Source: Lentisphaeria bacterium | Lineage (GTDB): Bacteria; Verrucomicrobiota; Lentisphaeria; Victivallales; Victivallaceae | Reading direction: 5' to 3' | Length of the DNA stretch: 64,000 bases | Assembly (NCBI GenBank): GCA_017450705.1 | Contig: JAFSTC010000014.1 | Coordinates: 1 to 64,000, forward strand | In this document: piece by piece, positions 1-64,000 of the stretch | How positions within the stretch are numbered: position 1 is the stretch's first letter | Layout: each line of letters opens with the position of its first letter | Made by a program: the position numbers and the translations under genes | Notes under the pieces: model-generated | The model's input: only the letters and a program-made list of their open reading frames with translations | Database searches by the model: none | What the model was told of the DNA's origin: nothing

Positions 1-71
1 CGGGAGCGCAGGACAATCCAAGTGCCGGAGCCATTTCAATTTATTGGAAATGGCGACAAACGCGTGATTCG

Positions 72-101
72 GCGGATCGTTTCGATCCGCGCTTTTTTTT
101 T
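72..101 (+). terminator. Rho-independent terminator in repeat unit 1
   Basis: An 8-bp perfect stem GCGGATCG/CGATCCGC with a TTT loop is followed by GC and a run of nine T. It would end transcripts entering from the left edge. The same structure recurs 171 bp later. Confidence 0.75.
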
Positions 102-242
102 GCAAAAAAAGCAACCATTCCCGGAGGGTGGTTCGACCCCGGAGGGGTGTGTGAGCATCCCGGCCGTCGGCCGGGAGCGCAGGACAATCCAAGTGCCGGA
201 GCCATTTCAATTTATTGGAAATGGCGACAAACGCGTGATTCG

Positions 243-271
243 GCGGATCGTTTCGATCCGCGCTTTTTTTT
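243..271 (+). terminator. Rho-independent terminator in repeat unit 2
   Basis: Second copy of the GCGGATCG-TTT-CGATCCGC hairpin with a T8 tail, exactly 171 bp after the first, so the array works as a tandem double terminator on the + strand. Confidence 0.72.
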
Positions 272-392
272 CGCAAAAAAAGCAACCATTCCCGGAGGGT
301 GGTTCGACCCCGAAGGGGTGTGTGAGCATCCCGGCCGTCGGCCGGGAGCGCAGGACAATCCAAGTGCCGGAGCCGTTTTTTCGTCCGCCCTC

Positions 393-437
393 CCATAGTA
401 TTCCCAGTATTCATAGTATTCATAGTCTCCATAGTCT
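393..437. repeat. 9-bp degenerate microrepeat, five units
   Basis: Five consecutive 9-mers close to CCATAGTAT/TCATAGTAT lie between the 171-bp array and the promoter at 455. Units 3 and 4 differ at one base. Tracts like this are prone to slippage; no coding role is seen. Confidence 0.8.
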
Positions 438-454
438 CCTCATCGCCCCCCCTC

Positions 455-483
455 TTGCAAACTTGCCGGAGACGGGGTATAGT
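455..483 (+). promoter_or_regulatory. Sigma70-like promoter for the 663 esterase
   Basis: TTGCAA (455-460), a 17-bp spacer and TATAGT (478-483). The transcript would carry the palindromic element at 504-641 in its 5' leader before the coding start at 663. Confidence 0.6.
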
Positions 484-503
484 ATGCCGGTACAACGCGA
501 AAC

Positions 504-641
504 GCTCCGTTCCCCGCACAGGCAAAATACCCCGCTTTTTTTGAAAAGGGATGGGGGCCGGGGGAAGGGGAAGACTTTTTTTTCACGTGAAAAAAAGTTT
601 TCCCCTTCCCCCGGAATGCCCTCCCTTGTCGGGAACGGAGC
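504..641. repeat. Dispersed palindromic element, copy 1 (reverse orientation)
   Basis: This 138-bp element is bounded by a perfect 11-bp terminal inverted repeat, GCTCCGTTCCC (504-514) and GGGAACGGAGC (631-641). Inside lies a long near-perfect hairpin (558-614) centred on CACGTG, with GGGGGAAGGGG/CCCCTTCCCCC arms. Related copies occur near 2690, 4505, 33950, 37244 and 47383. It carries no open frame of its own, so it is MITE-like. Confidence 0.82.
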
Positions 642-662
642 CGAAAAAAGGGCTCGACCGCT

Positions 663-2690
663 ATGAAAAACTGCGCATCCGTGAAAGTCTGGAACTTTGA
701 TCTTCCGCCTTATCCCCGGGAGGGGGTGTTCCATTTGGACATGTCTCCCTGCTGTCAGGTCAACCGGCTGCTGACGTTCGAGGCGGGGCGTCTGGCCCAG
801 CTCCACCAGCTGGACGTGCTGGAGGATCCCGTTGCTCTGGCGCGTTTCCAGCGGGATCTGCGGAAGAAGCTGTGGGAAAAATTCGGCTGCCGTTACGACC
901 ATGAGCTGCCGCTTGAGGTCAAAAAATTCGGCGTCGTGCGGCAGGGGGATGTCACGGTCACAAAACTGATCTATCAGAGCCGTCCGGGGATCTTCGTGAC
1001 GGCGCTGCTGTACGAACCTGGGGGGAAGGGGCCGTTCCCGGCGGTGCTGCAGATGCACGGGCACAACCCGCAGGGGAAGTTCGGCCCCAATCCGCAGGCC
1101 ATGGCGCTGGGGCTGGCCAAAAGCGGCTTCGTCTGCCTCACGGTGGACGCTTTCGGCGCCTACGAGCGGGCTGACACGAGTTACGCCAAACAGAATCACG
1201 GCGGCGTGCTGGGGGCAAGTCTCCTCAACATCGGCGAGACGCTGATGGGCGCGCAGATCGTGGACAACATGCGGGGGATCGACCTCCTCAGGACGCTCCC
1301 CAACGTGAAGAAGGACCGGATCGGGGCGACGGGGGCTTCGGGCGGGGGCAATCAGACGATGTGGCTCAGCGCCATGGACACCCGGATCGCGGCCGCCATG
1401 CCGGTGGTGAGCGTCGGCTCCTTCGAGTCCTACGTTTACGGCATGAACTGCGTGTGCGAACTCCTGCCGGACGGCCTCACGATCACCGAGGAGTCCGGCG
1501 TCCTCGCATTGATCGCGCCGCGGCCGCTCAGGATCGCCAACGCGCTCTACGACTGCAACCACGATTTCAGCGCGGCGCAGATGCTCCGCACGTACCACCC
1601 GGTGGAGCGGCTCTACTGGAAATTGGGCGTGCCGCAGAACATCTCCTTCAACGTGGCGGACCGGGTGCACGGCATGACGGACCGCCAGCGGGAGTCCGCG
1701 CTGGGGTTTTTCGCCTTCGCGCTCAAGGGGGAGGGGAGCGGAAATCCCCTGCCGGAGCCGGAGTACGATGTGTTCCCCGAGGAGGAACTGCACCTCTTCC
1801 GCACGCCCGACGAGCGCAAGTCTTGCTTCGTCCGCTCGATCCAGGAGCATTGCCGGATCGTCGGTGAGGAGCTCCGCAAAAACTATCTGACCCGTGAGAG
1901 CATCCGGCGGGCGGCTTCCGTCAGGGAGCTGAAAGCCCTGCTCCGGCTCCGGGAGCTGCCGGGCAAGATGACGCTCCACCGTTTTTCGGCGGTGGACGGC
2001 ACGGGCCGGGCCGCGCTGGAGGCGAAAGACCACACGATCCCGTTCCTGATCCGGGAGGGGAGCGTTCCGGGGAAATTCCGCATCGTACTGCATCCCGAGG
2101 GAAAGGCCGCGCTGGACACCCACGCGCTGGCAGCGGCGGCAAAGGACGGTGCGACGTTGATTTTGCCGGATCTTTTCGGGACGGGCGAGACCGCCCAGCC
2201 GAACCACACCATCGGGCTTCATCACCAGTTTTTCCGCCAGCTGCTCTGGATCGGCCGCTCCCTGACGGGGGAGTGGACCTTCGATCTGCTGGCCCTCGTC
2301 CGCATGCTGAAAAAAGAGTTTTCCGCAGAAGAGATCCATGTGACGGGATTGCTCGAGACCGGTTTCGTCGCCCTCTGCGCCAACGTGCTGACGGCGGGAG
2401 TTTCCGGCGTGACCGCGGTCGATTCCCCGGGATCGCTGAAATTCGACGCCCGCACGGTGGATTTTACCGCGAAAAGTCCCTTCGAAAAATTCCTGCCGGG
2501 TGCGATCTACTCCCTGGCTCTCTCGATCCCCGATTTTTTGAAATGGGGCGACGTCTCCCTCGTCGCGGCCTTGGGACACGCGCCCGCCGAGTTCCTCTCC
2601 CCCCGCACCTCCGACGGCACCCCCCTCTCCCCGTCCGAGGTCCGCAGCCTGAAAAAGGAGATCACTCAAGTCCGCGGAAAGCTGGCGTAG
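663..2690 (+). CDS. Alpha/beta-hydrolase esterase (acetylxylan-esterase-like)
   Basis: This 675-residue protein has no signal peptide, so it is probably cytoplasmic. Residues about 95-355 form an alpha/beta-hydrolase core: an oxyanion-type strand around LQMHGHNP (129-136) and the nucleophile elbow GASGGGN with Ser226. A His in the RVHGMTD segment is a candidate catalytic residue. Residues about 400-675 form a second, less conserved hydrolase-like half. The core resembles acetylxylan esterase/glucuronoyl-esterase-type enzymes that deacylate plant polysaccharide fragments; the exact substrate is unknown. The ATG at 663 has no good ribosome-binding site, and ATG 741 is a possible later start. 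A GH36-type enzyme follows at 2912, separated by a palindromic element, and each gene has its own candidate promoter. Confidence 0.8.
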   Translation: MKNCASVKVWNFDLPPYPREGVFHLDMSPCCQVNRLLTFEAGRLAQLHQLDVLEDPVALARFQRDLRKKLWEKFGCRYDHELPLEVKKFGVVRQGDVTVTKLIYQSRPGIFVTALLYEPGGKGPFPAVLQMHGHNPQGKFGPNPQAMALGLAKSGFVCLTVDAFGAYERADTSYAKQNHGGVLGASLLNIGETLMGAQIVDNMRGIDLLRTLPNVKKDRIGATGASGGGNQTMWLSAMDTRIAAAMPVVSVGSFESYVYGMNCVCELLPDGLTITEESGVLALIAPRPLRIANALYDCNHDFSAAQMLRTYHPVERLYWKLGVPQNISFNVADRVHGMTDRQRESALGFFAFALKGEGSGNPLPEPEYDVFPEEELHLFRTPDERKSCFVRSIQEHCRIVGEELRKNYLTRESIRRAASVRELKALLRLRELPGKMTLHRFSAVDGTGRAALEAKDHTIPFLIREGSVPGKFRIVLHPEGKAALDTHALAAAAKDGATLILPDLFGTGETAQPNHTIGLHHQFFRQLLWIGRSLTGEWTFDLLALVRMLKKEFSAEEIHVTGLLETGFVALCANVLTAGVSGVTAVDSPGSLKFDARTVDFTAKSPFEKFLPGAIYSLALSIPDFLKWGDVSLVAALGHAPAEFLSPRTSDGTPLSPSEVRSLKKEITQVRGKLA

Positions 2691-2840
2691 CCGTTTCCCG
2701 ATAAGGGGCGGGTGTTCCGGGGAAAGAAAAAAACTTCTTTTCCACGTGAAAGGAAGTCTTTTTCTTCCCCCGGGCCCCCATCTTTTTTCAAGAAAAGCGG
2801 GGTGTTTTTGGGGGTCGCCGTGCCGCGTGTAGCGCTTTGA
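2690..2840. repeat. Dispersed palindromic element, copy 2
   Basis: It begins at the stop of the 663 gene with GCCGTTTCCCGATAAGG. A long hairpin at 2717-2773 is centred on CACGTG, followed by the conserved tail CCCCCATCTTTTTTCAAG. Arm bases differ from copy 1 while pairing is largely kept. The right end is degenerate. Confidence 0.78.
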
Positions 2841-2855
2841 TGTGAAGGGCGGCGG

Positions 2856-2884
2856 TTGATTTTTCGTCTTCCGGGTGATATAGT
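2856..2884 (+). promoter_or_regulatory. Sigma70-like promoter for the GH36 gene
   Basis: TTGATT (2856-2861), a 17-bp spacer and TATAGT (2879-2884), 28 bp before the ATG at 2912. The leader contains a strong ribosome-binding site AGGAGG at 2897-2902. Confidence 0.7.
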
Positions 2885-2911
2885 AAAGAAGAAAACAGGA
2901 GGTTTTTCCAG

Positions 2912-4504
2912 ATGTCTTATGCCTGGATGACGGAAATGGACGGGTATCGCGCCCGGATCGCGACGGATCTTCCCGCGGGGGCGGTCGTCTATACGAACAA
3001 CATGATGATGGCGGCGATGTCTCCTCTGCCCGCGCTGACGGCCGGCATGCAGTCCTGGGGGGACATCCCCAGTTCCAACGTGATCGTCGTGGGGGCCGAC
3101 GGGCACTTCGTTCTGGCGGGGGCGGTCACGGCGTTCCGGTCGCTGACGCTGCTGCGGGCAGTCTATGAGAACCGCCGGATCACGGGGATCGAGATCTACC
3201 AGCCCGACATCCGGCCGGGGGAGGCCCCGGAGGAGACCGTCATTCTGGAGGGGACCGACTGGCGGGAACTCCTGACGCGCTACGCCGACATCGCGGCGGA
3301 AAAGATGGGCGTGCCCCCCATCCGGGCCGAAAAGAACATGACGGGCTACTGCTCGTGGTACTATTATTACAAGGACGTGACCCAGGCGCACATGCTGGAA
3401 AACATCGACGCGCTCGCCGCCAACCGGAGTCCCTACGCGGCGGAATACGTCCAGATCGACGACGGGTATCAGACTTTTCAGGGCGACTGGCTGGATCAGT
3501 GCGACTCCTGGCCCGCGCCCCTGCGGGAGATGGCGGAGAAAATCACTTCCGGCGGCATGAAGGCCGGGATCTGGACCATGCCCACCACGGCCTCCACGGC
3601 CAGCCGGGTGTACCGCGAGCATCCCGACTGGTTCGTCGGCGACGGGCGGGGCGGGACCGCCGTTCTGCCCGGCTGGACGCCGCCGCCGGACAACCTCTGG
3701 GCGTGTCTCGACGCCACCATTCCCGAGGCCCGGGAGCACATCGCAAAAGTTTTCAAGACTTTCCGCTCGTGGGGCTTCACCTACTTCAAGATGGACGGGT
3801 TGTACTTCGGTCTGCAGAAGGGGGTGCGCCGCGATCCGGACGCCACCGCCGTCAGCGCCTACCGCCTGCTGCTCAAGACCATCCGCGAGGCGGTGCCGGA
3901 CGCCCTCATCATGGCCTGTTCGGCGCCCTTCCTGCCCTCCCTGGGGCTGGTGGACAACGTGCGGGTCAGCAACGACACGTCGCGGTATTTCCGCGCCGGG
4001 CGGGTCCCGGCCAACGCGCCCCACACCTGCGGCTGCTCCATCGGGGACGCGTTCCACATCACCATGGCGAACTTCTGGTGTTTCGACCGGTGGTTCCGCG
4101 CGGATCCCGACGTGGTCATGGCCCGGCAGGACAACGCGTTCTACACCCGGGGCCAAGCGAAGATCTCGGTTTTGGGCGGGATCATGACGGGGATCAGTCT
4201 CACCAGCGACCACTTGGGCACGATCAGTCCCGAGCGCAACGCGCTTCTCGCGAAAGCGCAGAACATCCGGATGCGCGACGCCCGCCCGCTGAACAGCATC
4301 CCCAACATCTGGCCCATGGAGTTCGAGGGCCTGATCGACGGCCGCCGCGCCGTCGCCCTGGTGAACGACACCGACGGTCCCAAAACCTGGAAACTGGCCG
4401 ATCTGGGGCTCCCGGAGCATTGTTACGACCTGCTGGACGACCGCAAGGTCTTTTCCGAACTCACCATGGAGCACTCCGACGCCGCCCTGCTCGTCGCCGA
4501 GTAG
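2912..4504 (+). CDS. GH36-type alpha-galactosidase
   Basis: This 530-residue protein has no signal peptide. A shortened N-terminal beta domain (1-135) leads into a TIM barrel with GYCSWYYYYKDV (145-156), IDDGYQ (182-187) and KAGIW. The expected GH36/clan-D catalytic pair is present: nucleophile Asp295 in YFKMDG and acid/base Asp355 in RVSND. Family members are often about 700 residues, so the N-terminal domain is reduced. It should release terminal alpha-galactose from oligosaccharides inside the cell. The ATG at 2912 is fixed by AGGAGG nine bases upstream and by its own promoter. It stands between an esterase and two SGNH hydrolases on the same strand, in keeping with side-chain removal from plant glycans; linkage specificity is inferred. 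Confidence 0.9.
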   Translation: MSYAWMTEMDGYRARIATDLPAGAVVYTNNMMMAAMSPLPALTAGMQSWGDIPSSNVIVVGADGHFVLAGAVTAFRSLTLLRAVYENRRITGIEIYQPDIRPGEAPEETVILEGTDWRELLTRYADIAAEKMGVPPIRAEKNMTGYCSWYYYYKDVTQAHMLENIDALAANRSPYAAEYVQIDDGYQTFQGDWLDQCDSWPAPLREMAEKITSGGMKAGIWTMPTTASTASRVYREHPDWFVGDGRGGTAVLPGWTPPPDNLWACLDATIPEAREHIAKVFKTFRSWGFTYFKMDGLYFGLQKGVRRDPDATAVSAYRLLLKTIREAVPDALIMACSAPFLPSLGLVDNVRVSNDTSRYFRAGRVPANAPHTCGCSIGDAFHITMANFWCFDRWFRADPDVVMARQDNAFYTRGQAKISVLGGIMTGISLTSDHLGTISPERNALLAKAQNIRMRDARPLNSIPNIWPMEFEGLIDGRRAVALVNDTDGPKTWKLADLGLPEHCYDLLDDRKVFSELTMEHSDAALLVAE

Positions 4505-4602
4505 GGGGGGCTGGATGCGTTCCGGGGGAAGGGCCCCCCGCCTCTCTCAAAAAAAGCGGCATATTTTGAGCCCGTCCTTGTCTGCGAGAGGAACGGAACC
4601 TT
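4505..4602. repeat. Dispersed palindromic element, degenerate copy 3
   Basis: It starts just after the GH36 stop. It retains GTTCCGGGGGAAGGG and the AAAAAAAGCGGCATATTTTGAG tail section, ending with AGGAACGGAAC, which matches the terminal repeat of copy 1. The internal hairpin has collapsed to GGGGGAAGGGCCCCCC. Confidence 0.6.
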
Positions 4603-4626
4603 TACAAAACAGGTGAGACGCGTATC

Positions 4627-5703
4627 ATGGAAAGAGATTTTTCCGAACAGGACAGAAATTACAAAAATACGTCGATCGACGGCGTGGAACTGGAGTTCCA
4701 CCCCGGTTTCGAAACGCCGGTGAAGCTGGAGGGCTTTCCCTTCGTCAGCACCGACGGGCGGCCCTGCCGGATCCCGGACGAGGTGGTGGCCCGCTGCGAA
4801 ACGCCGCTTGCGACTTACGCCTTTCAGGGCGCGGGGGAACAACTCCGCTTCCGCACGGATTCGCCGTATTTCGGGATCCGGGCGACCTTCGCGGAGATCA
4901 ACGCCCACCACAACCGGCGCGCCAGCACGGGCTTCGACGCCTACGTCCATCTGGGGGAGGAGAGCCGCTTCGTCGGCAATCAGGTGCTCCCGCCGGGGGA
5001 AGAGGTGCTCACCGCCGTCTGGAAAAAGATCCTGCCGGCGGACGGGAAGCCCTATGACGTCACGCTGATCTTTCCCTGCCTCTGCGCTGCGGGGACGATC
5101 GACATCGGGCTTGCGCCCGGCAGTTGTCTGGAAGCGCCCACGCCCCACCGCCGTCCGGGGCGGCTGGTCTTTTACGGCTCCTCGATCACCCATTGCGGGG
5201 CGGCCAGCCGTCCGGGGCTGCTGTACCCCTCGCTGATCGGGCGGATGCTGGACATCGAAACGGTCAATCTGGGCTTTGCGGGCCGCTGCAAGGGCGATCT
5301 GCCCATCGCCGAGGAGGTTGCCTCTCTGGACCCCGTCGCCTTCGTCGTCGAGTTCGACCACAACGCCCCCGATCCGGAATTTCTGGCCGAGCGCCATGAG
5401 AAATTCTTCCGTCATTTCCGCTCCCTGCGGCCGGAGACGCCGGTGCTGCTGCTCTCCAAACCCGACATATTCCCCAAGTGGCAGGCGAGGGATCCCGCCC
5501 GCCGGGACGTCGTCGTGCGGACGTGGCAGAACGCCGTGGCCGCGGGCGACCGCAACGTGGATTTCCTCGACGGCGAGACGCTGTTTTCGGGACCCTTCCG
5601 GTACGAATGCACCGACGACAACTGCCACCAGAACGACATCGGCGAGGCCCTTATGGCCGAACGCATCGCCGACCGTCTGCGCCGCCATGTCTTCGAGCGG
5701 TGA
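4627..5703 (+). CDS. SGNH/GDSL hydrolase with N-terminal GxDLY-like domain, paralogue A
   Basis: This 358-residue protein lacks a signal peptide. Residues 1-170 form a jelly-roll-like N-terminal domain containing GFDAYVH (102-108), a variant of the GxDLY motif that precedes the Lipase_GDSL_3 type of SGNH domain. The hydrolase half has block I GSSIT with Ser186, a FDHNAPD segment with candidate oxyanion Asn246, and block V DNCH with Asp331 and His334. It probably removes acyl groups from sugars. A near-identical gene follows 46 bp downstream, so this is a tandem duplication. The ATG at 4627 has only a weak ribosome-binding site; the start is chosen by alignment with the second copy. Confidence 0.87.
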   Translation: MERDFSEQDRNYKNTSIDGVELEFHPGFETPVKLEGFPFVSTDGRPCRIPDEVVARCETPLATYAFQGAGEQLRFRTDSPYFGIRATFAEINAHHNRRASTGFDAYVHLGEESRFVGNQVLPPGEEVLTAVWKKILPADGKPYDVTLIFPCLCAAGTIDIGLAPGSCLEAPTPHRRPGRLVFYGSSITHCGAASRPGLLYPSLIGRMLDIETVNLGFAGRCKGDLPIAEEVASLDPVAFVVEFDHNAPDPEFLAERHEKFFRHFRSLRPETPVLLLSKPDIFPKWQARDPARRDVVVRTWQNAVAAGDRNVDFLDGETLFSGPFRYECTDDNCHQNDIGEALMAERIADRLRRHVFER

Positions 5704-5749
5704 GGATCAGGGTCGATCAGTTCAACATCAACTTGAAAAGGAGCATATC

Positions 5750-6823
5750 ATGGAGAGAGATTTTTCCGAACAGGACAAAAATTACAAGAACACGTCGATC
5801 GACGGCGTCGAACTGGAGTTCCACCCCGGCTTCGAAGCGCCGGTCAAACTGGAGGGCTTCCCCTTCGTCAGCGCCGACGGGCGGCTCTGCCGGATCCCCG
5901 ATGACGTCGTCGCCCGCTGCGAGACGGATCTGTCGCACTTCGCCTTTCTGGGCGCCGGGGAACAGGTCCGTTTCCGCACCGACTCGCCCTATTTCGGGAT
6001 CCATGCGACCTTCTCCGAGATCAACGTCGGCCACAACCGCCGCGCCGGAGTGGGCTTCGACGCCTACGTCCATCTGGGGGAAGACAGCCGCTTCGTGGGC
6101 AATCAGGTACTCGTTCCGGGCGAGGAGGAATTGACCGCCGTCTGGAAGAAACTCCTGCCGACGGACGGTGATTTTTATGACGTGACCCTGGTCTTTCCCT
6201 GCGTCTCCGCCGTGGCGACGCTGGAGATCGGCCTTGCGCCCGGCAGCCGTCTGGAAGCGCCCACGCCCCACCGCCGCCCGGGTCTGATCGCCTTTTACGG
6301 CTCCTCCCTCACCCATTACGGCGCGGCCAGCCGTCCGGGACTCATGTACCCCTCGCTGATCGGCCGCATGCTGGATATCGAAACGCTCAACCTGGGCTTC
6401 GCCGCCCGCTGCAAGGGCGATCTCGCCATCGCCGAGGAGGTGGCGGCTCTGGACCCCGTCGTCTTCGTCATGGAGTTCGACCACAACGCCCCCGATTCGG
6501 GATTTCTGGCGGCGCATCACGAAAAGTTCTTCCGCCACTTCCGCTCCCTGCGGCCGGAGACGCCCGTTCTGCTGACCTCCAAACCGGACATTTTCAAGTG
6601 GCAGGAAGACGATTCCCGCCGCCGGGACGTCGTCGTGCGCACGTGGCAGAAGGCCGTCTCCGAGGGCGACAAAAACGTGGATTTTCTCGACGGCGAGACC
6701 TTGTTCGCCGGCCCCTTCCGGTACGAGTGCACCAACGACAACTGCCACCAGAACGACATCGGCGAGGCCCTGATGGCCGAACGCATCGCCGACCGTCTGC
6801 GCTGTCACGTCTTCAGCCGGTAA
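5750..6823 (+). CDS. SGNH/GDSL hydrolase with N-terminal GxDLY-like domain, paralogue B
   Basis: This 357-residue protein aligns end to end with paralogue A at an estimated four residues in five. The same features are present: GFDAYVH, block I GSSLT, FDHNAPD and a C-terminal DNCHQND. ATG 5750 is supported by AGGAG at 5738-5742 and by collinearity with paralogue A. The frame is open far upstream through the end of paralogue A, but that extension has no ribosome-binding site and is out of frame with the real upstream gene. Differences cluster on the loops (for example ASTG versus AGVG before FDAYVH), so the pair may differ in substrate; this is inferred. It converges on the minus-strand AAC(3)-like reading frame 39 bp beyond its stop. 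Confidence 0.87.
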   Translation: MERDFSEQDKNYKNTSIDGVELEFHPGFEAPVKLEGFPFVSADGRLCRIPDDVVARCETDLSHFAFLGAGEQVRFRTDSPYFGIHATFSEINVGHNRRAGVGFDAYVHLGEDSRFVGNQVLVPGEEELTAVWKKLLPTDGDFYDVTLVFPCVSAVATLEIGLAPGSRLEAPTPHRRPGLIAFYGSSLTHYGAASRPGLMYPSLIGRMLDIETLNLGFAARCKGDLAIAEEVAALDPVVFVMEFDHNAPDSGFLAAHHEKFFRHFRSLRPETPVLLTSKPDIFKWQEDDSRRRDVVVRTWQKAVSEGDKNVDFLDGETLFAGPFRYECTNDNCHQNDIGEALMAERIADRLRCHVFSR

Positions 6824-6862
6824 GCGCCCGGAACTTGCGTCTCCGCCCCGGGGGGCAGGACC

Positions 6863-7735
6863 TCATATCACCTCTCCGGTGAAGGCGTCGGTTTTTTTCA
6901 GCCGGTTGCGTTTGGCGTCCCAGTCGCTTCTGACCGTGGCGGCGCAGACCCGGGGCCGGGCTTTCCGGCCGCGGCAGCCGATCCGGCGCAGCAGCGTTTC
7001 GTAGGCCTTGCGGTAGTCCGCCAGCCGGAAGAACGAAAGCATCGCGCTGCCGAGCGGGACTTCGCGGAGCGCCTCCGCCTTGCGCATGAGTTCGAAGATC
7101 TCCGCCGTCCGGTCGGCCGGACAGTCGGGGCAGGTCCGTTCCCGCCAGCCCCAGGTGCGGAGCTTGACCTTGCGTCCGCCCGGCAGGATGGCGGGGAACT
7201 CCTCGGTGCGCACCCCGAGACAGGGCGCGCCGAAAGAGGATTCCACCACGTGCATGAACGTCACCGCGCTCGCCGCCGAGACCGTCAGGCACCAGCCGTC
7301 CGCCGCTTCCAGCAGCCCCAGCGGAGAGAATTCCGAGACGGTGGGGACTTTGTGATGGTTCCGCACGAAATCGGCGGCTCCCGCGCCCCACGCGGAAAAG
7401 GAGTGGCAGGGATCGGCGGAGCGCAGGACCCCCGGCATGTTGCGGAAGGTCTCGGTCAAAATCCCGCAGCAGGAGGGAGTGCCAAGATAATCGAAGGGCT
7501 TTCCGAAGTCCTTGCCCTCGTACAGCGGGAAGGTGAAGGCCGGCATCAGGAGCGTTCCTTTCGCGCCGAGGGTCTTCATCAGCTGGCGGCAGAAGGTTTC
7601 CGGACCGCCCTCCACTTTGCCGACCGCGGAAAAAGCGCTGTGGACGATGAGCTTCATGCCGGGCGCGATCCCGAGTTCGCGGAAGGCCGCCCGGATCTCC
7701 TTTGCGCCGACGGTCGACGCCGGGCGCAGCCGCAC
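6863..7735 (-). CDS. AAC(3)-type acetyltransferase module (3' part of a frameshifted gene)
   Basis: This 290-residue reading frame (GTG start at 7735 if translated on its own) matches the aminoglycoside N3-acetyltransferase fold: VHSAFSAVGKVEGG (residues 31-44), GTLLMPAFTF and a HVVESSFGAP segment. Members act on varied amino groups, and most environmental copies are not resistance genes. In-frame coding sense continues upstream past the GTG as RPRQIAGIVNDLRYLEKYGYV, which completes a winged helix begun in the M28-like frame at higher coordinates, so the two were probably one protein. A TGA near 7840 closes this frame upstream. Substrate is unknown; antibiotic resistance should not be assumed. 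Confidence 0.72.
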   Translation of the reverse strand: MRLRPASTVGAKEIRAAFRELGIAPGMKLIVHSAFSAVGKVEGGPETFCRQLMKTLGAKGTLLMPAFTFPLYEGKDFGKPFDYLGTPSCCGILTETFRNMPGVLRSADPCHSFSAWGAGAADFVRNHHKVPTVSEFSPLGLLEAADGWCLTVSAASAVTFMHVVESSFGAPCLGVRTEEFPAILPGGRKVKLRTWGWRERTCPDCPADRTAEIFELMRKAEALREVPLGSAMLSFFRLADYRKAYETLLRRIGCRGRKARPRVCAATVRSDWDAKRNRLKKTDAFTGEVI

Positions 7736-7789
7736 GTAGCCGTATTTCTCCAGATAACGCAGATCGTTGACGATCCCCGCGATCTGCCG

Positions 7790-9524
7790 CGGCCGGGTGC
7801 GGGAATCGGTCGGCGTCCATGATCCGGATGCAGGTCAGCAGATCGCGTCTGCCGTCGAAGAGCGCCCAGAGCAGCCGCGGCACGGCGGTTTTCCGGCGTT
7901 CCGCATAGGGGATCTCGCTCAATCCGAAAGGCGCGCCGAGGCGTAGCCGCTCCGGAACGATGCCGTGGGCGCGCCATTCCGCCGTGCTGAAGAGTTCGAA
8001 GCGGATCGGACCGGTTTTGCTCCGCAGGGCTTCATAAGCCGCGTCCAGCGGCCCGAGATCGGCCTTCCGGCCGGTGAATTTCTCCCATGAGGCGAGCATG
8101 GCGGCATACCGCCGGTATTCCGTCTCCAGACGGACGGTCTTCTCGAAGCCGGTCAGCGCGGGATCTTTCAGCATCGCGGCGGCGGCGCTCTTCATTTCGC
8201 GGGCGGCGCGGCGGCTGTAATTCCCCGTGGGGCCGTCGGTGACCAGCGCTTCCACCGCGCCCGCGAGCACCGGGAACTTCGCTTCGACGAGCCGCCAGTC
8301 GGGTTCGAAAGGACGGCCCGTATTGTGGTGGTAGTCGCCGCAGGGGCTCCGCACCCAGTTGGTCGGTATCCCGATGTCGGGATCGCCGGCAAAAGTGTCG
8401 TCGCCCAGATCGCCCCGTGTCTCGCTCCAGCCGAAGGAGGGCAGATGTTTCCCGAACCAGTCGCGGTAGAACCAGTCGGCGAAAAACGGTAGCGGGATCG
8501 GCGAGCGCCGGAAATCGATCTGCGGCTGCGAATAGGAGACGCTGTCGAGCGACAGTGCGGCAACGATGCGGCGGCGGCGTTTCGGATCGGCCAGAAAAGC
8601 GGAAAATCCGTAGAGTTCCATCGAGATGACCACGCGGAGCGTCTTTTTCGGTTTCACGCCCCGCTGCACCATCACCCGGCCCATTTCACAGGCGGCGGCG
8701 AAGCCCAGCGCGTCATCGGCGGCGAAAGGTTCGTAGATGTGGGCGAAGAGCGCGTACTCCTCGGCGGTCTCCCCCGGAATGACCGCGGTGACGGTGCAGA
8801 TCTCGCCGTCGTAAATGCGGGATCTCATTTCGCCGCGGACGGAGACGGGGCCTTTTTTCAGCAGTTCGAGCAGTTTCCGCGCCCGGCGCGGCGGCACGGA
8901 GAAGACCGGCAGCCGGGGCGCTTCCTTTTCGTGATACCAGCTGTTGAGGCCCTGACCGTTGAACCAGACCGCGTCGTCCGGACAGGTTTCCGCGACGGTG
9001 AAATCGGTGACGATCAGCCCCGCCGCTCCCGTTTCCGCGAGGGTGCGGTAGCAGCTTCCGTTCACGGTGCCGTCTTCGGACTCCAGGAGCACCCATTTCC
9101 CCCGCGCCGTTTCGGGGTGTTCCGGATCCAGCGCCTTCCACGTCAGGACTTCGCCCTCCACGCCGCCCTCCGGCGTCGGCGCGCTCCAGATGACGGCCTC
9201 CTGGGGATGCCGGTCGGAATCCGCGAGGATCCGGTCGTATTCCGGGACCTCCGGCGAGACGATCTGCAAAAAGGAGTGTCCGCAGAGGTCCCACGCCTCG
9301 GGCATGATGCAGTCCATGGCGGAACTTTTGCCGTCGGCCTTGTGGGTCAGGCGTTCGATTTTGCTGAACCCGGCCCGCTCGAGCATCTCCATCACGTAGC
9401 GGGTGGAGGCGTCGAAGCGGCTGTAGGAACTGGTCCGCTCGAATTCCGCCAGCGTCAGCGTGAGATCCTGTAGGTTGGAGAGCGAAAAAACGTTTCGGAT
9501 CGCTTCGATGCGGGGATGTTTCAT
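7790..9524 (-). CDS. M28-like peptidase module (5' part of a frameshifted gene)
   Basis: About 575 residues from MKHPRIEAIRNVF. A PA-like inserted region is followed by a metallopeptidase core with the M28/DUF4910-type pattern HIYEPFAADDALG, MELYG, LSLDSV and DYHHNT, supplying candidate zinc ligands. The C-terminal end starts a winged helix (LLWALFDGRRDLLTCIRIMDA). Sense is lost after about 7800, where a GGG/CCC run at 7795-7797 could hold one extra base; the frame then stays open as noise to 6813. The ATG at 9524 is preferred over an upstream in-frame start near 9590 because homology-like sequence begins there. The protein has no signal peptide. It would hydrolyse a peptide or amide bond; the fused acetyltransferase suggests a role in modifying amino sugars or peptides (inferred). 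Confidence 0.68.
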
Positions 9525-9647
9525 GAAAACGCACCTGTTTTCGATTGTTCGGTTGATACCCAAGCGGCGGCCGTTCCGCCTAATATACACGGGCGGAAGG
9601 CGTTTTTCAACGGACGCCCGTCCGGAAACGGCCCGTGGCGCGCAGGG

Positions 9648-11108
9648 TCACGGCGCTTTCACGGTCTCGCACTTGAAGGGGACCGCCGGAAAGCCCGCGC
9701 CGTTGTAAAGATTGCAGCAGGGATTGTTCTGCCAGGCGTATTTCACCCCGGTCGGGGCCGGGACTTTCGCCGAAGAGACGACGACGGTGTCGCCGTCGAT
9801 GACGGCCTTCTCGGCCCAGTGCCATTGACCGTCCGCGCCCCGGAGCGCGAAGCCTTCCAGCTGGGTGTTGGGAGAGTTGCGGAGGGTTTTTCCGGTTTTG
9901 CCTTCTTTGGTTTTGATGTCATACGTTTCCGGCACCGGCGCGGCTTTGAGTCCGCCCGCGGCGTCGCGGAAGGTGATCCGCAGACGGGAACCGTCGCGGA
10001 GGATCTTATCCACGGCGGGACCGCAGTCGGGTCTCTTTTGCCCGTAGACGCGGTTCAGGGCGAGGGCGGCGAGGCGGGTTCCGGCGAGGCGCTTGTCGCG
10101 GGGGTGGATGTCGCCGGCTTCGCCGGTGTCGATCAGGACGGCCTGACCGGTATGGGGCAGATCCAGCGCGGCGGTCTGGGTGTCGCGGAGCCTGGCCCAG
10201 TTGGCGTCTTCCGCCGGATCGGCGCTGCGGGGGCGGAAGCCCGGCAGATTGCACCAGAAGAAGGGCAGTTCAGGATCCTCGAACCGCTGCCGCCAGTCGC
10301 GGATCATGGCCCGGAACAGGTCGGAATAGTTTTCGGGTGCGCCGGTGTTGCTTTCGCCCTGATACCAGATCACGCCGGAGAGCCGGCAGGGGATCAGCGG
10401 ATTGATCCGTGCATTGAACATCATCAGCGGCAGCCGGAAGGGCTTGGCTTTGGGCTTGCGTTTTGCGACCTGTTCCTTGGCATCGGGCACCAGGTTTTTG
10501 AGGGAGCTCTCGCTCATCCACGATTCGATTTTGGAGCCTCCCTGCACGGATCTGATCAGTCCCACCGGGCCCACGCCGTTTTTCAGCAGTCCCTTGCCGA
10601 AGAAATAGCCGACGGCGGGAAAGGCTTTCAAACCGGCCCCTTCGGCGGAGACCCACCGGCCCTGACTGGTTTCCAGCGGCTCCGCGCTGGCGTCGTTCCG
10701 CAGCAGGAAACAGCGCAGCCGCTTTCCCGGCGGCGCTTTGAGCTCGTCTTCCAGGCCGATCGCCCGGGACATGACGAAGGCCATGTTGGACTGCCCCGAG
10801 CAGAGCCAAACTTCGCCCACGAGGACGTCTCTGATCGTCCGCTCGTTCACTTTCAGTTCGAAGGGCCCTTCCGGCGACTTCGAAAGATCCAGCGCGACCC
10901 GCCAGCGGCCGTCGGCTCCGGCGGCGGTCTCCGCCGTCTGCCCATTGAACGTGACGACGACTTTTTCGCCGGGATCGGCTTTGCCGAACACGGGGACGTT
11001 CGCCTTGCGGGCCAGCACGGCGTGGTCCGAGAACAGCGCGGGCAGCTGCACGGCGGCGCTCAGCGCCCCGGCGGCGAACAGTCCCGCAACGGTCATCTGA
11101 AATTTCAT
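9648..11108 (-). CDS. Sialate O-acetylesterase family protein (SASA), secreted
   Basis: This 486-residue protein has a signal peptide (MKFQMTVAGLFAAGALSAA). Its SGNH-type motifs are WLCSGQSNM with the nucleophile Ser, IWYQGESN (the family's second block) and DTGEAGDIHPRDK with the Asp/His pair. An N-terminal beta-sandwich precedes the catalytic domain (QLPALFSDHAVLARK), as in longer bacterial SASA proteins that deacetylate carbohydrates in the periplasm. ATG 11108 is preferred to 11129 because GGAAAGGA lies upstream and the signal peptide then starts correctly. A promoter candidate sits at 11150-11178. It is co-oriented with the M28-like gene 124 bp downstream and with the EamA transporter upstream. 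Confidence 0.9.
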   Translation of the reverse strand: MKFQMTVAGLFAAGALSAAVQLPALFSDHAVLARKANVPVFGKADPGEKVVVTFNGQTAETAAGADGRWRVALDLSKSPEGPFELKVNERTIRDVLVGEVWLCSGQSNMAFVMSRAIGLEDELKAPPGKRLRCFLLRNDASAEPLETSQGRWVSAEGAGLKAFPAVGYFFGKGLLKNGVGPVGLIRSVQGGSKIESWMSESSLKNLVPDAKEQVAKRKPKAKPFRLPLMMFNARINPLIPCRLSGVIWYQGESNTGAPENYSDLFRAMIRDWRQRFEDPELPFFWCNLPGFRPRSADPAEDANWARLRDTQTAALDLPHTGQAVLIDTGEAGDIHPRDKRLAGTRLAALALNRVYGQKRPDCGPAVDKILRDGSRLRITFRDAAGGLKAAPVPETYDIKTKEGKTGKTLRNSPNTQLEGFALRGADGQWHWAEKAVIDGDTVVVSSAKVPAPTGVKYAWQNNPCCNLYNGAGFPAVPFKCETVKAP

Positions 11109-11149
11109 TTCGTTTTTCCTTTCCTGCATGCGGTTCGATACGCCGCTTT

Positions 11150-11178
11150 AACCTAACCCTCATCCGTTTGAAAGTCAA
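11150..11178 (-). promoter_or_regulatory. Promoter for the sialate O-acetylesterase gene
   Basis: Read on the minus strand: TTGACT, a 17-bp spacer and TAGGTT. The -10 is weak, so confidence is moderate. Confidence 0.4.
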
Positions 11179-11186
11179 GTTCCGGA

Positions 11187-11230
11187 TGAAAAAAAACCGA
11201 CGGTTTCTCTCCGTCCCCGGGGACGGCGGT
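11187..11230 (-). terminator. Possible terminator after the EamA transporter
   Basis: A 16-bp perfect palindrome CCGTCCCCGGGGACGG (11211-11226) lies directly after the transporter stop, followed on the minus strand by ACCGTCGG and eight T. The hairpin is not immediately next to the T run, so termination is plausible but not certain. Confidence 0.45.
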
Positions 11231-12166
11231 TCAGCGGCGGGCAAGGCTGCGGCGAAGGACGGCAAAGCCTTCCGACAGGTACGGGGCCGTCTGCGACAAT
11301 ATCACTGCCGCAAATATGACAAGGCATCCCAGCAGTTCCCGCCCCGTCAGCCGCTCGCGGAGAAATACCGCGCCCCCCAGAACGGCGAAGACCGATTCCA
11401 AGCTCATGATCAGCGTCGCCGTCACAGGATGCAGATATTTCTGGGCCGCCATCTGCAGGGTGAACGCAATTGCACTGGACCCGATGCCGCAAAAGATCCA
11501 GAAGGGCATCGACGCCGCTATGTTTTTCATTTCGCAGGGCTCCCCGAAAAGTCCCGTTCCCGCCGCCGTCAGTACCGAGGCGACCAGAAACTGCAGGCCG
11601 GAGAGCCGCAGACAGTCGCACCGGGCGGCGTAACGGTCGATGACCATGATGTGGACGGAGTAGATCGCCGAGCAGATGATGACGGACCACTCCCCCGTAC
11701 CGATGCTGCCGACGCCGCCGCACAGCAGATACGTCCCCGACGCCGCCAGAAAGACCGCTCCCCAGAGCGCGGCGGGGATCTTCCGCCGCAGAAACACGCC
11801 CAGCAGGGGAACGATGACGATGTACAGCGCGGTGAGGAACCCGGTTTTTCCCGCCGAAGTGTATTTGAGGCCCCACTGCTGGAAAATGCTGGCAGGAGTC
11901 AGGACCAGACCGCAGAGTATCCCGCCTGTGAGCAGCGTTTTTCTGGCTTCCGGCGTGTCGGCGCCGCCCCAGAACGAGATCCTCCGCCGGCGCAGCAGAT
12001 CGGCGGAAATGATGATGACCGTCAGCGCCGCCGTGCCGACGATCGACCGGAGCGCGGTGAAAAGCATCGGCCCCAGAAAAGACATCCCCCGGCTCTGCGC
12101 GGAGAAGGCCGTTCCCCACAGCAGGGTTGCCAGCAGCATCGACGCCGCTCCCAGCAGTTTTTTCAT
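11231..12166 (-). CDS. EamA/DMT-family transporter
   Basis: This 311-residue membrane protein has about ten hydrophobic helices in two EamA repeats (roughly residues 5-145 and 155-295). Typical features are LLWGTAFSAQ near the start and the second-repeat segment IGSSAIAFTLQMAAQKYLHPVTATLIMSLESVFAVLGG. Family members export or import small metabolites such as sugars or amino acids. It is the last gene of the minus-strand saccharolytic run, 50 bp after the GHL6-like gene, so it may carry a breakdown product or an inhibitory sugar analogue across the inner membrane. The cargo cannot be read from sequence. Confidence 0.9.
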   Translation of the reverse strand: MKKLLGAASMLLATLLWGTAFSAQSRGMSFLGPMLFTALRSIVGTAALTVIIISADLLRRRRISFWGGADTPEARKTLLTGGILCGLVLTPASIFQQWGLKYTSAGKTGFLTALYIVIVPLLGVFLRRKIPAALWGAVFLAASGTYLLCGGVGSIGTGEWSVIICSAIYSVHIMVIDRYAARCDCLRLSGLQFLVASVLTAAGTGLFGEPCEMKNIAASMPFWIFCGIGSSAIAFTLQMAAQKYLHPVTATLIMSLESVFAVLGGAVFLRERLTGRELLGCLVIFAAVILSQTAPYLSEGFAVLRRSLARR

Positions 12167-12216
12167 ATGCCGTCCGTTCCCTCCGATCCCCGGATCGTGT
12201 CAGATCATCGGGGCGG

Positions 12217-14229
12217 TCACTTTGCCTCGACGACGATCATCGCATAGCCGGAGACCTCGGGCACCGCGACGTGGACGCGGCCCTCCCGCACCGTAAAGTC
12301 GAGCGCGGTCTTGCCGGGGGCGAGATAGACCCGGGCCACTTCGAAGCCCGGATCGAGTTTCAGCGAAAATTCGATGTCTTTTGCGTACGCTTCCTCTTCG
12401 ACGATCAGCATGTTGCCGCGAAGTTCGGGGACGTAGTTCAGGAGATGGATGATCCTCAGCTTGTCTTTCGCCGACACGAAAGCCCGCCCGCTCGACGGGA
12501 GACCGCGATGGATCTTCAGCATCATGTCCGGGCAGATCGCCTCGACGATGTTCCGGATCAGCGTCCTGATCTCGGGGGAGGCCGCCTTGAAATAAGACTG
12601 GAAGACGGGGAAGGTGCAGAAAGCGTTTCTGCCGCGGACCGTTGCGACCGCCTTGCCGGTGTCTTCCGCGGGAGGCGTGTAGAAATACGAGTAGATCCCG
12701 TCCCATTCGCGGTTGTAGTAGGATCTTATCAGCGTGCCGACGACCTCGGTCCCTTCGCAGGGCTCCATCAGCACGCCGGAAGTGCGGGCGGCCAGCGGCA
12801 TGTCGGGGATATCCGCCGAAAAGGCCCCGGCCGTTTTGAAATAGGCCGGATCGTAAGGATAGGCTCCGGCATATTTTATCCCGAATTCGTTTTCCAGACG
12901 GAAAGTTTTCCCGTCCTCGTCGAACCCCGAATCCCCTGTGGCCAGAACGGCCCCGCCGGAACGCATGAAGGCCTCGAGTTTCGCCGACAGCTCTTCCGTC
13001 ATGCGGATGTTGTCGGGCAGGACCAGCAGGCGGTAACGGTTCCAGTCGCTGTGCTCGTTGACGATTTCGAACTGGTATTTCAATTCGGCCAACAGCCGGG
13101 TGACGCCCTTCTTGGTCTGGGCCGGGTCGATCGCCGAATTCGACGGAGAGCGGTCGGCGGGGATTTCCTGCGGGGGGATCGGGATGACGACGCCGATCTC
13201 GGCCAGCGTTTTCGCCCCGGTGAACCACGGATCATACTGCTTGAGATGCGAATAGATCGCGCCGACAAGCTTGTAGACCTCCTTGTTGAGTTCGCCGGAG
13301 GGCAGAAGATGGTCGCTGATATTCGGCCTCATGCCGTTGGCGAGGCCCTGAAAGAGATCGTATTCGACCGCCGCTTGCGTGCGGATGCTCCCGAAATCGC
13401 CCCAGTCGTAAAACCTGCCGGTCATATTGAGGACCGGTCCGTCGGTCAGCAGCCGGAGGGAACGGGCCGCCGCCGGGAGAAGGTCGTAGCCCCACACCGG
13501 ATTCGTCGGCAGACATTCGCACTCCATGTAGGAGCCGATGCGGGCATTGTCCAGCGCGTTCAGTCCCAGGTAGTAGTGCAGCAGTTCGGGATTTTTCCGA
13601 CGCAGGACCGCGGCGATGTCTTCGGCCATTCTCACCGCCGACATGCAGGCGAATTTTTTCACCTGTTTCGAATCGGTAAAATCCATTCCGGCTTTCCGCA
13701 TGCCCTCGATGCAGTGGGGGCAGACGCACCGGAAGGCGTTGAAGCTGTCGAAGAGAAAACCGGCGACCGGATATTTGTCGGCGATCTCCTCGACCTGCGA
13801 CAGAAAATAATCCCGGTAAGGGGAGTTGATGCACATGAGGCGCATGTACGGGGTGACCTCGTTCTTCAGGATCTCGGGGTGATAGATCTGCTTGTTTTCG
13901 CCGATCTGACACCATTCGGGATGCCGGACGGCCACTTCGTTCGACAAGCCGCAGTTGAGATAGGCAGACACCTGGATCCCGTGCCGGTTGCAGGCGCTGA
14001 CGGTCTCGCCGAAAAGGTCGAAGTTTTCCGGCAGAGAGGGGTGCCGGATGCCGATTTCGGTGTCGTAATAACTGAAGCCCTGATTGCATTTGGCGTGGAA
14101 ACCGATGTAATCGACCCCCGCCTCTTCGAGCGTGGAGGCAAACTTTTCGGCATCGAATTTGTGCCCGACGTCGGGACAGGCCTTCATCGTGTGGAAGTCG
14201 AAGAACATCGCGTACTTGGGATAATACAT
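12217..14229 (-). CDS. GHL6-like putative glycoside hydrolase
   Basis: This 670-residue protein has no signal peptide. Residues 1-340 match the pattern of hypothetical glycosyl hydrolase 6 (TIM barrel): DYIGFHAKCNQGFSYYDTE (40-58), a GIRHPSL segment, HGIQVSAYLNCG, HPEWCQIGE, then a CPHC motif in FRCVCPHCIEGM. Residues about 390-560 resemble a beta-galactosidase trimerisation-type domain (LLVLPDNIRMTEELSAKLEAF). The activity of this family is not well defined, so only a glycosidase role is inferred. It lies 54 bp downstream of another TIM-barrel gene, which suggests co-transcription and joint processing of imported oligosaccharides in the cytoplasm. Confidence 0.78.
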   Translation of the reverse strand: MYYPKYAMFFDFHTMKACPDVGHKFDAEKFASTLEEAGVDYIGFHAKCNQGFSYYDTEIGIRHPSLPENFDLFGETVSACNRHGIQVSAYLNCGLSNEVAVRHPEWCQIGENKQIYHPEILKNEVTPYMRLMCINSPYRDYFLSQVEEIADKYPVAGFLFDSFNAFRCVCPHCIEGMRKAGMDFTDSKQVKKFACMSAVRMAEDIAAVLRRKNPELLHYYLGLNALDNARIGSYMECECLPTNPVWGYDLLPAAARSLRLLTDGPVLNMTGRFYDWGDFGSIRTQAAVEYDLFQGLANGMRPNISDHLLPSGELNKEVYKLVGAIYSHLKQYDPWFTGAKTLAEIGVVIPIPPQEIPADRSPSNSAIDPAQTKKGVTRLLAELKYQFEIVNEHSDWNRYRLLVLPDNIRMTEELSAKLEAFMRSGGAVLATGDSGFDEDGKTFRLENEFGIKYAGAYPYDPAYFKTAGAFSADIPDMPLAARTSGVLMEPCEGTEVVGTLIRSYYNREWDGIYSYFYTPPAEDTGKAVATVRGRNAFCTFPVFQSYFKAASPEIRTLIRNIVEAICPDMMLKIHRGLPSSGRAFVSAKDKLRIIHLLNYVPELRGNMLIVEEEAYAKDIEFSLKLDPGFEVARVYLAPGKTALDFTVREGRVHVAVPEVSGYAMIVVEAK

Positions 14230-14283
14230 CGCAGGCGACCTTTCAGTTGTATTTTGTCGGTTTTCCGAAAAATCTCCGGACCT

Positions 14284-15774
14284 CTATTTTTTTGCGTCGA
14301 TCAGGATCTCGCACCAGTTGATATAAAATGCCTCGCCGCCCGGCTCGATCTCAATGACGTTGTCGCCGTCGTGCAGGACTTCCGGCGGGATCCGCCACGC
14401 GCAAAAAGTCCCTTCGGCCAGCGGCTTGTCGTATTTCTCCGGCAGGGTGCATTTCGTGCAGCAGACGGTATTGAGCCTGACGTTCATCATGTCGTTCGGT
14501 TTATCCGCGGCCAGAATGATGACGGCATCGCGTTCGGCGGTGCCGCCGCCGACGTTGATCCGTATTTCCGCGTTGAGTGCGCCCGCTTTCAGCGGGAGCA
14601 GGGGGCCTTTGAAAGGCGTGCCGGGCGCGTTCATGTCGTCGAAGGTGACGACATGACGGCGTCTTTCGGGTTCGACGGTTTCGATGCTGCCCGCGCAGTC
14701 GAGGACATTCCTGAACTCGGTGAAATCGTACATGCAGCTTTTGTTGCCGTCCATGTGGTTGAAAAGATACAGCTTGTCCGCGCCGCGGTGGAGAAACGAC
14801 GCGGCATAGCCCTTGACGATCTCCCCCGTGTTGCGGAAACCCAGCGGCACGTCGAAATCCTGACGGCAGTTGATGTCCAGCCCCGCCGCAAGGGACACCT
14901 CGTCGCCGAGGAGCATCCGCCACAATTCCAGCGGGGGATCGAAGTCGGTCGTCGCGTAAAAGTTGGTCACGGTCACGTGGGAGACCCATTTTTCCCTCAC
15001 CCAGCGGACGACGTCGAAGCCGTGACGCCGGGCCGTGTCGGGATCGGTCGGGACCCGCACGAGGACGTCCACTTTATGTCCGGATCGGGCGGCCGCCCCG
15101 TCCGCGATGCGGCGGACCTGACGCATGAAACCGTTCAAAATATCGAGACCCTGTTCCTCGAAGCCGGGTTTGAAATGCGGCGGGGTCCGCATCCAGTCGA
15201 CCTCGACGGCGTCGAAGTCGAAGCGGTCGAGATATTCGCGGATCAATGCCAGGGACCGTTCGCGCACTTCGGGGCGGGCGTAATCCAGCGCCTGTCCCGT
15301 CCACGTCGGCTGATACGCCGCGCGGCGCAGTTCGGGGTGTTCCCGCCAGAAGTCGCTGTGCATGAGAAAATCCGGCTTCAGGGCCCAGTGCACGTCGTTC
15401 ATGCGCATGCTCGCCCCGGCTTTTATCCCCTTGGAGCGGGCGTAGTCGATCCGCGTCTTGAAGGGATTTTCGTTGTTTTCGTACAGGCGCTTGCAGTTCA
15501 GCGCATTGTTTTTGACCGGCAGCGGATCGTTGGTGACTTCCTTTCCGCGGTACATCAGGCGTCCGTCGGGCAGTTCCTCCATGCCCTGCCACAGGGGCTC
15601 GAAAACATGGCTGTCGAACATGGCCCGCATGCCGTTGCCGCAGAAAACGATCATTTCGACCTGTTTCCCGGCATAGTTGTCGATCTGTTCCTTCAGACCG
15701 GCTTCCGTCATTTTTTCCATGGGCCTCGAGGCCATGAAATTTTCGAAATCCTCGTTGATGATGATACCAGCCAT
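14284..15774 (-). CDS. Putative TIM-barrel glycoside hydrolase, unassigned family
   Basis: This 496-residue protein from MAGIIINEDFENFM has no signal peptide. The barrel contains DAVEVDWMRTPPHFKPGFE, a plausible catalytic strand end, and KVDVLVRVPTDP. Residues about 400-496 look like a beta-sandwich (GDNVIEIEPGGEAFYINWCEI), perhaps carbohydrate-binding. I cannot name a family. ATG 15774 is preferred because AGGGG lies seven bases upstream; an ATG at 15795 overlapping the stop of the preceding gene (TGATG) is an alternative and would imply translational coupling. It is a middle gene of the run from the pseudopilin to the transporter. Confidence 0.72.
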   Translation of the reverse strand: MAGIIINEDFENFMASRPMEKMTEAGLKEQIDNYAGKQVEMIVFCGNGMRAMFDSHVFEPLWQGMEELPDGRLMYRGKEVTNDPLPVKNNALNCKRLYENNENPFKTRIDYARSKGIKAGASMRMNDVHWALKPDFLMHSDFWREHPELRRAAYQPTWTGQALDYARPEVRERSLALIREYLDRFDFDAVEVDWMRTPPHFKPGFEEQGLDILNGFMRQVRRIADGAAARSGHKVDVLVRVPTDPDTARRHGFDVVRWVREKWVSHVTVTNFYATTDFDPPLELWRMLLGDEVSLAAGLDINCRQDFDVPLGFRNTGEIVKGYAASFLHRGADKLYLFNHMDGNKSCMYDFTEFRNVLDCAGSIETVEPERRRHVVTFDDMNAPGTPFKGPLLPLKAGALNAEIRINVGGGTAERDAVIILAADKPNDMMNVRLNTVCCTKCTLPEKYDKPLAEGTFCAWRIPPEVLHDGDNVIEIEPGGEAFYINWCEILIDAKK

Positions 15775-15794
15775 AACAAGCCCCTGTTTTGACA

Positions 15795-17396
15795 TCACAG
15801 CGGTTCGGCGATCGACCGCGCGGTGAATGACGCTGCACCTTCATTGCGGGCGCAGCGGACATCGGCACCGTCTTCGACGGCGATCTCTCTGGAAGTGCCC
15901 TGCAGGATATTGTCCTCCAGGACGATCTCCGAACCGTTTTTCTGGAAAAGGATCGCCGGCTGCGTGTTGTCCGGCGTGGATTCTATCACGTTCCCGCGCA
16001 CGATGATGTTGCCGTAGCTTTTCAGAGCGTGGGTGAAGTAGATCTCGGGATACCGCTCGAAAGCGCCGCTGAAGGGAGAACGTCGGCCGACGCCGATCTT
16101 CGGAATGCCTTTCCGGACGTTGTCTTTGAAGACGTTTTCGGAGACGGTTATGTTGTCGTTCTGATTGAACCAGCAGCCCCGGCCGCCGCCGGTGAACACG
16201 TTGTTGTGAATGCTGACGTCATGGCACCCGCGCTCGACGGTCAGCACCCGGGACCCGTTGGTGCCGTAAACGGTATTGTCACAGATCTCCGCATGGTCGC
16301 AGTTGAAGGCGAGAAAGAATGCCCCCATCCTGGCGCTGGTTATCACGTTTCTGCAGAAAGTCACATCCGATGAGGTGTGGATATGCATGGCGTCTCCGTT
16401 GGCGCCCAGTTCGCAGCCGCTGACATGGACCCCGCGGCAGCAGACCAGGTCCAGACTCCCTTTGCCGGGCCCCTGATTTTCCGGAGCGTATCCCCAGTGG
16501 AAAACGCTGAAAAGATTGCGGAAAAGACGCATCCCGCCGTGGCGCGCGGGGGAGGTCTTGAAGGGCCTGCCTCCGGGAACATCGGAAAAACAGAATTTTC
16601 CCTCCCTTTCGCCCAGCAGGAAATAGCATTTGCCGCGCTGGATCTCAGGCGGCAGATCCTTCCCGTAAAAAGCGATCGTATCGAACGGATGCCGTTCCTC
16701 CTTCTTGAAGGGGGGCATGGCGTCGACGGTGATGCCGTCTCCGTGAAAGCGCACTTCGCTCGAACGGTTTTCCGGCGAGGCGTACCGCCGGCCGAGGGCG
16801 ACTTCAGCGGGGGTGAAACACTCTGCGAAAACCAGTTTTTCCCACAGATAACCGTAGTCCCACATGAACTTGCCGCAACGCCTGAAACGGCAGTCGCGGA
16901 CGTCGATGTCGCAGGCTCTCGTCTGCCTGTCCTGACGCAGATACCCGTAGACGGAAACGACGCTGCCGGAGCAATCCTCGCCCTCGATATCCCGGAAGCG
17001 CAGATTTTCCGTTCTGCCGTCGGCGCTGGTTTCGACGACGATGCAGCGGGCGCAGCATTCGGGAGCCCAGACCGGGACCGCGGGCGGGACATCGAAGACG
17101 TGCCCCAGAAAACAGCCGCCGGTCCAGCTGAAATTGCAGACGTCGACCCCCTTGAACATGTCGCGGTGGACGGGACCCTGCCAGCGCAGCGGCCAGATGA
17201 ACTTCGCGCCTTCGGCTTCGACGGTCAGATCGGAAAACAGCTCTATCGGCTCCGACGGGGCGAGGGGATATTCCCCCGGCGCGATCACGATCTTTACCGG
17301 AGCGTCGACTTTCCGCGCCGCCGCAAAGCACGCCCGGAATGCGGCTTCGACGTCGCCTTTGAGAAAATCCGTCAGGTAAAATACGTGATTGGACAT
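15795..17396 (-). CDS. Right-handed parallel beta-helix protein
   Basis: This 533-residue protein has no signal peptide. From about residue 60 it shows the repeat pattern of PbH1-type beta-helix coils, with N-rich turns such as NVFTGGGRGCWFNQNDNITV and ENVFKDNVRK, and ladders of the form xxIxVxxNxF. The fold is shared by pectate lyases, rhamnogalacturonases and epimerases acting on uronic-acid polymers, so a polysaccharide-processing role is likely, but no catalytic set can be assigned. Its start is one base from the stop of the DUF4838 gene upstream and its stop overlaps the next possible start, so the three are tightly co-transcribed. Lack of an export signal is odd for this fold. Confidence 0.78.
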   Translation of the reverse strand: MSNHVFYLTDFLKGDVEAAFRACFAAARKVDAPVKIVIAPGEYPLAPSEPIELFSDLTVEAEGAKFIWPLRWQGPVHRDMFKGVDVCNFSWTGGCFLGHVFDVPPAVPVWAPECCARCIVVETSADGRTENLRFRDIEGEDCSGSVVSVYGYLRQDRQTRACDIDVRDCRFRRCGKFMWDYGYLWEKLVFAECFTPAEVALGRRYASPENRSSEVRFHGDGITVDAMPPFKKEERHPFDTIAFYGKDLPPEIQRGKCYFLLGEREGKFCFSDVPGGRPFKTSPARHGGMRLFRNLFSVFHWGYAPENQGPGKGSLDLVCCRGVHVSGCELGANGDAMHIHTSSDVTFCRNVITSARMGAFFLAFNCDHAEICDNTVYGTNGSRVLTVERGCHDVSIHNNVFTGGGRGCWFNQNDNITVSENVFKDNVRKGIPKIGVGRRSPFSGAFERYPEIYFTHALKSYGNIIVRGNVIESTPDNTQPAILFQKNGSEIVLEDNILQGTSREIAVEDGADVRCARNEGAASFTARSIAEPL

Positions 17397-17397
17397 C

Positions 17398-19728
17398 TTA
17401 TTCGGCTGTCTTTACCAGAAATACCCGGTCGCAGTAGATGTTGCGGAAACGGCCGTCGTAGCGCAGTGACAGATAAACATCCCATTGCACTTTCAAAGAC
17501 TTCAGATCGTCGTAATTGGCGACTCTGCCGATGGGGATCGAAAAAGTCTCCATGATCTTCACCGCGGAATCCGGCGTCAGTTTCACCGGCGGGAATTTGT
17601 AGAGCGCATAATCGTCGCGGGCGATCTTCGCGGCCGGAATTTTCAAGACGGCCTCTCCGCTGCCGCCGTGCTTGACGATCGAGGCGGTGAAGTCACCGAG
17701 ATCGGATAGATGCGTGCTCAGGCCCATGCCGTAGTTGGCATGGCTGTCCGCTCTGAGAAGACGGCTGTCATATTTCTTCAAGTCGGGTTCGATGACGACG
17801 AGATTTCCGCCGTCGAACTTCTGCAGTTCGGCGGGAACGGGTTTGGCCTTGCGGCTGTTTTCGATGTCGGAGATCCACTGTTCGAGCCGTTCGGAAAAGC
17901 TCTTGCGGCGGACTTTACGCACCTGGCGTTTGGCTTCCAGTTCTTTTACGGCGGCCCTCATCCGGTTTTTGCATTCGTCGAAGAGCTTCCGGTCGAAATC
18001 GATCCTCAAATTTTCGATGATGGCGGCCTCCAGACCGATGCGCAGGAGCCGCAGATGGAAGGCATGGTCTCCGTCGACCTTTTTTTCGGCCTTTTCCAGC
18101 AGCGCGTTCCACTCCTTCAGCTGTTCCAGCGTGAGATAGTGGTGCGAGTAAGAGTGGTTCCATGTTTTCCCGGAAGCGGTGAACTTGCGGTGGGCCGTGT
18201 CCAGAGCGCTGTAGTACTTTTGAACGTCATCGGCGGCGTTTCCGTAGTAGAGGGAGATGAATTCCGCGGCCAGTTTGTTGTGATCCCGGTCGGGATCCTG
18301 AAACAGCTTCAGCATCACGTAACTCTGCAGCGCGGTGAAATTGGTGTGTTCGCTCAGCCCGCCCGAATCATGCTCAAAATAGGTGCCTTCGACGCCGCAG
18401 TCGCGCAGGAAACGTATGTCTCTTGCGATGCGTTCCATCGCCACGCTCGGATCGGCGATCAGACGGCCGTCACGGATGTACGGGTTGGGATAATACCACA
18501 CCAGGATCCTTTTGGTCAGTTTGCACCAGTTCAGGATATCGTCACGCGTCAGGCGGTTGAGCTGGGTCGCTGCCCACGAATGGGAAAAGTTGGCGTTGAT
18601 CGGCGCGATGTTCACCACCAGATTGCCCGGCAGTTTTTCGTTCAGTTCCGGCGGGATCTGGGTCAGACTGCGCTGGTAGGCGTCGGTGAAAAACTGGATG
18701 CCGGGATTCTTTTTCGCCAGATCGATCAGATAAAGGAGCAGCGGCGCCCCGGGCGATTTGTACTGCTTCTGCAGAGCCGCGCATTTCGGGCAGAGGCAGA
18801 GATTGTACGCCTTGTCGTAGGAGCTGATATTCAGCAGCAGGGTGCGCCCCGCGTTGGCGGGCTTGTCCTTCACTTCGTTGTAGAGACGCAGGATGTTTTT
18901 TGTCAGTTCCTTCTGCAGATCCGGATTGGAGAAGCACAAATGGCGGTCTGGCACGCGTTTGCCCTTCTCGTCCATGGAGAAGTATTCCGGATTGCTCTCG
19001 AAATACGCCTTGTCCCGCAGCCAGACGGGCGGATGCAGATGTTTGACGATCCGCTTTTCGTATTTGAAGGGCGGCAGCAGCATGGGCATGCTGTGGGGCG
19101 GCAGGAGAAGTTTGTACACGTTGCCGTTTTTGTTGTACTGCCCCGGCAGATCGAAATTCTGTCTGTTCCGGAGGAAAAACAGGGAGGCTTTCTCCTGATC
19201 GGGATAGACATACGTCATCAGCGAGCGGACGGGAAAGGCATACCGGGCAATATGCGTTTCGGCCGGGACGGTCAGTTTTTTCCGCCGGGGAGCATAGGTG
19301 AAGCCATGGGCATCGAGGAAGCGGCACCCCAGACGGTTTTCGATGAATTCATAGGCGGCGAAGAGCGAACCGCGTTTGCCTTTGCCGAAGAGATAAATAT
19401 CCTTGCCGACGCATTGGACGACGGGATTTTGTTCCGTGAGTTTGTGCTGTCCGGCAAGTTTCTGCGCCTGTCCGGCCATGCCGATGAAAATACGGCAGGC
19501 AGCGGGGGCCTGGGCGTTTTTCACGACCTTGAAGTCCGCCCCCGTGACCTGCTTGAGAAAATACCGGAGGTCCTCCGCGGCAAGCCGTTCCAGCTGCGTC
19601 GGGGCATCCGGCGTGACGATCGTGTAGGCGGTTTGGCCGTCCTCAGCCAACAGGAGTTCCGCACCTGCCGCAAGGCAGGGGAACAGCGCCAGCGCCGCCA
19701 GCAGCGGCAGGGAAAAGATGTTTTTCAT
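17398..19728 (-). CDS. DUF4838 domain protein, secreted
   Basis: This 776-residue protein has a clear signal peptide (MKNIFSLPLLAALALFPCLAAGA). Residues about 30-150 form a GH20b/alpha-glucuronidase N-terminal-like domain (APTQLERLAAEDLRYFLKQ), followed by a TIM-barrel DUF4838 region with YDKAYNLCLCPKCAALQK and GVEGTYFEHDSGG. The family is widespread in glycan-degrading bacteria and thought to be glycosidase-like; no activity is firmly assigned. The C-terminal 130 residues look like a beta-sandwich. It is 42 bp downstream of the pseudopilin and one base upstream of the beta-helix gene, so the pseudopilin and this enzyme are probably made from one transcript. Confidence 0.87.
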   Translation of the reverse strand: MKNIFSLPLLAALALFPCLAAGAELLLAEDGQTAYTIVTPDAPTQLERLAAEDLRYFLKQVTGADFKVVKNAQAPAACRIFIGMAGQAQKLAGQHKLTEQNPVVQCVGKDIYLFGKGKRGSLFAAYEFIENRLGCRFLDAHGFTYAPRRKKLTVPAETHIARYAFPVRSLMTYVYPDQEKASLFFLRNRQNFDLPGQYNKNGNVYKLLLPPHSMPMLLPPFKYEKRIVKHLHPPVWLRDKAYFESNPEYFSMDEKGKRVPDRHLCFSNPDLQKELTKNILRLYNEVKDKPANAGRTLLLNISSYDKAYNLCLCPKCAALQKQYKSPGAPLLLYLIDLAKKNPGIQFFTDAYQRSLTQIPPELNEKLPGNLVVNIAPINANFSHSWAATQLNRLTRDDILNWCKLTKRILVWYYPNPYIRDGRLIADPSVAMERIARDIRFLRDCGVEGTYFEHDSGGLSEHTNFTALQSYVMLKLFQDPDRDHNKLAAEFISLYYGNAADDVQKYYSALDTAHRKFTASGKTWNHSYSHHYLTLEQLKEWNALLEKAEKKVDGDHAFHLRLLRIGLEAAIIENLRIDFDRKLFDECKNRMRAAVKELEAKRQVRKVRRKSFSERLEQWISDIENSRKAKPVPAELQKFDGGNLVVIEPDLKKYDSRLLRADSHANYGMGLSTHLSDLGDFTASIVKHGGSGEAVLKIPAAKIARDDYALYKFPPVKLTPDSAVKIMETFSIPIGRVANYDDLKSLKVQWDVYLSLRYDGRFRNIYCDRVFLVKTAE

Positions 19729-19770
19729 TCGATCTGTCTCTGTTTTTCCGGGATGGAGCCCCGAGGAGAT

Positions 19771-20541
19771 CTACCTCATGCCGCCGGTCCAGAATTCGAC
19801 ATTGGCATCGGTGGGATTGGTGTGACCGCCTCCATCCTGTTTCAGCCATTGCGTGGTGATCCCGCCGCAGTGGGCGTCCAGATAGAGAATGTTGAAATCG
19901 CCTTCGTGGCGGCCGATGAAATTCGGGTGCCCCATGTGCGTCGAGTCGCCGGCGGCGAAGTAACTGGAATTCCCGTTGGGGCGGACATAATCCATCAGGC
20001 TCATCATGGTCGAGGGTTTCTTGCATCTGCCCTGCTTCATCACGGGATAATTGGCCGACATGGAGGCAACCGTACTGCCGCAGTTGGGATTTTTCGCGTA
20101 ATGATAGGTCTGGCCGATCCCGAGATACACCCGGGGATACTCCACGCCGCTCCGCAGGATGGGCTTCATCTGGGAGGGACAGTTCATGACGGCGGGATAA
20201 TTCTCCGGCCGGTCCGTCTGCGGGACGGTCTTTGCGCTCGGGCCGCCGAAAAATCCGCCTTTGGCCAGCAGGGCTCCCCAGCGGTCGGTTTCTCCGGAGC
20301 CCGTTTCTATCGGCAGGACCCAGCCCTCGTAGTTGGTGGAATACATGGATTCGTAAGTTCCGAGGTTCTTCATGTTGCTCTTGCAGGAGGCCCGGCGGCC
20401 CCTCGCCCGCGCCTGGTTGAGCGCCGGCATGAGCATGGCGGCCAATATGGCGATGATGGCGATCACGACCAAGAGCTCGATCAAGGTGAAACGGTGTCCG
20501 GCGATCTGCATTTTTTCACGCGGCATGAAGCGGTTGTTCAT
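19771..20541 (-). CDS. Pseudopilin-like protein with H-X9-DA motif, locus 1
   Basis: This 256-residue protein starts [12 protein letters not shown] type IV pilin-like signal has Phe18 and Glu22 (+5) within [20 protein letters not shown], with Arg rather than Gly at -1. The C-terminal part ends with [14 protein letters not shown], fitting the prepilin-processing-associated H-X9-DG signature with Ala for Gly. Such proteins are inserted in the inner membrane and assembled or displayed at the surface by type II/IV machinery. ATG 20541 is chosen for GGGAGAAAG upstream; an in-frame ATG at 20571 is less likely. It sits just before a secreted DUF4838 enzyme, as its counterparts sit in the other two loci. 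Confidence 0.88.
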
Positions 20542-20669
20542 TTTCTTTCTCCCTGTTTTCGTTTCCGTCAAAAGAGTTTTGCGATTGACATGTTTCGATT
20601 TTGTTCTTCATTCGATGCGGAACGGCGTTTTTCTGTTGTTTCCTCCCCTTTCCATTTTTTCCGATGTTT

Positions 20670-21539
20670 TCATTTATCGGGATTTCCGATGATTTCACTC
20701 AAGTAAGGGATCGATTCCGCGGCGCCGGGGCGGGTCACGGCGATCGCGGCGGCGGCCGCCGCCCTTTTCATGGCCGCCTCGGGATCTTCGCCCTGAACCA
20801 GCGAAGCGACAAAATACCCGGTGAAGGTGTCGCCCGCTCCGGTGGTGTCGACGGCTTTTCCGGCATTTGCCGCCGGGACCCGCACGAATTCGCCGTTGCG
20901 GCCCCGGTATTCAGCCCCCCGGGCGCCCAGCGTGGTCAGGATATTGCAGCGGGAAATGCGTTCCCCGGCGCATGTCTGCAGAGCCCGGGCCTCGCCTTCG
21001 TTGACCAGAAACGTATCCACCGCTTCCAGCGGCAGAGCGCCGATCGTTTTATCCATCGGCGAGGGGTTGAAAAATATCCGCAAATTCATTTTCGCGGCCA
21101 GTTCCATGCACTCTTTCAAAGATGATATCTCGTTCTGCAGCAGGACGACGGATCCTTCGGGCATCTTTTCCAGCGCCCTGCGGATCCTCTCCGGGGTCAC
21201 GGCGAAATTTGCCCCGTGCAGCAGGACGATCGCGTTTTCCCCGTCATCCGCGACCTGGATCACCGCGCATCCGGTCGGCTCGTCCCGCAGGACTTCGATC
21301 CCGGAGCAATCGACATGCTCTTTTTCCAGCAATTCCCTGAGGAACAGACCGTCCTGACCGACCGCCCCGGCATGAGCGGCTTCGACGCCCGCGCGGGCCA
21401 GGGCCACGGACTGGTTCAGCCCTTTGCCCCCCGCATGCCGGGCCGCCGAAAAGGACGAAAGCGTCTCCCCGGGGCGGACGATATGCGGCACCCGGTAAAC
21501 GATGTCGATATTCAGCGAACCGATATTCAGCACTCGCAC
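20670..21539 (-). CDS. PfkB-family sugar kinase, ribokinase-like
   Basis: This 289-residue protein has both PfkB signatures: GGKGLNQSVALARAG (37-51), close to the ribokinase type, and DTTGAGDTFTGYF (231-243) with catalytic base Asp237. It phosphorylates a sugar or sugar acid with ATP in the cytoplasm. It is 15 bp downstream of a DapA-family aldolase. Together they suggest a route in which the polymer-derived sugar acid is cleaved and a product phosphorylated, or a 2-keto-3-deoxy acid is phosphorylated; the sequence does not settle which. The shared promoter at 22512 and the LacI-type operator at 22574 imply sugar-responsive control. Confidence 0.9.
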   Translation of the reverse strand: MRVLNIGSLNIDIVYRVPHIVRPGETLSSFSAARHAGGKGLNQSVALARAGVEAAHAGAVGQDGLFLRELLEKEHVDCSGIEVLRDEPTGCAVIQVADDGENAIVLLHGANFAVTPERIRRALEKMPEGSVVLLQNEISSLKECMELAAKMNLRIFFNPSPMDKTIGALPLEAVDTFLVNEGEARALQTCAGERISRCNILTTLGARGAEYRGRNGEFVRVPAANAGKAVDTTGAGDTFTGYFVASLVQGEDPEAAMKRAAAAAAIAVTRPGAAESIPYLSEIIGNPDK

Positions 21540-21554
21540 GGAAAAAGTTCCTTC

Positions 21555-22463
21555 TCAGATTTTGAATTCTGCGGAAAACCTCTTCACGAAATCGTCGATC
21601 ACGGGTTCCCCGTCGATGGGGCGGGCGGGACGGGTCATGAACGGTTCCATGAACCCCAGTCGGCTTAACGCGTATTTCAGCCCGGCGGCGACGCCGCAGC
21701 AGATATTTTCGCGGAACTGGTAAACTTTCTGCAGGTCGACGATCCACCGCTGATATTTTTCCGCGGCGGCCTCGTCGCCCTTTCGGCACGCCTCATACAT
21801 CCCGACGTAGAACTGGGGCGCGAGATTGGCGCCGCTGTTGACGCCGCCGCAGGCGCCCGCGCGCAGAGCCCCCTGCAGCAGGGTGTCCGGACCCATGAAA
21901 AGCGATATCTCCCGGCGGTCTCTCATTTCGGACGCGACCTTTTCGAAGTCGGCGGCACTCCCGGCGCTGTCCTTGTAGCCCGCGATCCCGGGCAGTTGGA
22001 GGATCTCCACCACCAGTTCGGGCGGCATCAGGATCTTGGTCATCGCCGGCATGTTGTAGACGTAGACCGGCAGCGGCTGTTCGGCCCCCAGGATGCGGTA
22101 GAACTCCAGAAGCTCGCGATTTTCCAGCGGCAGGTAGCACGGCGGGGCGGCGACCACGCCGTCGGCCCCGGAACGGGCGGCGAAATCCGCAAGATCGAGA
22201 TAATCCTGCAAGTTGTCGGCGCTGATGCCGACCAGCACCGGGACGCGCCTGTTGCAGTTTTCGACCGTTCTGACGATCGTCTCCTCTTTGATCTTCTGCG
22301 GCAGCGCGGGCCCTTCGCCCGTCGTCCCCAAAACGAACAGGCCGGCAACGCGGTTTTTGATCAGATATTCATGGTGCCGGCACAGCGCCCCGCGATCCAG
22401 CGTCCCGTCGGTCTTCAGCGGCGTCACCACCGGCGGAACGATGCCTTCGATCCGTTTTTTCAT
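21555..22463 (-). CDS. DapA/NanA-family aldolase
   Basis: This 302-residue protein belongs to the dihydrodipicolinate synthase/N-acetylneuraminate lyase superfamily. It has GTTGEG (46-51), Tyr136 in VYVYNMPA and the Schiff-base Lys164 in GYKDS. Lack of further context makes dihydrodipicolinate synthase unlikely; sugar-acid aldolase (N-acetylneuraminate or 2-keto-3-deoxy acid) fits the neighbouring PfkB kinase and a sialate O-acetylesterase in the same run. It is the first gene after the LacI regulator and has its own promoter and operator, so it is probably the entry of a regulated catabolic operon. Confidence 0.88.
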   Translation of the reverse strand: MKKRIEGIVPPVVTPLKTDGTLDRGALCRHHEYLIKNRVAGLFVLGTTGEGPALPQKIKEETIVRTVENCNRRVPVLVGISADNLQDYLDLADFAARSGADGVVAAPPCYLPLENRELLEFYRILGAEQPLPVYVYNMPAMTKILMPPELVVEILQLPGIAGYKDSAGSAADFEKVASEMRDRREISLFMGPDTLLQGALRAGACGGVNSGANLAPQFYVGMYEACRKGDEAAAEKYQRWIVDLQKVYQFRENICCGVAAGLKYALSRLGFMEPFMTRPARPIDGEPVIDDFVKRFSAEFKI

Positions 22464-22511
22464 GCTCTATGGACTCCCGGTAATTGAGGTATGTTTTTCA
22501 CGGTGTGAGGA

Positions 22512-22540
22512 AATATAGGACAGTAAAAAATCTTTTTCAA
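22512..22540 (-). promoter_or_regulatory. Promoter of the aldolase-kinase operon
   Basis: On the minus strand: TTGAAA (22535-22540), a 17-bp spacer and TATATT (22512-22517). It is 49 bp ahead of the aldolase ATG at 22463 and downstream of the LacI-type palindrome. Confidence 0.75.
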
Positions 22541-22573
22541 GCTTGGCGGGGCGGATACGGGAAAATTATTTGA

Positions 22574-22594
22574 GAAACGTTTAGTAAACGTTTC
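22574..22594. promoter_or_regulatory. LacI-type operator, perfect 21-bp palindrome
   Basis: GAAACGTTTA-G-TAAACGTTTC has perfect 10-bp arms. Each arm contains AAACGTTT, itself the central-CG palindrome typical of LacI-family operators, with 11 bp between the two centres. It lies between the lacI-type gene stop and the aldolase promoter. Confidence 0.8.
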
Positions 22595-22601
22595 GCGACG
22601 A

Positions 22602-23576
22602 CTACGGCACGCACAGTTTGGGACTGACGAAAAACGATGATCTTTCGGGCACGTTCTTTCCGCCGGAGATCAGTTTAAAGAGTTCCTGACAGGCCAGTTC
22701 GACCATGAGTTCGCCGCCGAGATCCACGGCCGCCGGACGGGGGCGTATCCCCGCCATGTGTTCGGGGGACTTGTTCCCGCACACCAGCAGGGGCAGCGGA
22801 CCGGCGCCGCGGCACAGGGCCAGGTGCAGCGAGGGCAGGAGGAAACTCTCCGGAATGAAGATCCCGTCGAAATTTTCGAAAAGGCCTTTTTCCTGCGCCC
22901 GGAGAAAAATGTCTTCCAGTTCGGTGTGGCTCAGCGTTTCCAGCAGCGGGGTGTCGAATTTCAGCGTCTCGAAGTCGATCTTCTGCGAAAAACACTCGAA
23001 GCCGAACCCCTCGCACCGGGCGGAGATACCGGGATTTTGGGCGGGGATGTCGATGATCGCACACTTTTTGCAGCCCTTGCCGATCAGATAACGCGCCGCC
23101 AGTCTCCCGGCCAGTTCGTTGCCCATGAGGGCATGGGGAGCCCGGCCGCTGAGACGGTGACTGTTGAGCCAGACATGAGGCAGTTTTGCGATGCTCGCTT
23201 CGAGTTCCGGCGACGACAGCGAAAAGCCGAAGATGATCACGCCTTCGATCTTTTCCTGCATGCACTTGCGGTGGAATTCGTCGTCGGAGAGATCATAGGG
23301 CAGAAGCAGCAGATTCCACCTTTGCCCGAAGATGCGCAGCATTTGCTGCAAATAGGAAAAGAAGTGCTTGTAATAGAGGCTGTTCTGCGGCATGAACAAG
23401 GCGATGTTGCCGCCGCCTGCGTTTTTTTTGCGCGGGTAATACTCCGCATCGGAAACGACTTTCAGGATCCTTTTTCGTGTTTCGTCGCCGACGCCGGTCT
23501 GGCCGTGCAGCACCCGGGAGACCGATGCCGGGGAAACGCCGGCCAGCTCCGCCGCTTTTCTTATGGTCATTTTCAT
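22602..23576 (-). CDS. LacI-family transcriptional regulator
   Basis: This 324-residue protein starts MKMTIRKAAELAGVSPAS, a textbook LacI helix-turn-helix (residues 3-25) with the hinge helix near residues 50-60. The remainder is a periplasmic-binding-like effector domain (NIALFMPQNSLYYKHFFSYL, then VIIFGFSLSSPELEAS). The ATG at 23576 is chosen because the domain starts there; the frame is open 112 codons further upstream but that part is not protein-like. It probably represses the aldolase-kinase operon through the palindrome at 22574 and may regulate itself and the divergent esterase via the repeat at 23645. Its inducer is unknown, presumably a sugar phosphate or keto-acid. Confidence 0.93.
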   Translation of the reverse strand: MKMTIRKAAELAGVSPASVSRVLHGQTGVGDETRKRILKVVSDAEYYPRKKNAGGGNIALFMPQNSLYYKHFFSYLQQMLRIFGQRWNLLLLPYDLSDDEFHRKCMQEKIEGVIIFGFSLSSPELEASIAKLPHVWLNSHRLSGRAPHALMGNELAGRLAARYLIGKGCKKCAIIDIPAQNPGISARCEGFGFECFSQKIDFETLKFDTPLLETLSHTELEDIFLRAQEKGLFENFDGIFIPESFLLPSLHLALCRGAGPLPLLVCGNKSPEHMAGIRPRPAAVDLGGELMVELACQELFKLISGGKNVPERSSFFVSPKLCVP

Positions 23577-23607
23577 CGTATCGCCGCGCCTTCCTTCGCC
23601 TGCGATT

Positions 23608-23636
23608 AATATGACTGCCGGAAACGATTTTGTCAA
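23608..23636 (-). promoter_or_regulatory. Promoter of the lacI-type gene
   Basis: On the minus strand: TTGACA (23631-23636), a 17-bp spacer and CATATT (23608-23613), 32 bp before the ATG at 23576. Confidence 0.6.
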
Positions 23637-23644
23637 CGGCGGAA

Positions 23645-23668
23645 CGAAACAAAATCGCATTTGTTTCG
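23645..23668. promoter_or_regulatory. Inverted repeat between divergent lacI and esterase genes
   Basis: CGAAACAAA-ATCGCA-TTTGTTTCG has perfect 9-bp arms. Like the 22574 palindrome it begins GAAAC and ends GTTTC. It sits directly upstream of the lacI promoter and 33 bp before the esterase -35, so it could serve both. Confidence 0.65.
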
Positions 23669-23701
23669 CTGCTCTGTTCCGCCGGAGGACCGGAGCGGTC
23701 C

Positions 23702-23729
23702 TTGAAAAGCCGCCCGAAGGTGGTATAGT
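23702..23729 (+). promoter_or_regulatory. Promoter of the acetylxylan-esterase-type gene
   Basis: TTGAAA (23702-23707), a 16-bp spacer and TATAGT (23724-23729), pointing toward the ATG at 23826. Confidence 0.6.
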
Positions 23730-23825
23730 AGTATGCCGCGCGGGAGCCGGGACCGCCGGTCCTTTCCGGCCGATACCGGCCCGCGGCGGGACTCGTTTCA
23801 GAACATGTTTTCCGGAGAAGGATTT

Positions 23826-25166
23826 ATGGGAAAAAAAGTGCCGTCCTCGATGCCCGTCTTCGACGGAGACCGGGCTCCCCGCCCGGATACGGACCCGTAC
23901 GCCAGTGTGCAAGTTCTGGGAAGAACCGGCAAATCGCCGCTTTCATACCGCCCCGGCGAGGAAATGGTCTTCTCGTTCGAGGTCGATTTCGGCGATGTAA
24001 AACCCGGGAAATGGTCCCTCGTTTACGAGAGGAAAGGGGACGATCATGTGACTTTCGGGGGCAAAGCGCCGGCGGACCGGCCGCTGACGGTAAAGACCTC
24101 CATCGACCGCCCGGGGTTCGTCAACGTCAACGCCTATCTGGTCGACGGCGGGGAAAACCGCCTCACGAAGCTCGATTACCGCAACAAGCAGGCTCCCATC
24201 GGCTTTTTTGCCGGAGCGGGGGTCGAGATCGAAACCCTCGGGGACTGCGGGGAGCCCGGCGATTTCGATGCGTTCTGGGACCGGCAGAAAAAACGCCTCG
24301 CACTTTGTCCCTTCCGGGACCGGACCCGGAAGATCCTCGAAAAGGAACTGGAAGACGGCTTTGTTTATTCCGTCAGCATCCCGGCGCCGGGGCCCCGGCC
24401 AGCGACCGGATACATGACCGTCCCCCGGGGGGCGCAGGAAAGATCCCTGCCGATCCTGATCACCTTCAACGGCTACGGTCTCCTGCGCCAGCTGCCGCCC
24501 GAAAGCATCACGCCCGGCTGTCTCCATCTTCATATCAACGCCCATGGGCAGGAATTGGGGCAGGATGATGCCTATTATGAAGAATTTTTCAAATCCGTCT
24601 GTACGGGAGACGTCGGCTACGCCTACGATCCGGAGCTGAACAAAGATCCGGGAACCTGCTATTTCAACGGCATGGTCATGCGGGTGCTGCGGGCCTTGGA
24701 GTATTTGAAGACTTGTCCCGAGTGGGACGGCCGGAACATCACCGCCTCGGGCAACAGTCAGGGCGGGCTTCAGACGATGTGGGCGGCGGCGCTGGACCCG
24801 GATGTCACGAAAGCGACGCCCGCGGTCACCTGGTGCTGCGATCTGGCCGGTGCCGCGAAAGCCGGACGCCTGTCCAGTTTGTATCCCATCGCCTACCAGC
24901 CCGCGCTGGATTACTACGATGCGGTATTCATGGCCAAACGGATCACGCAAGCGGAGGTGACGATCCTCCGCGCCGGGCTGGGGGACTACAACTGTCCTCC
25001 CTCCGGCGTCGCCATCAGCTACCGCAACCTTGCGACGCCCGATAAGACGATCCGCTGGTATCAGGGCAGCGACCACGGGTTTGTTCCGAAAAACCCGGAG
25101 ATCATAACCTGGACGACAAAAAATAACCTCCCCGGTTCCTCGGCAAAGGAATCCGAAAAGATGTGA
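23826..25166 (+). CDS. Acetylxylan esterase/cephalosporin-C deacetylase family protein (AXE1-like)
   Basis: This 446-residue protein has no signal peptide. An N-terminal beta domain (1-125) precedes the AXE1 alpha/beta-hydrolase. The catalytic triad is visible as Ser311 in ASGNSQGG, Asp387 in GLGDYNCPPSG and His417 in GSDHGF. It deacetylates acetylated oligosaccharides, in the cytosol if no signal is present. ATG 23826 is fixed by GGAGAAGG just upstream; earlier in-frame starts at 23805 and 23733 are weaker. It is transcribed divergently from the LacI regulator with an inverted repeat between them, so it may belong to that regulon. The GntR gene follows 157 bp downstream. Confidence 0.9.
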   Translation: MGKKVPSSMPVFDGDRAPRPDTDPYASVQVLGRTGKSPLSYRPGEEMVFSFEVDFGDVKPGKWSLVYERKGDDHVTFGGKAPADRPLTVKTSIDRPGFVNVNAYLVDGGENRLTKLDYRNKQAPIGFFAGAGVEIETLGDCGEPGDFDAFWDRQKKRLALCPFRDRTRKILEKELEDGFVYSVSIPAPGPRPATGYMTVPRGAQERSLPILITFNGYGLLRQLPPESITPGCLHLHINAHGQELGQDDAYYEEFFKSVCTGDVGYAYDPELNKDPGTCYFNGMVMRVLRALEYLKTCPEWDGRNITASGNSQGGLQTMWAAALDPDVTKATPAVTWCCDLAGAAKAGRLSSLYPIAYQPALDYYDAVFMAKRITQAEVTILRAGLGDYNCPPSGVAISYRNLATPDKTIRWYQGSDHGFVPKNPEIITWTTKNNLPGSSAKESEKM

Positions 25167-25274
25167 GCCCCGGCCGTTCCCTGCCGGGAACGAAGCCCCC
25201 GGCGGACGGCGCTGTTTGCGTTGCCGCCGCTTGCCGCCAGCTATGCGGACAGGGCCTGTTTTTTGATTTCCCAA

Positions 25275-25303
25275 TTGATTTTTTCCGATAATTGATATAT
25301 ATT
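25275..25303 (+). promoter_or_regulatory. Promoter of the gntR-type gene
   Basis: TTGATT (25275-25280), a 17-bp spacer and TATATT (25298-25303). The -10 overlaps the inverted repeat at 25290-25318, the expected layout for autorepression. Confidence 0.75.
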
Positions 25304-25318
25304 AGGGCTATATCAATT
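25290..25318. promoter_or_regulatory. Candidate GntR operator
   Basis: AATTGATATA-TATTAGGGC-TATATCAATT has perfect 10-bp arms and a 9-bp spacer and overlaps the -10 of the gene's own promoter. Confidence 0.72.
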
Positions 25319-25323
25319 CCGGA

Positions 25324-26379
25324 ATGAAGCGTGTTATGACAGGAAAAAAATCGAAGTCCGCAAACAGTACGGAGCCCGTGTATCTGCAGACATACAGGCG
25401 GATCCTTCGCGACATTCAGGAAAAGCGTTGGAATCCGGGAGACAAGCTGCCCGCCGATATGGTGTTTGCGAAACAGATCGGAATAAATCACCTGACGCTG
25501 AAAAAAGCCTTGAATCGGCTCGCCGCCGAAGGCTTCCTTGTACGGACTCCCGGAAGGGGAACATTCATCGCCGACGTTCTGCCGGTCATCACGGGCGCCG
25601 CCGCCGGCAAACGCGTCGCGGTCATTTACGATATGGTCACGGAAGAATCATTCCACGGCGACATTTTTCTGAGCATCTACAAGGTTGTGGGCGAACTCGG
25701 TCTGACCCTTGAACTGCTCTCCGCAAACAACAGCCGCACCACTCAGTTCCAACAGATCATGTCGCTTTTTTCCGATTCCGACTCCGCCGGATGCATTGTC
25801 TGGTCCATCATGGATATGCGGCAACTGACGAATCTGGCCGCCGCGAAACCGGAAAATTATCCGCTGATCTTCATCAATCACAAACAGGAGCTGGATATTC
25901 AGGGGATCGATTTCTCCGGATACGACGATTACGGTTCCGGACGGAAGCTCGGGGAGTATATCAATTCTTTCGGGTTCAAGCGTTGTCTCATCTGCCAGGC
26001 GGGTGTCTTCAAAAAGAAAACGACCAATATTCACCGGGTCGTCGGTCTGCAGTCCGTTTTGAGCTGTCCGGTGGAAATTTTTTCCGGGTATGAACCGGGG
26101 GCTCCGGCGGAACTCTGTTCCCGCCTGCGTGAACAGAAATCGCCCGAAGACACCGCCGTCGTATTCATCAGCGATGGCGATTATACCTTGTCTGCCGACA
26201 CCCTTGCCCGGACGGCGTTGACTCCTTTTGTCTTTTTCACCGCCCGAAAGCCCTCCGCCAAAGGGATCCTGCTCTCCGCGCGGCTGATGGCTGAAAACGC
26301 GGTCAGGATCCTTGCCGCCCGCCGCGGCGGGGATGATTCCTTTTCCATTACCCGGCGCGTTACCGGAACGATCGTCTGA
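25324..26379 (+). CDS. GntR-family regulator with sugar-binding (LacI-like) effector domain
   Basis: This 351-residue protein has a winged helix at residues 19-80 ([20 protein letters not shown] to [18 protein letters not shown]). A periplasmic-binding-protein-like effector domain follows (from about residue 90, [10 protein letters not shown]), the AraR/GntR-hybrid layout of many sugar regulators. It should bind as a dimer to the inverted repeat overlapping its own promoter. The pseudopilin-to-GH38 operon begins 287 bp downstream from a separate strong promoter with related half-sites, so that operon is the likely target. ATG 25324 is used; ATG 25336 is an alternative with a similarly weak ribosome-binding site. 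Confidence 0.9.
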
Positions 26380-26531
26380 ACCGCCCGACTTGTCTTTGCC
26401 GGACATCTCGGATCCGCCGCCGCGACTTTGGCTTGTTGTCTCCTGCCGCCTCTTCCCGGCAGTACCGCCGCCGGTTCGCGCCGGCAGCGGCGTATTGCCG
26501 AAAAATTTTCCCGCTTAAAAAATTTTCCCCC

Positions 26532-26560
26532 TTGACAAACGAGCGGAAGTCTTGTATATT
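26532..26560 (+). promoter_or_regulatory. Promoter of the pseudopilin-to-GH38 operon
   Basis: TTGACA (26532-26537), a 17-bp spacer and TATATT (26555-26560). It is nearly consensus. Its -10 lies inside TTGTATATTTAGTATATCAA, which carries half-sites like those of the GntR operator at 25290. The leader then runs 107 bp to the ATG. Confidence 0.82.
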
Positions 26561-26592
26561 TAGTATATCAAACATTTCGGCACGGAAGCGGG

Positions 26593-26639
26593 GAAACGCG
26601 TTTCACGTAGTGAAATGTTATCTCATGATATATATATCA
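26593..26639. promoter_or_regulatory. Cluster of three palindromes in the operon leader
   Basis: GAAACGCGTTTC (26593-26604) is a perfect 12-bp palindrome with a central CG as in LacI operators. TTTCAC-GTA-GTGAAA (26601-26615) overlaps it. TGATATATATATCA (26626-26639) is a perfect 14-bp palindrome built from the TGATATA half-site seen at 25290. All lie downstream of the promoter, in position for roadblock-type control or RNA structure. Confidence 0.5.
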
Positions 26640-26666
26640 ATCTGCTTGGCAAGAAAGGAAGGAGAA

Positions 26667-27458
26667 ATGAAAAATTCCGACAGAGACGATTCGTTCCCGT
26701 GCACAGGCACGAGGATTGCGAGTTTCACGCTGATAGAGCTTCTCGTCGTGATTGCCATCATTGCGATCCTTGCCTCGATGCTCATGCCTGCTTTGCAGCA
26801 GGCGAGGGAGAGGGGAAGATCCGCGAACTGTGTCGGCAATCTGAAACAGCTTGGTCTGGCGATCCTTCAATATGCTTCCGACAACAATGATTTCGCCGTT
26901 CCGAACGATCCTATCACGGAGCCGCATTTCTCTTCGATGCCGGATGCCTATTGGCCCCGCCTGATGATGAGTCTGGGATACATCAAGGGGAATCCCGATC
27001 CCGCGATGGATGGGAACTGGAGTCAGCTTCCCATCCAGAACATCATCCTGAAGTGTCCCTCCTACGGGAAAGACGTCGCAAAAGGAGTCAATCAGGGGTG
27101 CGGCATCGGAGGCTATGTCGCGAATCCGCAAAACCAGTATTCCTATCGGGGATCTACCTACAATATCACCCGCATTTTCAGGAACAAGACGATGGACGGC
27201 ATTGCGGCCAATGCCCGGCTTCTTAAAATGACGAAGATCCAGCGGCCGGCGATTCTTTTTGCCGCCGCGGACGGATATGCGAACGCGAGGGCCGAGCTGG
27301 CGACGAATGCCACCGGCACGGATTCCTGCCGTCCGAACCTTGCCCGGCACAGCGGCCATGCGAATGTCACCCTTGCGGACGGACATGTCGCCGGCATCAC
27401 ACGGGATCCCTATGAAAACCGCACGGTCAAAAATTCCGAATGGAGGGCCTCCGACTGA
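26667..27458 (+). CDS. Pseudopilin-like protein with H-X9-DG motif, locus 2
   Basis: This 263-residue protein starts [14 protein letters not shown]. The pilin-type signal has Phe20 and Glu24 (+5) in [20 protein letters not shown] with Ser at -1, then [15 protein letters not shown] and a globular part. The C-terminal [14 protein letters not shown] exactly fits the H-X9-DG signature. The start is fixed by AAGGAAGGAG just upstream. It is the first gene of a tight plus-strand operon; the isomerase gene starts 22 bp later. Function in the envelope is inferred from the family; a glycan-binding or enzyme-display role is speculation based on the three-locus pattern. Confidence 0.88.
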
Positions 27459-27480
27459 TTTTTCCGGAGAGGGGGGTATC

Positions 27481-28389
27481 ATGTTTCGGGTTCCCTTGTC
27501 TTTCTTTTTCGAATTCGGGAAAGTCAATGACGCGATGCGCCCGTACATCATGGGCGAATTCGCGGCGAACGGTGCGGAACATCTCGTTCTGACCCATGAT
27601 CTCATCAGTATGATCATGGCGGATTACACGATGGCGGCAAAACTGGCAAAGGAAATGTCTTCCGCCAACCTGACTTTCATGGATGCCCATGCGCCGTTCG
27701 GACAATACTTGGATTTGAACAATCCGGAGCCGGATGTCCGCCGTCAGATTCTGCTGCGGCACAAGCTCCACATCCAGATCGCTGCGGACATGGGGGTGGA
27801 TACGATGACGATCCATTCGGGCAACGATTACTATTATCCTGAGGTTCCGCTGGAAGTCCAGATCGGGAACACGATCGCCGCTTTGGATGAGCTGCTGCCC
27901 GTCGCGGAAAAACGGGGCGTGACCCTCTGCATCGAAAACATCTGGTGCCGGAGCAACACCCCGGAAAAACTGCTGGAGATCAAGGCCGCCTTCCCGACGG
28001 ACGCCCTCGGCTTCTGCTTCGATGCCGGACACGCAAATCAGGTGGACAAGGGAAGGAATTTTGAAAAAAACAGCGTCGCCGACTGCTATGTGCTTGTCGG
28101 GGAGACTCCCGCCTACGACGATCGGGTCCAGGAAAAAATGCTGCCTCATATCGTGAACTGTCATTTCAGTGATAACGACGGGCAATACGACAAACATTGG
28201 AATGTTATGGACGGAAACACGGATTGGATGAAGGTCATGCGGCTTCTGCGGAAGGCCCCCAGACTGAAATGCATCGAAAGCGAGGTCGTTCCGGTACGCA
28301 ATAAACTGTCCGTCCATGACATCTGCGGAGCTTTCCGCAAACTCGGGGAAACAATTGACAAGCGTATCCAGATGGAGGATCCCTTATGA
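27481..28389 (+). CDS. Sugar isomerase/epimerase, xylose-isomerase-like TIM barrel
   Basis: This 302-residue cytoplasmic protein matches the AP-endonuclease-2/xylose-isomerase-like superfamily. Barrel strands carry DAHAPFGQYLDLN, DTMTIHSGNDYYYPE, TLCIENIW (metal-ligand Glu), FCFDAGHANQ (Asp-x-x-His) and NCHFSDNDG. Members interconvert ketoses or epimerise sugar derivatives with a divalent metal. The ATG follows GAGGGGGG. Its stop overlaps the next start by four bases (ATGA), giving translational coupling to the DUF4091-like protein. It would process the sugar released by the two downstream enzymes; the substrate is unknown. Confidence 0.88.
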   Translation: MFRVPLSFFFEFGKVNDAMRPYIMGEFAANGAEHLVLTHDLISMIMADYTMAAKLAKEMSSANLTFMDAHAPFGQYLDLNNPEPDVRRQILLRHKLHIQIAADMGVDTMTIHSGNDYYYPEVPLEVQIGNTIAALDELLPVAEKRGVTLCIENIWCRSNTPEKLLEIKAAFPTDALGFCFDAGHANQVDKGRNFEKNSVADCYVLVGETPAYDDRVQEKMLPHIVNCHFSDNDGQYDKHWNVMDGNTDWMKVMRLLRKAPRLKCIESEVVPVRNKLSVHDICGAFRKLGETIDKRIQMEDPL

Positions 28390-31358
28390 AATTCAAAATC
28401 CCTCTCCTGGCGGGACTGGCACTCTGCCTGTTCGCCGATGCCGGCGGGGAAAACATCCTTGCCGGGAAAACGGCCGTTTTCGAGCAGAAACCGAATTATC
28501 ATCTGACCACGGACGAAAACGACCCGAAGGATCTGACCGACGGGAAAATCCGGAACTGGCTGATCTGGAACTACAGATCTTCCGTGGGTTGGCAGCGGGG
28601 GAAGCAGTATTCCTTTTATTTCGACCTGGCAAAGGAAATGCCGATCGGAAATGTCCGACTGCACACCTCCGCGGGAAGGAACGGCGTAAAGCTCCCGAAA
28701 TCGATTCGTATTTATGCGGGAAACGATCTGACGGAACTCGCGCTGATCGGTGAAATGATCAGAGCGGACCGGGGATCCGGTCCCGAAGAAAAAAACGCCG
28801 CCACGACTTTCTGGCTCGAAGGGAACAATTGTCCCGTCATTGCCCGCTTCCTGAAGTTCGTCGTAACTCCTGCGGATACCCCGGAGGCATACTTCTTCGC
28901 CGACGAGATCACGGTCGGGAGAGGCGGCGGCGATGCGGTTCCCGTCGGCAAGCTTCCCGTCAGCAAAGAGGCTGCCGTCCCGGAAAATTCAGCTGCCAAC
29001 ATCCTTGCCGGAAAAACGGCCGTCTTCGAGCAGAAACCGAATTATCGTCTGACAACGGACGAAAACGACCCGAAGGATCTGACCGACGGTCATATCAACA
29101 ACTGGCAGGTCCATTTCTACAAGACAAGTGTCGGTTGGCAGGGAAAATTCTATATCGGATTTCTCTTCGATCTCGGAAAAGTCATGGATATCGGCCGGAT
29201 CAGGATCCATACTTCGCAGGGACACGGCGGAGTTCATCTCCCGAAAGGGCTGATCGTCCTTGCCGGGAATTCGCCGGATGAATTTGCGATCCTCGACGAT
29301 ATGATCGCTTCCAATCCGGACCTGCCGAAGTACGAGGACGGACCGAAGGTGCTGTGGATCACGGCGAAAAACAAACCCGTCAAGGCGCGTTATCTGAAAT
29401 TCATTGCCATTCCCCATGAAGATTCCACTTTCTTTTTTCTCGACGAAATCGTTGTCTCGGAGGGAAAAGACGGAACTCCCGTCGGAAAACTTGCCGGATT
29501 CAAGGGCGGCACGAAAGAGTTCGTCAAATACAGCAGACTCCGGGAACGGCTGAAACGCGATGCCGCGATCATCCGGAACAACATCCGTCTTTCCCGAAGC
29601 GGACGCTCTCCGGAGCTGCCGGAGGATCTGCTCACGGGCGATGCTTCGCGGATAAAGCAGTTCAGCGGAACGGATACGGATTTCCCCCTGAACGAAGCGC
29701 AGGTGAAATTTGCGGAATTCCAGCAGAAAATTCTGGCCGAAACAGGATATAGAGGACTGGTTCTCTGGGGAGGAAACCGTTGGGATATGTTCCACTCTTT
29801 TCGATTTCCCGAAAAGAAGACTCCTGACACCGTTATGAAAATGACCCCCGGTGAGACCAGATCGTTTATCATCAATGCCGCCAATGCGGATCCCCAAAAA
29901 GCCGATGTGAAATTCGTCGTGGACGCGCCTTTCCCCGTGGAGGTGAACGAAACGATCACGGCCGTGGATACCGGGAACTTTTTCAATGCGAACCGCCTCC
30001 AGCCCCTGAAACCCCAGGGGAAAGAGTACCGGTTCGATCTTCTGCCGGGCGAGAGCAGTCAGCTTTTTTTCAGGATCCCCCTCCCGCGAAAGCTCGCGGC
30101 CGGAACTTATCCCGTAAAGGTGAAATTTTCCGACGGGAAAACCGTTACGGCGACCGTGAAGGCAAACGGGGCGAAATTTCCGGAGCATTTGACCGCGGAG
30201 CATGGAGCGTGGGATTACCTCAACAACCTCGGCTGCCATGGGAATGTCATCGACAGGAACAATTTCAGCCGTGCGATCGAATTGATGAGGGCTTATCAGA
30301 TCGATCTGTGCTGGGGACATGAAATCGCGCTTCCTCCGGCAAGACCGGATATGTTTGATGCCGACGGAAAATTGGTGAAACCGCTTGATTTCAGCAAACT
30401 GGACGAATGGCTGAACCTGATGAAGGGCTTTCGACGCTATGCCATCTTCGGCGGAGGAAACCTGAACAGTCGTCTGAATTTCGGCTGTCTTCCCGAGAAG
30501 GAGCCGGAACGGTTCACAAAGCGTCTTGTTTCCTACCTGAACGCTTTGGCGGCCCACATCGAAAACGTCCACAAGATTCCCGTCGACCGGTTCCGGCTGC
30601 ATTTCGTGGACGAAGCCAGCACCCCGGTGCAGAAAGAACTTTTGAAGGCCTGGTGTCGCGGGGTGAAACAGTCGGCCGCTCCTTCCGGCAGAAAATTCAA
30701 AAGCTACGGGAATCCCTTTTTTGAAGGGAATGTTCCGGTTTATCCCTATCCGGAACTGGATATCATCCAGCCGAACCCCGGTTTCTATCGGAGAGATGCG
30801 GTCAAGCGGTTTGCTGAGGCCGATCGGATGCGGGACGGAAAAGGCTTTACCGGTCTTTACGTTTGCAGAAATCGCGTCCGTCAGCGCGATGCCTATATGT
30901 ACTTCGGCATGATCTCACGTCTGGGGATCCTTTTCGACAACTTCATCGGGATCGGTTTTTGGAATCTTGCCTGCGGCCCCAAAGATGTCGGCGAACTGGA
31001 TTACACCGGCAGGATTTTCACGACATGGTACTTCCGCGGCAATGACATCATGGTCAGCCGACAGACCGAAGCGATTCTGGAAGGACGGGAAGATTTCGAA
31101 TACATGCTCCTCCTGAAAAAACTGATTCTCCTGCTGAAGGGATCGGATCCGGCTCTTTCTGCAGAGGGAGAAGAACTTCTCCGCTCCATCAAAGCGGAAA
31201 TGCTCTCCGAGCTGGGCGGACCTCATGATGATCTCTCCCTGTGGGCGGTTCGGAAGGACCGTTCCGCCGCGGACCGCCAACGGGAAAAAATCTGGGATTT
31301 CGCCGAAAGAGTCCAAAAGAAAGATCCGGCTGTCTTCAAAAAAACCATTTGGAAATGA
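28386..31358 (+). CDS. Secreted DUF4091-like putative glycosidase with duplicated discoidin-like modules
   Basis: This 990-residue protein has a signal peptide (MKFKIPLLAGLALCLFADAGG). Two N-terminal modules (about 22-180 and 205-360) begin with the same sentence, NILAGKTAVFEQKPNY then LTTDENDPKDLTDG, and look like F5/8-type (discoidin) carbohydrate-binding domains. A central Ig/beta segment (about 480-600) precedes a TIM-barrel region (about 610-930) with the DUF4091-type end GREDFEYMLLLKK. Candidate acidic residues include FVDEAS (Glu) in the barrel. It should act on external glycans. The start overlaps the isomerase stop, and the GH38-like gene starts 19 bp after its stop. Confidence 0.85.
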   Translation: MKFKIPLLAGLALCLFADAGGENILAGKTAVFEQKPNYHLTTDENDPKDLTDGKIRNWLIWNYRSSVGWQRGKQYSFYFDLAKEMPIGNVRLHTSAGRNGVKLPKSIRIYAGNDLTELALIGEMIRADRGSGPEEKNAATTFWLEGNNCPVIARFLKFVVTPADTPEAYFFADEITVGRGGGDAVPVGKLPVSKEAAVPENSAANILAGKTAVFEQKPNYRLTTDENDPKDLTDGHINNWQVHFYKTSVGWQGKFYIGFLFDLGKVMDIGRIRIHTSQGHGGVHLPKGLIVLAGNSPDEFAILDDMIASNPDLPKYEDGPKVLWITAKNKPVKARYLKFIAIPHEDSTFFFLDEIVVSEGKDGTPVGKLAGFKGGTKEFVKYSRLRERLKRDAAIIRNNIRLSRSGRSPELPEDLLTGDASRIKQFSGTDTDFPLNEAQVKFAEFQQKILAETGYRGLVLWGGNRWDMFHSFRFPEKKTPDTVMKMTPGETRSFIINAANADPQKADVKFVVDAPFPVEVNETITAVDTGNFFNANRLQPLKPQGKEYRFDLLPGESSQLFFRIPLPRKLAAGTYPVKVKFSDGKTVTATVKANGAKFPEHLTAEHGAWDYLNNLGCHGNVIDRNNFSRAIELMRAYQIDLCWGHEIALPPARPDMFDADGKLVKPLDFSKLDEWLNLMKGFRRYAIFGGGNLNSRLNFGCLPEKEPERFTKRLVSYLNALAAHIENVHKIPVDRFRLHFVDEASTPVQKELLKAWCRGVKQSAAPSGRKFKSYGNPFFEGNVPVYPYPELDIIQPNPGFYRRDAVKRFAEADRMRDGKGFTGLYVCRNRVRQRDAYMYFGMISRLGILFDNFIGIGFWNLACGPKDVGELDYTGRIFTTWYFRGNDIMVSRQTEAILEGREDFEYMLLLKKLILLLKGSDPALSAEGEELLRSIKAEMLSELGGPHDDLSLWAVRKDRSAADRQREKIWDFAERVQKKDPAVFKKTIWK

Positions 31359-31377
31359 AACGGGACCGTCTGCCGTT

Positions 31378-33801
31378 ATGCTGAATCGGATTTATCTCAT
31401 ACATCATACTCATTACGACATCGGTTTCACCGATCTGCCGGACGAGGTCGACCGTCAGCAGCTTGTCTATCTCGACGAGGCTGTCAGACTTGCGGAAAAT
31501 GATCCGGAATACTGCTGGACCATCGAAAGCGCATCGCTCCTCCGGAATTATCTCGAAAGCAGACCGGAAAAGATGGTCGGCAGACTTCTCGATCTGCTCC
31601 GCAGCGGCCAGTTCGAGGTCGCCGCATTCGATATGCAGATGCTCACCGAAACCGCATCGTTTCCGGAACTTCTGGAAAATGTCATGCGCGCCGTCCGTCT
31701 GGGAAAAGAATACGGCTTCCCCGTGGAATGCGCGATCCTCGATGATATCGGCGGATTCGCGGGGGAGCTTCCCCGGCTCATGAATGAAGCCGGGATCCGT
31801 TATCTCATCGCCGGATGCGGCGCGTTTCAGACGGAACTTCCGTGGGCGGATCTGCCCTATCTCTTTTATCTGGAATCCAAATGCGGCGGAAAGATTCTGG
31901 TGTGGAATCTGGGAAATGACCGGCAGGAAAATTCCTGGGAATCGAGATATCCGTTCCCCGTGTACGGCATGGGAGGACACTATCTGGGGTACAGGGCCTT
32001 TTCGGAACTCTTCGGAGAACCCGATCTCGGCGTCAGAACCGCTTTGCCGGATGATACGGATGAACACAAACTTACTGCCGCAGAAGTGTTTCATATCCTG
32101 GAAAAACGTTTGGAACAGGATAAATACCCTTATCCCGAACTCCTTCTCCAATACGGCGGCGACAATCGGAACCCGTCTTCGAAAATGGCGGAATTCGTAC
32201 GCAGACTCAATGCTTCCGGAAATTATCCGGCGATCGAACTCTGCACCCCGTCCGCATTTTTCCATGTGATGGAAGAGAAGTACGGGAACACGCTTCCCGT
32301 GATCCGGGGGGTCCTGACCGATCCGTGGAATATCCGGATCAATGCGGTCCCGTCGGTCCTGAAGAAATACCGCGGGGCCCAACGGCTTTACGATGCCATG
32401 CGGCTTTACGGCATGACCGACGGAATCATCCAGGAAAATTTGATGCTGGTGGCGGATCATACCCTCGGTTTGAACATCTGGGGCTGGCAAAGACTGTATG
32501 AGGAAAACGGAAAACGTCTGACGGCGAGTTGTTTTGACCGCCCCCGGGAAAGCTGGGCCTGCAAGGCGGCGTATGCGGAGAACGCATTCCGCAGGGCAAA
32601 ACGGCTCTGCCGGGATATGACGAAGAACCGTCCGCAGGAGGAGTCCGAGGGTGTGATCGTGCGCAACCGCACACCGCATCGGGTTTCCGGAACGGCGGAG
32701 CTGTATCTCGGCTCATATGCCAGAAGACTGGTTTCTCTGAAAGACGCTTCCGGGAATGAGGTCCCGCGTCAGCTCTGCGGACAGAACCGCTGGATGATCT
32801 ATGTCCGCGATGTTCCCGCACTGGGAAGTCTGCGGCTCGTACCGGAGTTTTCCGGGGTCTATGATGAAGTGCCTGTTCCGCCGCGGGCTGAAATCCCCGG
32901 GGAGATCGAGGCGGCGGGATTCCGGTTCGGATTTGCCGCGGACAGTTCCCTCCTGGAGATCAGGAACGGCAGGGGATGTTTGCTGACGGACGGCATATTC
33001 GGGACACTGATCCGAGAGAAAATCGCCGATACGGGGACGGGCGGCGAAAATTGCGGCCTGAAGCCGTGCAAAGAACGGATCCGGGAGGTTCTTTCCGGAC
33101 TTGCGGGAAAACTCGTTGCCGACGGGGCGCTTTATTTTGACGTCTTTCAGTCGGGGGTATTTTCCGACGGGCAGGCTGAACGGACCGTCAGGATCTGGAA
33201 ATTTCTGCCGCGCATCGATTTCCTGTTTCGCCTGGATATCCCCGAAACACCGGAAAAGAAATGCTGTTATGCGGCGTTTCCCCTTGCCGGAACTGACGGC
33301 ACGTTCCGTTTCGATCAGAACGTCGGGATCGTCTCTCCGGGAGAACTTCTGTCCGGTTCCATGCTGGATCTCTTCTACTGTTCCCGTTATGCGGCGGTCG
33401 AGTCCGAAAAATATACCGCCGTTCTCTGCTGTCCGGACGCGCCTGTGGTGGAGTTCGGCGGGCTTCATACCGCCGAGTGGCGGAAAAAGCTGCCTTTGAC
33501 CATCGAAAACAACCATATCTACGGTCTGCTGTGCAATAATATCTGCAATACGGACGCTCCCGCATGGCAGGGGGTCCTGGACACGTTCTCGTATTCGCTT
33601 TTCCTGCATGAGGAGAAATTTTCCGGCGGCATGGCGCAAGCCGACTGGAACTCCTTGACCGCTTTGGAGTGTGAGATCAGTTTTGAATCTGCGGATCCGG
33701 GGATCCCCGCCGTCCCGGAATCCCTTCGCATCCATACGGATTACCGGGGGAACTGGTATTTGGAAGATATGGATCGGTGTTCGCTTCTGCGGAAAATGTG
33801 A
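31378..33801 (+). CDS. GH38/DUF5054-like glycoside hydrolase
   Basis: This 807-residue protein starts MLNRIYLIHHTHYDIGFTDL. HHTHYDIGFTD (residues 9-19) is the metal-binding HxxxD-type opening of the GH38/DUF5054 superfamily. CAILDDIGG (about residues 120-128) is a candidate for the following acidic strand. The C-terminal half is beta-rich, as in alpha-mannosidases. No signal peptide is present. The ATG at 31378 is chosen because homology starts there; upstream sequence in this frame overlaps the DUF4091-like gene. A C-terminal beta segment typical of the family (FDVGNGRVEFSVPRFG) lies in another frame just past the stop, so the protein may be truncated by a frameshift near 33740-33780. Confidence 0.85.
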   Translation: MLNRIYLIHHTHYDIGFTDLPDEVDRQQLVYLDEAVRLAENDPEYCWTIESASLLRNYLESRPEKMVGRLLDLLRSGQFEVAAFDMQMLTETASFPELLENVMRAVRLGKEYGFPVECAILDDIGGFAGELPRLMNEAGIRYLIAGCGAFQTELPWADLPYLFYLESKCGGKILVWNLGNDRQENSWESRYPFPVYGMGGHYLGYRAFSELFGEPDLGVRTALPDDTDEHKLTAAEVFHILEKRLEQDKYPYPELLLQYGGDNRNPSSKMAEFVRRLNASGNYPAIELCTPSAFFHVMEEKYGNTLPVIRGVLTDPWNIRINAVPSVLKKYRGAQRLYDAMRLYGMTDGIIQENLMLVADHTLGLNIWGWQRLYEENGKRLTASCFDRPRESWACKAAYAENAFRRAKRLCRDMTKNRPQEESEGVIVRNRTPHRVSGTAELYLGSYARRLVSLKDASGNEVPRQLCGQNRWMIYVRDVPALGSLRLVPEFSGVYDEVPVPPRAEIPGEIEAAGFRFGFAADSSLLEIRNGRGCLLTDGIFGTLIREKIADTGTGGENCGLKPCKERIREVLSGLAGKLVADGALYFDVFQSGVFSDGQAERTVRIWKFLPRIDFLFRLDIPETPEKKCCYAAFPLAGTDGTFRFDQNVGIVSPGELLSGSMLDLFYCSRYAAVESEKYTAVLCCPDAPVVEFGGLHTAEWRKKLPLTIENNHIYGLLCNNICNTDAPAWQGVLDTFSYSLFLHEEKFSGGMAQADWNSLTALECEISFESADPGIPAVPESLRIHTDYRGNWYLEDMDRCSLLRKM

Positions 33802-33935
33802 TGCCGGTTATCGATCGAGGTCTCCGCATGATCCCGAATGGTCTTCCGCCGGAATTTGATGTCGGAAACGGCCGGGTGGAGTTCTCCGTGCCGAGATTCG
33901 GATGTCACCGCATGGTAGAACTCTCATACAAGGAG
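33802..33935 (+). pseudogene. Out-of-frame C-terminal remnant of the GH38-like gene
   Basis: In the frame entered at GTG 33777, the sequence reads ENVMPVIDRGLRMIPNG then FDVGNGRVEFSVPRFGCHRMVEL, which resembles the last beta strands of GH38-type enzymes and is unlike random translation. No stop follows before the palindromic element starts near 33950. It may be the tail of the preceding gene, separated by a one- or two-base change and cut by the element. Confidence 0.45.
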
Positions 33936-34156
33936 CAGGGCCCCCTTCCGCCTTGCTGTTCCCCGCACGGACAGACGGCGGTTTCAAAACGCTCCGCTTT
34001 TTTCGAAAAGGATGGAGGGCCGGGGGAGTGGAAACGGGGGGACCCTGAACGATCACCGCTTTTGCCTGACCGCCGGCAACGATGTCGAACGCCGCCGCCG
34101 GCAGACCCCAAAACCGCGGATAACACCGCGACCGCGAGATACAACGACTTTTTCAT
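33905..34156 (-). pseudogene. Gene fragment with signal peptide, truncated by a palindromic element
   Basis: An 83-codon frame starts MKKSLYLAVAVLSAVLGSAGG, a convincing signal peptide. After about 40 residues it enters the palindromic element, so the rest is not native. TTGACA-17-TATCTC (34190-34218) could be its promoter. It looks like the 5' remnant of an exported-protein gene; expression of a short peptide is possible. Confidence 0.35.
33950..34060. repeat. Dispersed palindromic element, degenerate copy 4 (reverse orientation)
   Basis: It reads GCTGTTCCCCGCACGG, then CAAAACGCTCCGCTTTTTTCGAAAAGGATGG and GGGCCGGGGGAGTGGAAACGGGG, matching the outer module and one hairpin arm of the other copies; the second arm is missing. 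It fills much of the gene-poor interval 33802-34345, which otherwise holds the remnants described and two divergent promoter candidates. Confidence 0.6.
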
Positions 34157-34189
34157 TTTTCACCGTGCTTTTTATATGGATCCCGCTTG

Positions 34190-34218
34190 AGATACCACCC
34201 GCGGCGGACATTGTCAAG
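34190..34218 (-). promoter_or_regulatory. Weak promoter ahead of the signal-peptide fragment
   Basis: On the minus strand: TTGACA, a 17-bp spacer and TATCTC, 34 bp before the ATG at 34156. The -35 is consensus and the -10 is poor. Confidence 0.35.
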
Positions 34219-34279
34219 CAGGGCGCCGCATACCCGCGGGGCTTTCCGGCCGTTTTTCGGCCGACTGTCCCCCGGCAAG

Positions 34280-34307
34280 TTGAATTTTGGCGAAAGAATG
34301 CTATTGT
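34280..34307 (+). promoter_or_regulatory. Promoter of the GH106-like gene
   Basis: TTGAAT (34280-34285), a 16-bp spacer and TATTGT (34302-34307), 38 bp before the ATG at 34346. Confidence 0.55.
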
Positions 34308-34345
34308 AATACGAAAATTCGAAGAGAGACACACGGGATCGGGCA

Positions 34346-37225
34346 ATGGAGCACAAAACCGGGATCTATCCCTTCTGGATGTGGAACGGCCGCATGGAGC
34401 GCGCCGAACTGAGCCGTCAGATAAAACTTGCCAAGGCGGGCGGCGTGACCGGGTTGACCCTCCACGCCAGAGCCGGCAACGAGATACCCTACCTCTCCGA
34501 TCGATGGATGGAGCTGGTGCGTTTTTCCTGCGAGGAGGCGGAAAAGGCCGGTCTTGAGATCTGGCTCTACGACGAACAGGGTTTCCCCAGCGGCGACGCC
34601 GGGGGGAAGATCCCGGCGCTCGGCGAAAAATTCCAGCAGAAAGCCCTGCTTTTTTCCGAAGCGTCCGCCGCCCGGGCCCGGCAGCTGCCGGACGTGGTGA
34701 GGGTCTTTTCCAAAGAAGATCCGGCAAAGAGGCTTGTTCTGGAGGAGGTTCCCGACGGCGAGACCGTCATCGTCTTCCGCAGACTGCTCTTTCCCCGTTC
34801 CCCGGACATGCTCGGGAAAGATACCGCGGAAGAATTTCTGAAGATCACCCACGACAGATATTATGCCGTCCTGAAGGACTTTTTCGACCGCAAGGTCATC
34901 ACCGGCATATTCACCGACGACAGCCACTATCTCTTTTCGGCCGGCCCGCTGCTGGCCTATATGGACGATCTGGAGGAGACCTTCCGCGCCGCGTACGGGT
35001 ACGGCATCCTGGACAATCTTTCCGCGCTGGTGGAGAACATCCCCGGGGCGGAAAAGATCCGGAGCGACTACTACCGGCATATGGCCGAGACCTTCAACGC
35101 CCGGTTCATGAAACCCATGCACGCGTGGTGCGCTTCCCACGGGGTCCCACTCTACGGACACCTTTCCGGTGACGAGGGCCCGCTGCACAAGATCATCTCC
35201 CGCTTCGGGGATCCCGGCAGTTACTTGAAGCACTTTCAGTCTCCGGGTCTGGACGATTATCTGCTGATGAATTTCGACTGCGCCCAGATGGTCTCGCCGG
35301 TCAACAGCTTGCCGTCGGGCGGGAGATTGAACCGCGCAAAAGGATTCCCCGTGATCGTCTGCGCCAAACAGGCCAGTTCCGCCGCCGCGCAGACCGGAGA
35401 CGGCCGATGCATGGCCGAGGTGCTGGCTTCCGCCGGATGGGGCGTGCCGCTGGAAATGGCGATGAACCATCTGCGTTTTCTCAATATCCTGGGCGCCAAT
35501 GTCTTCGTCACCCACGACTTCGCCTACACTTCCGCCAAGGTCGCCAAGCGGGACCATCCGGCAAGTTACTTTTTCCAGCAGCCCTATTTTCGGCGCAACC
35601 GGGAGATCTTTTCTTCCGTGCTCGAGTCGCTCAAGTGGAGCGTCCGGGGCAGAAGTTACGCCGAAACGCTGGTCATCCACCCGGTCCGTTCTGCCCAGTG
35701 CGCCGTGGATGGGGCGACGCTCGACGAGCCGGGACACTACCGTTGTCAGGAGCCCTCGCGCCATCCGGATTGCCGGGAAGTCACCGAAGTGCTTTCCTGC
35801 TTGTGCCTGCAGCTGATGCGGCGGCATATCTCCTTCGATTTCGGCTTCGAAACCGCGCTGGACGACAGCGGAGTCGAAGCCGGCTGTTTCCGCATCGGTA
35901 AAAGTTCATACAAAACGGTCATTCTGTCCGGACTGGTTTCGATCTCGGGCCGGCTTGCTTCCCTGCTCCGGGATTTCGTCCGCAGCGGCGGTCAGCTGAT
36001 CTCGACCGTCCGCCGCCCGGTCATGATCGACGGCGAGACTCCGGCCGCGGGAGAGCTGCCCGAGAGTCTTCTCATCCCCGCCGTGGACGAAAAAACCGTA
36101 TTCCCCATGGCCCCCGATCTGAAATTCACCGTGTCCGGCGGCGACGGCCGCCGGGTGGCGACGGCCCGGCGCATCGTGGACGGCAAATTCGAATACATGC
36201 TCCACAACTGCAGCAACGACGGCGATTGTCAAATCAGCGTGGATCTGCCGGGATACCTTTGCGTCGACCCGGTTTCCCGGGCGGTCTTCCCCGTTCCGGA
36301 ACGATTCAACTTGGAGAAATACGGCATCGTCCACCTCATCCCCGAAACCGCCGCCGCCCCGGCGGGCAAAATGCCGTCGGTCTTCTCCCTCCGGCAGCCG
36401 GAGATCGTCCCGTGGCCGTCCCCGTGGCGGGTCAGGGCGGAAGAAAAAAACGTTTACCGCTGGGAAAGCGCCGAGCCCACCTGGTCCCGTCCGGCGGATT
36501 TCCGCGGCGCCGAATACGATTTCGTTCCGGAATACGTGCCTTTCACCAACCGCTTCGAACTGGCGTTCCAGCCCGAGTCGCTGAAGATCGCGCTGGAAAC
36601 CGTCCTTTTCGATTCGGTCAAAGTCAACGGCGTCGAGATCCTCGGCCGGCCCCGGACCGCGCACGACGCCTCGCCCGATCTCTTCTGCATCGAGATCGCC
36701 GATCTGGTACATCCCGGAGAAAACATCTACGCCTTCACCCGAAAGGAAAAGCATCCGGAATTCATCTATCTTCTGGGCGATTTTGCCGTGGACGAGTCCG
36801 ACGGCGTTCCGAAACTGCTCCCGCTCCGGGAGATCACCTTCGGCGACCTCGCTTCTCAGGGGATGCCCTTCTACCGGGGGACCGTGACGTATTTTTCCAC
36901 GATCGACGGCGGCCTTCTGCGCCGGGCGGAAACCTGCCGTCTGGAAATCCCCGCCCCGCTCAACGGCGCGGTCGGCGTCCGGATCAACGGCGTCGATCTG
37001 CCGATGCGCCCCTGCGCGCCCTGGCGGTACGACATCGGCGAGTATGTCGAAGAGGGCCGAAACGAAGTCGAGCTGATCTATTACAGCACCGCTCAGAACT
37101 TCCTCGGTCCCCGGCAGGTCGCCCGGCAGAAGGAACACTTTTCCGCCTGGTACCCCCCGCGGCAGGGCGAAACATACGACATGTCCCTCGGCCTTCCCGC
37201 CCCGCCCGTCATCGCCGTCTTCTGA
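34346..37225 (+). CDS. GH106-like (alpha-L-rhamnosidase-type) glycoside hydrolase
   Basis: This 959-residue protein has no signal peptide. It opens YPFWMWNGRMERAELSRQI and GGVTGLTLHARAGNEIPYLS, then has LYDEQGFPSGDAGG (73-86), the hallmark N-terminal pattern of GH106-related proteins. A TIM-barrel region with GIFTDDSH and PLYGHLSGDEGP follows. Residues about 690-959 include beta-sandwich modules like GH2 sugar-binding domains (FELAFQPESLKIALETVLFD; RVNG-type strands). Cleavage of alpha-L-rhamnosides is the best guess; the window also holds a rhamnulokinase at 56121. It is monocistronic, ending at a palindromic element between convergent genes. Confidence 0.82.
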   Translation: MEHKTGIYPFWMWNGRMERAELSRQIKLAKAGGVTGLTLHARAGNEIPYLSDRWMELVRFSCEEAEKAGLEIWLYDEQGFPSGDAGGKIPALGEKFQQKALLFSEASAARARQLPDVVRVFSKEDPAKRLVLEEVPDGETVIVFRRLLFPRSPDMLGKDTAEEFLKITHDRYYAVLKDFFDRKVITGIFTDDSHYLFSAGPLLAYMDDLEETFRAAYGYGILDNLSALVENIPGAEKIRSDYYRHMAETFNARFMKPMHAWCASHGVPLYGHLSGDEGPLHKIISRFGDPGSYLKHFQSPGLDDYLLMNFDCAQMVSPVNSLPSGGRLNRAKGFPVIVCAKQASSAAAQTGDGRCMAEVLASAGWGVPLEMAMNHLRFLNILGANVFVTHDFAYTSAKVAKRDHPASYFFQQPYFRRNREIFSSVLESLKWSVRGRSYAETLVIHPVRSAQCAVDGATLDEPGHYRCQEPSRHPDCREVTEVLSCLCLQLMRRHISFDFGFETALDDSGVEAGCFRIGKSSYKTVILSGLVSISGRLASLLRDFVRSGGQLISTVRRPVMIDGETPAAGELPESLLIPAVDEKTVFPMAPDLKFTVSGGDGRRVATARRIVDGKFEYMLHNCSNDGDCQISVDLPGYLCVDPVSRAVFPVPERFNLEKYGIVHLIPETAAAPAGKMPSVFSLRQPEIVPWPSPWRVRAEEKNVYRWESAEPTWSRPADFRGAEYDFVPEYVPFTNRFELAFQPESLKIALETVLFDSVKVNGVEILGRPRTAHDASPDLFCIEIADLVHPGENIYAFTRKEKHPEFIYLLGDFAVDESDGVPKLLPLREITFGDLASQGMPFYRGTVTYFSTIDGGLLRRAETCRLEIPAPLNGAVGVRINGVDLPMRPCAPWRYDIGEYVEEGRNEVELIYYSTAQNFLGPRQVARQKEHFSAWYPPRQGETYDMSLGLPAPPVIAVF

Positions 37226-37243
37226 CCGCAGGTCAAAAACAGC

Positions 37244-37398
37244 CGTTCTGTTCCCGAGAAGGGTCGGTGATTTCGGGGGAAGGGGAAAACCTCTTTTCCC
37301 CGTGAAAAGAGGTTTGCCCCTTCCCCCGTGCCCCCATCCCTTTTCGAGAAAAGCGCTGTATTTTTTAGTCCGTTACCTGCCAATGCGGGGAACAGAGC
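37244..37398. repeat. Dispersed palindromic element, copy 5
   Basis: It starts GTTCTGTTCCCGAGAAGGG and ends GGGGAACAGAGC. The internal hairpin has 25-bp arms (37274-37298 and 37304-37328) with one mismatch around loop CCCGT. A second partial copy of the right-hand module, GCGCTGTATTTTGAGG to GAGGGGAACAGCC, follows to about 37460. It lies between the convergent GH106-like and giant genes; the rest of 37226-37516 shows no gene. Confidence 0.85.
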
Positions 37399-37516
37399 CT
37401 TTCAAAAGCGCTGTATTTTGAGGCGGTTTCACCAACCGGCCCGTGAGGGGAACAGCCCCTCGCGTTGATATAATCCGCCCGGTTCGAAAAGCAAACGGGG
37501 CGGCGTCATGTTTCTC

Positions 37517-40500
37517 TTATTTCGCCGGAGGTGTCAAGGGGATGCGGCACGAGGTGCCGCCCGGAACCGAGACGGAAAAACGCTTCCCGCCGTACACGGG
37601 CGCAAGTTCGGGAGACGTGATCTCCGCACGGATCTCGTGTCCGGTCGGGTTGTGGACTTCCAGAAAAGCGTCGGCCGTGCCGTAGAGGACCGGCGTCAGT
37701 TTCAGATCCCGGTCCGAGGAGAGAAAGAGGTTGCCTCCCCAGAACGAGGCGGCTTTTTCCATGGACATCTGAAAATACATGGTGCGGTCATGAACGGGGA
37801 CGAAGGTGAAGACGCCTTTCGCATGATCGTAATAGGCGGCCGTCCCGTTGTCCTCGACGCCGCGGATGAAGAACGGCCAGTCGCAGATCATGGGAAATGC
37901 GGGGAGTTCCGCCGCAACTTCTCCATTTTCCGCGTGAAAAGCGATAAACCCGGGCGTAAAAATCTGATTTCCTCTTTTCATTGCGGCTTTTGCAGCGGGA
38001 TCGCTCAGGCGGTCTGCGATCTTGCGGCAATACGCGGCGGTATCCGGTGTCCCCACGCACGTGCAGACCGCAAGGAAAAACGAAACCTCGTCCCCCGCTT
38101 TGAACTTTTGCCCGGCCTTTCCGAAGCCGACGGCGAGAGTCCCGTTTGCGGCCAACCGGAATTTCGGACTCAGCGAGACCGATTGCGGAACGATCAGGAT
38201 CCGCCTGGTGGAATTTGTGCTGAGCACAGTGGCAAATCCCCCGTTTTTCAGTTCCCCCGCCTTGGCCGTGCCGGTCGAACTTTCCTCTATGCCGCTGGGC
38301 GTTTCCACAACGAGACGGTCCCAGAACCCCCGCTCTTTCGAATAATAGTCGGAGCCGGAGGTCATGGACACAAGGTGGATGGGCATATCCCCCTTCAGGA
38401 CGACGTCTTTCTTGAATTTCAGAAAGATGCGGTGATACATCAGTCCGCCCCGATAATCGTCATCGGCAAGCCACGGTCTGGTGAATCTGCACGACGGCCT
38501 GATCCGGCTGCGCATGAGCCAGGTCGTATGCCTGATGTCCGCGATCGGCTGATCTTCGCCCAGCGGGAAGAAGGAATAATAGGTGTAGGTCATCCGCCGG
38601 TCCGGGCGATGCCTTTTTTCCGTATGGACCCGCCGGTGAGAGTCCTGCGTGAGAATGGAAACTTCATTGGAGTTGACGGGATAACGCTGCCGGATCGCAT
38701 TCAGTTCATCCAGCTGATTGCTCCCGCCGGGCTGTTCTCCTTCTTCCGTCGACAGGCTGATATTGAGATCTGCGCAGGGTTTGAAGATAAAGGGGACGCC
38801 CGAGTCGATGCCGGCGATGGGCGTCGTGTCTTTTTTGCCCATGTCGAGACGGGCGGAATATATGTCCTCGAAATCGCGCAAAACCGGGACCTGATGACAG
38901 GGCGGGTGCATCAGGAGCGTGCTGTAGCCGAGAAGATTCAGATTGTCCGTACAGCGCGTGACCGCGTAATAGGGGTTCTGGATCAAAACCTCGGGCGAAA
39001 CGGCCTTTTTCCCGTTCAGATCCGTCACTTCGAGGACCAGGTGATGCACCCTGTCGTGAAGCGCGGCAAATTCCCGGGAAAACTGCTTTTGCCCCCTGCC
39101 GTCGAACCGCCGGAACAGCCCTTCCGTCCCGTCCCACACTTTGACGTCCCGGATCCCAGCGTCGGAGGAGACCTCGAATTTCAGCCGCACCCGCTGCCGT
39201 TTCTGCTGGACCTCGTAATCCGCCGCCGCGGAAGCATTGACCCCCTGCCAGAGGGAGATGGACGGCCCTTCGGACGCATATCCTCTTCCGCAGTCGAACG
39301 TGTTTTTCGTATTGAGCCACTCTTTGGCATTTTCCACGTTCCCGTAAACAAAATTCCAGCCGCAGGCCGCGGCCTCTTTTGCCAACCTCGCGGGCGAATA
39401 GATCCCGTTGAACACGATATTTCCCTGACCGCGGACGTCGTTCAGCGCAAAGAGATATTCCCGCAGATTTCGGGCGAGGACCTGGCCGTTTCTGCAGACT
39501 TTCACCGGGATCCGGAAGTACCACCAGAGATTGCTCGCATCGCCCAGTTCATGCAGACGGTCGTAGTTGAGAAGCGCGGAGGGCCTCCGGTTGCAGGAAG
39601 CGGCATACAGCCCCCACCAGTTCACTTTGTCTCTGGGACCGTTGAAAATATGGTCCTCCGGGAAGATGACGTCTTCTCCCCAGAAGGCCCAGCGCAGGCC
39701 GTTGGCTTCGCTGAATTCGATCCCGGGACAGGCGTAGAAATCTGGATCGGAAACGGCGGCGCAGGCCTTTTTCAGCGCGGCATATTTTTCCGGCGTCAGC
39801 TTTTCGAGGGATTCCGTAAAGGCCAGAAAACGATATCCGGCCTTCCTCGCGGCGGCGGCGTATTCGGAAACCGTTCCTTCGCCGTCGGAAAAGGCGCTGT
39901 GGACGCCGATCAGGCCCTTGACGCAGGGACTCCCGTCAGGAAACGGGACACGGTCGAAATTGGCCGGTTTCACCTTTTTTGCGGCAGTCGTCGGCGGCTC
40001 CTGATAGAACCCGATCCTGGGATTTTTCAACGCGTCGCGGAAGAGAAATCTGAACGTGTTCATGAGAAGCAAGGTCCCGTCGCTCTTCGTCTTCCCGTCC
40101 CCGTTCTTTTCCCAGACGGCGGGCCAGTCGCAGGCATGGGCGTTGATCGAGAGGTGCATCAGATTGCAGGAAATGACGGCGATCTTGCCCCTCCCGTAAG
40201 GACGCCAGGCGGCGAGGACGGGCGCCGATCTCAGGCTCCCCTCCCTCACGAAAAGGCTGTTTTTGGAGGTCTCCGCCGTCGTGACGTAGGACTTCGCCGT
40301 TTTTTCTCCGAAGACGACGGGCGTCCACTCCCGGGAGAGGATCAGTCCCATCGTCCCCCACATCCCGCCGCATCCCCATTCGGGGACGAAGAGCGTTTTC
40401 ACCCCTTTCGTCATGGGCGAGTCGACGATGTTGCCCGTGCGGAAAAACCGCAGGTAGGAAGGCGCCTTGGGCGCGGAAACGGAGAGAAACGGGTGACCCG

Positions 40501-41641
40501 GATAAGAGAACTGATTGGCGGGATCCGTGATCCCTTCGCGGAGCATTTTTATCCCGTACGGACCGAACATGAGATTGAAGATCTCGGGGCGGCGGTCCTG
40601 ACGGTATTCGCCGTTCTGGGGGACCAGAAGAACATTCCCGCCGATCTCGAGGTACCGGCGCAGCGCGTTCCGGTAAGCGAGGGTCGTTTCCTCGTAGTCC
40701 GCCTGCCGGAAGCCCCGGTCGAGGGAGAGGATCACGGCATGGTATTTGCACAGCTCCCCGAAGATCTTCTCCTCCGGGACGTTCCCGAAGACCCACGACA
40801 TGCTGTTCGTGGCATGCCCCGTCATGCCGTTCCGCTTCAGCGTGGAGTAAAGACCGAATCTCCGCCAGGCATCCCCGTAACGGAATTCCTCCGAGAAGAA
40901 TCCGATTTTGGGCGTCCGCCCGTTCAGGAAACAGCTGAGCTGTCCCGGAAAATTCATGCCCTCCTCTTTGCCGGCATCGGGCGACCCGGTGCCGTAAACG
41001 AGATCGTCCCCGAGGCAGGCGATGCTGCCGCACGGCAGGTTTTTCTCCCCGATGACGGCCATCGTCATTTTGGCGAGGCGCAGGAAACCTGCGGGGACCA
41101 GGCGGATCCCGTCTTTCCCGCCGCCGTTGGCCGGATTCCGGACATAAGCATCTTTCCCGTCGATGTCGTATTTCGCACACGCCGCGGCGAAGTCGACCAG
41201 CGGGATATCCCGCTCTTTTGCAATTGTTTTCAAAACATCATTTTCTTCGGCGATCCTGACATTCGGCGTCCGGTCCCCGTAGGCTTCTTTCGGGTTCCGG
41301 GCAAAAACAAGGTGTTCGTTGACGTTCGGGATCGTGACGAGGATGACCGGGATTTTTGCCGACTGGAACTGCGAGAGGATGCTTTCGATGCTTTTTTTGT
41401 AGTTTTCCTTCGTGATCTTGCCGCCCTTCCACGCGGCGTCCACGGTGCCGGTCATGACGACGGCAAGTTCTGCCTTTTCCTCGATCGCTTTTTTCGGCTG
41501 TTCCAGGGCGACTCTGGCGGCGGTCACGCCCGGTCTGGCAAGATTGATCACTCTGCTCGCGGCATGGAGCGGAGCCCCCGCGGCGACGAGGACCAGCCCT
41601 GCGAGAAGAACGGCGATGGGGCAGTTGTCGTGAAGGTGCAT
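37517..41641 (-). CDS. Giant secreted protein: degenerate permuted SGNH, GATase-like and PHP-like domains
   Basis: This 1374-residue protein starts MHLHDNCPIAVLLAGL with a signal peptide cut near APLHA; ATG 41641 has AGGAG upstream. Residues 28-240 match an SGNH hydrolase in permuted motif order: block II-like NLARPGVTA (33-41), block III GTVD (65-68), block V DGIR (177-180), then block I GDDL (211-214) in CLGDDLVYGTGSPDAGK. The catalytic Ser, Asn and His are replaced, so it is probably inactive and may bind ligand. Residues about 245-500 resemble a glutamine-amidotransferase/ThuA-like fold (LSLDRGFRQADYEE, IGGNVLLVPQNGEY). Residues about 575-780 resemble a PHP domain (GVHSAFSDGEGTVSEYA). The rest is beta-rich and unassigned. 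It is the last gene of the minus-strand locus led by the GntR-GH38 fusion. Confidence 0.8.
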   Translation of the reverse strand: MHLHDNCPIAVLLAGLVLVAAGAPLHAASRVINLARPGVTAARVALEQPKKAIEEKAELAVVMTGTVDAAWKGGKITKENYKKSIESILSQFQSAKIPVILVTIPNVNEHLVFARNPKEAYGDRTPNVRIAEENDVLKTIAKERDIPLVDFAAACAKYDIDGKDAYVRNPANGGGKDGIRLVPAGFLRLAKMTMAVIGEKNLPCGSIACLGDDLVYGTGSPDAGKEEGMNFPGQLSCFLNGRTPKIGFFSEEFRYGDAWRRFGLYSTLKRNGMTGHATNSMSWVFGNVPEEKIFGELCKYHAVILSLDRGFRQADYEETTLAYRNALRRYLEIGGNVLLVPQNGEYRQDRRPEIFNLMFGPYGIKMLREGITDPANQFSYPGHPFLSVSAPKAPSYLRFFRTGNIVDSPMTKGVKTLFVPEWGCGGMWGTMGLILSREWTPVVFGEKTAKSYVTTAETSKNSLFVREGSLRSAPVLAAWRPYGRGKIAVISCNLMHLSINAHACDWPAVWEKNGDGKTKSDGTLLLMNTFRFLFRDALKNPRIGFYQEPPTTAAKKVKPANFDRVPFPDGSPCVKGLIGVHSAFSDGEGTVSEYAAAARKAGYRFLAFTESLEKLTPEKYAALKKACAAVSDPDFYACPGIEFSEANGLRWAFWGEDVIFPEDHIFNGPRDKVNWWGLYAASCNRRPSALLNYDRLHELGDASNLWWYFRIPVKVCRNGQVLARNLREYLFALNDVRGQGNIVFNGIYSPARLAKEAAACGWNFVYGNVENAKEWLNTKNTFDCGRGYASEGPSISLWQGVNASAAADYEVQQKRQRVRLKFEVSSDAGIRDVKVWDGTEGLFRRFDGRGQKQFSREFAALHDRVHHLVLEVTDLNGKKAVSPEVLIQNPYYAVTRCTDNLNLLGYSTLLMHPPCHQVPVLRDFEDIYSARLDMGKKDTTPIAGIDSGVPFIFKPCADLNISLSTEEGEQPGGSNQLDELNAIRQRYPVNSNEVSILTQDSHRRVHTEKRHRPDRRMTYTYYSFFPLGEDQPIADIRHTTWLMRSRIRPSCRFTRPWLADDDYRGGLMYHRIFLKFKKDVVLKGDMPIHLVSMTSGSDYYSKERGFWDRLVVETPSGIEESSTGTAKAGELKNGGFATVLSTNSTRRILIVPQSVSLSPKFRLAANGTLAVGFGKAGQKFKAGDEVSFFLAVCTCVGTPDTAAYCRKIADRLSDPAAKAAMKRGNQIFTPGFIAFHAENGEVAAELPAFPMICDWPFFIRGVEDNGTAAYYDHAKGVFTFVPVHDRTMYFQMSMEKAASFWGGNLFLSSDRDLKLTPVLYGTADAFLEVHNPTGHEIRAEITSPELAPVYGGKRFSVSVPGGTSCRIPLTPPAK

Positions 41642-41663
41642 TTTTTTACTCCTGTCGTGTGGG

Positions 41664-42968
41664 TCAGATCGTCTTGCGGTGCACGATGCCCTGCTGGGAC
41701 ATCGCTTCGGCCTGAAGCGATTTGACGTCGATCTCCCGCGTTTTCCATTTTCCTTTGGCGAGAACCGCCGCGAGGCCGCAGATCTCTCCGACGGCGATAC
41801 AGGTCCCGTTGATCCTCGAAGAGGAAAACGCATCATGGGTCGCGGAGATGGGGCGGCCCGCGATCAGCAGATTGTCCACGCCCTGCGGCAGGAGGCAGCG
41901 GAAGGGGATCCCGTAACTCTTTTGGAGACAGAAGTGGGGCATCGGCGTCTCTCCGTGGATCCTGTCCGGGACATGGATGTCGATCCCCCACCCGCCGCGG
42001 GCGATCTCGTCGTCGAAATCCCGTCCCTCGATCACGTCCTCTTCGGTCAGGGTGTAGGCGCCCGCGATCCGGCGCGTTTCCCGGATCCCCGGCTGCATGG
42101 CGGTTTGAGCGACGTAGCAATTTTGGAATCCCGGCAGGTTTTTCCGGAAGAATTCGGCGATCTCCAGCGCCTGTTCCATGCCCTCTTTCCGGATCCGCGC
42201 CTGCCCTTCGTGGGTCAGCGGGGCGCAGTTCAAAATATGCGTCATGTTGACGGCGGCTTCTCCGTTGGTCCCGGGGAGATACGTGATCACCGTGTGATTG
42301 GTGGGCGTCATGTGCGGCTGTTTTTGCCACAACGCCGTCGCCTCGGTCATTTTGCGGGGGGCTTTTGTCATGTCGATCCCCGCGAGTTTGAAGGTGAGGG
42401 AACTGGACTGGACTTTCCCGTCCGTGTCGCGGCCGTACCGCACCGGACACCCCGCAAAATATGCCAGGTCGGCGTCGCCCGTGTCATCGATAAAGAAGGG
42501 CGCTTCCCACGCCTCCAGCCCCTGCTTCGAGGCCGTGACGATGTAGGAGATATCCCGCCGTTCCCGCCGCGCGGAGATCAGCGTGGTCTGAAGCAGGATC
42601 CTCACCCCGGCTTCCTGAAGCATCCGGAAGAGAACAAGATCCAGTTTCTCCGGATCGACCCGGTACGCCCAGCCGCCGTCCCGGGGCTGACTGCCGCCGA
42701 CCGCCTCCAGACGGCGGATCATTTCGCGCAGGAACAGGCCGTCCACCGTGATCTCCGAGTCCAGCCGGAGACCGGAGATGATCCCGAGTATCCCCGAGAC
42801 CGGGACGCCGCCGAGTTTGTGATAGTGCTCGATCAGCAGGACGTCCAACCCTCTTCGGGCGGCATTCCAAGCGGCGGCGCATCCGCTCAACCCGGCTCCG
42901 CATACGATCAAGTCGCACGCTCCCGAGACCGGGACCGTTTCCCGGGGAAATTTGACGGATTTTCTCAC
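41664..42968 (-). CDS. FAD-dependent oxidoreductase
   Basis: This 434-residue protein belongs to the FAD_oxidored type: a dinucleotide-binding [17 protein letters not shown] near residues 24-40, [11 protein letters not shown], and an FAD-contacting segment [25 protein letters not shown] near the C-terminus, shown here in parts. No signal peptide is present. A GTG start at 42968 overlaps the pseudopilin stop (GTGA) and has AAGGA upstream, so translation is coupled; a longer frame starting at 43205 would run through the pseudopilin gene out of frame. Related proteins recur in glycan loci of this phylum and may oxidise sugar alcohols or side chains; the substrate is inferred only. Confidence 0.87.
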
Positions 42969-43729
42969 AGGGCCGTTCCTTTGGCGTTCCAGAAGTAGTC
43001 GTTGGTCCGGATGTCCTGACCGGTTTGCAACGCCCGCAGCCCCCGCGGATCCGTGTTCTTTATCGACTCCATATGGCCGTCGACGAACAGGGTATTGGCC
43101 GCCTGGCTGTGCCGGAAATCCGGTTCCGCGCCTTCGCTGTCCCGGTATTTTTTGCGGCTGGTCCAGTAGCTCCCCGTCCCGTAATTGTAGGCTGCTCCGG
43201 TCCACCCGTCGATCAAATACATCGCTCGGCCCGCTTGCGTGATCTGATTCACCTTGTAGTAGAAACAGGTCCCGTAGACATCTCCCGCCGCATTCGTCCC
43301 GTTGTAATCCGGGCTCTGGGTGATGCCCAGATTCAAATAGTAGCTGATATTCTTTTCACGCCTGTCCTGAGGACACTGCATCATGCCGCGCTTTTCGGAG
43401 CCGTTGTTTTTCTTGCCGAAGTTGCCGGACATATATCCCTTTTCGAACAGGATCTTCGTCCAGGGGTCGATCGCGCTTGCCGAAACTTTTATGCCCGCAT
43501 TCATGAGCCACCCCTGGGAATCGTTGGAGTACATCATGAAATTCGTTCCCCACTGCTTCATCTGCGAGGTGCAGTTGATCGCGCCCGCCCGTTCTCTCGC
43601 CTGCTGCAGCGCGGGCATCAGCATCGCCGCCAAAATCGCGATGATCGCTATAACGACAAGAAGTTCGATCAATGTGAATTTCGGATCCGCATTTGACGGA
43701 CGACACGGCGAACGGTCGTTTTTTTCCAT
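42965..43729 (-). CDS. Pseudopilin-like protein with H-X9-DG motif, locus 3
   Basis: This 254-residue protein starts [17 protein letters not shown]. The pilin-type signal has Phe18 and Glu22 (+5) in [20 protein letters not shown] with Lys at -1. The C-terminal [15 protein letters not shown] is an exact H-X9-DG signature. ATG 43729 follows AGGAAAAG; 43777 is a weaker start. It lies 44 bp after the permuted SGNH hydrolase and its TGA overlaps the next gene's GTG. It is the third pseudopilin in the window embedded in a regulated enzyme locus, with one per locus. Confidence 0.88.
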
Positions 43730-43773
43730 GTTTCTTTTCCTGTCGCGTGTTCTTGTTTGAAGTGATCGGCGGT

Positions 43774-44502
43774 TCATTTTGTTTCATCCTTTCCGTTTGC
43801 TGCCGTCAAATATTTTTTGAGTTGTCCGGGATACGTCGTTCCTGAAATTTTTCCGGCATCGGGGCTGCCGACGCCGTAGGTCAGACTGTCGCCGATACAC
43901 AGGATCTTTTTCGGCAAATATCCTGCCTGCCGGATCGTATCGGCCACGCATTCCGCAAGCGCGGCGTAGCCCTCCTCCGTAAGGTGGATCCCGTCGGCGA
44001 CGCCGGAATTTTCCGGGAGGCGAAGCAGTGATCTTTTCCCCTCACATCCCCTTTTCATGACGACGGCATGAAGATCCGCGAGGGGCAATTTCTTCGCTTC
44101 CGCGGCTTGTTTCAATATCGCATTGAACTTGAGGATCCGTTCGTTGGGAAGTTTTTCGCCGAAAACTTCTTTGCCGTGCCGCCGAAAAAGACAGGCCTCG
44201 TTGCAGGGAGGGAGCGTGACGAGGATCAGCCTGCTTTGCGCTCCGAGGATCTCTTTTACGGCAAGATCCAAGGTTTTGAGAAACGCTTCCTGCGAGGACA
44301 GAACTTTGGAATTGCAGGCATCGTTCGTTCCGAAAAGCATCACGGTCACGTCCGGTTTCACTTCCAGCGCATTCCGGAGCCATTTTTCGTTCACGGAGAC
44401 AAATGGTTTCCCCGGAACGCTCCGGACGAAGACCTGAACGTCTTCCGCCGCAAATGCGCCCGCCAGGGCCGCCGCCATGGAAAACAGGAGGGTTTTCTTC
44501 AT
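43774..44502 (-). CDS. Circularly permuted SGNH hydrolase, secreted
   Basis: This 242-residue protein has a signal peptide ([19 protein letters not shown]). Motif order is block II-like SVPGKPF (Gly31), block III GTND (Asn60), block V DGIH (Asp170, His173), then block I GDSL (Ser206) in [17 protein letters not shown] close to the C-terminus. Canonical SGNH enzymes have block I first. Joining the C-terminal segment ahead of residue 21 gives a standard SGNH sequence, so the fold is probably intact with new termini and a complete catalytic set. The ATG at 44502 is placed by the signal peptide; its ribosome-binding site is weak. The last gene of the operon carries a degenerate copy of the same permuted domain. 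Confidence 0.85.
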
Positions 44503-44589
44503 TGCCGTAAAACATCCCGCCGGCAAACCGATCGATGCGCCATGTCGCCCCATTTTCAAAATCTCTCTTTTTTTTGTTCCGTCACCCGG

Positions 44590-47208
44590 TCACCGGATGA
44601 GAATGTTTTTGATCTCGAAGGGCTTGAACTTCAACTCGGGGGAGGGGAGGGCCTTCCCGTCATTTCCCAACCCGTCGGTCTCGAACAGGGTTTTGCCTTC
44701 GGCCAGCGCCCCGGCGAGGGTCGTCGTGAGCGGGAGACCGCGCGTCTCGTAAACGCGGAGGAACAGTCCCTTCTTCAAGTTGCGGACCGAGGAGACCGCC
44801 GCGCCGGGGAGCCTGAGTTGAGACCCCTCCGGCAGGGAGCCCGTCAGCACCTGGACGGGGCGGTTCAGCAGAGCGCCCAGTTCATAAGCCTTGATCATAT
44901 CCATTGGACTATGCGCCCGGAAAGCGAAACGGTAATGATGCAAGCCGTTGTCGTAGGAGCCCGGCTGGGGCGTCAACTGACCGTCGCGGGTGGCGGTCCC
45001 GCTCCGCAGGAGGGCAACGGTGATGACGCCGTTGCTCAACTGGTGTCCGGGCGTTCCGGTGTTGGCGACCGTAAGGCCCATGGAATAATCGGAAAGGTTG
45101 ACCCAGTTCAGCGCGGGCCAGTCCCCCTTGGCTTCCCGGTAATCTCCTGAGGTCTGAAGCTGCTGCAGCGTGGATTCGTACTTTTCGTCCACCTCGAAAT
45201 AGGGCTTCCGGACCAGCGCGGAAAAGGGCGTCTCGTAGGTCCCGGCGGCCTTCAGGGGATCCACCGCTGTGGGGAAGCAAATGGAGACTTTGGTGTTGCA
45301 TCCCGTCCAGTCGAGTTCGAGATCCAGTGTGAAATAGTCCAGTTCGTTGTAAAACCGGTACTCTTTGCGGAAGGCGAGCGCGCCGAACCCCGGCCAATGG
45401 GGCCCGAGATTGCCGGAGGCGGCCGGTCCGGGAAGCACGTTCCCCTCCGTCACGACGCGGCGGAAGACACCTCCCGCTTCGCAGAGCACGACCTTTTCCC
45501 GGAAAAACTCCAGGGGGATCGGCAGCTGCCAGAAATCCTCCGACCACATGGAGCCGGTGTCCCGCTGGACGCGCAGCGCTCCGAAGCCGTCGGCGGAAAA
45601 AACGTTTTTCCCGTTCAGGTTCCGGATCACGGGAGAGGGCCCGAAGAAATCGGCGTGGAAATATTTCGTGTCGAAAACGGGCTCGCAGGGCCTGGCCGCG
45701 GCGGCTTTCCCCGTTTTTTTGAACGTCTTGATCCCGAAGGAAGGCAGATCGACGGTGTAAACGGCCAGATCTCCCGCTTTCTGGGCCGCGACGCCCTCCG
45801 GGACGACCGGCGACGTGACCAGCTGGGGCCCCTCCGCGGTCGAAAAACTGCAGAGAGAATATCCCTTGCCCGGGATCGGATCGGATTTTGCGCCTTGCGC
45901 CGTTTCCAGGTATTTGTCGATCTCCGGAGTGCAGGCGTCGACGTGACAGCCGCATGCGGCGTCGTGGAACTGGGCCGAAAGAAGCGAACGCCATTCTTTG
46001 CGGAACTCGTTTTCTTTGCCGAGGACGGCGTTGAGGTATTCGGCGCGGAACAGAGCCGATTCCGCCTGGCGGATCGCTTGCTTCGTGCCGATCCGCGTCG
46101 TGTAGCAGCCGGTGAAGACCGGATTGAATTCGCCGCGGTAGTCCGGCAGATCGTCCAAGGAAGCGTCGGCGAGATACCGGTGACAGGAGCCCGGGACGAT
46201 CTGCTTGCCCCCCAGCCCGTTCGCCATGGCGAGGATGCTGAAAATGCTCTCCTGAAACGTGCCTTCTTCGGTGGAGTAGGAGAGCAGAACGGTCCCCGGC
46301 AGCTGTTTCGCCGCCAGAATGTTTTTCAGGAGCCGGGTCTCCCCGGTCTGCACCAGAGGGACGTTCAATTCATACCCGAGGTGGGTGATCTCGGCGGTAT
46401 TGCGGAAAACGGTGACGCCTCCGTTGCCGGCTAAAGATTCCCAGCGGAAAAGATCGGCTTGTGCGATTTCCTGGGGCTGATTGGGCGTCCGGCCGGGAGA
46501 GAGGTACCGGATGCCGCACTGCATCAAAATCTGCGGCAGCTGGGCGCACATGCCGAAGGCATCGTTGAAGCGGGCAAGATCGCTGGAGCGGCCGAGAGTT
46601 TCCCGATACCAGGCAAGTCCCTGCTCCAGATTGCGGAAGATCGATTCGCCGCTGACCATATTGAGGTCCGGGATGCTGTAAACCGAGCACAGTTCCAGGC
46701 GGCCTTCCGCCGCAAGTTTCTTTGCCGTTGTCAGGAGCTCCGGATGCTGTTCGAAAAACGCGCGTCCGATCTCCGCCTGCTCCAGCTGGAAGGAAACGCC
46801 GTCATACGCGTCGGCATACCGGAACTCGGTGAGCAGCTGTTCTTCGCGTATCTTTTTGTATTCTGATGTCGGGCGCCGCCAGATCAGATCGGAATGGTGA
46901 CAGAAATAGAGGTAGGCTTTTCCCGGCCCCGCTCCCGTTCCCTGTTGCTGACGATGGGGTTCGGCAATGGCGGAAGCGTGGGGAGAAACGTAGAACCCGG
47001 AGGCGCCGCGGCACTCGACATAGCCGTTGCCCATCAATTCCTTGAGCGCATTTTGAATGACGGAGAGACTGACGTCGAACCGGGCGGACATTTCGCGCAC
47101 GGTCGCCAGGCGCTCCCCCGGAGCGATGACGCCCTCCCGGATCAGTTTCATGATCTCCCGAACGACCTGATCCCGCTTGGGAGGCTTTGCTTTCAGTGAT
47201 TCTTTCAT
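44590..47208 (-). CDS. GntR helix-turn-helix fused to a GH38 alpha-mannosidase-like enzyme
   Basis: This 872-residue protein is one uninterrupted frame. Residues 12-76 form a GntR winged helix (DQVVREIMKLIREGVIAPGE; MSARFDVSLSVIQNALKELM). Residues 97-872 form a GH38-type enzyme with the metal-site opening CHHSDLIW (His105, Asp107), nucleophile-type Asp216 in NDAFG, YSTEEG (311-316) and QFHDAACG (His415, Asp416), followed by the long beta C-terminal domain. Catalytic positions are largely kept, so it may both cleave or bind a mannoside and control transcription. No signal peptide, as expected for a DNA-binding protein. ATG 47208 has GGAG nine bases upstream; a TTG nine bases earlier is possible. 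It has a strong promoter and leads the locus. Confidence 0.88.
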   Translation of the reverse strand: MKESLKAKPPKRDQVVREIMKLIREGVIAPGERLATVREMSARFDVSLSVIQNALKELMGNGYVECRGASGFYVSPHASAIAEPHRQQQGTGAGPGKAYLYFCHHSDLIWRRPTSEYKKIREEQLLTEFRYADAYDGVSFQLEQAEIGRAFFEQHPELLTTAKKLAAEGRLELCSVYSIPDLNMVSGESIFRNLEQGLAWYRETLGRSSDLARFNDAFGMCAQLPQILMQCGIRYLSPGRTPNQPQEIAQADLFRWESLAGNGGVTVFRNTAEITHLGYELNVPLVQTGETRLLKNILAAKQLPGTVLLSYSTEEGTFQESIFSILAMANGLGGKQIVPGSCHRYLADASLDDLPDYRGEFNPVFTGCYTTRIGTKQAIRQAESALFRAEYLNAVLGKENEFRKEWRSLLSAQFHDAACGCHVDACTPEIDKYLETAQGAKSDPIPGKGYSLCSFSTAEGPQLVTSPVVPEGVAAQKAGDLAVYTVDLPSFGIKTFKKTGKAAAARPCEPVFDTKYFHADFFGPSPVIRNLNGKNVFSADGFGALRVQRDTGSMWSEDFWQLPIPLEFFREKVVLCEAGGVFRRVVTEGNVLPGPAASGNLGPHWPGFGALAFRKEYRFYNELDYFTLDLELDWTGCNTKVSICFPTAVDPLKAAGTYETPFSALVRKPYFEVDEKYESTLQQLQTSGDYREAKGDWPALNWVNLSDYSMGLTVANTGTPGHQLSNGVITVALLRSGTATRDGQLTPQPGSYDNGLHHYRFAFRAHSPMDMIKAYELGALLNRPVQVLTGSLPEGSQLRLPGAAVSSVRNLKKGLFLRVYETRGLPLTTTLAGALAEGKTLFETDGLGNDGKALPSPELKFKPFEIKNILIR

Positions 47209-47245
47209 GGGGCGCAACTCCAGTGTTTCTGTGGATCTTGGAGCA

Positions 47246-47274
47246 AATATAGCCCGTGCTCAACGGTTTGTCAA
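47246..47274 (-). promoter_or_regulatory. Strong promoter of the GntR-GH38 locus
   Basis: On the minus strand: TTGACA (47269-47274), a 17-bp spacer and TATATT (47246-47251). Upstream, three 10-bp-spaced A-tracts (TACAAAAAAT, TACGAAAAAA, TACAAAGC, about 47282-47311) would form a bent UP-like element. Confidence 0.85.
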
Positions 47275-47382
47275 GAGCGGCAATACAAAAAATTACGAAA
47301 AAATACAAAGCGTTTCCCGTGTTCCCCCTCCGAACAGGCGAGGGCGGCTAATGACTCCCCCAAATCCCCCGCTTTTCAAAAT

Positions 47383-47535
47383 GCTCTGTTCCCGATAAGG
47401 GTCGGTTGTTCCGGGGGAAGGGGAAAACCTCTTTTCCCCGTGAAAAGAGGTTTTCCCCTTCCCCCGTGCCCCCATCCCTTTTCGAGAAAAGCGATGTGTT
47501 TTTGAACTGCCGCCTACCTGTGTGGGGGACAGAGC
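47383..47535. repeat. Dispersed palindromic element, copy 6 (best preserved)
   Basis: Terminal repeats GCTCTGTTCCC (47383-47393) and GGGGACAGAGC (47525-47535) match at 10 of 11 positions, and the similarity continues outward into GCTTTT-rich flanks. The internal hairpin has perfect 25-bp arms (47412-47436, 47442-47466) around loop CCCGT. No open frame of its own. Confidence 0.88.
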
Positions 47536-47844
47536 CTTTCAAAAAAGCGCTGTATTGGGGCTGATCGGGAAAAACGTGAGAATTAGCAAAAATCTCGAAT
47601 TGCCCCCCGCTGGGGTCCAACGGCAGCGCAAGTTATTCGAAATAAGCTTGCATTCAACGCGTTGCGGCGATATATTCCAGTACACTTATCGAACATTTAT
47701 TATAAAAAAATCGATAGGTTATTCGACCTCGGCGCTCTTCGGGTAGGTGTAGGGCGATTTCAGGCAAGACGGCAGGCGAATAGGTGAAGTTTGTTGAGGG
47801 GCAGCGGGTCAGTTCTTGATTTGACTTGGGGGAAGGGCAAAAAA
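47536..47844. other. Gene-free AT-rich spacer
   Basis: Between the palindromic element and the tRNA-linked array I see no gene, promoter of quality or hairpin. Bases about 47640-47730 are distinctly AT-rich (for example AACATTTATTATAAAAAAATCG) compared with the surrounding GC-rich DNA, which hints at foreign or decayed sequence. Confidence 0.5.
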
Positions 47845-48307
47845 ATGGCAGTCCCGCAAGGATTCGACGAGGAGGGGCGAAGCCGCGACGAAGAGCCGCC
47901 GGTGGAGCCGGCGGCAACCTCCGCCCCGAAGACGTGCGGGACGGGAGATTTTTCCTCCCCGTCAGGGGGGAAGCCGGAGGCGGGGAAAAAGGGAAACGCA
48001 GTTTTCGTTTTGCCTTGCCGACGGCGGAGGAGCGCGTCAGAGGCGCGCGGGGGAAATCGATTTTTTTGCAAAAAAATGGCAGTCCCGTAAGGATTCGACG
48101 AGGAGCGCCGAAGGCGCGACGAAGAGCCGCCGGGCGTGCCCGGCGGCAACCTCCGCCCCGAAGACTTGCGAGGGAAGAGATTTTTCCTCCCCGTTCCGGG
48201 GAGAAGCGGGAGGCGGGTCAAAAGGGAAACGCAGTTTTCATTTTGACTTGCCGACAGCGAGAGAGCGCGTCGCAGACGCGCGTGAAAAATCGTTTTATTG
48301 CAAAAAA
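47845..48307 (-). repeat. Tandem array of two 231/232-bp units carrying tRNA-Gln 3' ends
   Basis: Units start at 47845 and 48076, and the third start, 48308, is the real tRNA. Each unit opens with ATGGCAGTCCCG(C/T)AAGGATTCGA, the reverse complement of the tRNA-Gln 3' acceptor and T-arm including CCA. About 205 bp of GC-rich, hairpin-forming sequence follows and ends in TTTTTTTGCAAAAAAA or a variant. The array lies immediately 3' of the tRNA in its direction of transcription. Confidence 0.88.
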
Positions 48308-48308
48308 A

Positions 48309-48382
48309 TGGCAGTCCCGCAAGGATTCGAACCTCGACAAAGTGAACCAGAATCACTTGTGCTACCGTTACACCACGGGACT
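48309..48382 (-). tRNA. tRNA-Gln (anticodon CTG), CCA encoded
   Basis: The minus-strand transcript folds as a full cloverleaf: acceptor AGTCCCG/CGGGACT with discriminator G and encoded CCA, D-loop containing GGTAGC, anticodon stem AGTGA/TCACT with loop TTCTGGT (anticodon CTG) and T-arm with GGTTCGAATCC. A TATATT -10 lies upstream (about 48395-48400 read on the minus strand). A T8 run follows the 3' end and could terminate the transcript. Confidence 0.94.
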
Positions 48383-48457
48383 GCGAACACCCTATAATAT
48401 ACCCGTCTTCCGCGGAAAAGCAAGCAGGGAAACGAAAAAAGTCGGAAAAACGGTGCG

Positions 48458-49369
48458 TCAGCCCCGGGGATGGAACTGACGATGGACCGAAATGAGCTTG
48501 CTGCGGTCCACGTGCGTGTAGATCTCCGTCGTGGCGATGTTGGCGTGGCCGAGCATCTCCTGGATGGCGCGCAGATCCGCCCCGTGGGCCAGCAGATGGC
48601 TGGCGAAGGAGTGCCGCAGGGTGTGGGGATGGATGTTTTTCGTGATCCCCGCCCGGGAGGCGGCCAGCTTCACCACCTGCCAGATGCGCTCGCGGTCCAG
48701 CGCGCGGCCGCGGTAGGAGAGGAAAAGCGCCGGATTGGCCGGATTCCGCGCGGAAAAGACCGGGCGGGAGAGCTCCAGGTAGCGCCGGAGCTGCCGCAGG
48801 GCGGGTTTCCCCACCGGCACGAGGCGCGTTTTGCTCCCCTTTCCCGTGACCCGGATCATCTCCTCCTCGAGGTCGATGGCCTTGAAGGTGAGATTCGCCG
48901 TTTCCGACACCCGGAGCCCCGAGGAGTACAGAAGTTCGAGGATCGTCCGGTTGCGCACCTCCAGGGGATCGTCGGACTCCTCGGGAAAGGCTTTCAGGAT
49001 GTCGATGACCTCCTGCTCGGAGAGGAAGTCGGGGAGGATCTTCCACAGCCGGGGAGACTCCATCACCTCGGTGACATCGTCCTTGATGCGCTCTTCGTTC
49101 TTGAGGTACCGGAAGAGCATTTTCAGGGCGATGAGATGGTGGGCCGCGGTCGTGCTCTCCAATCCCCTGTCGCGCAGATCGTCCAGGTAGTCGAGGAGCA
49201 TGTCCCGGGTCACCTGGCTCCAGGACGTGACCTTCTGGACGTCCCGGAGATAAGCCGCGGCGGACTCCAGATCGAAAACGTAGGCGGAACGGGTGTTGCC
49301 GGCCAGACCGCGCTCGAGGATGATGAATTCGCCGAACTCGGCGATCTCCCGGTCCAGAGGCAGGTCCAT
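48458..49369 (-). CDS. xerD: Tyrosine recombinase XerD/XerC
   Basis: This 303-residue protein has the N-terminal SAM-like DNA-binding domain (1-105) and the catalytic domain with all expected residues: Arg153 (SSGLRVSE), Lys177 (TGKGSKTR), His249 and Arg252 (HTLRHSF), His275 (LGHANIATT) and nucleophile Tyr284 (IYTHVD). It resolves chromosome dimers at dif with FtsK. The length and domain layout are of the housekeeping type rather than of a phage integrase, although it is next to a tRNA with repeated 3' ends. Its ATG overlaps the stop of the LOG-family gene (TAATG), so it is translated from the lpxB-LOG-xerD operon. XerC versus XerD cannot be decided without a tree. Confidence 0.92.
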   Translation of the reverse strand: MDLPLDREIAEFGEFIILERGLAGNTRSAYVFDLESAAAYLRDVQKVTSWSQVTRDMLLDYLDDLRDRGLESTTAAHHLIALKMLFRYLKNEERIKDDVTEVMESPRLWKILPDFLSEQEVIDILKAFPEESDDPLEVRNRTILELLYSSGLRVSETANLTFKAIDLEEEMIRVTGKGSKTRLVPVGKPALRQLRRYLELSRPVFSARNPANPALFLSYRGRALDRERIWQVVKLAASRAGITKNIHPHTLRHSFASHLLAHGADLRAIQEMLGHANIATTEIYTHVDRSKLISVHRQFHPRG

Positions 49370-50073
49370 TACTTCACCGTTCCCCGGGGGCCGTAGCGGT
49401 GGCACTCGACGAGCCAGTCGACGGCCTCCTGACCGGAGTCCACGACCTTGAAAAGATTCAGATCGCCCGGATCGATCATGCCGCCCTCGGCGAGGTCCTT
49501 TTTCATCCAGTGGACGAGCCCGTTCCAGAACTCCTTGCCGACGAAAACGATCGGGATCATGTTGATTTTTTTCGTCTGGACCATGGTCAGCATCTCGCTC
49601 ACTTCGTCCATGGTCCCGAAGCCGCCCGGATAGGCGATCAGCGCCGTGCTGTACTTGAGGAAACAGACCTTGCGGACGAAAAAGTAACGGAACGACAGGG
49701 AGTCGGTCTGGTAGGGGTTGGGCTGCTGCTCCATGGGCAGTTCGATGTTGAGCCCGATGGAGCGTCCGCCGGACTCGAAGGCGCCCCGGGCGGCGGCTTC
49801 CATGATCCCCGGTCCGCCGCCGGTGATGACGCCGTAGCCCGCCTCCGTCAGAAGTTTCCCCGCGTGCCGCGCATCGGCGTACATGGGATCGTCTTCCGGC
49901 GTGCGGGCCGAACCGAAGACCGACACCAGCATGTCGGGCATCCTGATCATGTAGTCGAAGGAGTCGACGAACTCCGCCATGATGCGCAGGATGCGCCACG
50001 AATCCGCGGGCATGAATTCCGTCTTGTTGGCGAAGACCCACGCTCCGTCCTTGATACTGGGATGATCGATCAT
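49369..50073 (-). CDS. LOG-family protein (putative cytokinin riboside 5'-monophosphate phosphoribohydrolase)
   Basis: This 234-residue protein starts MIDHPSIKDGAWVFANKT. It has the Rossmann-type LOG signatures GGGPGIMEAA and PGGFGTMDE, which define nucleotide 5'-monophosphate phosphoribohydrolases of the TIGR00730 family. The N-terminal 45 residues are an extra segment found in the longer bacterial members. ATG 50073 follows GGAGGGAGAG and overlaps the lpxB stop (ATGA), while its own stop overlaps the xerD start. The true substrate in bacteria is often unknown; purine salvage is one possibility. Confidence 0.93.
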   Translation of the reverse strand: MIDHPSIKDGAWVFANKTEFMPADSWRILRIMAEFVDSFDYMIRMPDMLVSVFGSARTPEDDPMYADARHAGKLLTEAGYGVITGGGPGIMEAAARGAFESGGRSIGLNIELPMEQQPNPYQTDSLSFRYFFVRKVCFLKYSTALIAYPGGFGTMDEVSEMLTMVQTKKINMIPIVFVGKEFWNGLVHWMKKDLAEGGMIDPGDLNLFKVVDSGQEAVDWLVECHRYGPRGTVK

Positions 50074-51266
50074 TTTTTCTCTCCCTCCGTTGTGTGAGAT
50101 TGCTGTTCCCCGGAAACGCCGGCCGCCTCCAGGCAGGCCGCCGCGGCCTGGAGCGCGGCGTCGCCCGTGCCGGAGGAAAGAAGCCGGGCCACCTCGGCCA
50201 TTTCCTCTTCGACCTCCCGCCGGCGGCTGCCGCCGGGCAGGATCGCTTCCACAGGTCCCAGAAGCTCCTTCGCGCAGAAATGGTGCTGCAGGAACTCCTG
50301 AAAGACCGTCTTGTTCGCGATGATGTTCACCATGGTGAAATATCCGCGGTAGAGCCGGACCACGAGACTGGCCAGCAAAATTGTGATCCAGTTCATCCGG
50401 TAGCCCACCACGAGGGGCAGACCGGCGATGGCGGACTCCACCGTCACCGTGCCGCTGGCGGCGAGGCCCGTGCCCGCCCGCTGCTGCCAGAGCCCCGTGT
50501 CGCCGCAGCTGACGGGGATGTCGGGCAGGCCGCCGTGCTTTTTCCGGTAGATGCCGATCCTTTCCCGGCAGAGGACGGCGATCTTTTCCCGGGGGGCGGC
50601 CAGGTGGAAGCGCAGTTCGGGATGCCGCGCGGCGAGACAGGTCACCGTGTCCAGCATGGGGTCGAGCAGACGGTTGATCTCCATGACCCGGGAGCCGGGC
50701 AGAAGCAGGAACATGTCCCGCTCCCGGACGACGGCGGGATCCCGGCGTTCCGACACGATGTCGATCAGCGGATGGCCGACGAATTCCGCCCGCAGAGGCG
50801 TCCGGGCGAAGACCTCCACCTCGAAGGGAAAGATCACCAGCATCTTCGTGCAGATGCGGGCCAGCACGGGGAGCCGCCACTTGCCCCACACCCAGAGGTG
50901 CGGCGAAACGTACCAGACCACCTTGATCCGGCTGAAATACATGGCCAGCGCATACGCGAGATTGAATCCGGGGTAGTCGATGAGCACCACCGCGTCCGGA
51001 CGCTCCCGGCGGGCGGCCTTCACCAGCTTGAAGTAGATGGCGATGAAGGTGAAGAGGAGTTTCATCACCTCGATCACACCCATGACGCCCAGCTCGGTCG
51101 AGTCCACCTTGACGGGGATGCCGGAGGAGATCATTTCGGGGCCGCCCATGCCGGAGAGTTCCAGCGGCACGCCCCGTTCGGCGGCCAGCTTGCGGAGCGC
51201 CTTGCCGAGGCGTGCCCCGTACAGGTCGCCCGAGGCTTCTCCCGCGAAGATCCAGATCTTTTTCAT
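50070..51266 (-). CDS. lpxB: Lipid-A-disaccharide synthase
   Basis: This 398-residue protein matches LpxB (GT19): IFAGEASGDLYGARL at the N-terminus, GMGGPEM, LIDYPGFNL, WYVSPHLWVWG and the C-terminal SGTVTVESA motif followed by VGYRMN. It condenses UDP-2,3-diacylglucosamine with lipid X at the inner membrane to form the lipid A disaccharide. ATG 51266 follows CAGGAAG. The gene heads the operon lpxB-LOG-xerD with four-base overlaps, and a promoter sits at 51313-51341. Together with waaG-like and waaP-like genes near the window end, it shows an LPS-bearing outer membrane. Confidence 0.96.
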   Translation of the reverse strand: MKKIWIFAGEASGDLYGARLGKALRKLAAERGVPLELSGMGGPEMISSGIPVKVDSTELGVMGVIEVMKLLFTFIAIYFKLVKAARRERPDAVVLIDYPGFNLAYALAMYFSRIKVVWYVSPHLWVWGKWRLPVLARICTKMLVIFPFEVEVFARTPLRAEFVGHPLIDIVSERRDPAVVRERDMFLLLPGSRVMEINRLLDPMLDTVTCLAARHPELRFHLAAPREKIAVLCRERIGIYRKKHGGLPDIPVSCGDTGLWQQRAGTGLAASGTVTVESAIAGLPLVVGYRMNWITILLASLVVRLYRGYFTMVNIIANKTVFQEFLQHHFCAKELLGPVEAILPGGSRRREVEEEMAEVARLLSSGTGDAALQAAAACLEAAGVSGEQQSHTTEGEKK

Positions 51267-51312
51267 GCTTCCTGCCGGCAGGGCTGGACTGCCGGTTCGT
51301 TCCTCCGGGCAT

Positions 51313-51341
51313 AAGATACAGCGTTTCCGGTCCGCTTTCAA
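51313..51341 (-). promoter_or_regulatory. Promoter of the lpxB operon
   Basis: On the minus strand: TTGAAA (51336-51341), a 17-bp spacer and TATCTT (51313-51318), 47 bp ahead of the lpxB ATG. Confidence 0.7.
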
Positions 51342-51344
51342 GTC

Positions 51345-51377
51345 CGGAAAAAGAAAAAGCCCCCCGTTTCCGGAGGG
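51345..51377 (-). terminator. Rho-independent terminator of the 51401 gene
   Basis: On the minus strand a CCCTCCG-GAAA-CGGGGGG hairpin (51360-51377) is followed by CTTTTTCTTTTT. It lies between the stop of the hypothetical gene and the lpxB promoter, separating the two units. Confidence 0.85.
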
Positions 51378-51400
51378 CCGAAGGAAGCGTCGGGGGGAGA

Positions 51401-52384
51401 TCACTTCCCGGAGAAAGCGAATTCCGACTTGAGGAAGCGCTTTATGTACGCCGCGGCCTCGGGGCACTTTTCGATCTCCCGGTCGCCGAGGATGACGATG
51501 TCCCGGATCTTCCCCGCGGCCAGGTGACGGCGGGCCTTTTCCAGGTGATAGCGCATCGTTTCCGCGGAGTTCGGCAGGCAGGCGGCACCGTAGTCGAACA
51601 TGAAGATCCCCAGCATGATGGGCTTGCCGGGAAAGAGCGCGCGGCACTTTTCGACGGCCAGATCCAGCTCCATCAGGTCGGTCTTCCACCAGAACCACAA
51701 AATCACGTGATCGATGCATGGGGCCACGGCCTTGAGTTCGCGGGTCATATCGAGCTCCCACGAGTAGACCACGCCGTAGAGCTCCAGCGCGGGGTTGTGC
51801 TTGTGCAGTGCCTCGTGGATGGCCTTGTATTCCCGCAGGGAGTAGTTGACACCGTAGTTGCCCGTCATGTCGTCCACGACGCCGCCCACCACGTTGGGGT
51901 AGGCGAGCGAGAGGCGGCTGAGCCGTTCGGCCTCCTCCGCGTCGGAAGCGGCGGCGGCGCCGGAGGTCCGGCAGTTGCGGCCCAGGTGGCAGATCACCTT
52001 TTTGCAGCAGCGGTGGAGATCGAGCATCTCCTCGTTGAGGGGGCCGTAGACGTACATCACGTTGTCGACGCCGAAGAACTCCTTGGCCTTGATGCCGGCG
52101 TCCTTGTCCATGGAGCCGCCCCAGCTGGGCGTGGGGCCGCCCCAGACGAAGACGTTCTCCTTCGAGAAGTGTTCGGGACCCTTCAGCGCGAGGTCCAGCT
52201 CGTACCAGCGTTTGAGCATCTCCTCGGACTCGGCGGTGGTCTTTTCGATGATGCGCAGGTATTCGGGCGAGGCGAATTTCTCCTGATAGGGGCGGATCTT
52301 GAGCTCCTGGGTCTCCTCCGCGATGCGGGTGAATTCCTTGCGCAGCTTTGCGCGCTGCTCCATCAGTTCGGCGAACTCATTCAT
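51401..52384 (-). CDS. Uncharacterised protein, possible TIM-barrel
   Basis: This 327-residue protein starts MNEFAELMEQRAKLRKEF. The first 75 residues are a predicted helical or coiled region rich in charged residues; the rest alternates hydrophobic strands and helices in the style of a TIM barrel (VGGVVDDMTGNYG, ALELYGVVYSWELDM, HVILWFWWKTDLMELD, IMLGIFMFDYGAAC, RDIVILGDREIEKCP). Acidic residues at strand ends, as in VVDDM and YSWELD, suggest a hydrolase, but no family is recognised. No signal peptide is present. The ATG at 52384 has AGAGAGGA upstream. It is separated from lpxB by a good terminator and may be expressed with the CBM9-like gene 140 bp upstream. Confidence 0.72.
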   Translation of the reverse strand: MNEFAELMEQRAKLRKEFTRIAEETQELKIRPYQEKFASPEYLRIIEKTTAESEEMLKRWYELDLALKGPEHFSKENVFVWGGPTPSWGGSMDKDAGIKAKEFFGVDNVMYVYGPLNEEMLDLHRCCKKVICHLGRNCRTSGAAAASDAEEAERLSRLSLAYPNVVGGVVDDMTGNYGVNYSLREYKAIHEALHKHNPALELYGVVYSWELDMTRELKAVAPCIDHVILWFWWKTDLMELDLAVEKCRALFPGKPIMLGIFMFDYGAACLPNSAETMRYHLEKARRHLAAGKIRDIVILGDREIEKCPEAAAYIKRFLKSEFAFSGK

Positions 52385-52523
52385 TTTCCGGTCCTCTCTT
52401 GTGTATGTGCCCTCATTTGACGGCGCATATAAGATACCACTTTTCCCGCCGAAAGGAAATGTAAACTTGCGGCTTTCTTGTGTCAAAAAAACGCATTCCG
52501 GAGGACGGCGGGGAGACGGTTCC

Positions 52524-53201
52524 TCACAGCGCCGCGGGATCGCCGCCGATCTCCAGCATGCCGTACTGGTCGATGAGATGGAAGTCGGGTATCTGGATCG
52601 GCGGCACGGTGGAGAGTTCCTTGAGGGGCAGACGCCGCGAGTAGTTCTGGCGGGCGATCAGGAAGGTCCAGGGTCGGCCCGGGGAAAACTTCGCGCCGTA
52701 CTGTTCGAACTCGGAGATGGGGAACTTGAATTCGATCTTCCAGCCGCGGTCGGTGGTCCGCCAGTCGTTCATGACGCCGTCGACGCTGGCCGCCACTTCG
52801 AAATTGGGCACCTGGTCGGCGCTCCGGGGAACGAAGACGTAGGAGCGGGAGGGGTAGAAGAAGGTGGTCCGCAGACCGTTGGGCGTGCCGTACATCTCCC
52901 AGTAGTAGGTGTCGTCGGCGGGTTTCAGAAAAATCTCGATGGTGTCGCCCATGGTGTAGTGGTGCTGCTGGTCGGCCGTGCCCTGGGCGACGACGTCGGA
53001 GTCCTCCATATCCACGGCGACGTACCAGAAGCGGTCGCTGTGGAGCATTTTGACCGTTCCGGTCTCGTTGAGGGTCTCCCCCAGTTTTGAGTCGCGCTGT
53101 CCGATGCGCGAGAACGCCCAGTCGTCGGCCAGATCCCACTCTTTTGCCGAAATTTTGCCGTCGATGGCAAAGTCGGCGCACTTTTTGACGAGATAAGACA
53201 T
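52524..53201 (-). CDS. CBM9/DOMON-like carbohydrate-binding protein
   Basis: This 225-residue protein starts MSYLVKKCADFAIDGKISAKEWDLADDW, matching the opening of family-9-like carbohydrate-binding modules. DTIEIFLKPADDTYYWEMYGTPNG and GWKIEFKFPISEF add to the pattern; these segments form a beta-sandwich with aromatic ligand-platform residues. No signal peptide or catalytic domain is present, so it is a stand-alone module, odd for a CBM and perhaps cytosolic. The ATG at 53201 follows GGAGAAAA; the in-frame ATG at 53219 is an alternative. Confidence 0.78.
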   Translation of the reverse strand: MSYLVKKCADFAIDGKISAKEWDLADDWAFSRIGQRDSKLGETLNETGTVKMLHSDRFWYVAVDMEDSDVVAQGTADQQHHYTMGDTIEIFLKPADDTYYWEMYGTPNGLRTTFFYPSRSYVFVPRSADQVPNFEVAASVDGVMNDWRTTDRGWKIEFKFPISEFEQYGAKFSPGRPWTFLIARQNYSRRLPLKELSTVPPIQIPDFHLIDQYGMLEIGGDPAAL

Positions 53202-53229
53202 TTTTTTCTCCGTTTGCATTCTCTTTCTC

Positions 53230-53270
53230 CCGGCGGGACGCGTTCCGGGGGCTCCGGGACGTCCCGCCGG
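53230..53270. other. Inverted repeat between convergent-spacing genes
   Basis: CCGGCGGGACG (53230-53240) and CGTCCCGCCGG (53260-53270) are perfect 11-bp arms around a 19-bp spacer that itself contains a CCGG repeat. There is no T run, so it is either a leader hairpin for the CBM9-like gene or a weak terminator for the FAD protein gene. Confidence 0.55.
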
Positions 53271-53300
53271 CCTATACTTTACCCCCGGTGAGTGAAAAAA

Positions 53301-54848
53301 TCAAGATTTTTCCGACAGCAGGGCTTTGGCCGTGCGCAGTCCGTCGCAGGCGGCAGAGACGATCCCGCCCGCCGCGCCCGCGCCTTCTCCGGCGAGATAA
53401 CAGCCCGGCAGGGAGCTGGCTCCCTTCTCATCCCTGAGGAAGCGCAGCGGCGACGAGACGCAGGGCTCCGCGCCGACGATCCGTCCGTTCCGGATGAATC
53501 CGGGCAGCTGGCGGTCGAAGAAGACGAGGGCCGACGAGAGCGCCTCCGCGACGGGAGCGGGCAGCAGGGCCCTGACGTTGCCGGGCACGATGCCCGCGGC
53601 GCAGGAACTCTCACGGCCGCGGAGGATCTTTTCGCCCCGCAGGAAGGCGGAAGCATCCTGTGCGGGGAGCGTGTAGTCCTCTCCGCCCAGAAGGAAGAGA
53701 CCTTTTTCGATCCCCTCGATGAGACCGAAGGCTTCGTTTTGGTCCCGGGGGGCCAGCGTCGTGATGAGACAGGCGTTGGCGTATCTGCCGCTCCGGGCGA
53801 AATCGCTCATGCCGTTGGTGGCGCAGCGGCCCCGCCACGCGGTGGCGTTGACCACGGTCCCCCCGGGGCACATGCAGAAACTGCTCACGGGCAGAACGCT
53901 TCCCGCCGGGCGGGAGACCAGGTGATACTCCGCCGCGCCCAGGAGTTCAGGACGCTTCCCGTGGTACTGCCGCCGGTCGATGAATTCCTGCGGATGCTCG
54001 ATGCGGCAGCCGATCTGGAAGGGTTTGGGTTCCCATCTGACCGTCTCCGTCAGGCTCCGGGCCAGTTCCCGTCCGCCGAGACCGCAGGCGATGACGACGG
54101 CGGGGGCGTCGACCGTGGTCCCGCCGGAGCAGACGACTCCGGAACACCTGCCGGCTTTTTCCGTCACGCCTGTGACGCATGTGTTGAAGAGGAAGCGTCC
54201 GCCGAGGGCTTCGATTTTTTTCCTGAGCCCCGCGGCGGCGGTCCTGAGGCGGTCCGTGCCGATGTGGGGGCGGGCGAGGACGAGGATCTCCTCAGGCGCG
54301 CCGGACTCCGCCAGCGTCGCAAGAACGAATGCGGCCAGTTTGTCGTGGGTCCCCGTGTAGAGTTTGCCGTCGGAGAAGGTCCCCGCGCCGCCTTCGCCGA
54401 TGAGGAGATTGCAGTCCTCGTCCAGTTCCCGCGTGCGGAGAAAACGCTCCACGCCGGCACAGCGCTCCTCGACTTTGGGGCCGCGGTCGAGGATGAGGGG
54501 ATCCCTGCCCGCCATGGCCAGCGCCAGCGCGCAGAAAATCCCGGCGGGCCCCGTGCCGACGACGACGGGGTTTTTTATCCCGGAGCCCTCCGGCAGGTCC
54601 AGCCGGGGCGCGGGGGGCCTCTCCCAGGCGGGGAGGGGACACGCTTCCGGGACTTCGGCGGCGACGCGGAAGCACAGCACGGGCTCCCGGCCCCGGGCGT
54701 CGGTGCTCCGTCCGACGACGGTGAGCTTTCCCAGCTCCCCCGGGGGGATCCCGGCCAGGCCCGCCGCTCTGTCCCGCAGGCGCTTCTCCAGGCCCGCGGC
54801 CGTGCCCCGGGCGGCCAGACGGATGCCGTTGAGCAAAATTTCTTTCAT
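53301..54848 (-). CDS. FAD-dependent protein of the COG2509 type
   Basis: This 515-residue protein has an N-terminal DUF/ferredoxin-like region (1-85), then the FAD-binding VVVGTGPAGIFCALALAMAG (about 97-116). It continues with RGPKVEERCAGVERF, GEGGAGTFSDGKLYTGTHD, the second nucleotide segment VVIACGLGGRELA and the C-terminal CYLAGEGAGAAGGIVSAACDG. This matches the widely conserved uncharacterised FAD dehydrogenase family. No function is firmly known. It is transcribed divergently from DAHP synthase with promoters of both genes between 54883 and 54962. Confidence 0.92.
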   Translation of the reverse strand: MKEILLNGIRLAARGTAAGLEKRLRDRAAGLAGIPPGELGKLTVVGRSTDARGREPVLCFRVAAEVPEACPLPAWERPPAPRLDLPEGSGIKNPVVVGTGPAGIFCALALAMAGRDPLILDRGPKVEERCAGVERFLRTRELDEDCNLLIGEGGAGTFSDGKLYTGTHDKLAAFVLATLAESGAPEEILVLARPHIGTDRLRTAAAGLRKKIEALGGRFLFNTCVTGVTEKAGRCSGVVCSGGTTVDAPAVVIACGLGGRELARSLTETVRWEPKPFQIGCRIEHPQEFIDRRQYHGKRPELLGAAEYHLVSRPAGSVLPVSSFCMCPGGTVVNATAWRGRCATNGMSDFARSGRYANACLITTLAPRDQNEAFGLIEGIEKGLFLLGGEDYTLPAQDASAFLRGEKILRGRESSCAAGIVPGNVRALLPAPVAEALSSALVFFDRQLPGFIRNGRIVGAEPCVSSPLRFLRDEKGASSLPGCYLAGEGAGAAGGIVSAACDGLRTAKALLSEKS

Positions 54849-54882
54849 CCCAAGATCCCCTCTTCTCCTCTGTCACGCCTAT

Positions 54883-54911
54883 AAGATACTTTGAAAAAAC
54901 GCCGTTTTCAA
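54883..54911 (-). promoter_or_regulatory. Promoter of the COG2509-type gene
   Basis: On the minus strand: TTGAAA (54906-54911), a 17-bp spacer and TATCTT (54883-54888). Confidence 0.68.
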
Positions 54912-54933
54912 GGCGGGAAGGGCGCGGGATTTC

Positions 54934-54962
54934 TTGCAAAGAGCCGACAGACATGATATATT
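54934..54962 (+). promoter_or_regulatory. Promoter of the DAHP synthase gene
   Basis: TTGCAA (54934-54939), a 17-bp spacer and TATATT (54957-54962), 34 bp ahead of the GTG at 54996. Confidence 0.72.
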
Positions 54963-54995
54963 AATCGGCGGAAGATCAGCGGGAAGGAAGGGATC

Positions 54996-56066
54996 GTGAG
55001 TTACTTCAGCAAGCTCAACAACGTCAACATCAGGAGCGTTTCCGCTCTGCCCAGTCCGGAGGAAGTCAGGCAGGAGAACCAGCTCTCCATCGCGGCGGGG
55101 GCCCGGGTGGTGGCGGCGCGCCGGGAGCTGATGGACATCTTCGACGGCAAGTCCGGCCGTTTCGTCGTCATCGTCGGTCCCTGTTCCATCCATGACCGGG
55201 ACGCTGCCATCCGGTACGCCGAGAAGCTCAAGGCCCTCTCGGACCGGGTCTCCGACCGGCTGATGATCCTGATGCGCTGCTATTTCGAGAAGCCCCGCAC
55301 CACCGTGGGCTGGAAGGGACTTCTCACTGACCCCAGGCTCGACGACTCCTGCGACATCGCTTACGGCATCCGGCTCTCCCGCGAGATCCTGACCAAGGTC
55401 GTGGAGCTGGGACTGCCCGCCGCCACGGAGATCCTCGACCCCGTCCTGGCCCAGTACATCGCCGACTGCATCACCTGGACGGCCATCGGCGCGCGGACCA
55501 CCGAGGCCCAGACCCACCGCCAGCTGGCCAGCGGGCTCTCCATGCCCGTGGGATTCAAGAACGCCACCGACGGCAGCACCCAGATCGCCATCGACGCGGT
55601 CCTCGCCGCCCGGAGCCGCCACAGTTTCATCGGCGTCCTCGACGACGGCTCCGTGGGGGTGTTCCGCACCAAGGGCAATCCCTACGCCCATATCGTCATG
55701 CGGGGGGGCAGCGCCCATCCCAACTACGGTCCAGAATACGTCGCCTATCTGCGGGTGGTGCTGGAACGCGCAAAACTGCCCACGGGCGTCATCATCGACT
55801 GCAGCCACGCCAACTCCGGCAAGGACTTCCGCCGCCAGCGGGTCGCCCTCGACGGCGTGCTGCAGCAGGTTGCCTCCGGCGAAAAGACCATCCGCGGCAT
55901 CATGCTCGAGAGCAACCTCAAACCCGGCTGCCAGAAACTGGAGCCGGGCCGGGAGCCCGATCCCGAGGTCTCCATCACCGATGGCTGCATCGGCTGGGAG
56001 GAGACCGAGGAACTGGTCATGAAAACCTGGGAAGTCGTGAAAAAAAGCGGCGCGGGCGGGAACTGA
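54996..56066 (+). CDS. 3-deoxy-7-phosphoheptulonate (DAHP) synthase, class I
   Basis: This 356-residue protein matches the AroF/G/H type: VIVGPCSIHD (Cys metal ligand), LMILMRCYFEKPRTTVGWKG, IGARTTEAQTHR, MPVGFKNATDG and IIDCSHANSGK. It makes DAHP from phosphoenolpyruvate and erythrose 4-phosphate, the first step of the shikimate pathway. Start is GTG 54996, supported by GGAAGGAAGG four bases upstream. The N-terminal region fits feedback-regulated isozymes, but the inhibiting amino acid cannot be told. It is followed after 54 bp by the rhamnulokinase. Confidence 0.95.
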   Translation: MSYFSKLNNVNIRSVSALPSPEEVRQENQLSIAAGARVVAARRELMDIFDGKSGRFVVIVGPCSIHDRDAAIRYAEKLKALSDRVSDRLMILMRCYFEKPRTTVGWKGLLTDPRLDDSCDIAYGIRLSREILTKVVELGLPAATEILDPVLAQYIADCITWTAIGARTTEAQTHRQLASGLSMPVGFKNATDGSTQIAIDAVLAARSRHSFIGVLDDGSVGVFRTKGNPYAHIVMRGGSAHPNYGPEYVAYLRVVLERAKLPTGVIIDCSHANSGKDFRRQRVALDGVLQQVASGEKTIRGIMLESNLKPGCQKLEPGREPDPEVSITDGCIGWEETEELVMKTWEVVKKSGAGGN

Positions 56067-56120
56067 CGGATCCGGCCGGCGCACGATGATGTTGCACAAA
56101 AAACACAAGGGGTGAAACAG

Positions 56121-57596
56121 ATGAGCAGCTTTCTCGCATTCGATCTCGGAGCGTCCAGCGGACGCGCCATCGTCGGTAAAATCGAAAACGGCAGACTTGC
56201 CCTGACCGAAGTCCACCGGTTCCCCAACGCCCCCGTGGAAAAGGACGGTTCCCTCACCTGGGACTACCCCCGGCTCTGCGAGGAACTCGTCAGCGGACTG
56301 GGCAAGGCTCTGGCCTTCGACGGCGGCATTGCCGGCATCGGCATCGACACCTGGGGCGTGGACTACGTCCTCTTCGACCGGGATTCCAAGGAGATCCGCC
56401 GTCTGCCCTACAACTACCGCGACGAGCGCACCAACCGCTCCAGCGCCAAGGTCTGGGAGAAGATCCCCGCCTCCGAGATCTACGCCATGACCGGCATCCA
56501 GAAGATGACGCTCAACACCATCTACCAGCTCTGCGCCCACCGGGACGAGCATCCTCAGGATCTGGAAAACGCGGTGTTCCTGCCCATCCCGGACGCCCTG
56601 GCCTTTTCTTTGGGCGGCGACTTCACCGCCGAATACACCCACGCCTCCACCTCGAATCTGCTGGATCCCGCCACGCGGGACTGGCACTGGAGCCTCATCG
56701 ACCGGCTGGGACTGCCCCGCTCGATCTTCCCCCCGATCACGGCTCCCTGCACCCCAGGCGGCGTGCTCAAGGTCGAACTTCAGAAAAAATTCAACTGCGG
56801 TCCCATCCCCATCTTGAAGGTGGGATCCCACGACACGGCCAGCGCCGTGGCCGCGGTCCCCGCGCCGGTCTCCGGCCAGTGGGCCTATCTCAGCGCCGGC
56901 ACCTGGGCCCTGCTGGGCGCGGAGCTGGACAAACCCTTTATCAGCAAATTCTCCGAGGCGGCCGGCTTCACCAATGAGGGCGGCCTCGACGGGAAGATCC
57001 GTTTCCTGACCAACATCATGGGCAGCTGGCTCTTCCAGGAGACCCGGCGGGTCTGGAACGAGGCCGGGCGGGGTCTCGGCTTCTCCGACATGGAGGAGAT
57101 GGCCAAGACCGCCGCGCCCTGCCGGTTCTTCGTCAACCCCAACGATCAGGAGTTCTTCACCCCCGGCGACATGCCCCAGCGGATCCGCGACTTCTGCCGC
57201 AAGTCCGGGCAGGGGGAGAACCTCTCCGACGCTCAGGTCGTCCGGGCGATCTACGACTCCCTCGCTCTCTACACCGCCGGCAAGCTGGTGGGGCTGGAGA
57301 AACTGCTGGGCGTCCGCTACACCGCCTTCAACGTGGTGGGCGGCGGCACCAAGGACGGCTTCCTCATGCAGCTCATCGCCGATGCGGCGGGCATCCCGGT
57401 GGTGGCCGGTCCCGTCGAGGCGACGGCCACGGGCAACATCTTGGCGCAGGCCGTCGCGGCCGGGGAGATCGCCGATCTCGCCGCCGCCCGCGAGACCGTG
57501 CGGAATTCCTTCGATCTTGTGACCTACACGCCCGATGCGGCTTCCTCCAAGGTCTTCCGTCAGGCGGCGCTCGCCTTCGTGAAGATCGCCGGCAAG
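56121..57596 (+). CDS. rhaB: Rhamnulokinase
   Basis: This 491-residue FGGY-family kinase starts MSSFLAFDLGASSGRAIVGK. Signatures include GIGIDTWGVDYVLFD, LPYNYRDERT, GSHDTASAVAAVPA and the C-terminal VVGGGTKDGFLMQLIADAAG; together these fit rhamnulokinase, which phosphorylates L-rhamnulose. ATG 56121 follows AAGGGGTG; a GTG nine bases upstream is less likely. No rhaA or rhaD is in the window, but the GH106-like enzyme at 34346 could supply rhamnose. Its stop overlaps the next gene (TGATG at 57597-57601), which couples it to the substrate-binding protein. Confidence 0.93.
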
Positions 57597-57598
57597 TG

Positions 57599-59374
57599 AT
57601 GATTCGGTCCCTTGCGGCACTTCTTCTCGGCGGGCTTCTGCTGACGGCGGCGGCTTCCGCCGCGCCCCTGCGGGAGATCCGCACGTCGGCCGGGGGGCGG
57701 ATCCGCACGCTGGACCCGGCCTTCGCCGACGATCTGGCCAGCCGCAATCTCGTCTGCGCCGTCTACGACACGCTCCTCGAGTACGACTACGACGCCCGGC
57801 CCTACCGGCTCAAGCCCGCTATGCTCAAGCGCATGCCCGAGGGGGAGAACGGTTTCAGGAGCTATCACTTCGAGCTGCGGGACGACCTTTATTTCGCGGA
57901 CGACCCCGTTTTCCGGGGAAAGAAGCGCAAAGTGACCTCCCGGGACGTGCTTTTCTCCATCCTCCGTCTGGCGGACGCCCGGAACCACAGTCCGCTCTAC
58001 TGGCTTTTCCGGGGGCGGATCGTCGGGCTCGACGCCTTCCACGCCCGGAGCGCCGACGTCAAAAAGGGGGACATGCGTCTCTATGACGCGGGCGTGGAGG
58101 GGTTCAGGATCCTCTCCGACACCGAGTTCGTCATCGATCTTGCGTCGCCGGATCCCCGCTTTCTCTACGCGCTGGCCATGCCCAACAGCGCGGTGGTCCC
58201 CCGGGAGGCGGTGGACCATTACGGGGAGTCCTTTGCCCGGCATCCCGTGGGCTCCGGCCCCTTCCTGCTCCGGGAGTGGATCAGCGACTGCCGGATCGTA
58301 CTCGAACGCAACCATAACTGCCGCAAGGAGTTTTACCCAGGCGCGGCCTCAAAAGCGGACCGCGTCCGCCCCCTGCCGCTGGCGGACCGCATCGTCATTC
58401 TGCTCGTCCGGCAGTCCATGACGGCGTGGATGCTCTTCCTGCAGGGCAATCTCGACTGCCAGACCCTCGACAAGGACAACGCCGACCTGGCCGGCGGCGG
58501 CGATCTGCCCCCCGTGCTCAAGGCGCGCCGGATCCGTCTCCAGCGGGTCCCGGAGTTCGAGATCCGCTACATCGGCTTCAACTTTGCCGATCCCCGTTTC
58601 GCGGGGAACGACAAGCTCCGGCAGGCGCTGAGCCTGGCCTTCAGCGCCCGGCGACGGATCGAACACTCGGGGAATCAGCTGCTGGCCGCCTGCGGTCCAA
58701 TTCCCCCCGGCGTGGCCGGATACGATGAAAGGCTCGCGAATCCCTGGATGGAGCACGACGTGGAGAAGGCGAAAAAACTGCTGGCCGAGGCGGGATTTCC
58801 GGGCGGCGTCGATCCGGCGACGGGGAAACGTCTCAAATTCACCTTCGACCAGACGGGACACACCTCGTCCCACCGCCAGTTCGGCGAGATCACCGCGGCG
58901 GAATTTGCGGAGCTCGGGATCGAGCTCGTCCCGGTGCTCAACAACAATCCCCGTTTCTACGAGAAGCTCCGGGGCGGCAAGATGGAGCTCTTCCGCCTCT
59001 CGTGGATCGGGGACTATCCCGACGCGGAGAACTTTCTGCAGCTCTTCTATTCGGGCAACATCGGCGGCTGCAACCGGACGGGGTTTTCCGACCCCGTTTT
59101 CGACCGGATGTTCGAGGAGATCCTGCCCATGCCCGATTCTCCGGAGCGGACCGCGAAATACCGGAAGATGGCGGACTACATCGCCCGGCGCTGCGTATGG
59201 ATCTGCGAAGGGTTCCCCGTCTCCTACCAGCTCAACCACGCGTGGCTCGAGAATTTCAGGCCCCACGACTTCGGTTTCGCCCGCTGGAAATACCTCTCGG
59301 TGGATACCGCTCTGCGGGATGAACTCAAAAAAAGCTTCACGCCCGTGAAGATGTCCGAACTCGTCGGCAGGTGA
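57599..59374 (+). CDS. Extracellular solute-binding protein, family 5 (peptide/nickel/oligosaccharide type)
   Basis: This 591-residue protein has a signal peptide (MIRSLAALLLGGLLLTAAASA). The sequence follows SBP_bac_5: IRTLDPAFADDLASRNLVCAVYDTLLEYDYD near the start, then HFELRDDLYFADD and FVIDLASPDPRFLYALAMPNSAVVPREA, and a late domain with LSWIGDYPDAENFLQLFYSGN. It binds peptides or oligosaccharides in the periplasm and delivers them to an ABC permease not seen in the window. ATG 57599 overlaps the rhaB stop and its own TGA overlaps the following GTG. A link to rhamnose-containing ligands is suggested only by position. Confidence 0.92.
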   Translation: MIRSLAALLLGGLLLTAAASAAPLREIRTSAGGRIRTLDPAFADDLASRNLVCAVYDTLLEYDYDARPYRLKPAMLKRMPEGENGFRSYHFELRDDLYFADDPVFRGKKRKVTSRDVLFSILRLADARNHSPLYWLFRGRIVGLDAFHARSADVKKGDMRLYDAGVEGFRILSDTEFVIDLASPDPRFLYALAMPNSAVVPREAVDHYGESFARHPVGSGPFLLREWISDCRIVLERNHNCRKEFYPGAASKADRVRPLPLADRIVILLVRQSMTAWMLFLQGNLDCQTLDKDNADLAGGGDLPPVLKARRIRLQRVPEFEIRYIGFNFADPRFAGNDKLRQALSLAFSARRRIEHSGNQLLAACGPIPPGVAGYDERLANPWMEHDVEKAKKLLAEAGFPGGVDPATGKRLKFTFDQTGHTSSHRQFGEITAAEFAELGIELVPVLNNNPRFYEKLRGGKMELFRLSWIGDYPDAENFLQLFYSGNIGGCNRTGFSDPVFDRMFEEILPMPDSPERTAKYRKMADYIARRCVWICEGFPVSYQLNHAWLENFRPHDFGFARWKYLSVDTALRDELKKSFTPVKMSELVGR

Positions 59375-60102
59375 AAATCGTGAAGATCTCCGTCATCACC
59401 GTCGTCCGCAACGACGCCTCCCATATCGAGGAGACGCTGCGTTCCGTTCTGGGACAGGACTGGCCCGATCTGGAGTACATCGTGATCGACGGGGCCTCCA
59501 CCGACGGCACGGCGGAGATCGTCGGGCGCTTCCGCGACCGGCTGGCCCTCTTCGTCAGCGAGCCCGACAAGGGCATCTACGACGCCATGAACAAGGGGAT
59601 CCGTCGGGCGACGGGGGACATCATCGGCATGATCAACTCCGGGGACAGGTATTTCCCCGGCGCGCTGGCCAAAGTCGCCGCCGCTTTCGGAGAGACGCCC
59701 GGCCGGCGGATCTTCTGGGGCGACGTCCAGTACGAGCATCTGGGCCGGGTGCGGGGATTCCGCGAAAAGAACCGGTACCGGGGGGCCTTCGCCCCGCATC
59801 CCTCCATGTTCGTCCCCCGGGCCGTGTACGACGAGATCGGGCTTTACGACGACAGTTTTCGTCTCCTGGGCGATTACGATTTCATGTATCGGGCCGTCAA
59901 CGTCGCCAAGGTGGGGGTCCTCTATTTGCCGGAGCTCATCGCGTTCTACCGCGAAGGCGGTCTTTCCGACCGGCGGATCGCCCGGTGTCTCGCCGACGAG
60001 CTGAAGGTGAAGATCCGCTACGGTCAGAATCCCGCGGCCGCCTTTTTCGTGTATCTTCTCAAACTTGTGAAGAATCTTCCCCGCATCGCACTTGCAAAAT
60101 AG
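59371..60102 (+). CDS. Glycosyltransferase family 2
   Basis: This 243-residue protein has the GT-A fold opening ISVITVVRNDASHIEETLRSVLGQDW, the donor-binding YIVIDGASTDGT, LFVSEPDKGIYDAMNKGI and SGDRYF. The layout is like WcaA/colanic-acid-type transferases acting at the inner-membrane cytosolic face on lipid-linked oligosaccharides. GTG 59371 overlaps the preceding stop (GTGA). It is the last gene of the rhaB-SBP-GT2 string; a new promoter for rplU starts within its 3' end. Confidence 0.92.
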   Translation: MKIVKISVITVVRNDASHIEETLRSVLGQDWPDLEYIVIDGASTDGTAEIVGRFRDRLALFVSEPDKGIYDAMNKGIRRATGDIIGMINSGDRYFPGALAKVAAAFGETPGRRIFWGDVQYEHLGRVRGFREKNRYRGAFAPHPSMFVPRAVYDEIGLYDDSFRLLGDYDFMYRAVNVAKVGVLYLPELIAFYREGGLSDRRIARCLADELKVKIRYGQNPAAAFFVYLLKLVKNLPRIALAK

Positions 60103-60120
60103 CGGACGGCGTGCTATATT
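60092..60120 (+). promoter_or_regulatory. Promoter of rplU
   Basis: TTGCAA (60092-60097), a 17-bp spacer and TATATT (60115-60120), overlapping the end of the GT2 gene. Confidence 0.7.
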
Positions 60121-60176
60121 ATTCGATTGCTGAACGACTTTATCTTTTTTAAGCATGCAACAGGAGAATGTCTGAA

Positions 60177-60491
60177 ATGTACGCGATCATTCAAACCGGC
60201 GGAAAGCAGTTCACCGTCAAGACCGGTGACATCATCGAAGTCGAAAAACTGGCCGTCGAGGCCGGGCAGGAAACCGTCTTCGGCGAAGTTCTCGCCATCG
60301 GCGGCGACGACGGCAAACTGACCACGGGCGCTCCCTTCGTCGCGGGCGCCGAGGTCAAGGGCAAGGTGCTGGACCAGTTCCGCGCCAAGAAGGTCATCGC
60401 CTTCAAGATGAAGCGCCGCAAGGGCTATCGCCGCACCCACGGTCACCGTCAGAACATGACCCGGGTCGAGATCGGCGAGATCAAGGGCTGA
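60177..60491 (+). CDS. rplU: 50S ribosomal protein L21
   Basis: This 104-residue protein starts MYAIIQTGGKQFTVKTGDII and has the conserved FKMKRRKGYRRTHGHRQNMT C-terminal half, shown in parts. It binds 23S rRNA. ATG 60177 is chosen over ATG 60168 because family members begin MYAII; AGGAG lies 11 bases upstream. The usual partner rpmA (L27) is not adjacent; purC follows nine bases later instead. Confidence 0.96.
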   Translation: MYAIIQTGGKQFTVKTGDIIEVEKLAVEAGQETVFGEVLAIGGDDGKLTTGAPFVAGAEVKGKVLDQFRAKKVIAFKMKRRKGYRRTHGHRQNMTRVEIGEIKG

Positions 60492-60499
60492 GACACGCC

Positions 60500-61396
60500 A
60501 TGCGTTACGACGCCCATGGCGCTCTGGTCGGGACGGAACTGCCGGGGATCCCTCTGGTCAACCGCGGAAAGGTCCGCGACGTCTATGATCTGGGGGACGC
60601 TCTGCTTTTCGTCGCCACCGACCGGCTCAGCGCGTTCGATGTGGTCCTGCCCACGGGCATTCCCCGCAAGGGCGTGGTGCTGACGAGGATCTCCAGATTC
60701 TGGTTCGACTATTTCAAGGACGTCAGGAATCACTTCATCACCGATGACGTGACGACGCGGCCCGAGCTGGCGCCTTACGCGAAGGACCTGGCCGGGCGCT
60801 CCATGATCGTGCGCAAGGTGCGCATCTTCCCCGTGGAGTGCATCGTCCGCGGTTATCTCGTCGGCAGCGGCTGGAAGGACTATCAGAAGACCGGGCGCGT
60901 TTCGGGCATCACGCTCCGCGCCGGTTACAAACAGGCGTCGAAGCTGGACGAACCGCTCTTCACCCCCTCCACCAAGGCCGCGGCCGGGGAGCACGACGAA
61001 GCCATCGATTTCGACGGCGTCTGCGGGCTCATCGGCAAGGACAAGGCGTCGAAGATCCGCGATCTTGCGCTGGACATCTACACCCGGGCCCGGGATTATG
61101 CCCGGACGAAGGGCATCATCATCGCCGACACCAAGTTCGAGTTCGGCGAAGCCGACGGAGAGATCATCCTCGCCGACGAAGTGCTGACCCCCGACTCCAG
61201 CCGTTTCTGGCTGGCGGATCTCTACCGGGAGGGGACCAGCCCCGCCAGTCTGGACAAGCAGTTCGTCCGCGATTACCTCGAGACCCTCGACTGGGACAAA
61301 ACCGCTCCCGGTCCCGAGCTGCCGGCGGACGTCGCGGAAAAGACCGCGCAGAAGTATTTCGACGCCTGCCGCATGCTCGCCGGATGCGAGCCCTAA
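60500..61396 (+). CDS. purC: Phosphoribosylaminoimidazole-succinocarboxamide synthase
   Basis: This 298-residue protein has GKVRDVYDLGDALLFVATDRLSAFDVVLP near the start, VRKVRIFPVECIVRGYLVGSGWKDY, IADTKFEFGEADGEIILADEVLTPDSSRFW and a C-terminal TAQKYFDACRML, matching the longer bacterial/eukaryotic-type SAICAR synthase. It joins CAIR and aspartate with ATP in purine synthesis. It starts nine bases after the rplU stop and precedes a glycosyltransferase by 16 bases, so the group is likely one transcript. Confidence 0.96.
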   Translation: MRYDAHGALVGTELPGIPLVNRGKVRDVYDLGDALLFVATDRLSAFDVVLPTGIPRKGVVLTRISRFWFDYFKDVRNHFITDDVTTRPELAPYAKDLAGRSMIVRKVRIFPVECIVRGYLVGSGWKDYQKTGRVSGITLRAGYKQASKLDEPLFTPSTKAAAGEHDEAIDFDGVCGLIGKDKASKIRDLALDIYTRARDYARTKGIIIADTKFEFGEADGEIILADEVLTPDSSRFWLADLYREGTSPASLDKQFVRDYLETLDWDKTAPGPELPADVAEKTAQKYFDACRMLAGCEP

Positions 61397-61412
61397 CACC
61401 GCGGGAAAGGCC

Positions 61413-62267
61413 ATGACAGCACCGGAGGGACCCGCCAGAAGTTCCGATCCGTCTCCGGGCGTTTCGCCCGAGGAGGGGTCGGCCGATTTTCCGGCGGGGA
61501 GTCCGCTCCTCACGGTCATCGTTCCCAACCGGAAAACCCCGGAGCTGACGAAGATCTGTCTGCGTCTGCTCCGCAAGCACACCGATTTCGGCAAGGTGCG
61601 GATCATCGCCGTGGACAACGACTCCGGCGACGATTCCCTTGCCTATCTGCGGAAACTCCCCTGGATCACCCTGATCGAACGGAAAGTCCCCTCCGGCGAG
61701 AGCGGTCCCGACATGCACGCGAAAGCCCTGGACGAAGCTCTCGCCCGGGTGGACACCCCTTTCGTCATGGTCATGCACACCGACACCTTCGTCCTGCGGG
61801 ACGGCTGGGCGGACTGCCTGCTGGACCGTTTCGACGCCGACGACGTGGCCGGGGTCGGCAGCTGGAAGCTGGAAAAGCCCCGTCCGCTGTTCCTGCGGGC
61901 GGCCCACCGTGCGGAGGAGATGCTCCGCCGCCTCATCGGCAGAAAGGTCGGGACGGAGGTCCGGTACCTGCGCAGTCACTGCGCCGTGTACCGGACGGAA
62001 CTCCTGCGGCGGTACACGAAGGGCTTTTACGACGGGGAGTCCGCCGGAAAAGCCGCGCATCTCAAGCTCGTTGCCGCCGGATTCAAAATGGTTTTCCTCC
62101 CCTCTGACGAACTGGGGAAATATATCAGTCACCTCAATCACGCGACCATGATCCTCAATCCCGCGCCCGGGGACCGCAAGACGGGCCGGGCAAGCGCCCG
62201 GGACCGCATCGACGGCAGAATAAGCTTCTTTGCGGACATCCTCGCCGCGGACGATCTGGATCTCTGA
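61413..62267 (+). CDS. Glycosyltransferase family 2, LPS/surface-polysaccharide type
   Basis: This 284-residue protein has an N-terminal low-complexity tail (1-30) before the GT-A core LTVIVPNRKTPELTKICLRLL, then IIAVDNDSGDDS and the metal-binding TDTF region (VMVMHTDTFVLRDGW). It precedes waaG-like and waaP-like genes, so it probably adds a sugar to the LPS core or a related glycolipid. ATG 61413 is used; GTG or later starts near 61480 are possible because of the tail. Confidence 0.88.
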   Translation: MTAPEGPARSSDPSPGVSPEEGSADFPAGSPLLTVIVPNRKTPELTKICLRLLRKHTDFGKVRIIAVDNDSGDDSLAYLRKLPWITLIERKVPSGESGPDMHAKALDEALARVDTPFVMVMHTDTFVLRDGWADCLLDRFDADDVAGVGSWKLEKPRPLFLRAAHRAEEMLRRLIGRKVGTEVRYLRSHCAVYRTELLRRYTKGFYDGESAGKAAHLKLVAAGFKMVFLPSDELGKYISHLNHATMILNPAPGDRKTGRASARDRIDGRISFFADILAADDLDL

Positions 62268-62280
62268 AGGAGAGGGACGC

Positions 62281-63402
62281 ATGAAGATCGCTCTGGCCTG
62301 TTTCAAGTACAGTTCCGCCGCGGCCTACCCGCAGGATCTCATCCGTCTGGCGGAGGAGCTCCACCGGCGGGGGCATCAGGTGTCGCTTTACTGCCGCGTC
62401 ATCGCCTCGGGGAGTTCCGTCCCGGCCTTTCTCACCGTCCGGCATCTCAAGGGCGCGTCGTGGGGCAACGCCCGCCGCGCCGCGAAGTTCATCCGCGGGT
62501 TGCGGGAGGCCCTCCGGCAGGACCGTCCCGACGTGCTGGTGGCCTTCAACCGCATCCCCGGCGCGGACTTCTACTACGCCACCACCCGGTGCATCGCCGC
62601 AACGCCGCTCTCGGGCTTTTCGTGGTTCAAAAAGCTGCTGCCCCGGTACCGGTTCAATCTGGCGCTCGAGAAGCGCATCTTCCGGGCGAAGTCCGGAACG
62701 AGGATCCTCCACGTCTCGGATCTGCAGAAAAAGGAGTACCAGCGGGCCTACGGAACGGGCGACGACCGCTTCTTCAAGCTGCCGCCGGATATCCCCGCCC
62801 GCTGCGGACGGCCCGCCGACGCTTCTCTCCGCCGAGCCCGCCTCCGGGAGGAACTGGGACTGCGCGAAGACGACATCCTGCTGCTGACCGTCGGCAATTT
62901 CAGGATCGCCGGAGCCGACCGGGCCGTCGGCGCTCTGGCCTCCCTGCCGGACAAGTTCCAGGAGCGCTGTCAGCTCATCGTCGCCGGTTCCGGCAGCGTC
63001 TCCGCCATGCGCCGTCTGGCGCGGCATTTGGCCGTCGCCGACAGAGTCCGCTTCACGGCCGTGGACGAAGAGCTGAACGATCTCCTTCTGGCCGGCGATC
63101 TCCTGCTGCACCCCGCCCGGGGCGAGGCCGCCGGGACCGCTCCCCTGCAGGCCCTCTGCGCCGGGCTCCCCGTGCTGGCGACTTCTTCCGGCGGCTGGGC
63201 CCGGGAGATCGTGCGGGCCGACAGCGTCCTGCTGCCCGCACCCTTCCATCAGGTGGAACTCAACCGGACGCTGCGGATGCTTCTTTCGACGCCCCAGAAA
63301 CTGGAGGAGATGGCCCGGGAGGCCGTCTCCGCCGCGGGGAGTTTCGACCTCAAGCGGCGGTTCGAAGTCGCCGCCGACATCATTACGGGAAAGGGCCGAT
63401 GA
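62281..63402 (+). CDS. Glycosyltransferase family 4, WaaG-like
   Basis: This 373-residue protein starts MKIALACFKYSSAAAYPQDL. It has a GT-B fold with DVLVAFNRIPGADFYYATTRC and the C-terminal nucleotide-sugar half DILLLTVGNFRIAGADRAVGAL, then HPARGEAAGTAPLQALCAGLPVLATSSGG. This is the pattern of LPS core glucosyltransferase WaaG. ATG 62281 follows GAAGGAGAGGG. Its stop overlaps the next gene's start (ATGATG), the same order waaG-waaP as in enteric LPS core operons. Confidence 0.9.
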   Translation: MKIALACFKYSSAAAYPQDLIRLAEELHRRGHQVSLYCRVIASGSSVPAFLTVRHLKGASWGNARRAAKFIRGLREALRQDRPDVLVAFNRIPGADFYYATTRCIAATPLSGFSWFKKLLPRYRFNLALEKRIFRAKSGTRILHVSDLQKKEYQRAYGTGDDRFFKLPPDIPARCGRPADASLRRARLREELGLREDDILLLTVGNFRIAGADRAVGALASLPDKFQERCQLIVAGSGSVSAMRRLARHLAVADRVRFTAVDEELNDLLLAGDLLLHPARGEAAGTAPLQALCAGLPVLATSSGGWAREIVRADSVLLPAPFHQVELNRTLRMLLSTPQKLEEMAREAVSAAGSFDLKRRFEVAADIITGKGR

Positions 63403-64000
63403 TGTGCTGCTCCAGGGAGACCGTCGAACTGGATGAGACCTTTTCCGCCCTGTGGCGCGGACACGATCCCTTTGCCGAAGTGGAAAAGCTGGAGGGGGAG
63501 ATCTTCCGCAACGTCAAGAACCGCCGGACCTTCCGCTTCGAGACCGGCGGAAAAGGTTACTTCGCCAAGGTCCACCGGGGCGTCGGCTGGCGGGAGATTT
63601 TCAAAAACTTCCTGCAGCTGAAACAGCCCGTCCTCGGCGCCGCCAACGAATTTTACGCCCTCGGCGCCCTGCGGGAGGCCGGCGTCGCCACCATGACGCC
63701 CGCCGCCTTCGGACGCCGCGGGAGAAACCCCGCCCGGCAGTTCTCCTTTCTCATCACCCGGGAACTCGAAAACACCGTGAGCCTCGAGGACGTCGCCCGG
63801 CAGGCCGTCCCGCCCGAGACCCGGCGTCTGCTGATAAAAAAGGTCGCCGAGAGCGCGGGCAGGATGCACCGCGCGGGGATCAACCACTGCGACTGCTACA
63901 TCTGCCACTACCTGATCCCCGTCGGGGAGGTCACGGCGGAGACCCCCGTGTACGTCATCGATCTGCACCGGGCCCGGAAGAGAAAGAAGGTGCCCCGGCA
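63399..64000 (+). CDS. Lipopolysaccharide core heptose(I) kinase-like (WaaP), 3' end cut by window
   Basis: The frame starts ATG 63399 inside the waaG-like stop and is open through the window edge (at least 200 residues). The kinase pattern is clear: GKGYFAKVHRGVGWREIFKNF, HRAGINHCDCYICHYLI (catalytic loop with His and Asp, as in RfaP) and VIDLHRARKRKK. It phosphorylates heptose I of the LPS inner core in the cytoplasm. The coupled order after a WaaG-like gene supports the call. The C-terminus lies beyond base 64000. Confidence 0.9.
   Translation, partial: MMCCSRETVELDETFSALWRGHDPFAEVEKLEGEIFRNVKNRRTFRFETGGKGYFAKVHRGVGWREIFKNFLQLKQPVLGAANEFYALGALREAGVATMTPAAFGRRGRNPARQFSFLITRELENTVSLEDVARQAVPPETRRLLIKKVAESAGRMHRAGINHCDCYICHYLIPVGEVTAETPVYVIDLHRARKRKKVPR

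Follow-up and report, generated by a model that had tools for sequence, protein, structure and literature searches.

The question raised by this locus is which function is left to a large protein that is assembled from enzyme folds but has lost their catalytic residues. The gene is located in the window, by which we mean the whole analysed stretch of 64,000 nucleotides, and belongs to a run of genes on one strand (Table 1). An AGGAG sequence at 41649-41653, 7 nt upstream of the ATG, is a plausible ribosome-binding site. Residues 1-28 of the focal protein form an apparent Sec signal peptide, recognised by eye rather than by a predictor, and the protein is probably exported. Three genes upstream lies P0002, the gene of an intact permuted esterase.

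Table 1. Genes of the operon and domains of the focal protein, with positions in the window
Feature	Residues	Position	Strand	Remarks
Focal gene, 1374 aa		37517..41641	minus	ORF coordinates and length exact
Degenerate circularly permuted SGNH domain	29-245	40907..41557	minus	blocks II, III (GTVD), V (DGIR), I (GDDL)
Displaced block I segment	204-243	40913..41032	minus	
GIFT/ThuA-like pseudo-glutamine-amidotransferase domain	244-536	40034..40912	minus	profile and fold search
PHP-fold domain without the metal-ligand set	571-792	39266..39931	minus	profile, fold, alignment
All-beta, putatively Ig-like domain	793-883	38993..39265	minus	model secondary structure; the name Ig-like is inferred
Galactose-mutarotase-like supersandwich	893-1216	37994..38965	minus	fold search; partly low model confidence
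C-terminal beta-sandwich	1217-1374	37520..37993	minus	model secondary structure
FAD-dependent oxidoreductase (PF12831)		41664..42965	minus	22 nt ahead of the focal gene
Prepilin-like protein		42965..43777	minus	N-terminal methylation motif; 4-nt overlap with the preceding stop
P0002, stand-alone permuted SGNH protein		43774..44502	minus	intact GTND, DGIH and GDS
GntR winged-helix and GH38 alpha-mannosidase-like fusion		44590..47217	minus	opens the gene run

A circularly permuted SGNH domain

A permuted SGNH order at the N-terminus had been proposed in the first-pass annotation, and it is supported by profile, rotation and model. The Pfam profile Lipase_GDSL_2 matches residues 30-164 (E 2.4e-10) and is entered only at profile position 34, thus block I is absent from the N-terminus. 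The block I sequence CLGDDLVYG is placed after block V; the motifs GTVD, DGIR and GDDL occupy residues 65-68, 177-180 and 211-214, respectively. When block I was moved in front and the sequence was rescored against the profile, the score of the focal domain increased from 41.7 to 57.4 bits, and its profile coverage was extended from 34-162 to 1-162. The same rotation of P0002 raised the score from 69.6 to 73.9 bits and the coverage from 24-178 to 1-178. The higher score of the rotated focal sequence, with coverage reaching the start of the profile, indicates a true circular permutation.

The AlphaFold model of residues 27-250 (pLDDT 96) resembles solved SGNH hydrolases with Z up to 16.3, one match having Z 16.1 and an rmsd of 1.9 A over 151 residues. 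In most rows of the fold search the alignment is limited to model residues 1 to about 178, as is expected if the final segment is displaced. A profile of the permuted family (25 members) matched solved structures in separate segments only, none of the matches running through both. The focal domain has the SGNH fold and is predicted to pack as one domain; on the basis of the rotation and the model, the block order II-III-V-I is best regarded as a circular permutation within a single domain. The same order could be mimicked by a tandem of two broken SGNH domains, which would likewise lack block I at the start and carry an isolated one at the end. Since the rotated sequence matches a single Pfam domain throughout and stand-alone members (220-270 aa) end directly after block I, we rejected this highly improbable explanation, against which the identical block order in 39 genomes also speaks.

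Full-length permuted SGNH matches were found in 39 of the 387 genomes covered by the phylum search. Asn, Asp, His and Ser are all present in 36 of 39 distinct copies, and one copy is cut short. The remaining two, the focal domain and a copy in a congener (L061/L033), are degenerate. Family members stand alone or are placed N- or C-terminally in large proteins.

Several of these proteins deserve mention in their own right. The degenerate copy of the congener (L061:3081-6599, genome G008) is apparently independent of the focal one; it forms the N-terminal part of a 1173-aa protein and carries GRDD, GGEE and a shortened block V. Related SGNH fusions of 1170 aa from this genus were intact wherever they were tested (L130). 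At five loci (L054, L055, L056, L057 and L058) an intact permuted SGNH domain forms the extreme C-terminus of proteins of 1480-1807 aa, whose remaining 1250-1400 residues are almost without Pfam match in the two that were tested. In the genome analysed here, two further proteins of about 1150-1190 aa (L071:7798-11376 on contig C77 and L072:5313-8780 on C64) carry an intact permuted SGNH domain N-terminally; DUF6259 is present in the former. AxeA1 (NF042968) was considered as a permuted relative and dismissed; the match is limited to the end of the model and no paper was found.

Circularly permuted SGNH-like acetyltransferases have been described in AlgX/AlgJ and PatB1, which act in the context of carbohydrate acetylation (PMC9487903, PMC4148444). 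Their blocks follow the order H-S-G-N, with the cut between blocks III and V (PMC9487903). The family described here shares with them an SGNH core with permuted catalytic blocks, but its order is G-N-H-S with the cut between blocks I and II, so that the H-S-G-N order typical of that group is not present, and its intact members carry the canonical motifs GDS, GTND and DGxH. To canonical SGNH/GDSL acetylesterases (1yzf, 3p94, Axe2) it is similar in fold and in the succession of blocks II, III and V, whereas block I is C-terminal and, in the focal domain, other residues stand in place of Ser, Asn and His. Searches of the literature, the coverage of which was partial, turned up only proteins of the AlgX/AlgJ/PatB type and no description of a G-N-H-S order.

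Loss of the SGNH active site

The first-pass annotation had also read the motifs GDDL, GTVD and DGIR as replacements of Ser, Asn and His, which is borne out at Asp213, Val67 and Arg180. The focal domain is thus without the catalytic residues of an SGNH/GDSL hydrolase. It keeps 22 of 31 strongly conserved family positions, including structural glycines; three of the nine lost positions are catalytic. Judged from the sequence, the loss of residues is concentrated on, and not confined to, the active site, and the domain is to be called an SGNH-fold protein and not an SGNH hydrolase. The proposed coexistence of one apparently active and one dead copy in one operon agrees with the intact motifs of P0002 and the replaced ones of the focal protein.

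It is very unlikely that the domain retains chemistry with Asp213 acting in place of the nucleophile. Although Asp213 is located exactly at the Ser position and Asp177 of block V is retained, neither the oxyanion Asn nor the catalytic His is left.

A conserved body of enzyme-like folds

Residues 244-1374, referred to here as the body, represent a family found across the phylum. Four parts are recognisable in the body model (pLDDT 79.9). The first domain matches IFT52 by profile (E 2e-6) and, by fold, DDOST (Z 17.9), IFT52 (Z 17.5), the GATase1-like protein 3rht (Z 14.0) and ThuA-like proteins. The GATase-like domain that had been suggested earlier is thus confirmed as a fold (Z 14-18), but it has no conserved Cys and hence not the nucleophile Cys with His-Glu of class I glutamine amidotransferases. 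While it shares fold and IFT52 profile match with the GIFT domains of IFT52 and DDOST/OST48 and with ThuA-like and GATase1-like proteins, it differs from them in being bacterial, secreted and fused to PHP and supersandwich domains. The supersandwich is most similar to PL26 (Z 15.1) and to the C-terminal domain of GH38 enzymes (Z 14.5).

The PHP-like domain, also named in the first-pass annotation, was recovered both by the CehA/McbA profile (NF038032; E 1.6e-6 and 27.7 bits, below the curated 80-bit cut-off) and by a fold match to TM0559 (Z 16.7). The PHP fold is present without the metal-binding His/Asp/Glu set. All 26 body-family members have Gly in place of the first motif-I His and have lost the His of TDH, and the second motif-I His is retained in some of them only. 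In an alignment with eight ligand-bearing PHP proteins from within the phylum, the later columns of which are less certain, the focal protein keeps His581, Asp586, Glu642 and Asp735 and is without five ligand His. An active PHP domain with ordinary metal ligands was discarded on account of these losses, and the domain is, by its sequence motifs, best called a pseudo-PHP throughout the family. Compared with CehA/McbA-type PHP metallohydrolases such as TM0559 (2anu) and BVU_3505 (3e38), the latter also a two-domain PHP protein, the fold is the same, but the metal-ligand His are missing and the profile score stays short of the family cut-off. An automatic annotation as CehA/McbA metallohydrolase or the like would therefore be misleading for the body family. 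The suggestion that a PHP-like domain in a secreted protein is unusual did not hold: the body with its PHP domain recurs as a phylum-wide family, and it is the SGNH domain that is the unusual part.

Glu369, Trp439, Arg480, Cys627 and Asp899 are invariant in the 26 members. The body may thus have an enzymatic activity of its own at a non-canonical site, for instance near Cys627, Glu369, Arg480 or Asp899, with only the SGNH domain being dead. The polar residues among these invariant positions and the conservation of about 1100 residues across a phylum argue for this explanation. However, the invariant positions are spread over different domains and the body retains none of the known catalytic sets of GATase, PHP or mutarotase, so that we consider this explanation unlikely, though a serious rival.

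Origin of the fusion

One relative was found by a scan of genome contigs. Lentisphaeria UBA1776 shares the run of GntR-GH38, permuted SGNH, prepilin, FAD oxidoreductase and body genes. Identities between window and UBA1776 are 71% for the SGNH protein, 71% for the prepilin, 80% for the FAD oxidoreductase, 77% for the body (over residues 244-1369) and 36% for GntR-GH38. The body of the UBA1776 orthologue (L005:9899-13405) directly follows the signal peptide, without an SGNH domain, which marks the fusion as lineage-specific; a fused SGNH-body protein was absent from every other genome searched.

The two SGNH proteins of the operon had been regarded as paralogues. The stretch CxGDxLxYGxGSPDAGK, on which this was based, is indeed present in both, while their sister grouping is weak. 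In the best tree, the focal domain falls together with the operon esterases of window and UBA1776 at 65/87 only, on a very long branch (1.78), and an alternative grouping was not rejected (p-AU 0.34); the two esterases themselves are grouped at 100/99. A local duplication of the operon esterase was not accepted as settled because tree support is too low. Neither was a simple recent copy, as the two esterases are 71% identical whereas the focal domain is only about 35% identical to either. Gain after the split of the two lineages would require a much faster rate in the focal domain. According to these identities, fusion before the split followed by loss in UBA1776 may fit the rates better, yet it needs a loss. 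The SGNH domain is either a lineage-specific addition or a remnant lost in UBA1776.

The second serious rival is a functionless, decaying SGNH passenger on a body that does the work alone, which we regard as rather improbable. The UBA1776 orthologue manages without the domain in the same operon, the focal branch is long, and the fusion occurs in one genome only among those searched. Against decay, the frame is open over 217 codons, structural glycines are kept, and the fold is predicted at high confidence, although such an alignment-based prediction is no proof that this copy folds.

Neighbourhood of glycan-related genes

Strong GH38 matches were found at 8 of 26 body loci as compared to 0 of 19 permuted-SGNH loci. 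The 18 genomes concerned contain some 85 GH38 matches in approximately 69 Mb, a density at which the 281 kb examined should hold roughly 0.35. Three GH38 matches are present in the genome analysed here, two of them inside the window. Further neighbours of the body genes include GH20, GH3, alpha-L-rhamnosidase and sialic-acid acetylesterase genes. Adjoining the operon, a divergent glycan-related run on the plus strand (28386-37225) encodes a weak F5/8 type C protein, a second GH38-like protein and a weak GH106-like protein.

The GH38 domain is fused to a GntR helix-turn-helix domain in the window and at four other loci (L043:8358-11000, L038:821-3451, L047:7585-10230 and L005:4359-6992), with the HxD and DAFG motifs kept. 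Perhaps these fusions are one-component regulators that sense mannosides with an enzyme fold. As the GH38 domains of most neighbours are GntR-fused, they may sense rather than degrade mannosides.

Proposed function

The reading we prefer, to which we give an even chance, is that the focal protein is a secreted, catalytically silent glycan-binding or scaffolding protein built from dead enzyme folds and encoded in a saccharolytic operon. The exported protein would act without catalysis, alongside the intact permuted esterase and a regulator linked to alpha-mannosides. The conserved body with its pseudo-amidotransferase, pseudo-PHP, Ig-like and mutarotase-like parts would be the ancient core, and the dead SGNH domain would most likely recognise the acetylated glycan that is deacetylated by the esterase of the operon. 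Folds, lost catalytic residues, gene order and the clustering with GH38 are observed, whereas glycan binding, the acetylated ligand and the action together with the esterase are suggested by folds and neighbours.

Several lines of evidence point in this direction. Ser, Asn and His are replaced in a family of which 36 of 39 distinct copies are intact, while 22 of 31 family positions and a confidently modelled fold are kept. PHP ligands are lost in 26 of 26 members, the closest folds to the first body domain are the non-catalytic domains of DDOST and IFT52, and those closest to the supersandwich are domains of sugar enzymes. GH38 clustering, the other glycan genes nearby and the fusion of permuted SGNH to a DUF6259 protein elsewhere agree with this. 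On the other hand, the recent dead domain lies on a long branch and could simply be decaying, the five invariant body residues could form an unrecognised active site, and the GntR-fused GH38 domains may serve sensing and not degradation. The broader idea that a series of enzyme folds was turned into one glycan-recognition scaffold in Lentisphaeria and relatives, with the dead SGNH domain as an acetyl-glycan lectin for its intact operon homologue, is tentative and on balance doubtful.

While the individual folds are known, the literature searched contains neither their combination nor the block order nor the loss of the PHP site throughout the family. A G-N-H-S permutation of the SGNH domain is widespread and, by its sequence motifs, mostly catalytically intact in one phylum. 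If glycan binding holds true, the body family would provide a clear case of enzyme folds jointly reused as a binding scaffold in polysaccharide degradation.

Follow-up and report, generated by a model that had tools for sequence, protein, structure and literature searches.

The protein encoded at 43774-44502 (P0001) of the window, by which we mean the whole 64,000-nucleotide stretch of DNA analysed, is read with a probability of about 0.77 as a functional, exported SGNH serine esterase that is circularly permuted, block I being placed after block V. Block I comprises strand 1, helix 1 and the predicted nucleophilic serine. In the proposed mechanism, Ser206-His173-Asp170 would attack the ester, the oxyanion would be held by the NH of Ser206, the NH of Gly31 and Asn60, and the acyl-enzyme would be resolved by water. 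The gene and its parts are:

43774..44502, minus strand: permuted SGNH hydrolase gene (P0001), 242 amino acids plus stop
44446..44502, minus strand: residues 1-19, hydrophobic N-terminus, probable signal peptide by its sequence (modelled as helix 3-15 at low confidence)
43915..44445, minus strand: core, residues 20-196, with blocks II, III and V; strands 23-28, 52-56 and 91-95
44410..44412, minus strand: Gly31, oxyanion-hole glycine of block II (SVPGKPF); G in 75/76 aligned members
44323..44325, minus strand: Asn60, block III (GTND); N in 75/76
43984..43995, minus strand: Asp170-Gly-Ile-His173, block V (DGIH); D in 76/76, H in 75/76
43777..43914, minus strand: C-terminal block I, residues 197-242, with strand 199-204, the GDSL serine, then helix 224-235
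43885..43887, minus strand: Ser206, predicted nucleophile (GDSL); S in 75/76

Translation of 43774-44502 on the minus strand confirmed Ser206, Gly31, Asn60, Asp170 and His173 as numbered in the preliminary description. The blocks run II-III-V-I (G-N-DH-S) and the chain ends one helix after block I, so that the S-G-N-H order of the canonical SGNH superfamily is absent. P0001 matched the Pfam model Lipase_GDSL_2 (PF13472) with 69.7 bits (curated cut-off 32.9, E 5.9e-19), with the N-terminal part of the profile, which holds block I, left unpaired upstream of block II. Only a part of such proteins is matched by the Pfam model, so that the unusual order of their blocks is easily overlooked. Ahead of block II, P0001 has VRS in place of the usual N-x-G (N in 70/76 and G in 73/76 members), and because this motif is lost its own activity may differ from that of its relatives.

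We rescored three members against Lipase_GDSL_2 after shifting the block I segment to the front. Scores rose from 65.3 to 77.7, from 75.9 to 92.0 and from 94.2 to 110.3 bits (+12.4, +16.1 and +16.1), and profile coverage was extended from 34/35-178 to 1-178 of 178 positions. In a canonical control from the same genome, shifting block I to the end lowered the score from 80.5 to 67.9 bits (−12.6), with the loss of profile positions 1-35. The earlier proposal that moving block I to the front gives a canonical arrangement was thus borne out, a partial hit becoming complete on rotation.

A 2022 review (PMC9487903) describes 16 families of the SGNH superfamily, among which AlgX and DHHW have undergone circular permutation to the order H-S-G-N; PMC4148444 (AlgX/AlgJ), PMC5697884 (DHHW) and PMC10302187 (WssI) agree. 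The P0001 family shares its predicted fold, catalytic residues, DxxH and GDS with canonical Lipase_GDSL_2 proteins (PF13472; 1yzf, 3p94), but has the order G-N-H-S where these have S-G-N-H. The AlgX, AlgJ and WssI O-acetyltransferases have a likewise circularly permuted SGNH fold, yet their cut lies between blocks III and V (H-S-G-N), whereas that of the P0001 family lies between I and II; AlgX and AlgJ are described with DxH, GTSYS and Tyr for Asn, and WssI with Asp for Asn, while the P0001 family has DxxH and GDS and keeps the Asn. DHHW proteins, represented by PatB1 of B. cereus, are also permuted, as in the P0001 family, but they have the H-S-G-N order and KDS, DXRY and TDHHW motifs that are absent from P0001. 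Among acetylxylan esterases, AxeA1 (NF042968) gave a weak match to P0001 (E 1.9e-7, far below the model's cut-off), and Axe2 and a CE3 esterase were structural neighbours of the P0001 model; unlike them, the P0001 family has block I at the C-terminus. We place P0001 in the SGNH superfamily as a member of a new permuted type outside AlgX and DHHW, set apart by the motifs and order described for those families. The preliminary description noted no described family with this order, and we found no description of G-N-H-S in the literature searched, which lacked most subscription papers and all preprints, so that one may exist; permuted SGNH families as such, with another break point, are already described (AlgX/AlgJ, WssI and DHHW). 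The P0001 family thus seems to be a branch of this well-known superfamily that has so far gone undescribed. With it, the known permutations of a large, well-studied fold gain a second break point, and the complete hydrolase active site is retained. It offers a natural test of which SGNH loops tolerate cutting and how permutations become fixed.

Known permuted SGNH families are O-acetyltransferases (PMC9487903), which raises the alternative that P0001 transfers acyl groups, as AlgX/AlgJ and DHHW proteins do, rather than hydrolysing esters. We regard this as unlikely: the block III Asn is kept in 75/76 members, whereas AlgX and AlgJ carry Tyr at that position; the AlgX and DHHW models were unmatched by P0001 at E up to 1; and no membrane acyltransferase partner occurred among the 20 neighbours scanned. 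A hydrolase is preferred to a transferase because the block III Asn is kept.

Structure prediction, proposed earlier as a check, gave confident AlphaFold2 models with an SGNH-like core and the strand order expected for a permutation. P0001 reached a pLDDT of 91.5 and a member from Chitinophaga 93.4 (pTM 0.87 each), with pLDDT averaged over ten residues at 92-98 (residues 21-230) and 88-98 (residues 21-240), respectively, and both models had the same strand-helix order, b2-b3-b4-...-b1-a1. In VIA-align, residues 19-196 of the P0001 model were superposed on canonical SGNH structures (1yzf: Z 16.1, 2.3 Å, 157 residues), and most alignments stopped near model residue 191-198, with block I left without a partner. 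A sequential aligner must leave a permuted block I over. Foldseek gave partial overlap only (best TMq 0.53 among the matches listed), and no PDB chain aligned over both the core and a C-terminal block I was seen among 60 chains listed in another search or among the listed Foldseek and VIA-align matches, so that one may still exist. P0001 is predicted to have the SGNH alpha/beta/alpha fold over residues 19-196, and by these models the chain should form a single compact SGNH fold with block I in its usual place. It is quite improbable that activity of the permuted chain depends on a domain-swapped dimer or on a partner, with the sheet of one chain completed by block I of another, since the single-chain models are confident across the core and block I, and the short linker between them would suit an intramolecular strand.

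Separate core and block I HMMs were used to class reading frames of relatives at 97 loci. Among the 102 core-carrying frames, 81 were permuted, 14 canonical and 7 were fragments or had no clean block I assignment. The C-terminal position of block I and the permuted motif order, as first described for P0001, thus recur well beyond it, so the G-N-H-S order is not a matter of chance. P0001 is not a broken gene. The permuted frames ended within 12 residues past the block I segment in 66 of 81 cases, and the other 15 ran on; the three longer frames that were examined all continued into an unrelated module, DUF6259. An additional SGNH domain after block I in homologues, lost only here, had been named earlier as a finding that would speak against the permutation, and none was seen. 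Two proteins had carbohydrate-binding-like domains, by weak matches, ahead of the permuted SGNH domain. Near a permuted gene of Cellulophaga (locus L034), the frame at 2167 (plus strand) encodes a separate SGNH protein of canonical order with GNS for GDS.

All five catalytic residues were intact in 74 of the 76 aligned near-complete permuted members. The sole member without S, N and H was P0002, a neighbour of P0001 in the window, which has D, V and R instead, and in the other exception (L046) the glycine position reads N, possibly through an alignment shift. The P0002 domain, having lost catalytic residues, fits a truncated tandem, in which the C-terminal block I would be all that is left of a further SGNH domain and the protein would be a degraded relic, but this is highly improbable given the 74/76 intact members, the 66/81 frames ending right after block I and the lack of any listed match with block I at both ends.

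Relatives were found at E up to 1e-10 in 10 of 60 genomes. A scan of genome contigs yielded 80 loci, with Lentisphaerota as the best-scoring named matches, and the permuted loci from genome contigs were distributed over Bacteroidota (34), Lentisphaerota (20), Verrucomicrobiota (5), Acidobacteriota (3), Planctomycetota (2), Fibrobacterota (1) and Kiritimatiellota (1). Among the matches listed, a permuted form was present in 38 of 387 genomes of the window's phylum at E up to 1e-25 and in 3 of 296 genomes of Bacteroidota (the phylum of genome G313), the centre genome counted; with only 3 of 296 genomes, the family is patchy in Bacteroidota.

A tree built from the core alone, with block I excluded, comprised 94 permuted and 38 canonical proteins and placed one change of order (SH-aLRT 91); a repeat with three long branches removed and another model again gave one change (SH-aLRT 83). 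These were quick trees with moderate branch support, and their canonical proteins were picked by similarity as a non-random sample. Because the core-only trees need a single change of order, the permutation probably arose once. The preliminary description proposed duplication of an SGNH domain followed by loss of its outer parts; this route is plausible, but the intermediate that it calls for, carrying block I on either side of the core, did not turn up. None occurred in the 97 loci or in 50 further loci searched with the block I and core HMMs. An artificial profile of block I, core and block I (A3) was also run against 296 Bacteroidota genomes and 387 genomes of the window's phylum, with only 6-8 candidates scored per genome, so that rare intermediates may escape: the 76 matches listed in the window's phylum comprised 55 permuted, 19 canonical and 2 core-only proteins and none with both ends, and the 17 listed in Bacteroidota included 3 permuted and none with both ends.

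The genes around P0001 in the window include:

44593..47217, minus strand: upstream gene encoding a GH38 alpha-mannosidase-type protein with a fused GntR HTH
41667..43112, minus strand: FAD_oxidored (PF12831) gene between both permuted SGNH genes
40922..41641, minus strand: second permuted SGNH domain, N-terminal part of the 1378-residue P0002, with D, G, V, D and R at the S, G, N, D and H positions

Gene order is GntR-GH38, P0001, a prepilin-like gene and the PF12831 flavoprotein gene, and proximity to PF12831 was common among relatives. Of 35 permuted genes, 23 (from 20 of 28 genomes) had PF12831 no more than 6 kb away, and 13 had it within 500 bp; none of 30 canonical SGNH genes in the same genomes had it within 6 kb. 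All these counts are among the matches listed, the sample covering 28 of 33 genomes and 150 of 170 PF12831 matches. With each genome represented by its best permuted gene alone, 19 of 28 were linked to PF12831 compared with 0.46 expected at random, a comparison that treats genomes as independent though they are related. PF12831 was also beside none of 10 canonical loci of other phyla, which are a poor control compared with the 0 of 30 from the same genomes. In the window's own class the linkage is weak, with 5 of 26 permuted genes linked across 15 genomes, 3 of these in the window's genome, so that for this class we propose the link in the window's genome only. One contig (G328:C59, from the genome of locus L054) carries three consecutive PF12831 matches in a single 1433-residue frame.

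Neighbours at the Bacteroidota loci included GH95, GH97, GH20, sulfatases, SASA acetylesterases and a 3-keto-disaccharide hydrolase, together with a heparinase-like protein and CstA transporters. Because glycosidases, sulfatases, another acetylesterase and the PF12831 flavoprotein lie nearby, removal of O-acyl groups, most likely O-acetyl, from glycans is suggested, and P0001 is best read as likely an exported enzyme of glycan-degradation operons that hydrolyses O-acyl, probably O-acetyl, esters of glycans or oligosaccharides. The recurrent PF12831 neighbour is a testable lead to an unassigned polysaccharide-degradation step in Bacteroidota and their relatives; the literature on DUF6259 and PF12831 that we searched held no substrate lead. 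More tentatively, and at somewhat less than even odds, a single permutation with its cut between I and II may have founded a separate family of G-N-H-S esterases in at least 7 bacterial phyla, whose members would act with a PF12831 flavoprotein to oxidise and deacylate glycans in a step of their breakdown that has yet to be described.

The P0002 gene (37517-41653, minus strand; 1378 residues) opens with the catalytically degenerate permuted domain, which from its sequence is a probable pseudo-enzyme domain, and further downstream in the protein is a CehA/McbA/PHP-like stretch by a weak match. Permuted SGNH copies number four in the window's genome, two of them on other contigs within frames of 1156 and 1193 residues.

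The upstream gene at 44593-47217 (minus strand) is a single frame with a GntR-type HTH and GH38 N-terminal, middle and C-terminal domains. The joining of a transcription-factor domain to a glycosidase-like protein seems unusual. In the prepilin-like gene (42965-43777, minus strand) the N_methyl motif scored slightly below the Pfam cut-off, and the first ATG at which it could begin overlaps the P0001 stop codon. At 47830-48382, copies of a 38-nt unit recur at 231-232 bp spacing together with copies of 73- and 127-nt units, and the last 38-nt copy overlaps a tRNA-Gln gene (48309-48382, minus strand); these repeats are perhaps partial duplications of the tRNA region.

Follow-up and report, generated by a model that had tools for sequence, protein, structure and literature searches.

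Transcriptional regulators of the GntR family usually bind palindromic operators. Six classes of C-terminal effector domains have been described in this family, namely FadR, HutC, MocR, YtrA, AraR and PlmA (PMC12842492). In MocR regulators, the fusion partner of the GntR helix-turn-helix (HTH) is an entire enzyme-like fold that serves as a sensor, and the operators are often direct repeats (PMC5320631). A regulator of this family is also associated with a glycosidase, since MngR regulates mngA and mngB (PMC12842492); Suvorova et al., reviewing GntR regulators, give the direct repeats bound by FarR (MngR) as TGTATTAWTT (PMC4494728). However, no description of a GntR-glycosidase fusion was found in the literature that we searched.

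Here, we analysed a stretch of 64,000 nucleotides from a gut-type Lentisphaeria bacterium of the phylum Lentisphaerota (the window), in which a gene of the reverse strand (44590..47208) encodes a GntR-GH38 fusion protein of 872 amino acids; all the features given below lie on this strand. The frame (47208..44590) is uninterrupted over 872 codons from its ATG. The initial annotation described an intact GntR HTH joined to a GH38-type enzyme, and this description is confirmed by the open frame and by Pfam, with matches to GntR at residues 12-74 (E 4.6e-12, 45.8 bits for a cut-off of 27), Glyco_hydro_38N at 105-271 (E 1.7e-25), Alpha-mann_mid at 365-437 (E 1.1e-12) and Glyco_hydro_38C at 604-738 (E 6e-8). 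All four matches exceed the curated cut-offs. Beyond HTH-type matches, Pfam gave GH38 domains only, and the C-terminal part matches none of the six described effector classes. In the AlphaFold model (mean pLDDT 91, pTM 0.86), the winged helix (residues 11-76, 46981..47178), which is also supported by Pfam and by omega, comprises helices 11-24, 37-44 and 48-60 and wing strands 64-66 and 72-74. It is followed by a fast-evolving linker (residues 77-94, 46927..46980), predicted to be disordered at residues 82-93, where pLDDT is below 50. According to Pfam and to the fold match, the remainder (residues 95-872, 44593..46926) corresponds to the catalytic, helical and beta domains of GH38, the N, middle and C domains being all present and in order. 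With VIA-align, this part of the model superimposed on 727 residues of SpGH38 (2wyi_B), the GH38 enzyme of Streptococcus pyogenes (PMC2815779), with a Z of 38.4 and an rmsd of 2.8. A translation start after residue 80, which the initial annotation had considered as a way to separate the enzyme from the HTH, is unavailable because there is no in-frame ATG, GTG or TTG between codons 59 and 184.

The motifs CHHSD (residues 103-107), NDAFG (215-219) and QFHDAACG (413-420), which the enzyme was said to keep, were all found. Among 37 aligned sequences, the zinc ligands His105 and Asp107 of CHHSD (46888..46896; H13 and D15 in SpGH38), the nucleophile and zinc ligand Asp216 (46561..46563; D125), the zinc ligand His415 of QFHD (45964..45966; H351) and Arg240 (R149) are invariant, the roles of the SpGH38 residues being taken from PMC2815779. 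However, the acid/base Asp typical of GH38 is replaced by Glu. The fusion family has TEE where the Asp232 region of SpGH38 has GDGGGG, and Glu314 (46267..46269), which is invariant in 22 fusions, is the candidate acid/base corresponding to Asp232 on the basis of the aligned region and of the Ams1 alignment. The claim that the catalytic residues are kept is thus correct for the zinc ligands and the nucleophile, but not for the acid/base Asp. Standalone relatives outside the fusion clade also have Glu at this position, which is therefore a trait of the subfamily rather than a loss accompanying the fusion. Moreover, descendants of the fusion that lack the HTH (see later in the text) retain the zinc, nucleophile, Arg and Glu residues, and this retention favours a working enzyme. 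Given the Glu, the putative activity and its substrate may differ from those of characterised GH38 enzymes. No NCBIfam model passed its cut-off for the fusion protein, and the best match of the enzyme part, mannosylglycerate hydrolase, is far below the cut-off.

At least 22 full-length fusion homologues align with the window protein across both domains (35-49% identity), and a second full-length copy (39% identity) is present in the host genome. In a class-wide search, the homologues were spread over several families, and all the named fusion-bearing records retrieved by an alignment query of a collection of 84,980 species belong to Lentisphaerota (Lentisphaeria/Victivallales). The window is akin to a Victivallis genome of the same family, which indicates an origin in or near Victivallaceae. 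Viral contigs and plasmids gave no relatives. No other enzyme was found fused to an HTH of this type in 149 genomes, the frames of >500 amino acids retrieved at E 1e-12 being GH38 fusions only. In close pairs, omega was 0.02-0.08 for the HTH and 0.06-0.17 for GH38; for the linker it was 0.24-1.35 in clean close pairs, a range that excludes L041, L044 and L046, the linker/GH38 boundary being misplaced for L041 and L044. These values indicate that both ends of the protein are maintained by purifying selection, whereas the linker is free.

In a quick maximum-likelihood tree, every fusion falls inside one well-supported set comprising 30 rows and the standalone enzymes branch outside it. Three HTH-less lineages are nested in this set (L105; L096 and L103; L097 and L100); L109, labelled enzyme-only in the tree, is in fact a fusion gene interrupted by a frameshift. 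The tree fits a single fusion event followed by at least three nested HTH losses. The HTH-less relative L097 (41% identity) comes from a record titled Murimonas intestini that is marked as contaminated; it stands beside the Clostridiales HTH-less relative L100, suggesting a transfer out of Lentisphaerota with HTH loss. We also noted a fusion gene (L058:4274-6939; G183:C361) that is frameshifted near residue 287 and preceded by an intact-looking operator, which is either a sequencing error or a decaying copy. At two loci (L041:8425-10911 in G096 and L044:8506-10992 in G094), a separate and very divergent HTH-less GH38 enzyme adjoins the fusion; a UxuA-like gene lies beside this enzyme in L041.

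The window gene is preceded by a sigma-70-like promoter (TTGACA-17-TATATT, 47246..47274) with 11 of the 12 consensus bases. It had been presented as the strongest promoter of its locus, and it is indeed the best consensus match in 41000-55000, although strength is judged here from the consensus only. Upstream, three tandem units, TTTGTATTTT TTCGTAATTT TTTGTATTG (47281..47309), follow each other in exact 10-bp steps, with their G residues exactly 10 bp apart. This candidate operator ends six bases before the -35 box, is included in the stretch named earlier for footprinting (47230-47310) and, unlike the usual GntR palindrome, is a tandem direct repeat. It is the sole site at ≤1 mismatch from the consensus array in the 3.97 Mb host genome, and the search of this genome for a wider regulon gave one other site only, at three mismatches. 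Because its middle unit is GTAA, the window array is not significant on its own in an exact 5-mer test at lags of 10 and 11 bp, and its status as a candidate operator rests on the consensus of the family, on where it lies and on the lack of a second such site in the genome.

In 19 fusion promoters, identical 5-mers recur at a 10-bp lag 30 times for 3.1 expected (z 12). Self-repeats were also enriched at 20 bp (z 9) and 11 bp (z 3.8), and the other short lags were at background level. Fusion promoters contain on average 1.58 lag-10 repeats compared with 0.44 in 75 further promoters from these loci. This comparison is conservative, since the control set retains the promoter of a fusion fragment and another that a fusion shares. 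No signal of this kind was detected ahead of eight HTH-less relatives. In most fusion promoters, the core of the unit is GTAT, and the position of the array varies with the member: the units are either forward and upstream of the -35 box, or reversed and located around or after the -10 box (L017, L035, L040, L051, L052 and L056). L041, L044 and L046 have no clear array, and the fusions of L041 and L044 have their own internal promoter. The exact motif TTGTATTNTTTTGTATT occurs four times in ten genomes, every time directly upstream of a fusion gene. When ≤1 mismatch is allowed, 11 of its 17 matches in these genomes are directly upstream of fusion genes, and the remaining six are fewer than the 12 matches of a reversed control pattern. 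We propose these conserved 10-bp repeats, which are specific to fusion promoters, as candidate operators of the fusion HTH.

The type of unit varies with residue 52 of the protein, in the recognition helix. Of the 17 Gln52-type fusion promoters, 11 have an exact GTAT-N6/7-GTAT, which is present in 3 of the 75 controls (Fisher p 7e-8), whereas the Tyr52 and His52 types have GTTC, GAAAC (GTTTC) or TTTC arrays in place of GTAT. As the Tyr52 and His52 proteins group together in the tree, this match may go back to just one evolutionary change, and we regard it as no more than suggestive. Upstream of L045 and L047, whose fusions have an SVAYR helix, GAAACAA is repeated three or four times in 10-bp steps after the -10 box; these fusions share genomes with GTAT-type fusions. 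In addition, a GntR-Peripla_BP regulator with an SVIQ helix (L162:598-1689) has GTATCGTCTTGTATT overlapping its own -10 region, and repeats of this 10-bp type may extend to further GntR regulators of Lentisphaerota.

Among the described systems, MngR/MngB of E. coli, the mannosylglycerate system, is a close parallel, in that a GntR-type HTH with direct-repeat TGTATT operators controls the GH38 enzyme MngB. The HTH profile of the fusions matches MngR with 44 bits and their enzyme profile matches MngB with 102 bits. The DNA upstream of mngR in E. coli K-12 has GTAT at an 11-bp spacing, and most fusion promoters have GTAT repeats at 10-11 bp. L048 and L058 contain the unit TGTATTATTT, the window units being weaker matches. 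However, MngR and MngB are two separate proteins, whereas in the fusion the enzyme replaces the effector domain. Moreover, the sensor domain of MngR is of the HutC type (UTRA) and MngR has a PTS transporter as partner, whereas Pfam found no UTRA domain in the fusion. The fusion thus looks like a regulator-enzyme pair of the MngR/MngB type in one chain, which would regulate its own glycan-degradation operon. We make no claim of direct descent from that pair, since the nearest HTHs in the class are those of GntR-Peripla_BP (AraR-like) regulators. L162, which is of this type, has the same SVIQ helix and is likewise preceded by a promoter with a GTAT repeat at 10 bp, but the effector of AraR-type regulators is a LacI-like sugar-binding domain and not an enzyme. 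With MocR, GabR and PdxR, the fusion shares the joining of a GntR HTH to a whole enzyme-like fold; the initial annotation, in giving small effector domains as the norm for GntR proteins, did not take into account the whole aminotransferase-like domain of MocR. These regulators differ from the fusion by their PLP fold, of which Pfam found no trace here while the fold search gave GH38, by the zinc and nucleophile residues kept in the fusion, and by the tandem arrangement of the fusion repeats, 10 bp apart. Finally, SpGH38, Ams1 and Golgi alpha-mannosidase II resemble the fusion over the full-length fold and in the zinc/nucleophile site, but the fusion has an additional N-terminal DNA-binding domain, Glu for the acid/base Asp and no GDGGGG loop.

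Four genes follow the fusion gene in the operon. They encode a secreted-looking GDSL/SGNH esterase (43774..44559; Pfam Lipase_GDSL_2, E 7.3e-19), found in the same order in L055; a pilin-like N_methyl protein (42965..43777), homologues of which follow most fusion genes; an FAD_oxidored protein (41664..42968; Pfam E 1.4e-101), also present in the L055, L043 and L046 loci; and a GDSL-domain protein of ∼1375 amino acids with a weak PHP match (37517..41641). A DUF1559- or pilin-like relative is found after the fusion in most fusion operons. Other fusion loci encode DUF4838 or pectate-lyase-like proteins, and genes for separate GntR-Peripla_BP regulators lie close to some of the fusions.

Altogether, the fusion, its conservation, the selection on both domains and the repeats linked to fusion genes are supported by sequence comparisons, and we consider it probable that the protein is a self-regulating regulator and enzyme in one chain, with the HTH acting on the GTAT repeats and the occupancy of the GH38 domain acting as effector. 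From the repeats, we infer that the winged helix would bind the tandem 10-bp units immediately ahead of its promoter, with several chains aligned along the same face of the double helix, and that the fusion would thereby control the operon it heads, that is, its own gene and those of the esterase, the pilin-like protein, the FAD oxidoreductase and the large GDSL protein. The GH38 domain would most likely still hydrolyse an imported alpha-mannoside-like sugar, although the window operon showed no sugar transporter. Because this domain takes the place of the effector domain, occupancy of the active site would be the natural signal, relief of repression being likelier than activation, and turnover of the sugar would reset the switch. 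As to the sign of the regulation, the overlap of the array with the -35 box, the -10 box or the start, seen in many members, speaks for repression; the array of the window lies upstream of the -35 box. The proposal that a glycosidase used as a sensor gates transcription is therefore partly upheld: the fusion is real and conserved and has candidate operators, whereas catalytic activity, the sugar and an effect of the ligand on DNA binding are what we infer from this architecture.

Other explanations must be weighed against the self-regulating enzyme. The protein could be a regulator only, its GH38 domain binding a sugar without turnover, as does the aminotransferase-like domain of MocR in its role of sensor. 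The replacement of the acid/base Asp by Glu and of the GDGGGG loop by TEE would be in agreement with a sensor devoid of activity, as would the presence of other glycan enzymes in the operon. We nevertheless regard this as rather unlikely, considering that the zinc ligands, the nucleophile and the Arg are invariant in 37 sequences, that descendants without any HTH keep the same residues, suggesting a useful enzyme, and that the Glu, shared with standalone relatives outside the fusion clade, was not brought about by the fusion. An artefact is extremely improbable. A misassembly chimera, or two proteins translated separately, might be evoked by the frameshifted homologue of L058, but both were rejected on the basis of 22 full-length fusions, two of them in the host genome, and of the lack of an internal start.

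The repeats themselves may have another meaning. They could be phased A/T tracts resembling UP elements, or a different regulator could bind to them; the fused HTH would then be a passenger or bind elsewhere. Indeed, the arrays are T-rich, helically phased and often upstream of the -35 box, and the GntR-Peripla_BP regulators encoded near some fusions could provide the other protein. However, the unit has a conserved GTAT core, the signal is missing from the 75 other promoters and from the HTH-less relatives, and in six loci the reversed units lie around or after the -10 box, a position from which an UP element would have no effect. Furthermore, the unit type varies with the recognition-helix residue, and purifying selection on the HTH is strong. 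Such an origin of the repeats therefore seems improbable to us, and we retain the fused HTH as the protein that would read them.

An enzyme-like sensor is already known in GntR regulators (PMC5320631), and a glycosidase class would be an addition to the six listed (PMC12842492). We see an even chance that a catalytically active glycosidase is the ligand-sensing domain, that the binding and turnover of one sugar in a single active site directly govern how strongly the operon is expressed and that these proteins form a seventh class of GntR C-terminal domains. The HTH losses, the paralogues with different recognition helices and the matching repeat types constitute a set for studying how GntR proteins read direct repeats, and the GntR-GH38 design could serve as a modular sugar biosensor. 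If the proposal is true, these bacteria would possess a transcription factor with a complete glycoside hydrolase as its sensor, the catalytic centre of which is apparently retained, so that a single molecule would both read its signal and destroy it.

What the first reader, a model, noticed from the sequence alone, without database searches (positions are those of the whole stretch)
47845..48382. Tandem 231/232-bp repeats each carrying the 3' end of the adjacent tRNA-Gln
ATGGCAGTCCCG(C/T)AAGGATTCGA occurs at 47845, 48076 and in the functional tRNA at 48308. Repeated tRNA 3' ends are typical of integration scars (attL/attR) or of repeats seeded on a tRNA. Here the units are in tandem with no integrase cargo, suggesting stacked insertions or a repeat that transposes into tRNA 3' ends, always rebuilding the tRNA.
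Basis: partly seen in the sequence, partly recalled or inferred. Interest (0 to 1): 0.7.

Follow-up and report, generated by a model that had tools for sequence, protein, structure and literature searches.

The report
Insertion repeats that rebuild tRNA tails
Next to a glutamine tRNA gene in a gut bacterium sit two stacked copies of a short, hairpin-rich, gene-free DNA unit that ends in a copy of the tRNA's own tail; relatives carry the same kind of unit behind many different tRNAs, and it is built like a long-known but unexplained repeat of E. coli.

Summary
In detail: two units of 232 and 231 bp lie downstream of tRNA-Gln(CTG), 86% identical overall and 85% outside the tRNA part, each ending in the last 22 nt of the tRNA. 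A second array (171-bp units, tRNA-Asn tail) opens the window. Similar units lie behind tRNA-Leu(TAG) and tRNA-Pro(TGG) of this genome. In 20 genomes of the genus, 92 distinct units stand behind 15 isoacceptors, nearly always with the local tRNA's tail. The copied block starts sharply at T55 and runs through CCA into the T-run. Each unit also carries the inner 5' T-stem strand of the same tRNA, so its end is a T-arm whose loop is split by about 50 bp of hairpins. In relatives without units, the sequence that follows our last unit follows the tRNA directly, so the units are insertions. Stems covary without G·U preference, unlike tRNAs, which favours DNA-level hairpins. I read them as site-specific insertion units that rebuild the tRNA. 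What moves them is not shown; a tyrosine recombinase acting in trans is my inference. E. coli tyrT/RtT repeats have the same split-T-arm design, but the Rfam RtT model does not match these units.

The parts
48309..48382 (-). tRNA-Gln(CTG) gene, with encoded CCA; its last 22 nt (48309-48330) are the copied tail
   Evidence: ARAGORN; Rfam tRNA 59.5 bits
48077..48308 (-). unit 1, 232 bp, tRNA-proximal: T-run, palindromic body, split T-arm, tail copy
47846..48076 (-). unit 2, 231 bp, tRNA-distal, same layout
48099..48147 (-). hairpin insert of unit 1, between GGTT (48148-48151) and TCGAATCC of the tail copy
   Evidence: read from the sequence and the pattern hit 48095-48151
47868..47915 (-). hairpin insert of unit 2, between GGTT (47916-47919) and the tail copy
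   Evidence: read from the sequence and the pattern hit 47864-47919
48077..48098 (-). tail copy of unit 1 (T55 to A76), 1 mismatch
47846..47867 (-). tail copy of unit 2, 0 mismatches; on the empty-site reading this is the displaced original tRNA end
47600..47845 (-). flank beyond the array, homologous to the sequence directly behind the unit-free tRNA-Gln of G025
1..378 (+). second array: tail copies of tRNA-Asn at 12-33, 183-204 and 354-375 (3, 3 and 4 mismatches); here the T loop is split after GGTTCGA; tRNA-Asn lies on contig C89

Best explanation
The repeats are short, gene-free, palindrome-rich insertion units that enter chromosomes at the T loop of tRNA genes and bring or regenerate the tRNA's 3' end, so the tRNA stays whole and the displaced tail marks the far end. 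Shown: precise boundaries at T55, filled and empty sites, stacking behind one tRNA, units behind 15 isoacceptors, covarying stems without G·U preference. Inferred: that insertion is site-specific recombination of an att-like core (the two T-stem half-sites), done by a tyrosine recombinase acting in trans, and that stacking comes from repeated insertion plus unequal crossing-over. The conserved hairpins would then act as DNA (inverted repeats or extruded hairpins), not as an RNA product.
For: Over 64 unit ends with full tails, identity to the tRNA is 3% at T54, 98% at T55, 91-100% through CCA, and falls after about 7 nt of T-run. Empty sites: the flank after the last Gln unit of G000 matches the flank directly behind unit-free tRNA-Gln of G025 (the aligned piece is 38 bp at 95%), and G001 with 4 units matches G018 (47 bp, 91%). 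In G008 (Glu-TTC), G003 (Glu-CTC) and G012 (Ser-TGA) the flank beyond the unit matches the left end of integrase-bearing elements that abut tRNA-Glu(CTC) or tRNA-Ser(TGA) in G030 (89% over 500, 87% over 46, 94% over 165). 92 of 102 units pass a strict rule: 20 genomes, 15 isoacceptors, 50 arrays. The unit's T-stem base 51 matches the local tRNA in 87% of 102 units against 29% when shuffled; base 50 in 61% against 30%. Both-sided compensatory changes 75 against 16 both-sided non-pairs in 29 disjoint unit pairs; G·U 44 and A·C 44, while tRNAs gave 189 and 52 by a similar count. A family of ~450-aa tyrosine recombinases sits in the same genus 101-112 bp behind several tRNAs, and in G008 directly behind a unit.
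Against: The integrase family was found in only 12 of 30 genomes, and units occur in genomes without a hit, such as G011, G017, G029, G032 and G033; the genomes are incomplete assemblies. In 11 loci of such integrase elements no displaced tail was found within the DNA held, about 8-40 kb or to a contig end, so I could not show that these integrases make tail duplications. The hairpin insert splits the T loop at the far junction, which an ordinary 7-bp overlap would not show. T-stem base 49 does not match (24% against 30% shuffled). 28 of 102 units have a tail with more than 6 mismatches. Three of the five flank matches are under 50 bp within a non-coding flank, and the G008 one crosses isoacceptors. 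No excised circle or movement was observed.
Confidence: 0.55

Rival explanations
1. The unit is a structured RNA, co-transcribed with the tRNA and cut out by tRNA-processing enzymes, as proposed for E. coli RtT; the tail copy serves as its processed 3' end.
For: Units lie downstream of the tRNA in the same orientation; the two window units fold better than shuffles (z -3.7 and -3.9); stems covary; the E. coli counterpart is annotated as small RNA rttR.
Against: No G·U excess: 44 against 44 A·C in units, 189 against 52 in tRNAs; in wider comparisons 685 against 611 and 60 against 64. No Rfam RNA family matched the units. A T-run follows the tRNA CCA in most arrays. The E. coli unit itself folds no better than shuffles (z -0.9).
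Confidence: 0.17
2. The arrays are old tandem duplications that grow and shrink by slippage and homologous recombination; they are inherited with the locus and no longer move, if they ever did.
For: Units within an array are often near identical (L014, L188, L208); nearest bodies are often at the same tRNA in another genome (40 of 80); E. coli genomes with the repeat hold 1 to 9 places, median 2.
Against: Filled and empty tRNAs with homologous flanks; the same body type behind different tRNAs with different tails, e.g. G001 Gly against G021 Gln at 0.846; duplication alone does not explain the hairpin insert at the same T-loop point in 15 isoacceptors.
Confidence: 0.2
3. A transposition-like process duplicates the target (T55 to the T-run, about 25-30 bp) at each insertion, so any tRNA gives its own tail.
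For: Units almost always bear the local tail although bodies are related across tRNAs.
Against: Bodies prefer the same isoacceptor across species, and the unit also carries T-stem bases 50-51 of that tRNA outside the duplicated block. Y1/RAYT transposases and RVT_1 reverse transcriptases were not found in G000 or G021, which have units.
Confidence: 0.08

Closest known systems
E. coli tyrT/tyrV tandem repeats, RtT RNA (Rfam RF00391; gene rttR, with tpr)
   Same: Tandem units of 175-178 bp behind tRNA-Tyr, each ending in the tRNA tail with 3 mismatches of 22. By my reading each also holds AAGGTTCG, the 5' T-arm strand of tRNA-Tyr, with a hairpin insert before AATCC: the same split T-arm, in the after-TTCGA form also used by the Asn array of this window.
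   Different: In E. coli seen here at one tRNA type; RF00391 finds the four E. coli units (132.9-137.5 bits) but was not among the matches for the units here. The predicted fold of the E. coli unit shows no clear three-way junction in the body.
Genomic islands and phage satellites integrated at tRNA genes by tyrosine integrases
   Same: The tRNA is restored and a displaced tRNA fragment marks the far end, as stated in the abstract start of PMC4383910 (search listing).
   Different: Units are about 200 bp, hold no gene and stack as near copies; the displaced end has a hairpin insert in the T loop.
Integron attC cassettes
   Same: Arrays of units joined at half-sites that could come together by hairpin folding (resemblance recalled).
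   Different: No integron integrase seen: the two ~300-aa recombinases of G000 tested are XerD-like and XerC-like; units carry no gene and match one tRNA each.

Membership tests
RtT (RF00391) | match to the Rfam covariance model | tested here: not met
   no RF00391 match in window 47000-49000 (E up to 1) or in 10 loci (E up to 0.5); the four E. coli units match
RtT / tyrT-type repeat | tandem units each ending in the tRNA 3' end | tested here: met
RtT / tyrT-type repeat | stable RNA released from the tRNA transcript | not testable with these tools
   no RNA data; G·U count speaks against an RNA constraint
tRNA-integrated mobile element (tyrosine integrase) | identity block from inside the tRNA to its 3' end at both ends | tested here: met
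   profile over 64 unit ends
tRNA-integrated mobile element (tyrosine integrase) | empty attB in a relative | tested here: met
   G000/G025, G001/G018
tRNA-integrated mobile element (tyrosine integrase) | own integrase gene | tested here: not met
   no integrase in the units; nearest recombinase is XerD-like at 48476-49369, on the other side of the tRNA
tRNA-integrated mobile element (tyrosine integrase) | a helper integrase that uses the same site | tested here: inconclusive
   integrases at tRNAs in 12 of 30 genomes; no displaced tail found in 11 loci
Integron | IntI integrase | tested here: not met
   the five proteins tested scored far below the integron cut-offs; not every recombinase of the genome was tested
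REP/RAYT or IS200/IS605 derivatives | Y1 transposase in the genome | tested here: not met
   PF01797 absent from G000 and G021

The most novel reading that the evidence does not exclude
Split-T-arm units are a general class of gene-free mobile cassettes whose recombination site is a tRNA T-arm hairpin, folded as single-stranded DNA much as attC is in integrons, so that the T-arm of many tRNAs can serve as target. The E. coli tyrT/RtT repeats would be a relic of the same class, a DNA recombination array rather than primarily an RNA gene.
Probability: 0.12. Interest if true: 0.88.

Novelty: new variant of a known kind. Interest (0 to 1): 0.66.

Why it matters
The E. coli tyrT repeats have had no accepted origin, as far as I recall. 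A genus in which the same design occurs behind 15 isoacceptors, with filled and empty sites and countable structure, gives material to test whether such repeats are mobile DNA, RNA genes or plain duplications. It may also explain why short-read assemblies of these bacteria break next to tRNA genes: several tRNAs here lie within about 300 bp of a contig end.

Tried and rejected
RNA families: no match above chance to the units; a weak Acido-Lenti-1 score (19.3 against a cut-off of 37) did not recur in 10 other loci and was dropped. RNAalifold on a MAFFT alignment of 19 units gave 6 pairs only, because the bodies do not align well; the shared three-way junction (a long P2 with AAATAAATTT at its tip, and P3) is my reading of the separate folds. 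No covariance model was built.

RAYT/Y1 transposase and reverse transcriptase as movers: not found in G000 and G021. Integron: no IntI among the proteins tested. Trans-acting ~450-aa integrase: kept only as an inference. XerD beside the tRNA: taken as an ordinary neighbour. Viral contigs: no hit to the pattern.

Literature, by search listing only, none opened: rtT/tyrT, Acido-Lenti-1, Lentisphaerae repeats, miniature tRNA-targeting elements, att sublocation. None of the listed titles or abstract starts described such units; the library is open-access only. Statements on the history of tyrT and on attC are recalled.

Counting choices: loci L083-L108 were left out as named copies of genomes held under G handles; units with N, under 60 bp or over 420 bp were skipped. 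Automatic rules give some false units, hence the strict recount (10 of 102 fail). Tandem tRNA-Gly genes are ordinary gene copies. The Asn arrays and the Pro-CGG variant are not in the strict count.

Full report
What is there. The window is G000:C94:1-64000. tRNA-Gln(CTG) lies at 48309-48382 on the minus strand. Downstream of it, read along the tRNA, are two units of 232 and 231 bp, identical at 199 of 232 positions and at 178 of 210 outside the last 22 nt. Each unit is: T-run, a palindromic body, the strand xxGGTT, a hairpin insert of 48-49 nt, and the tRNA tail TCGAATCC...CCA. No Rfam family matched the units. I found no convincing gene in them: the ORFs listed there overlap on both strands and look mechanical.

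Second array. Window 1-378 holds 171-bp units with the tail of tRNA-Asn at 12-33, 183-204 and 354-375 (3, 3 and 4 mismatches). The tRNA is at the end of contig C89, whose last 60 bases on the tRNA strand recur at window 41, so the assembly broke inside this array. Here the insert follows GGTTCGA instead of GGTT.

Other tRNAs. In G000, 3 of 39 tRNAs found have units with the split T-arm (Gln, Leu-TAG, Pro-TGG), and Pro-CGG has a variant in which a near-complete tRNA copy is interrupted. The same rule gave 6 of 42 in G030 and 6 of 42 in G021. Over the genus, 102 distinct units were collected; 92 pass a strict rule (3-bp T-stem and an insert of 25-110 nt): 20 genomes, 15 isoacceptors, 50 arrays, 58 with a full tail. 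Of 26 DNA stretches in 84,980 species genomes that hold the core pattern, 24 are from Lentisphaerae or Lentisphaeria assemblies and 2 from Rhizobium; the two Rhizobium hits have no upstream tRNA in the stretch. A looser pattern in 60 relatives hit 31 genomes; unit-like hits were within the genus, and scattered single hits elsewhere look like coding sequence (my reading of the matched strings).

Boundaries. Over 64 unit ends with full tails, identity with the tRNA is 3% at T54, 98% at T55, 91-100% to CCA, 79-94% over the next seven bases, and 40-62% beyond. The 5' T-stem strand in the unit matches the local tRNA at base 51 in 87% (29% shuffled), at base 50 in 61% (30%), at base 49 in 24% (30%) of 102 units.

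Insertions. The sequence after the last unit of G000 aligns with the sequence directly after unit-free tRNA-Gln of G025. G001 (4 units) and G018 (none) are a second pair. In G008, G003 and G012 the sequence beyond a unit is the left end of an integrase-bearing element that in G030 abuts tRNA-Glu(CTC) or tRNA-Ser(TGA) directly. So the unit sits on the tRNA side of the element. Of the 20 Gln loci, 8 have tail copies downstream and 12 have none, one of these with only 48 bp held.

Structure. Single folds of many units share a three-way junction, although sequences differ (my reading). In 29 disjoint pairs of nearest units, paired positions changed on both sides to another Watson-Crick pair 75 times and to a non-pair 16 times; single changes gave G·U 44 and A·C 44. 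A similar count on tRNAs of the same genomes gave G·U 189 and A·C 52 (it used 344 ordered pairs that share sequences, and no helix-length filter, so it is a rough control). In one search the larger bands gave 60 against 64 and 685 against 611, the latter a slight G·U excess. I conclude that the stems are kept, but not as RNA of the tRNA strand; mutation that perfects palindromes is also possible.

Mover. Y1 transposases and reverse transcriptases are absent from G000 and G021. XerC- and XerD-like proteins are present. A family of ~450-aa tyrosine recombinases lies about 101-112 bp behind tRNA-Glu, Leu, Ser, Tyr and Ala genes, farther behind Arg-ACG and one Ser-GCT, and behind what I read as tmRNA ends in two genomes. 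It was found in 12 of 30 genomes, not in several with units, and in 11 of its loci no displaced tail was found in the DNA held. The link to the units is therefore an inference.

Mobility. The nearest body outside the own array was at the same isoacceptor of another genome for 40 of 80 bodies (12% of available pairs), at another tRNA of another genome for 29 (82%), at another tRNA of the same genome for 11 (6%). Several of the cross-tRNA cases join Glu-TTC and Glu-CTC, whose tails are nearly the same; others, such as G001 Gly against G021 Gln, are real switches.

Known relatives. E. coli tyrT and tyrV are followed by units of 175-178 bp with the tRNA-Tyr tail, annotated rttR and tpr and found by RF00391. 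The sequence shows AAGGTTCG, the 5' T-arm strand of tRNA-Tyr, then a hairpin insert, then AATCC and the tail: the same split T-arm. 4680 of 5426 E. coli genomes have a match, with 1 to 9 places each. In the searches listed under Tried and rejected I found no description of this shared design; I opened no paper.

Noticed in passing
window 47412-47466 and about 555-615: A long GC-rich palindrome (CGGGGGAAGGGGAAAACC... with its complement) occurs at both places in similar form; another repeat family of this genome.
   Followed up: no
L029 after position 1283 (-), L035, L068, L080, L172: A second repeat family follows many tRNA tails: an inverted copy of CCA plus T-run (as in CCATTTTTTGCCCACAAAAAATGG), then GAAGC-type hairpins.
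   Followed up: no
L214, L158, L100: Small hairpins of the type TCCTCCATAGCTTCAGCGACGGAGGA lie nested inside units and tails.
   Followed up: no
L149 (G021, tRNA-Leu TAA), L105: The most distal unit at Leu-TAA ends in a tail resembling that of Leu-CAA, as if two tRNA loci had exchanged ends.
   Followed up: no
L213 1107-10034: Integrase element behind tRNA-Leu(CAA) of G000 with an excisionase-like and a primase/helicase-like reading frame (my reading of the translations), like a phage satellite.
   Followed up: partly
L061 1300-1400 (G000:C76): A truncated tRNA-Pro(GGG)-like gene (25.9 bits, below the cut-off) followed by a decayed unit.
   Followed up: partly
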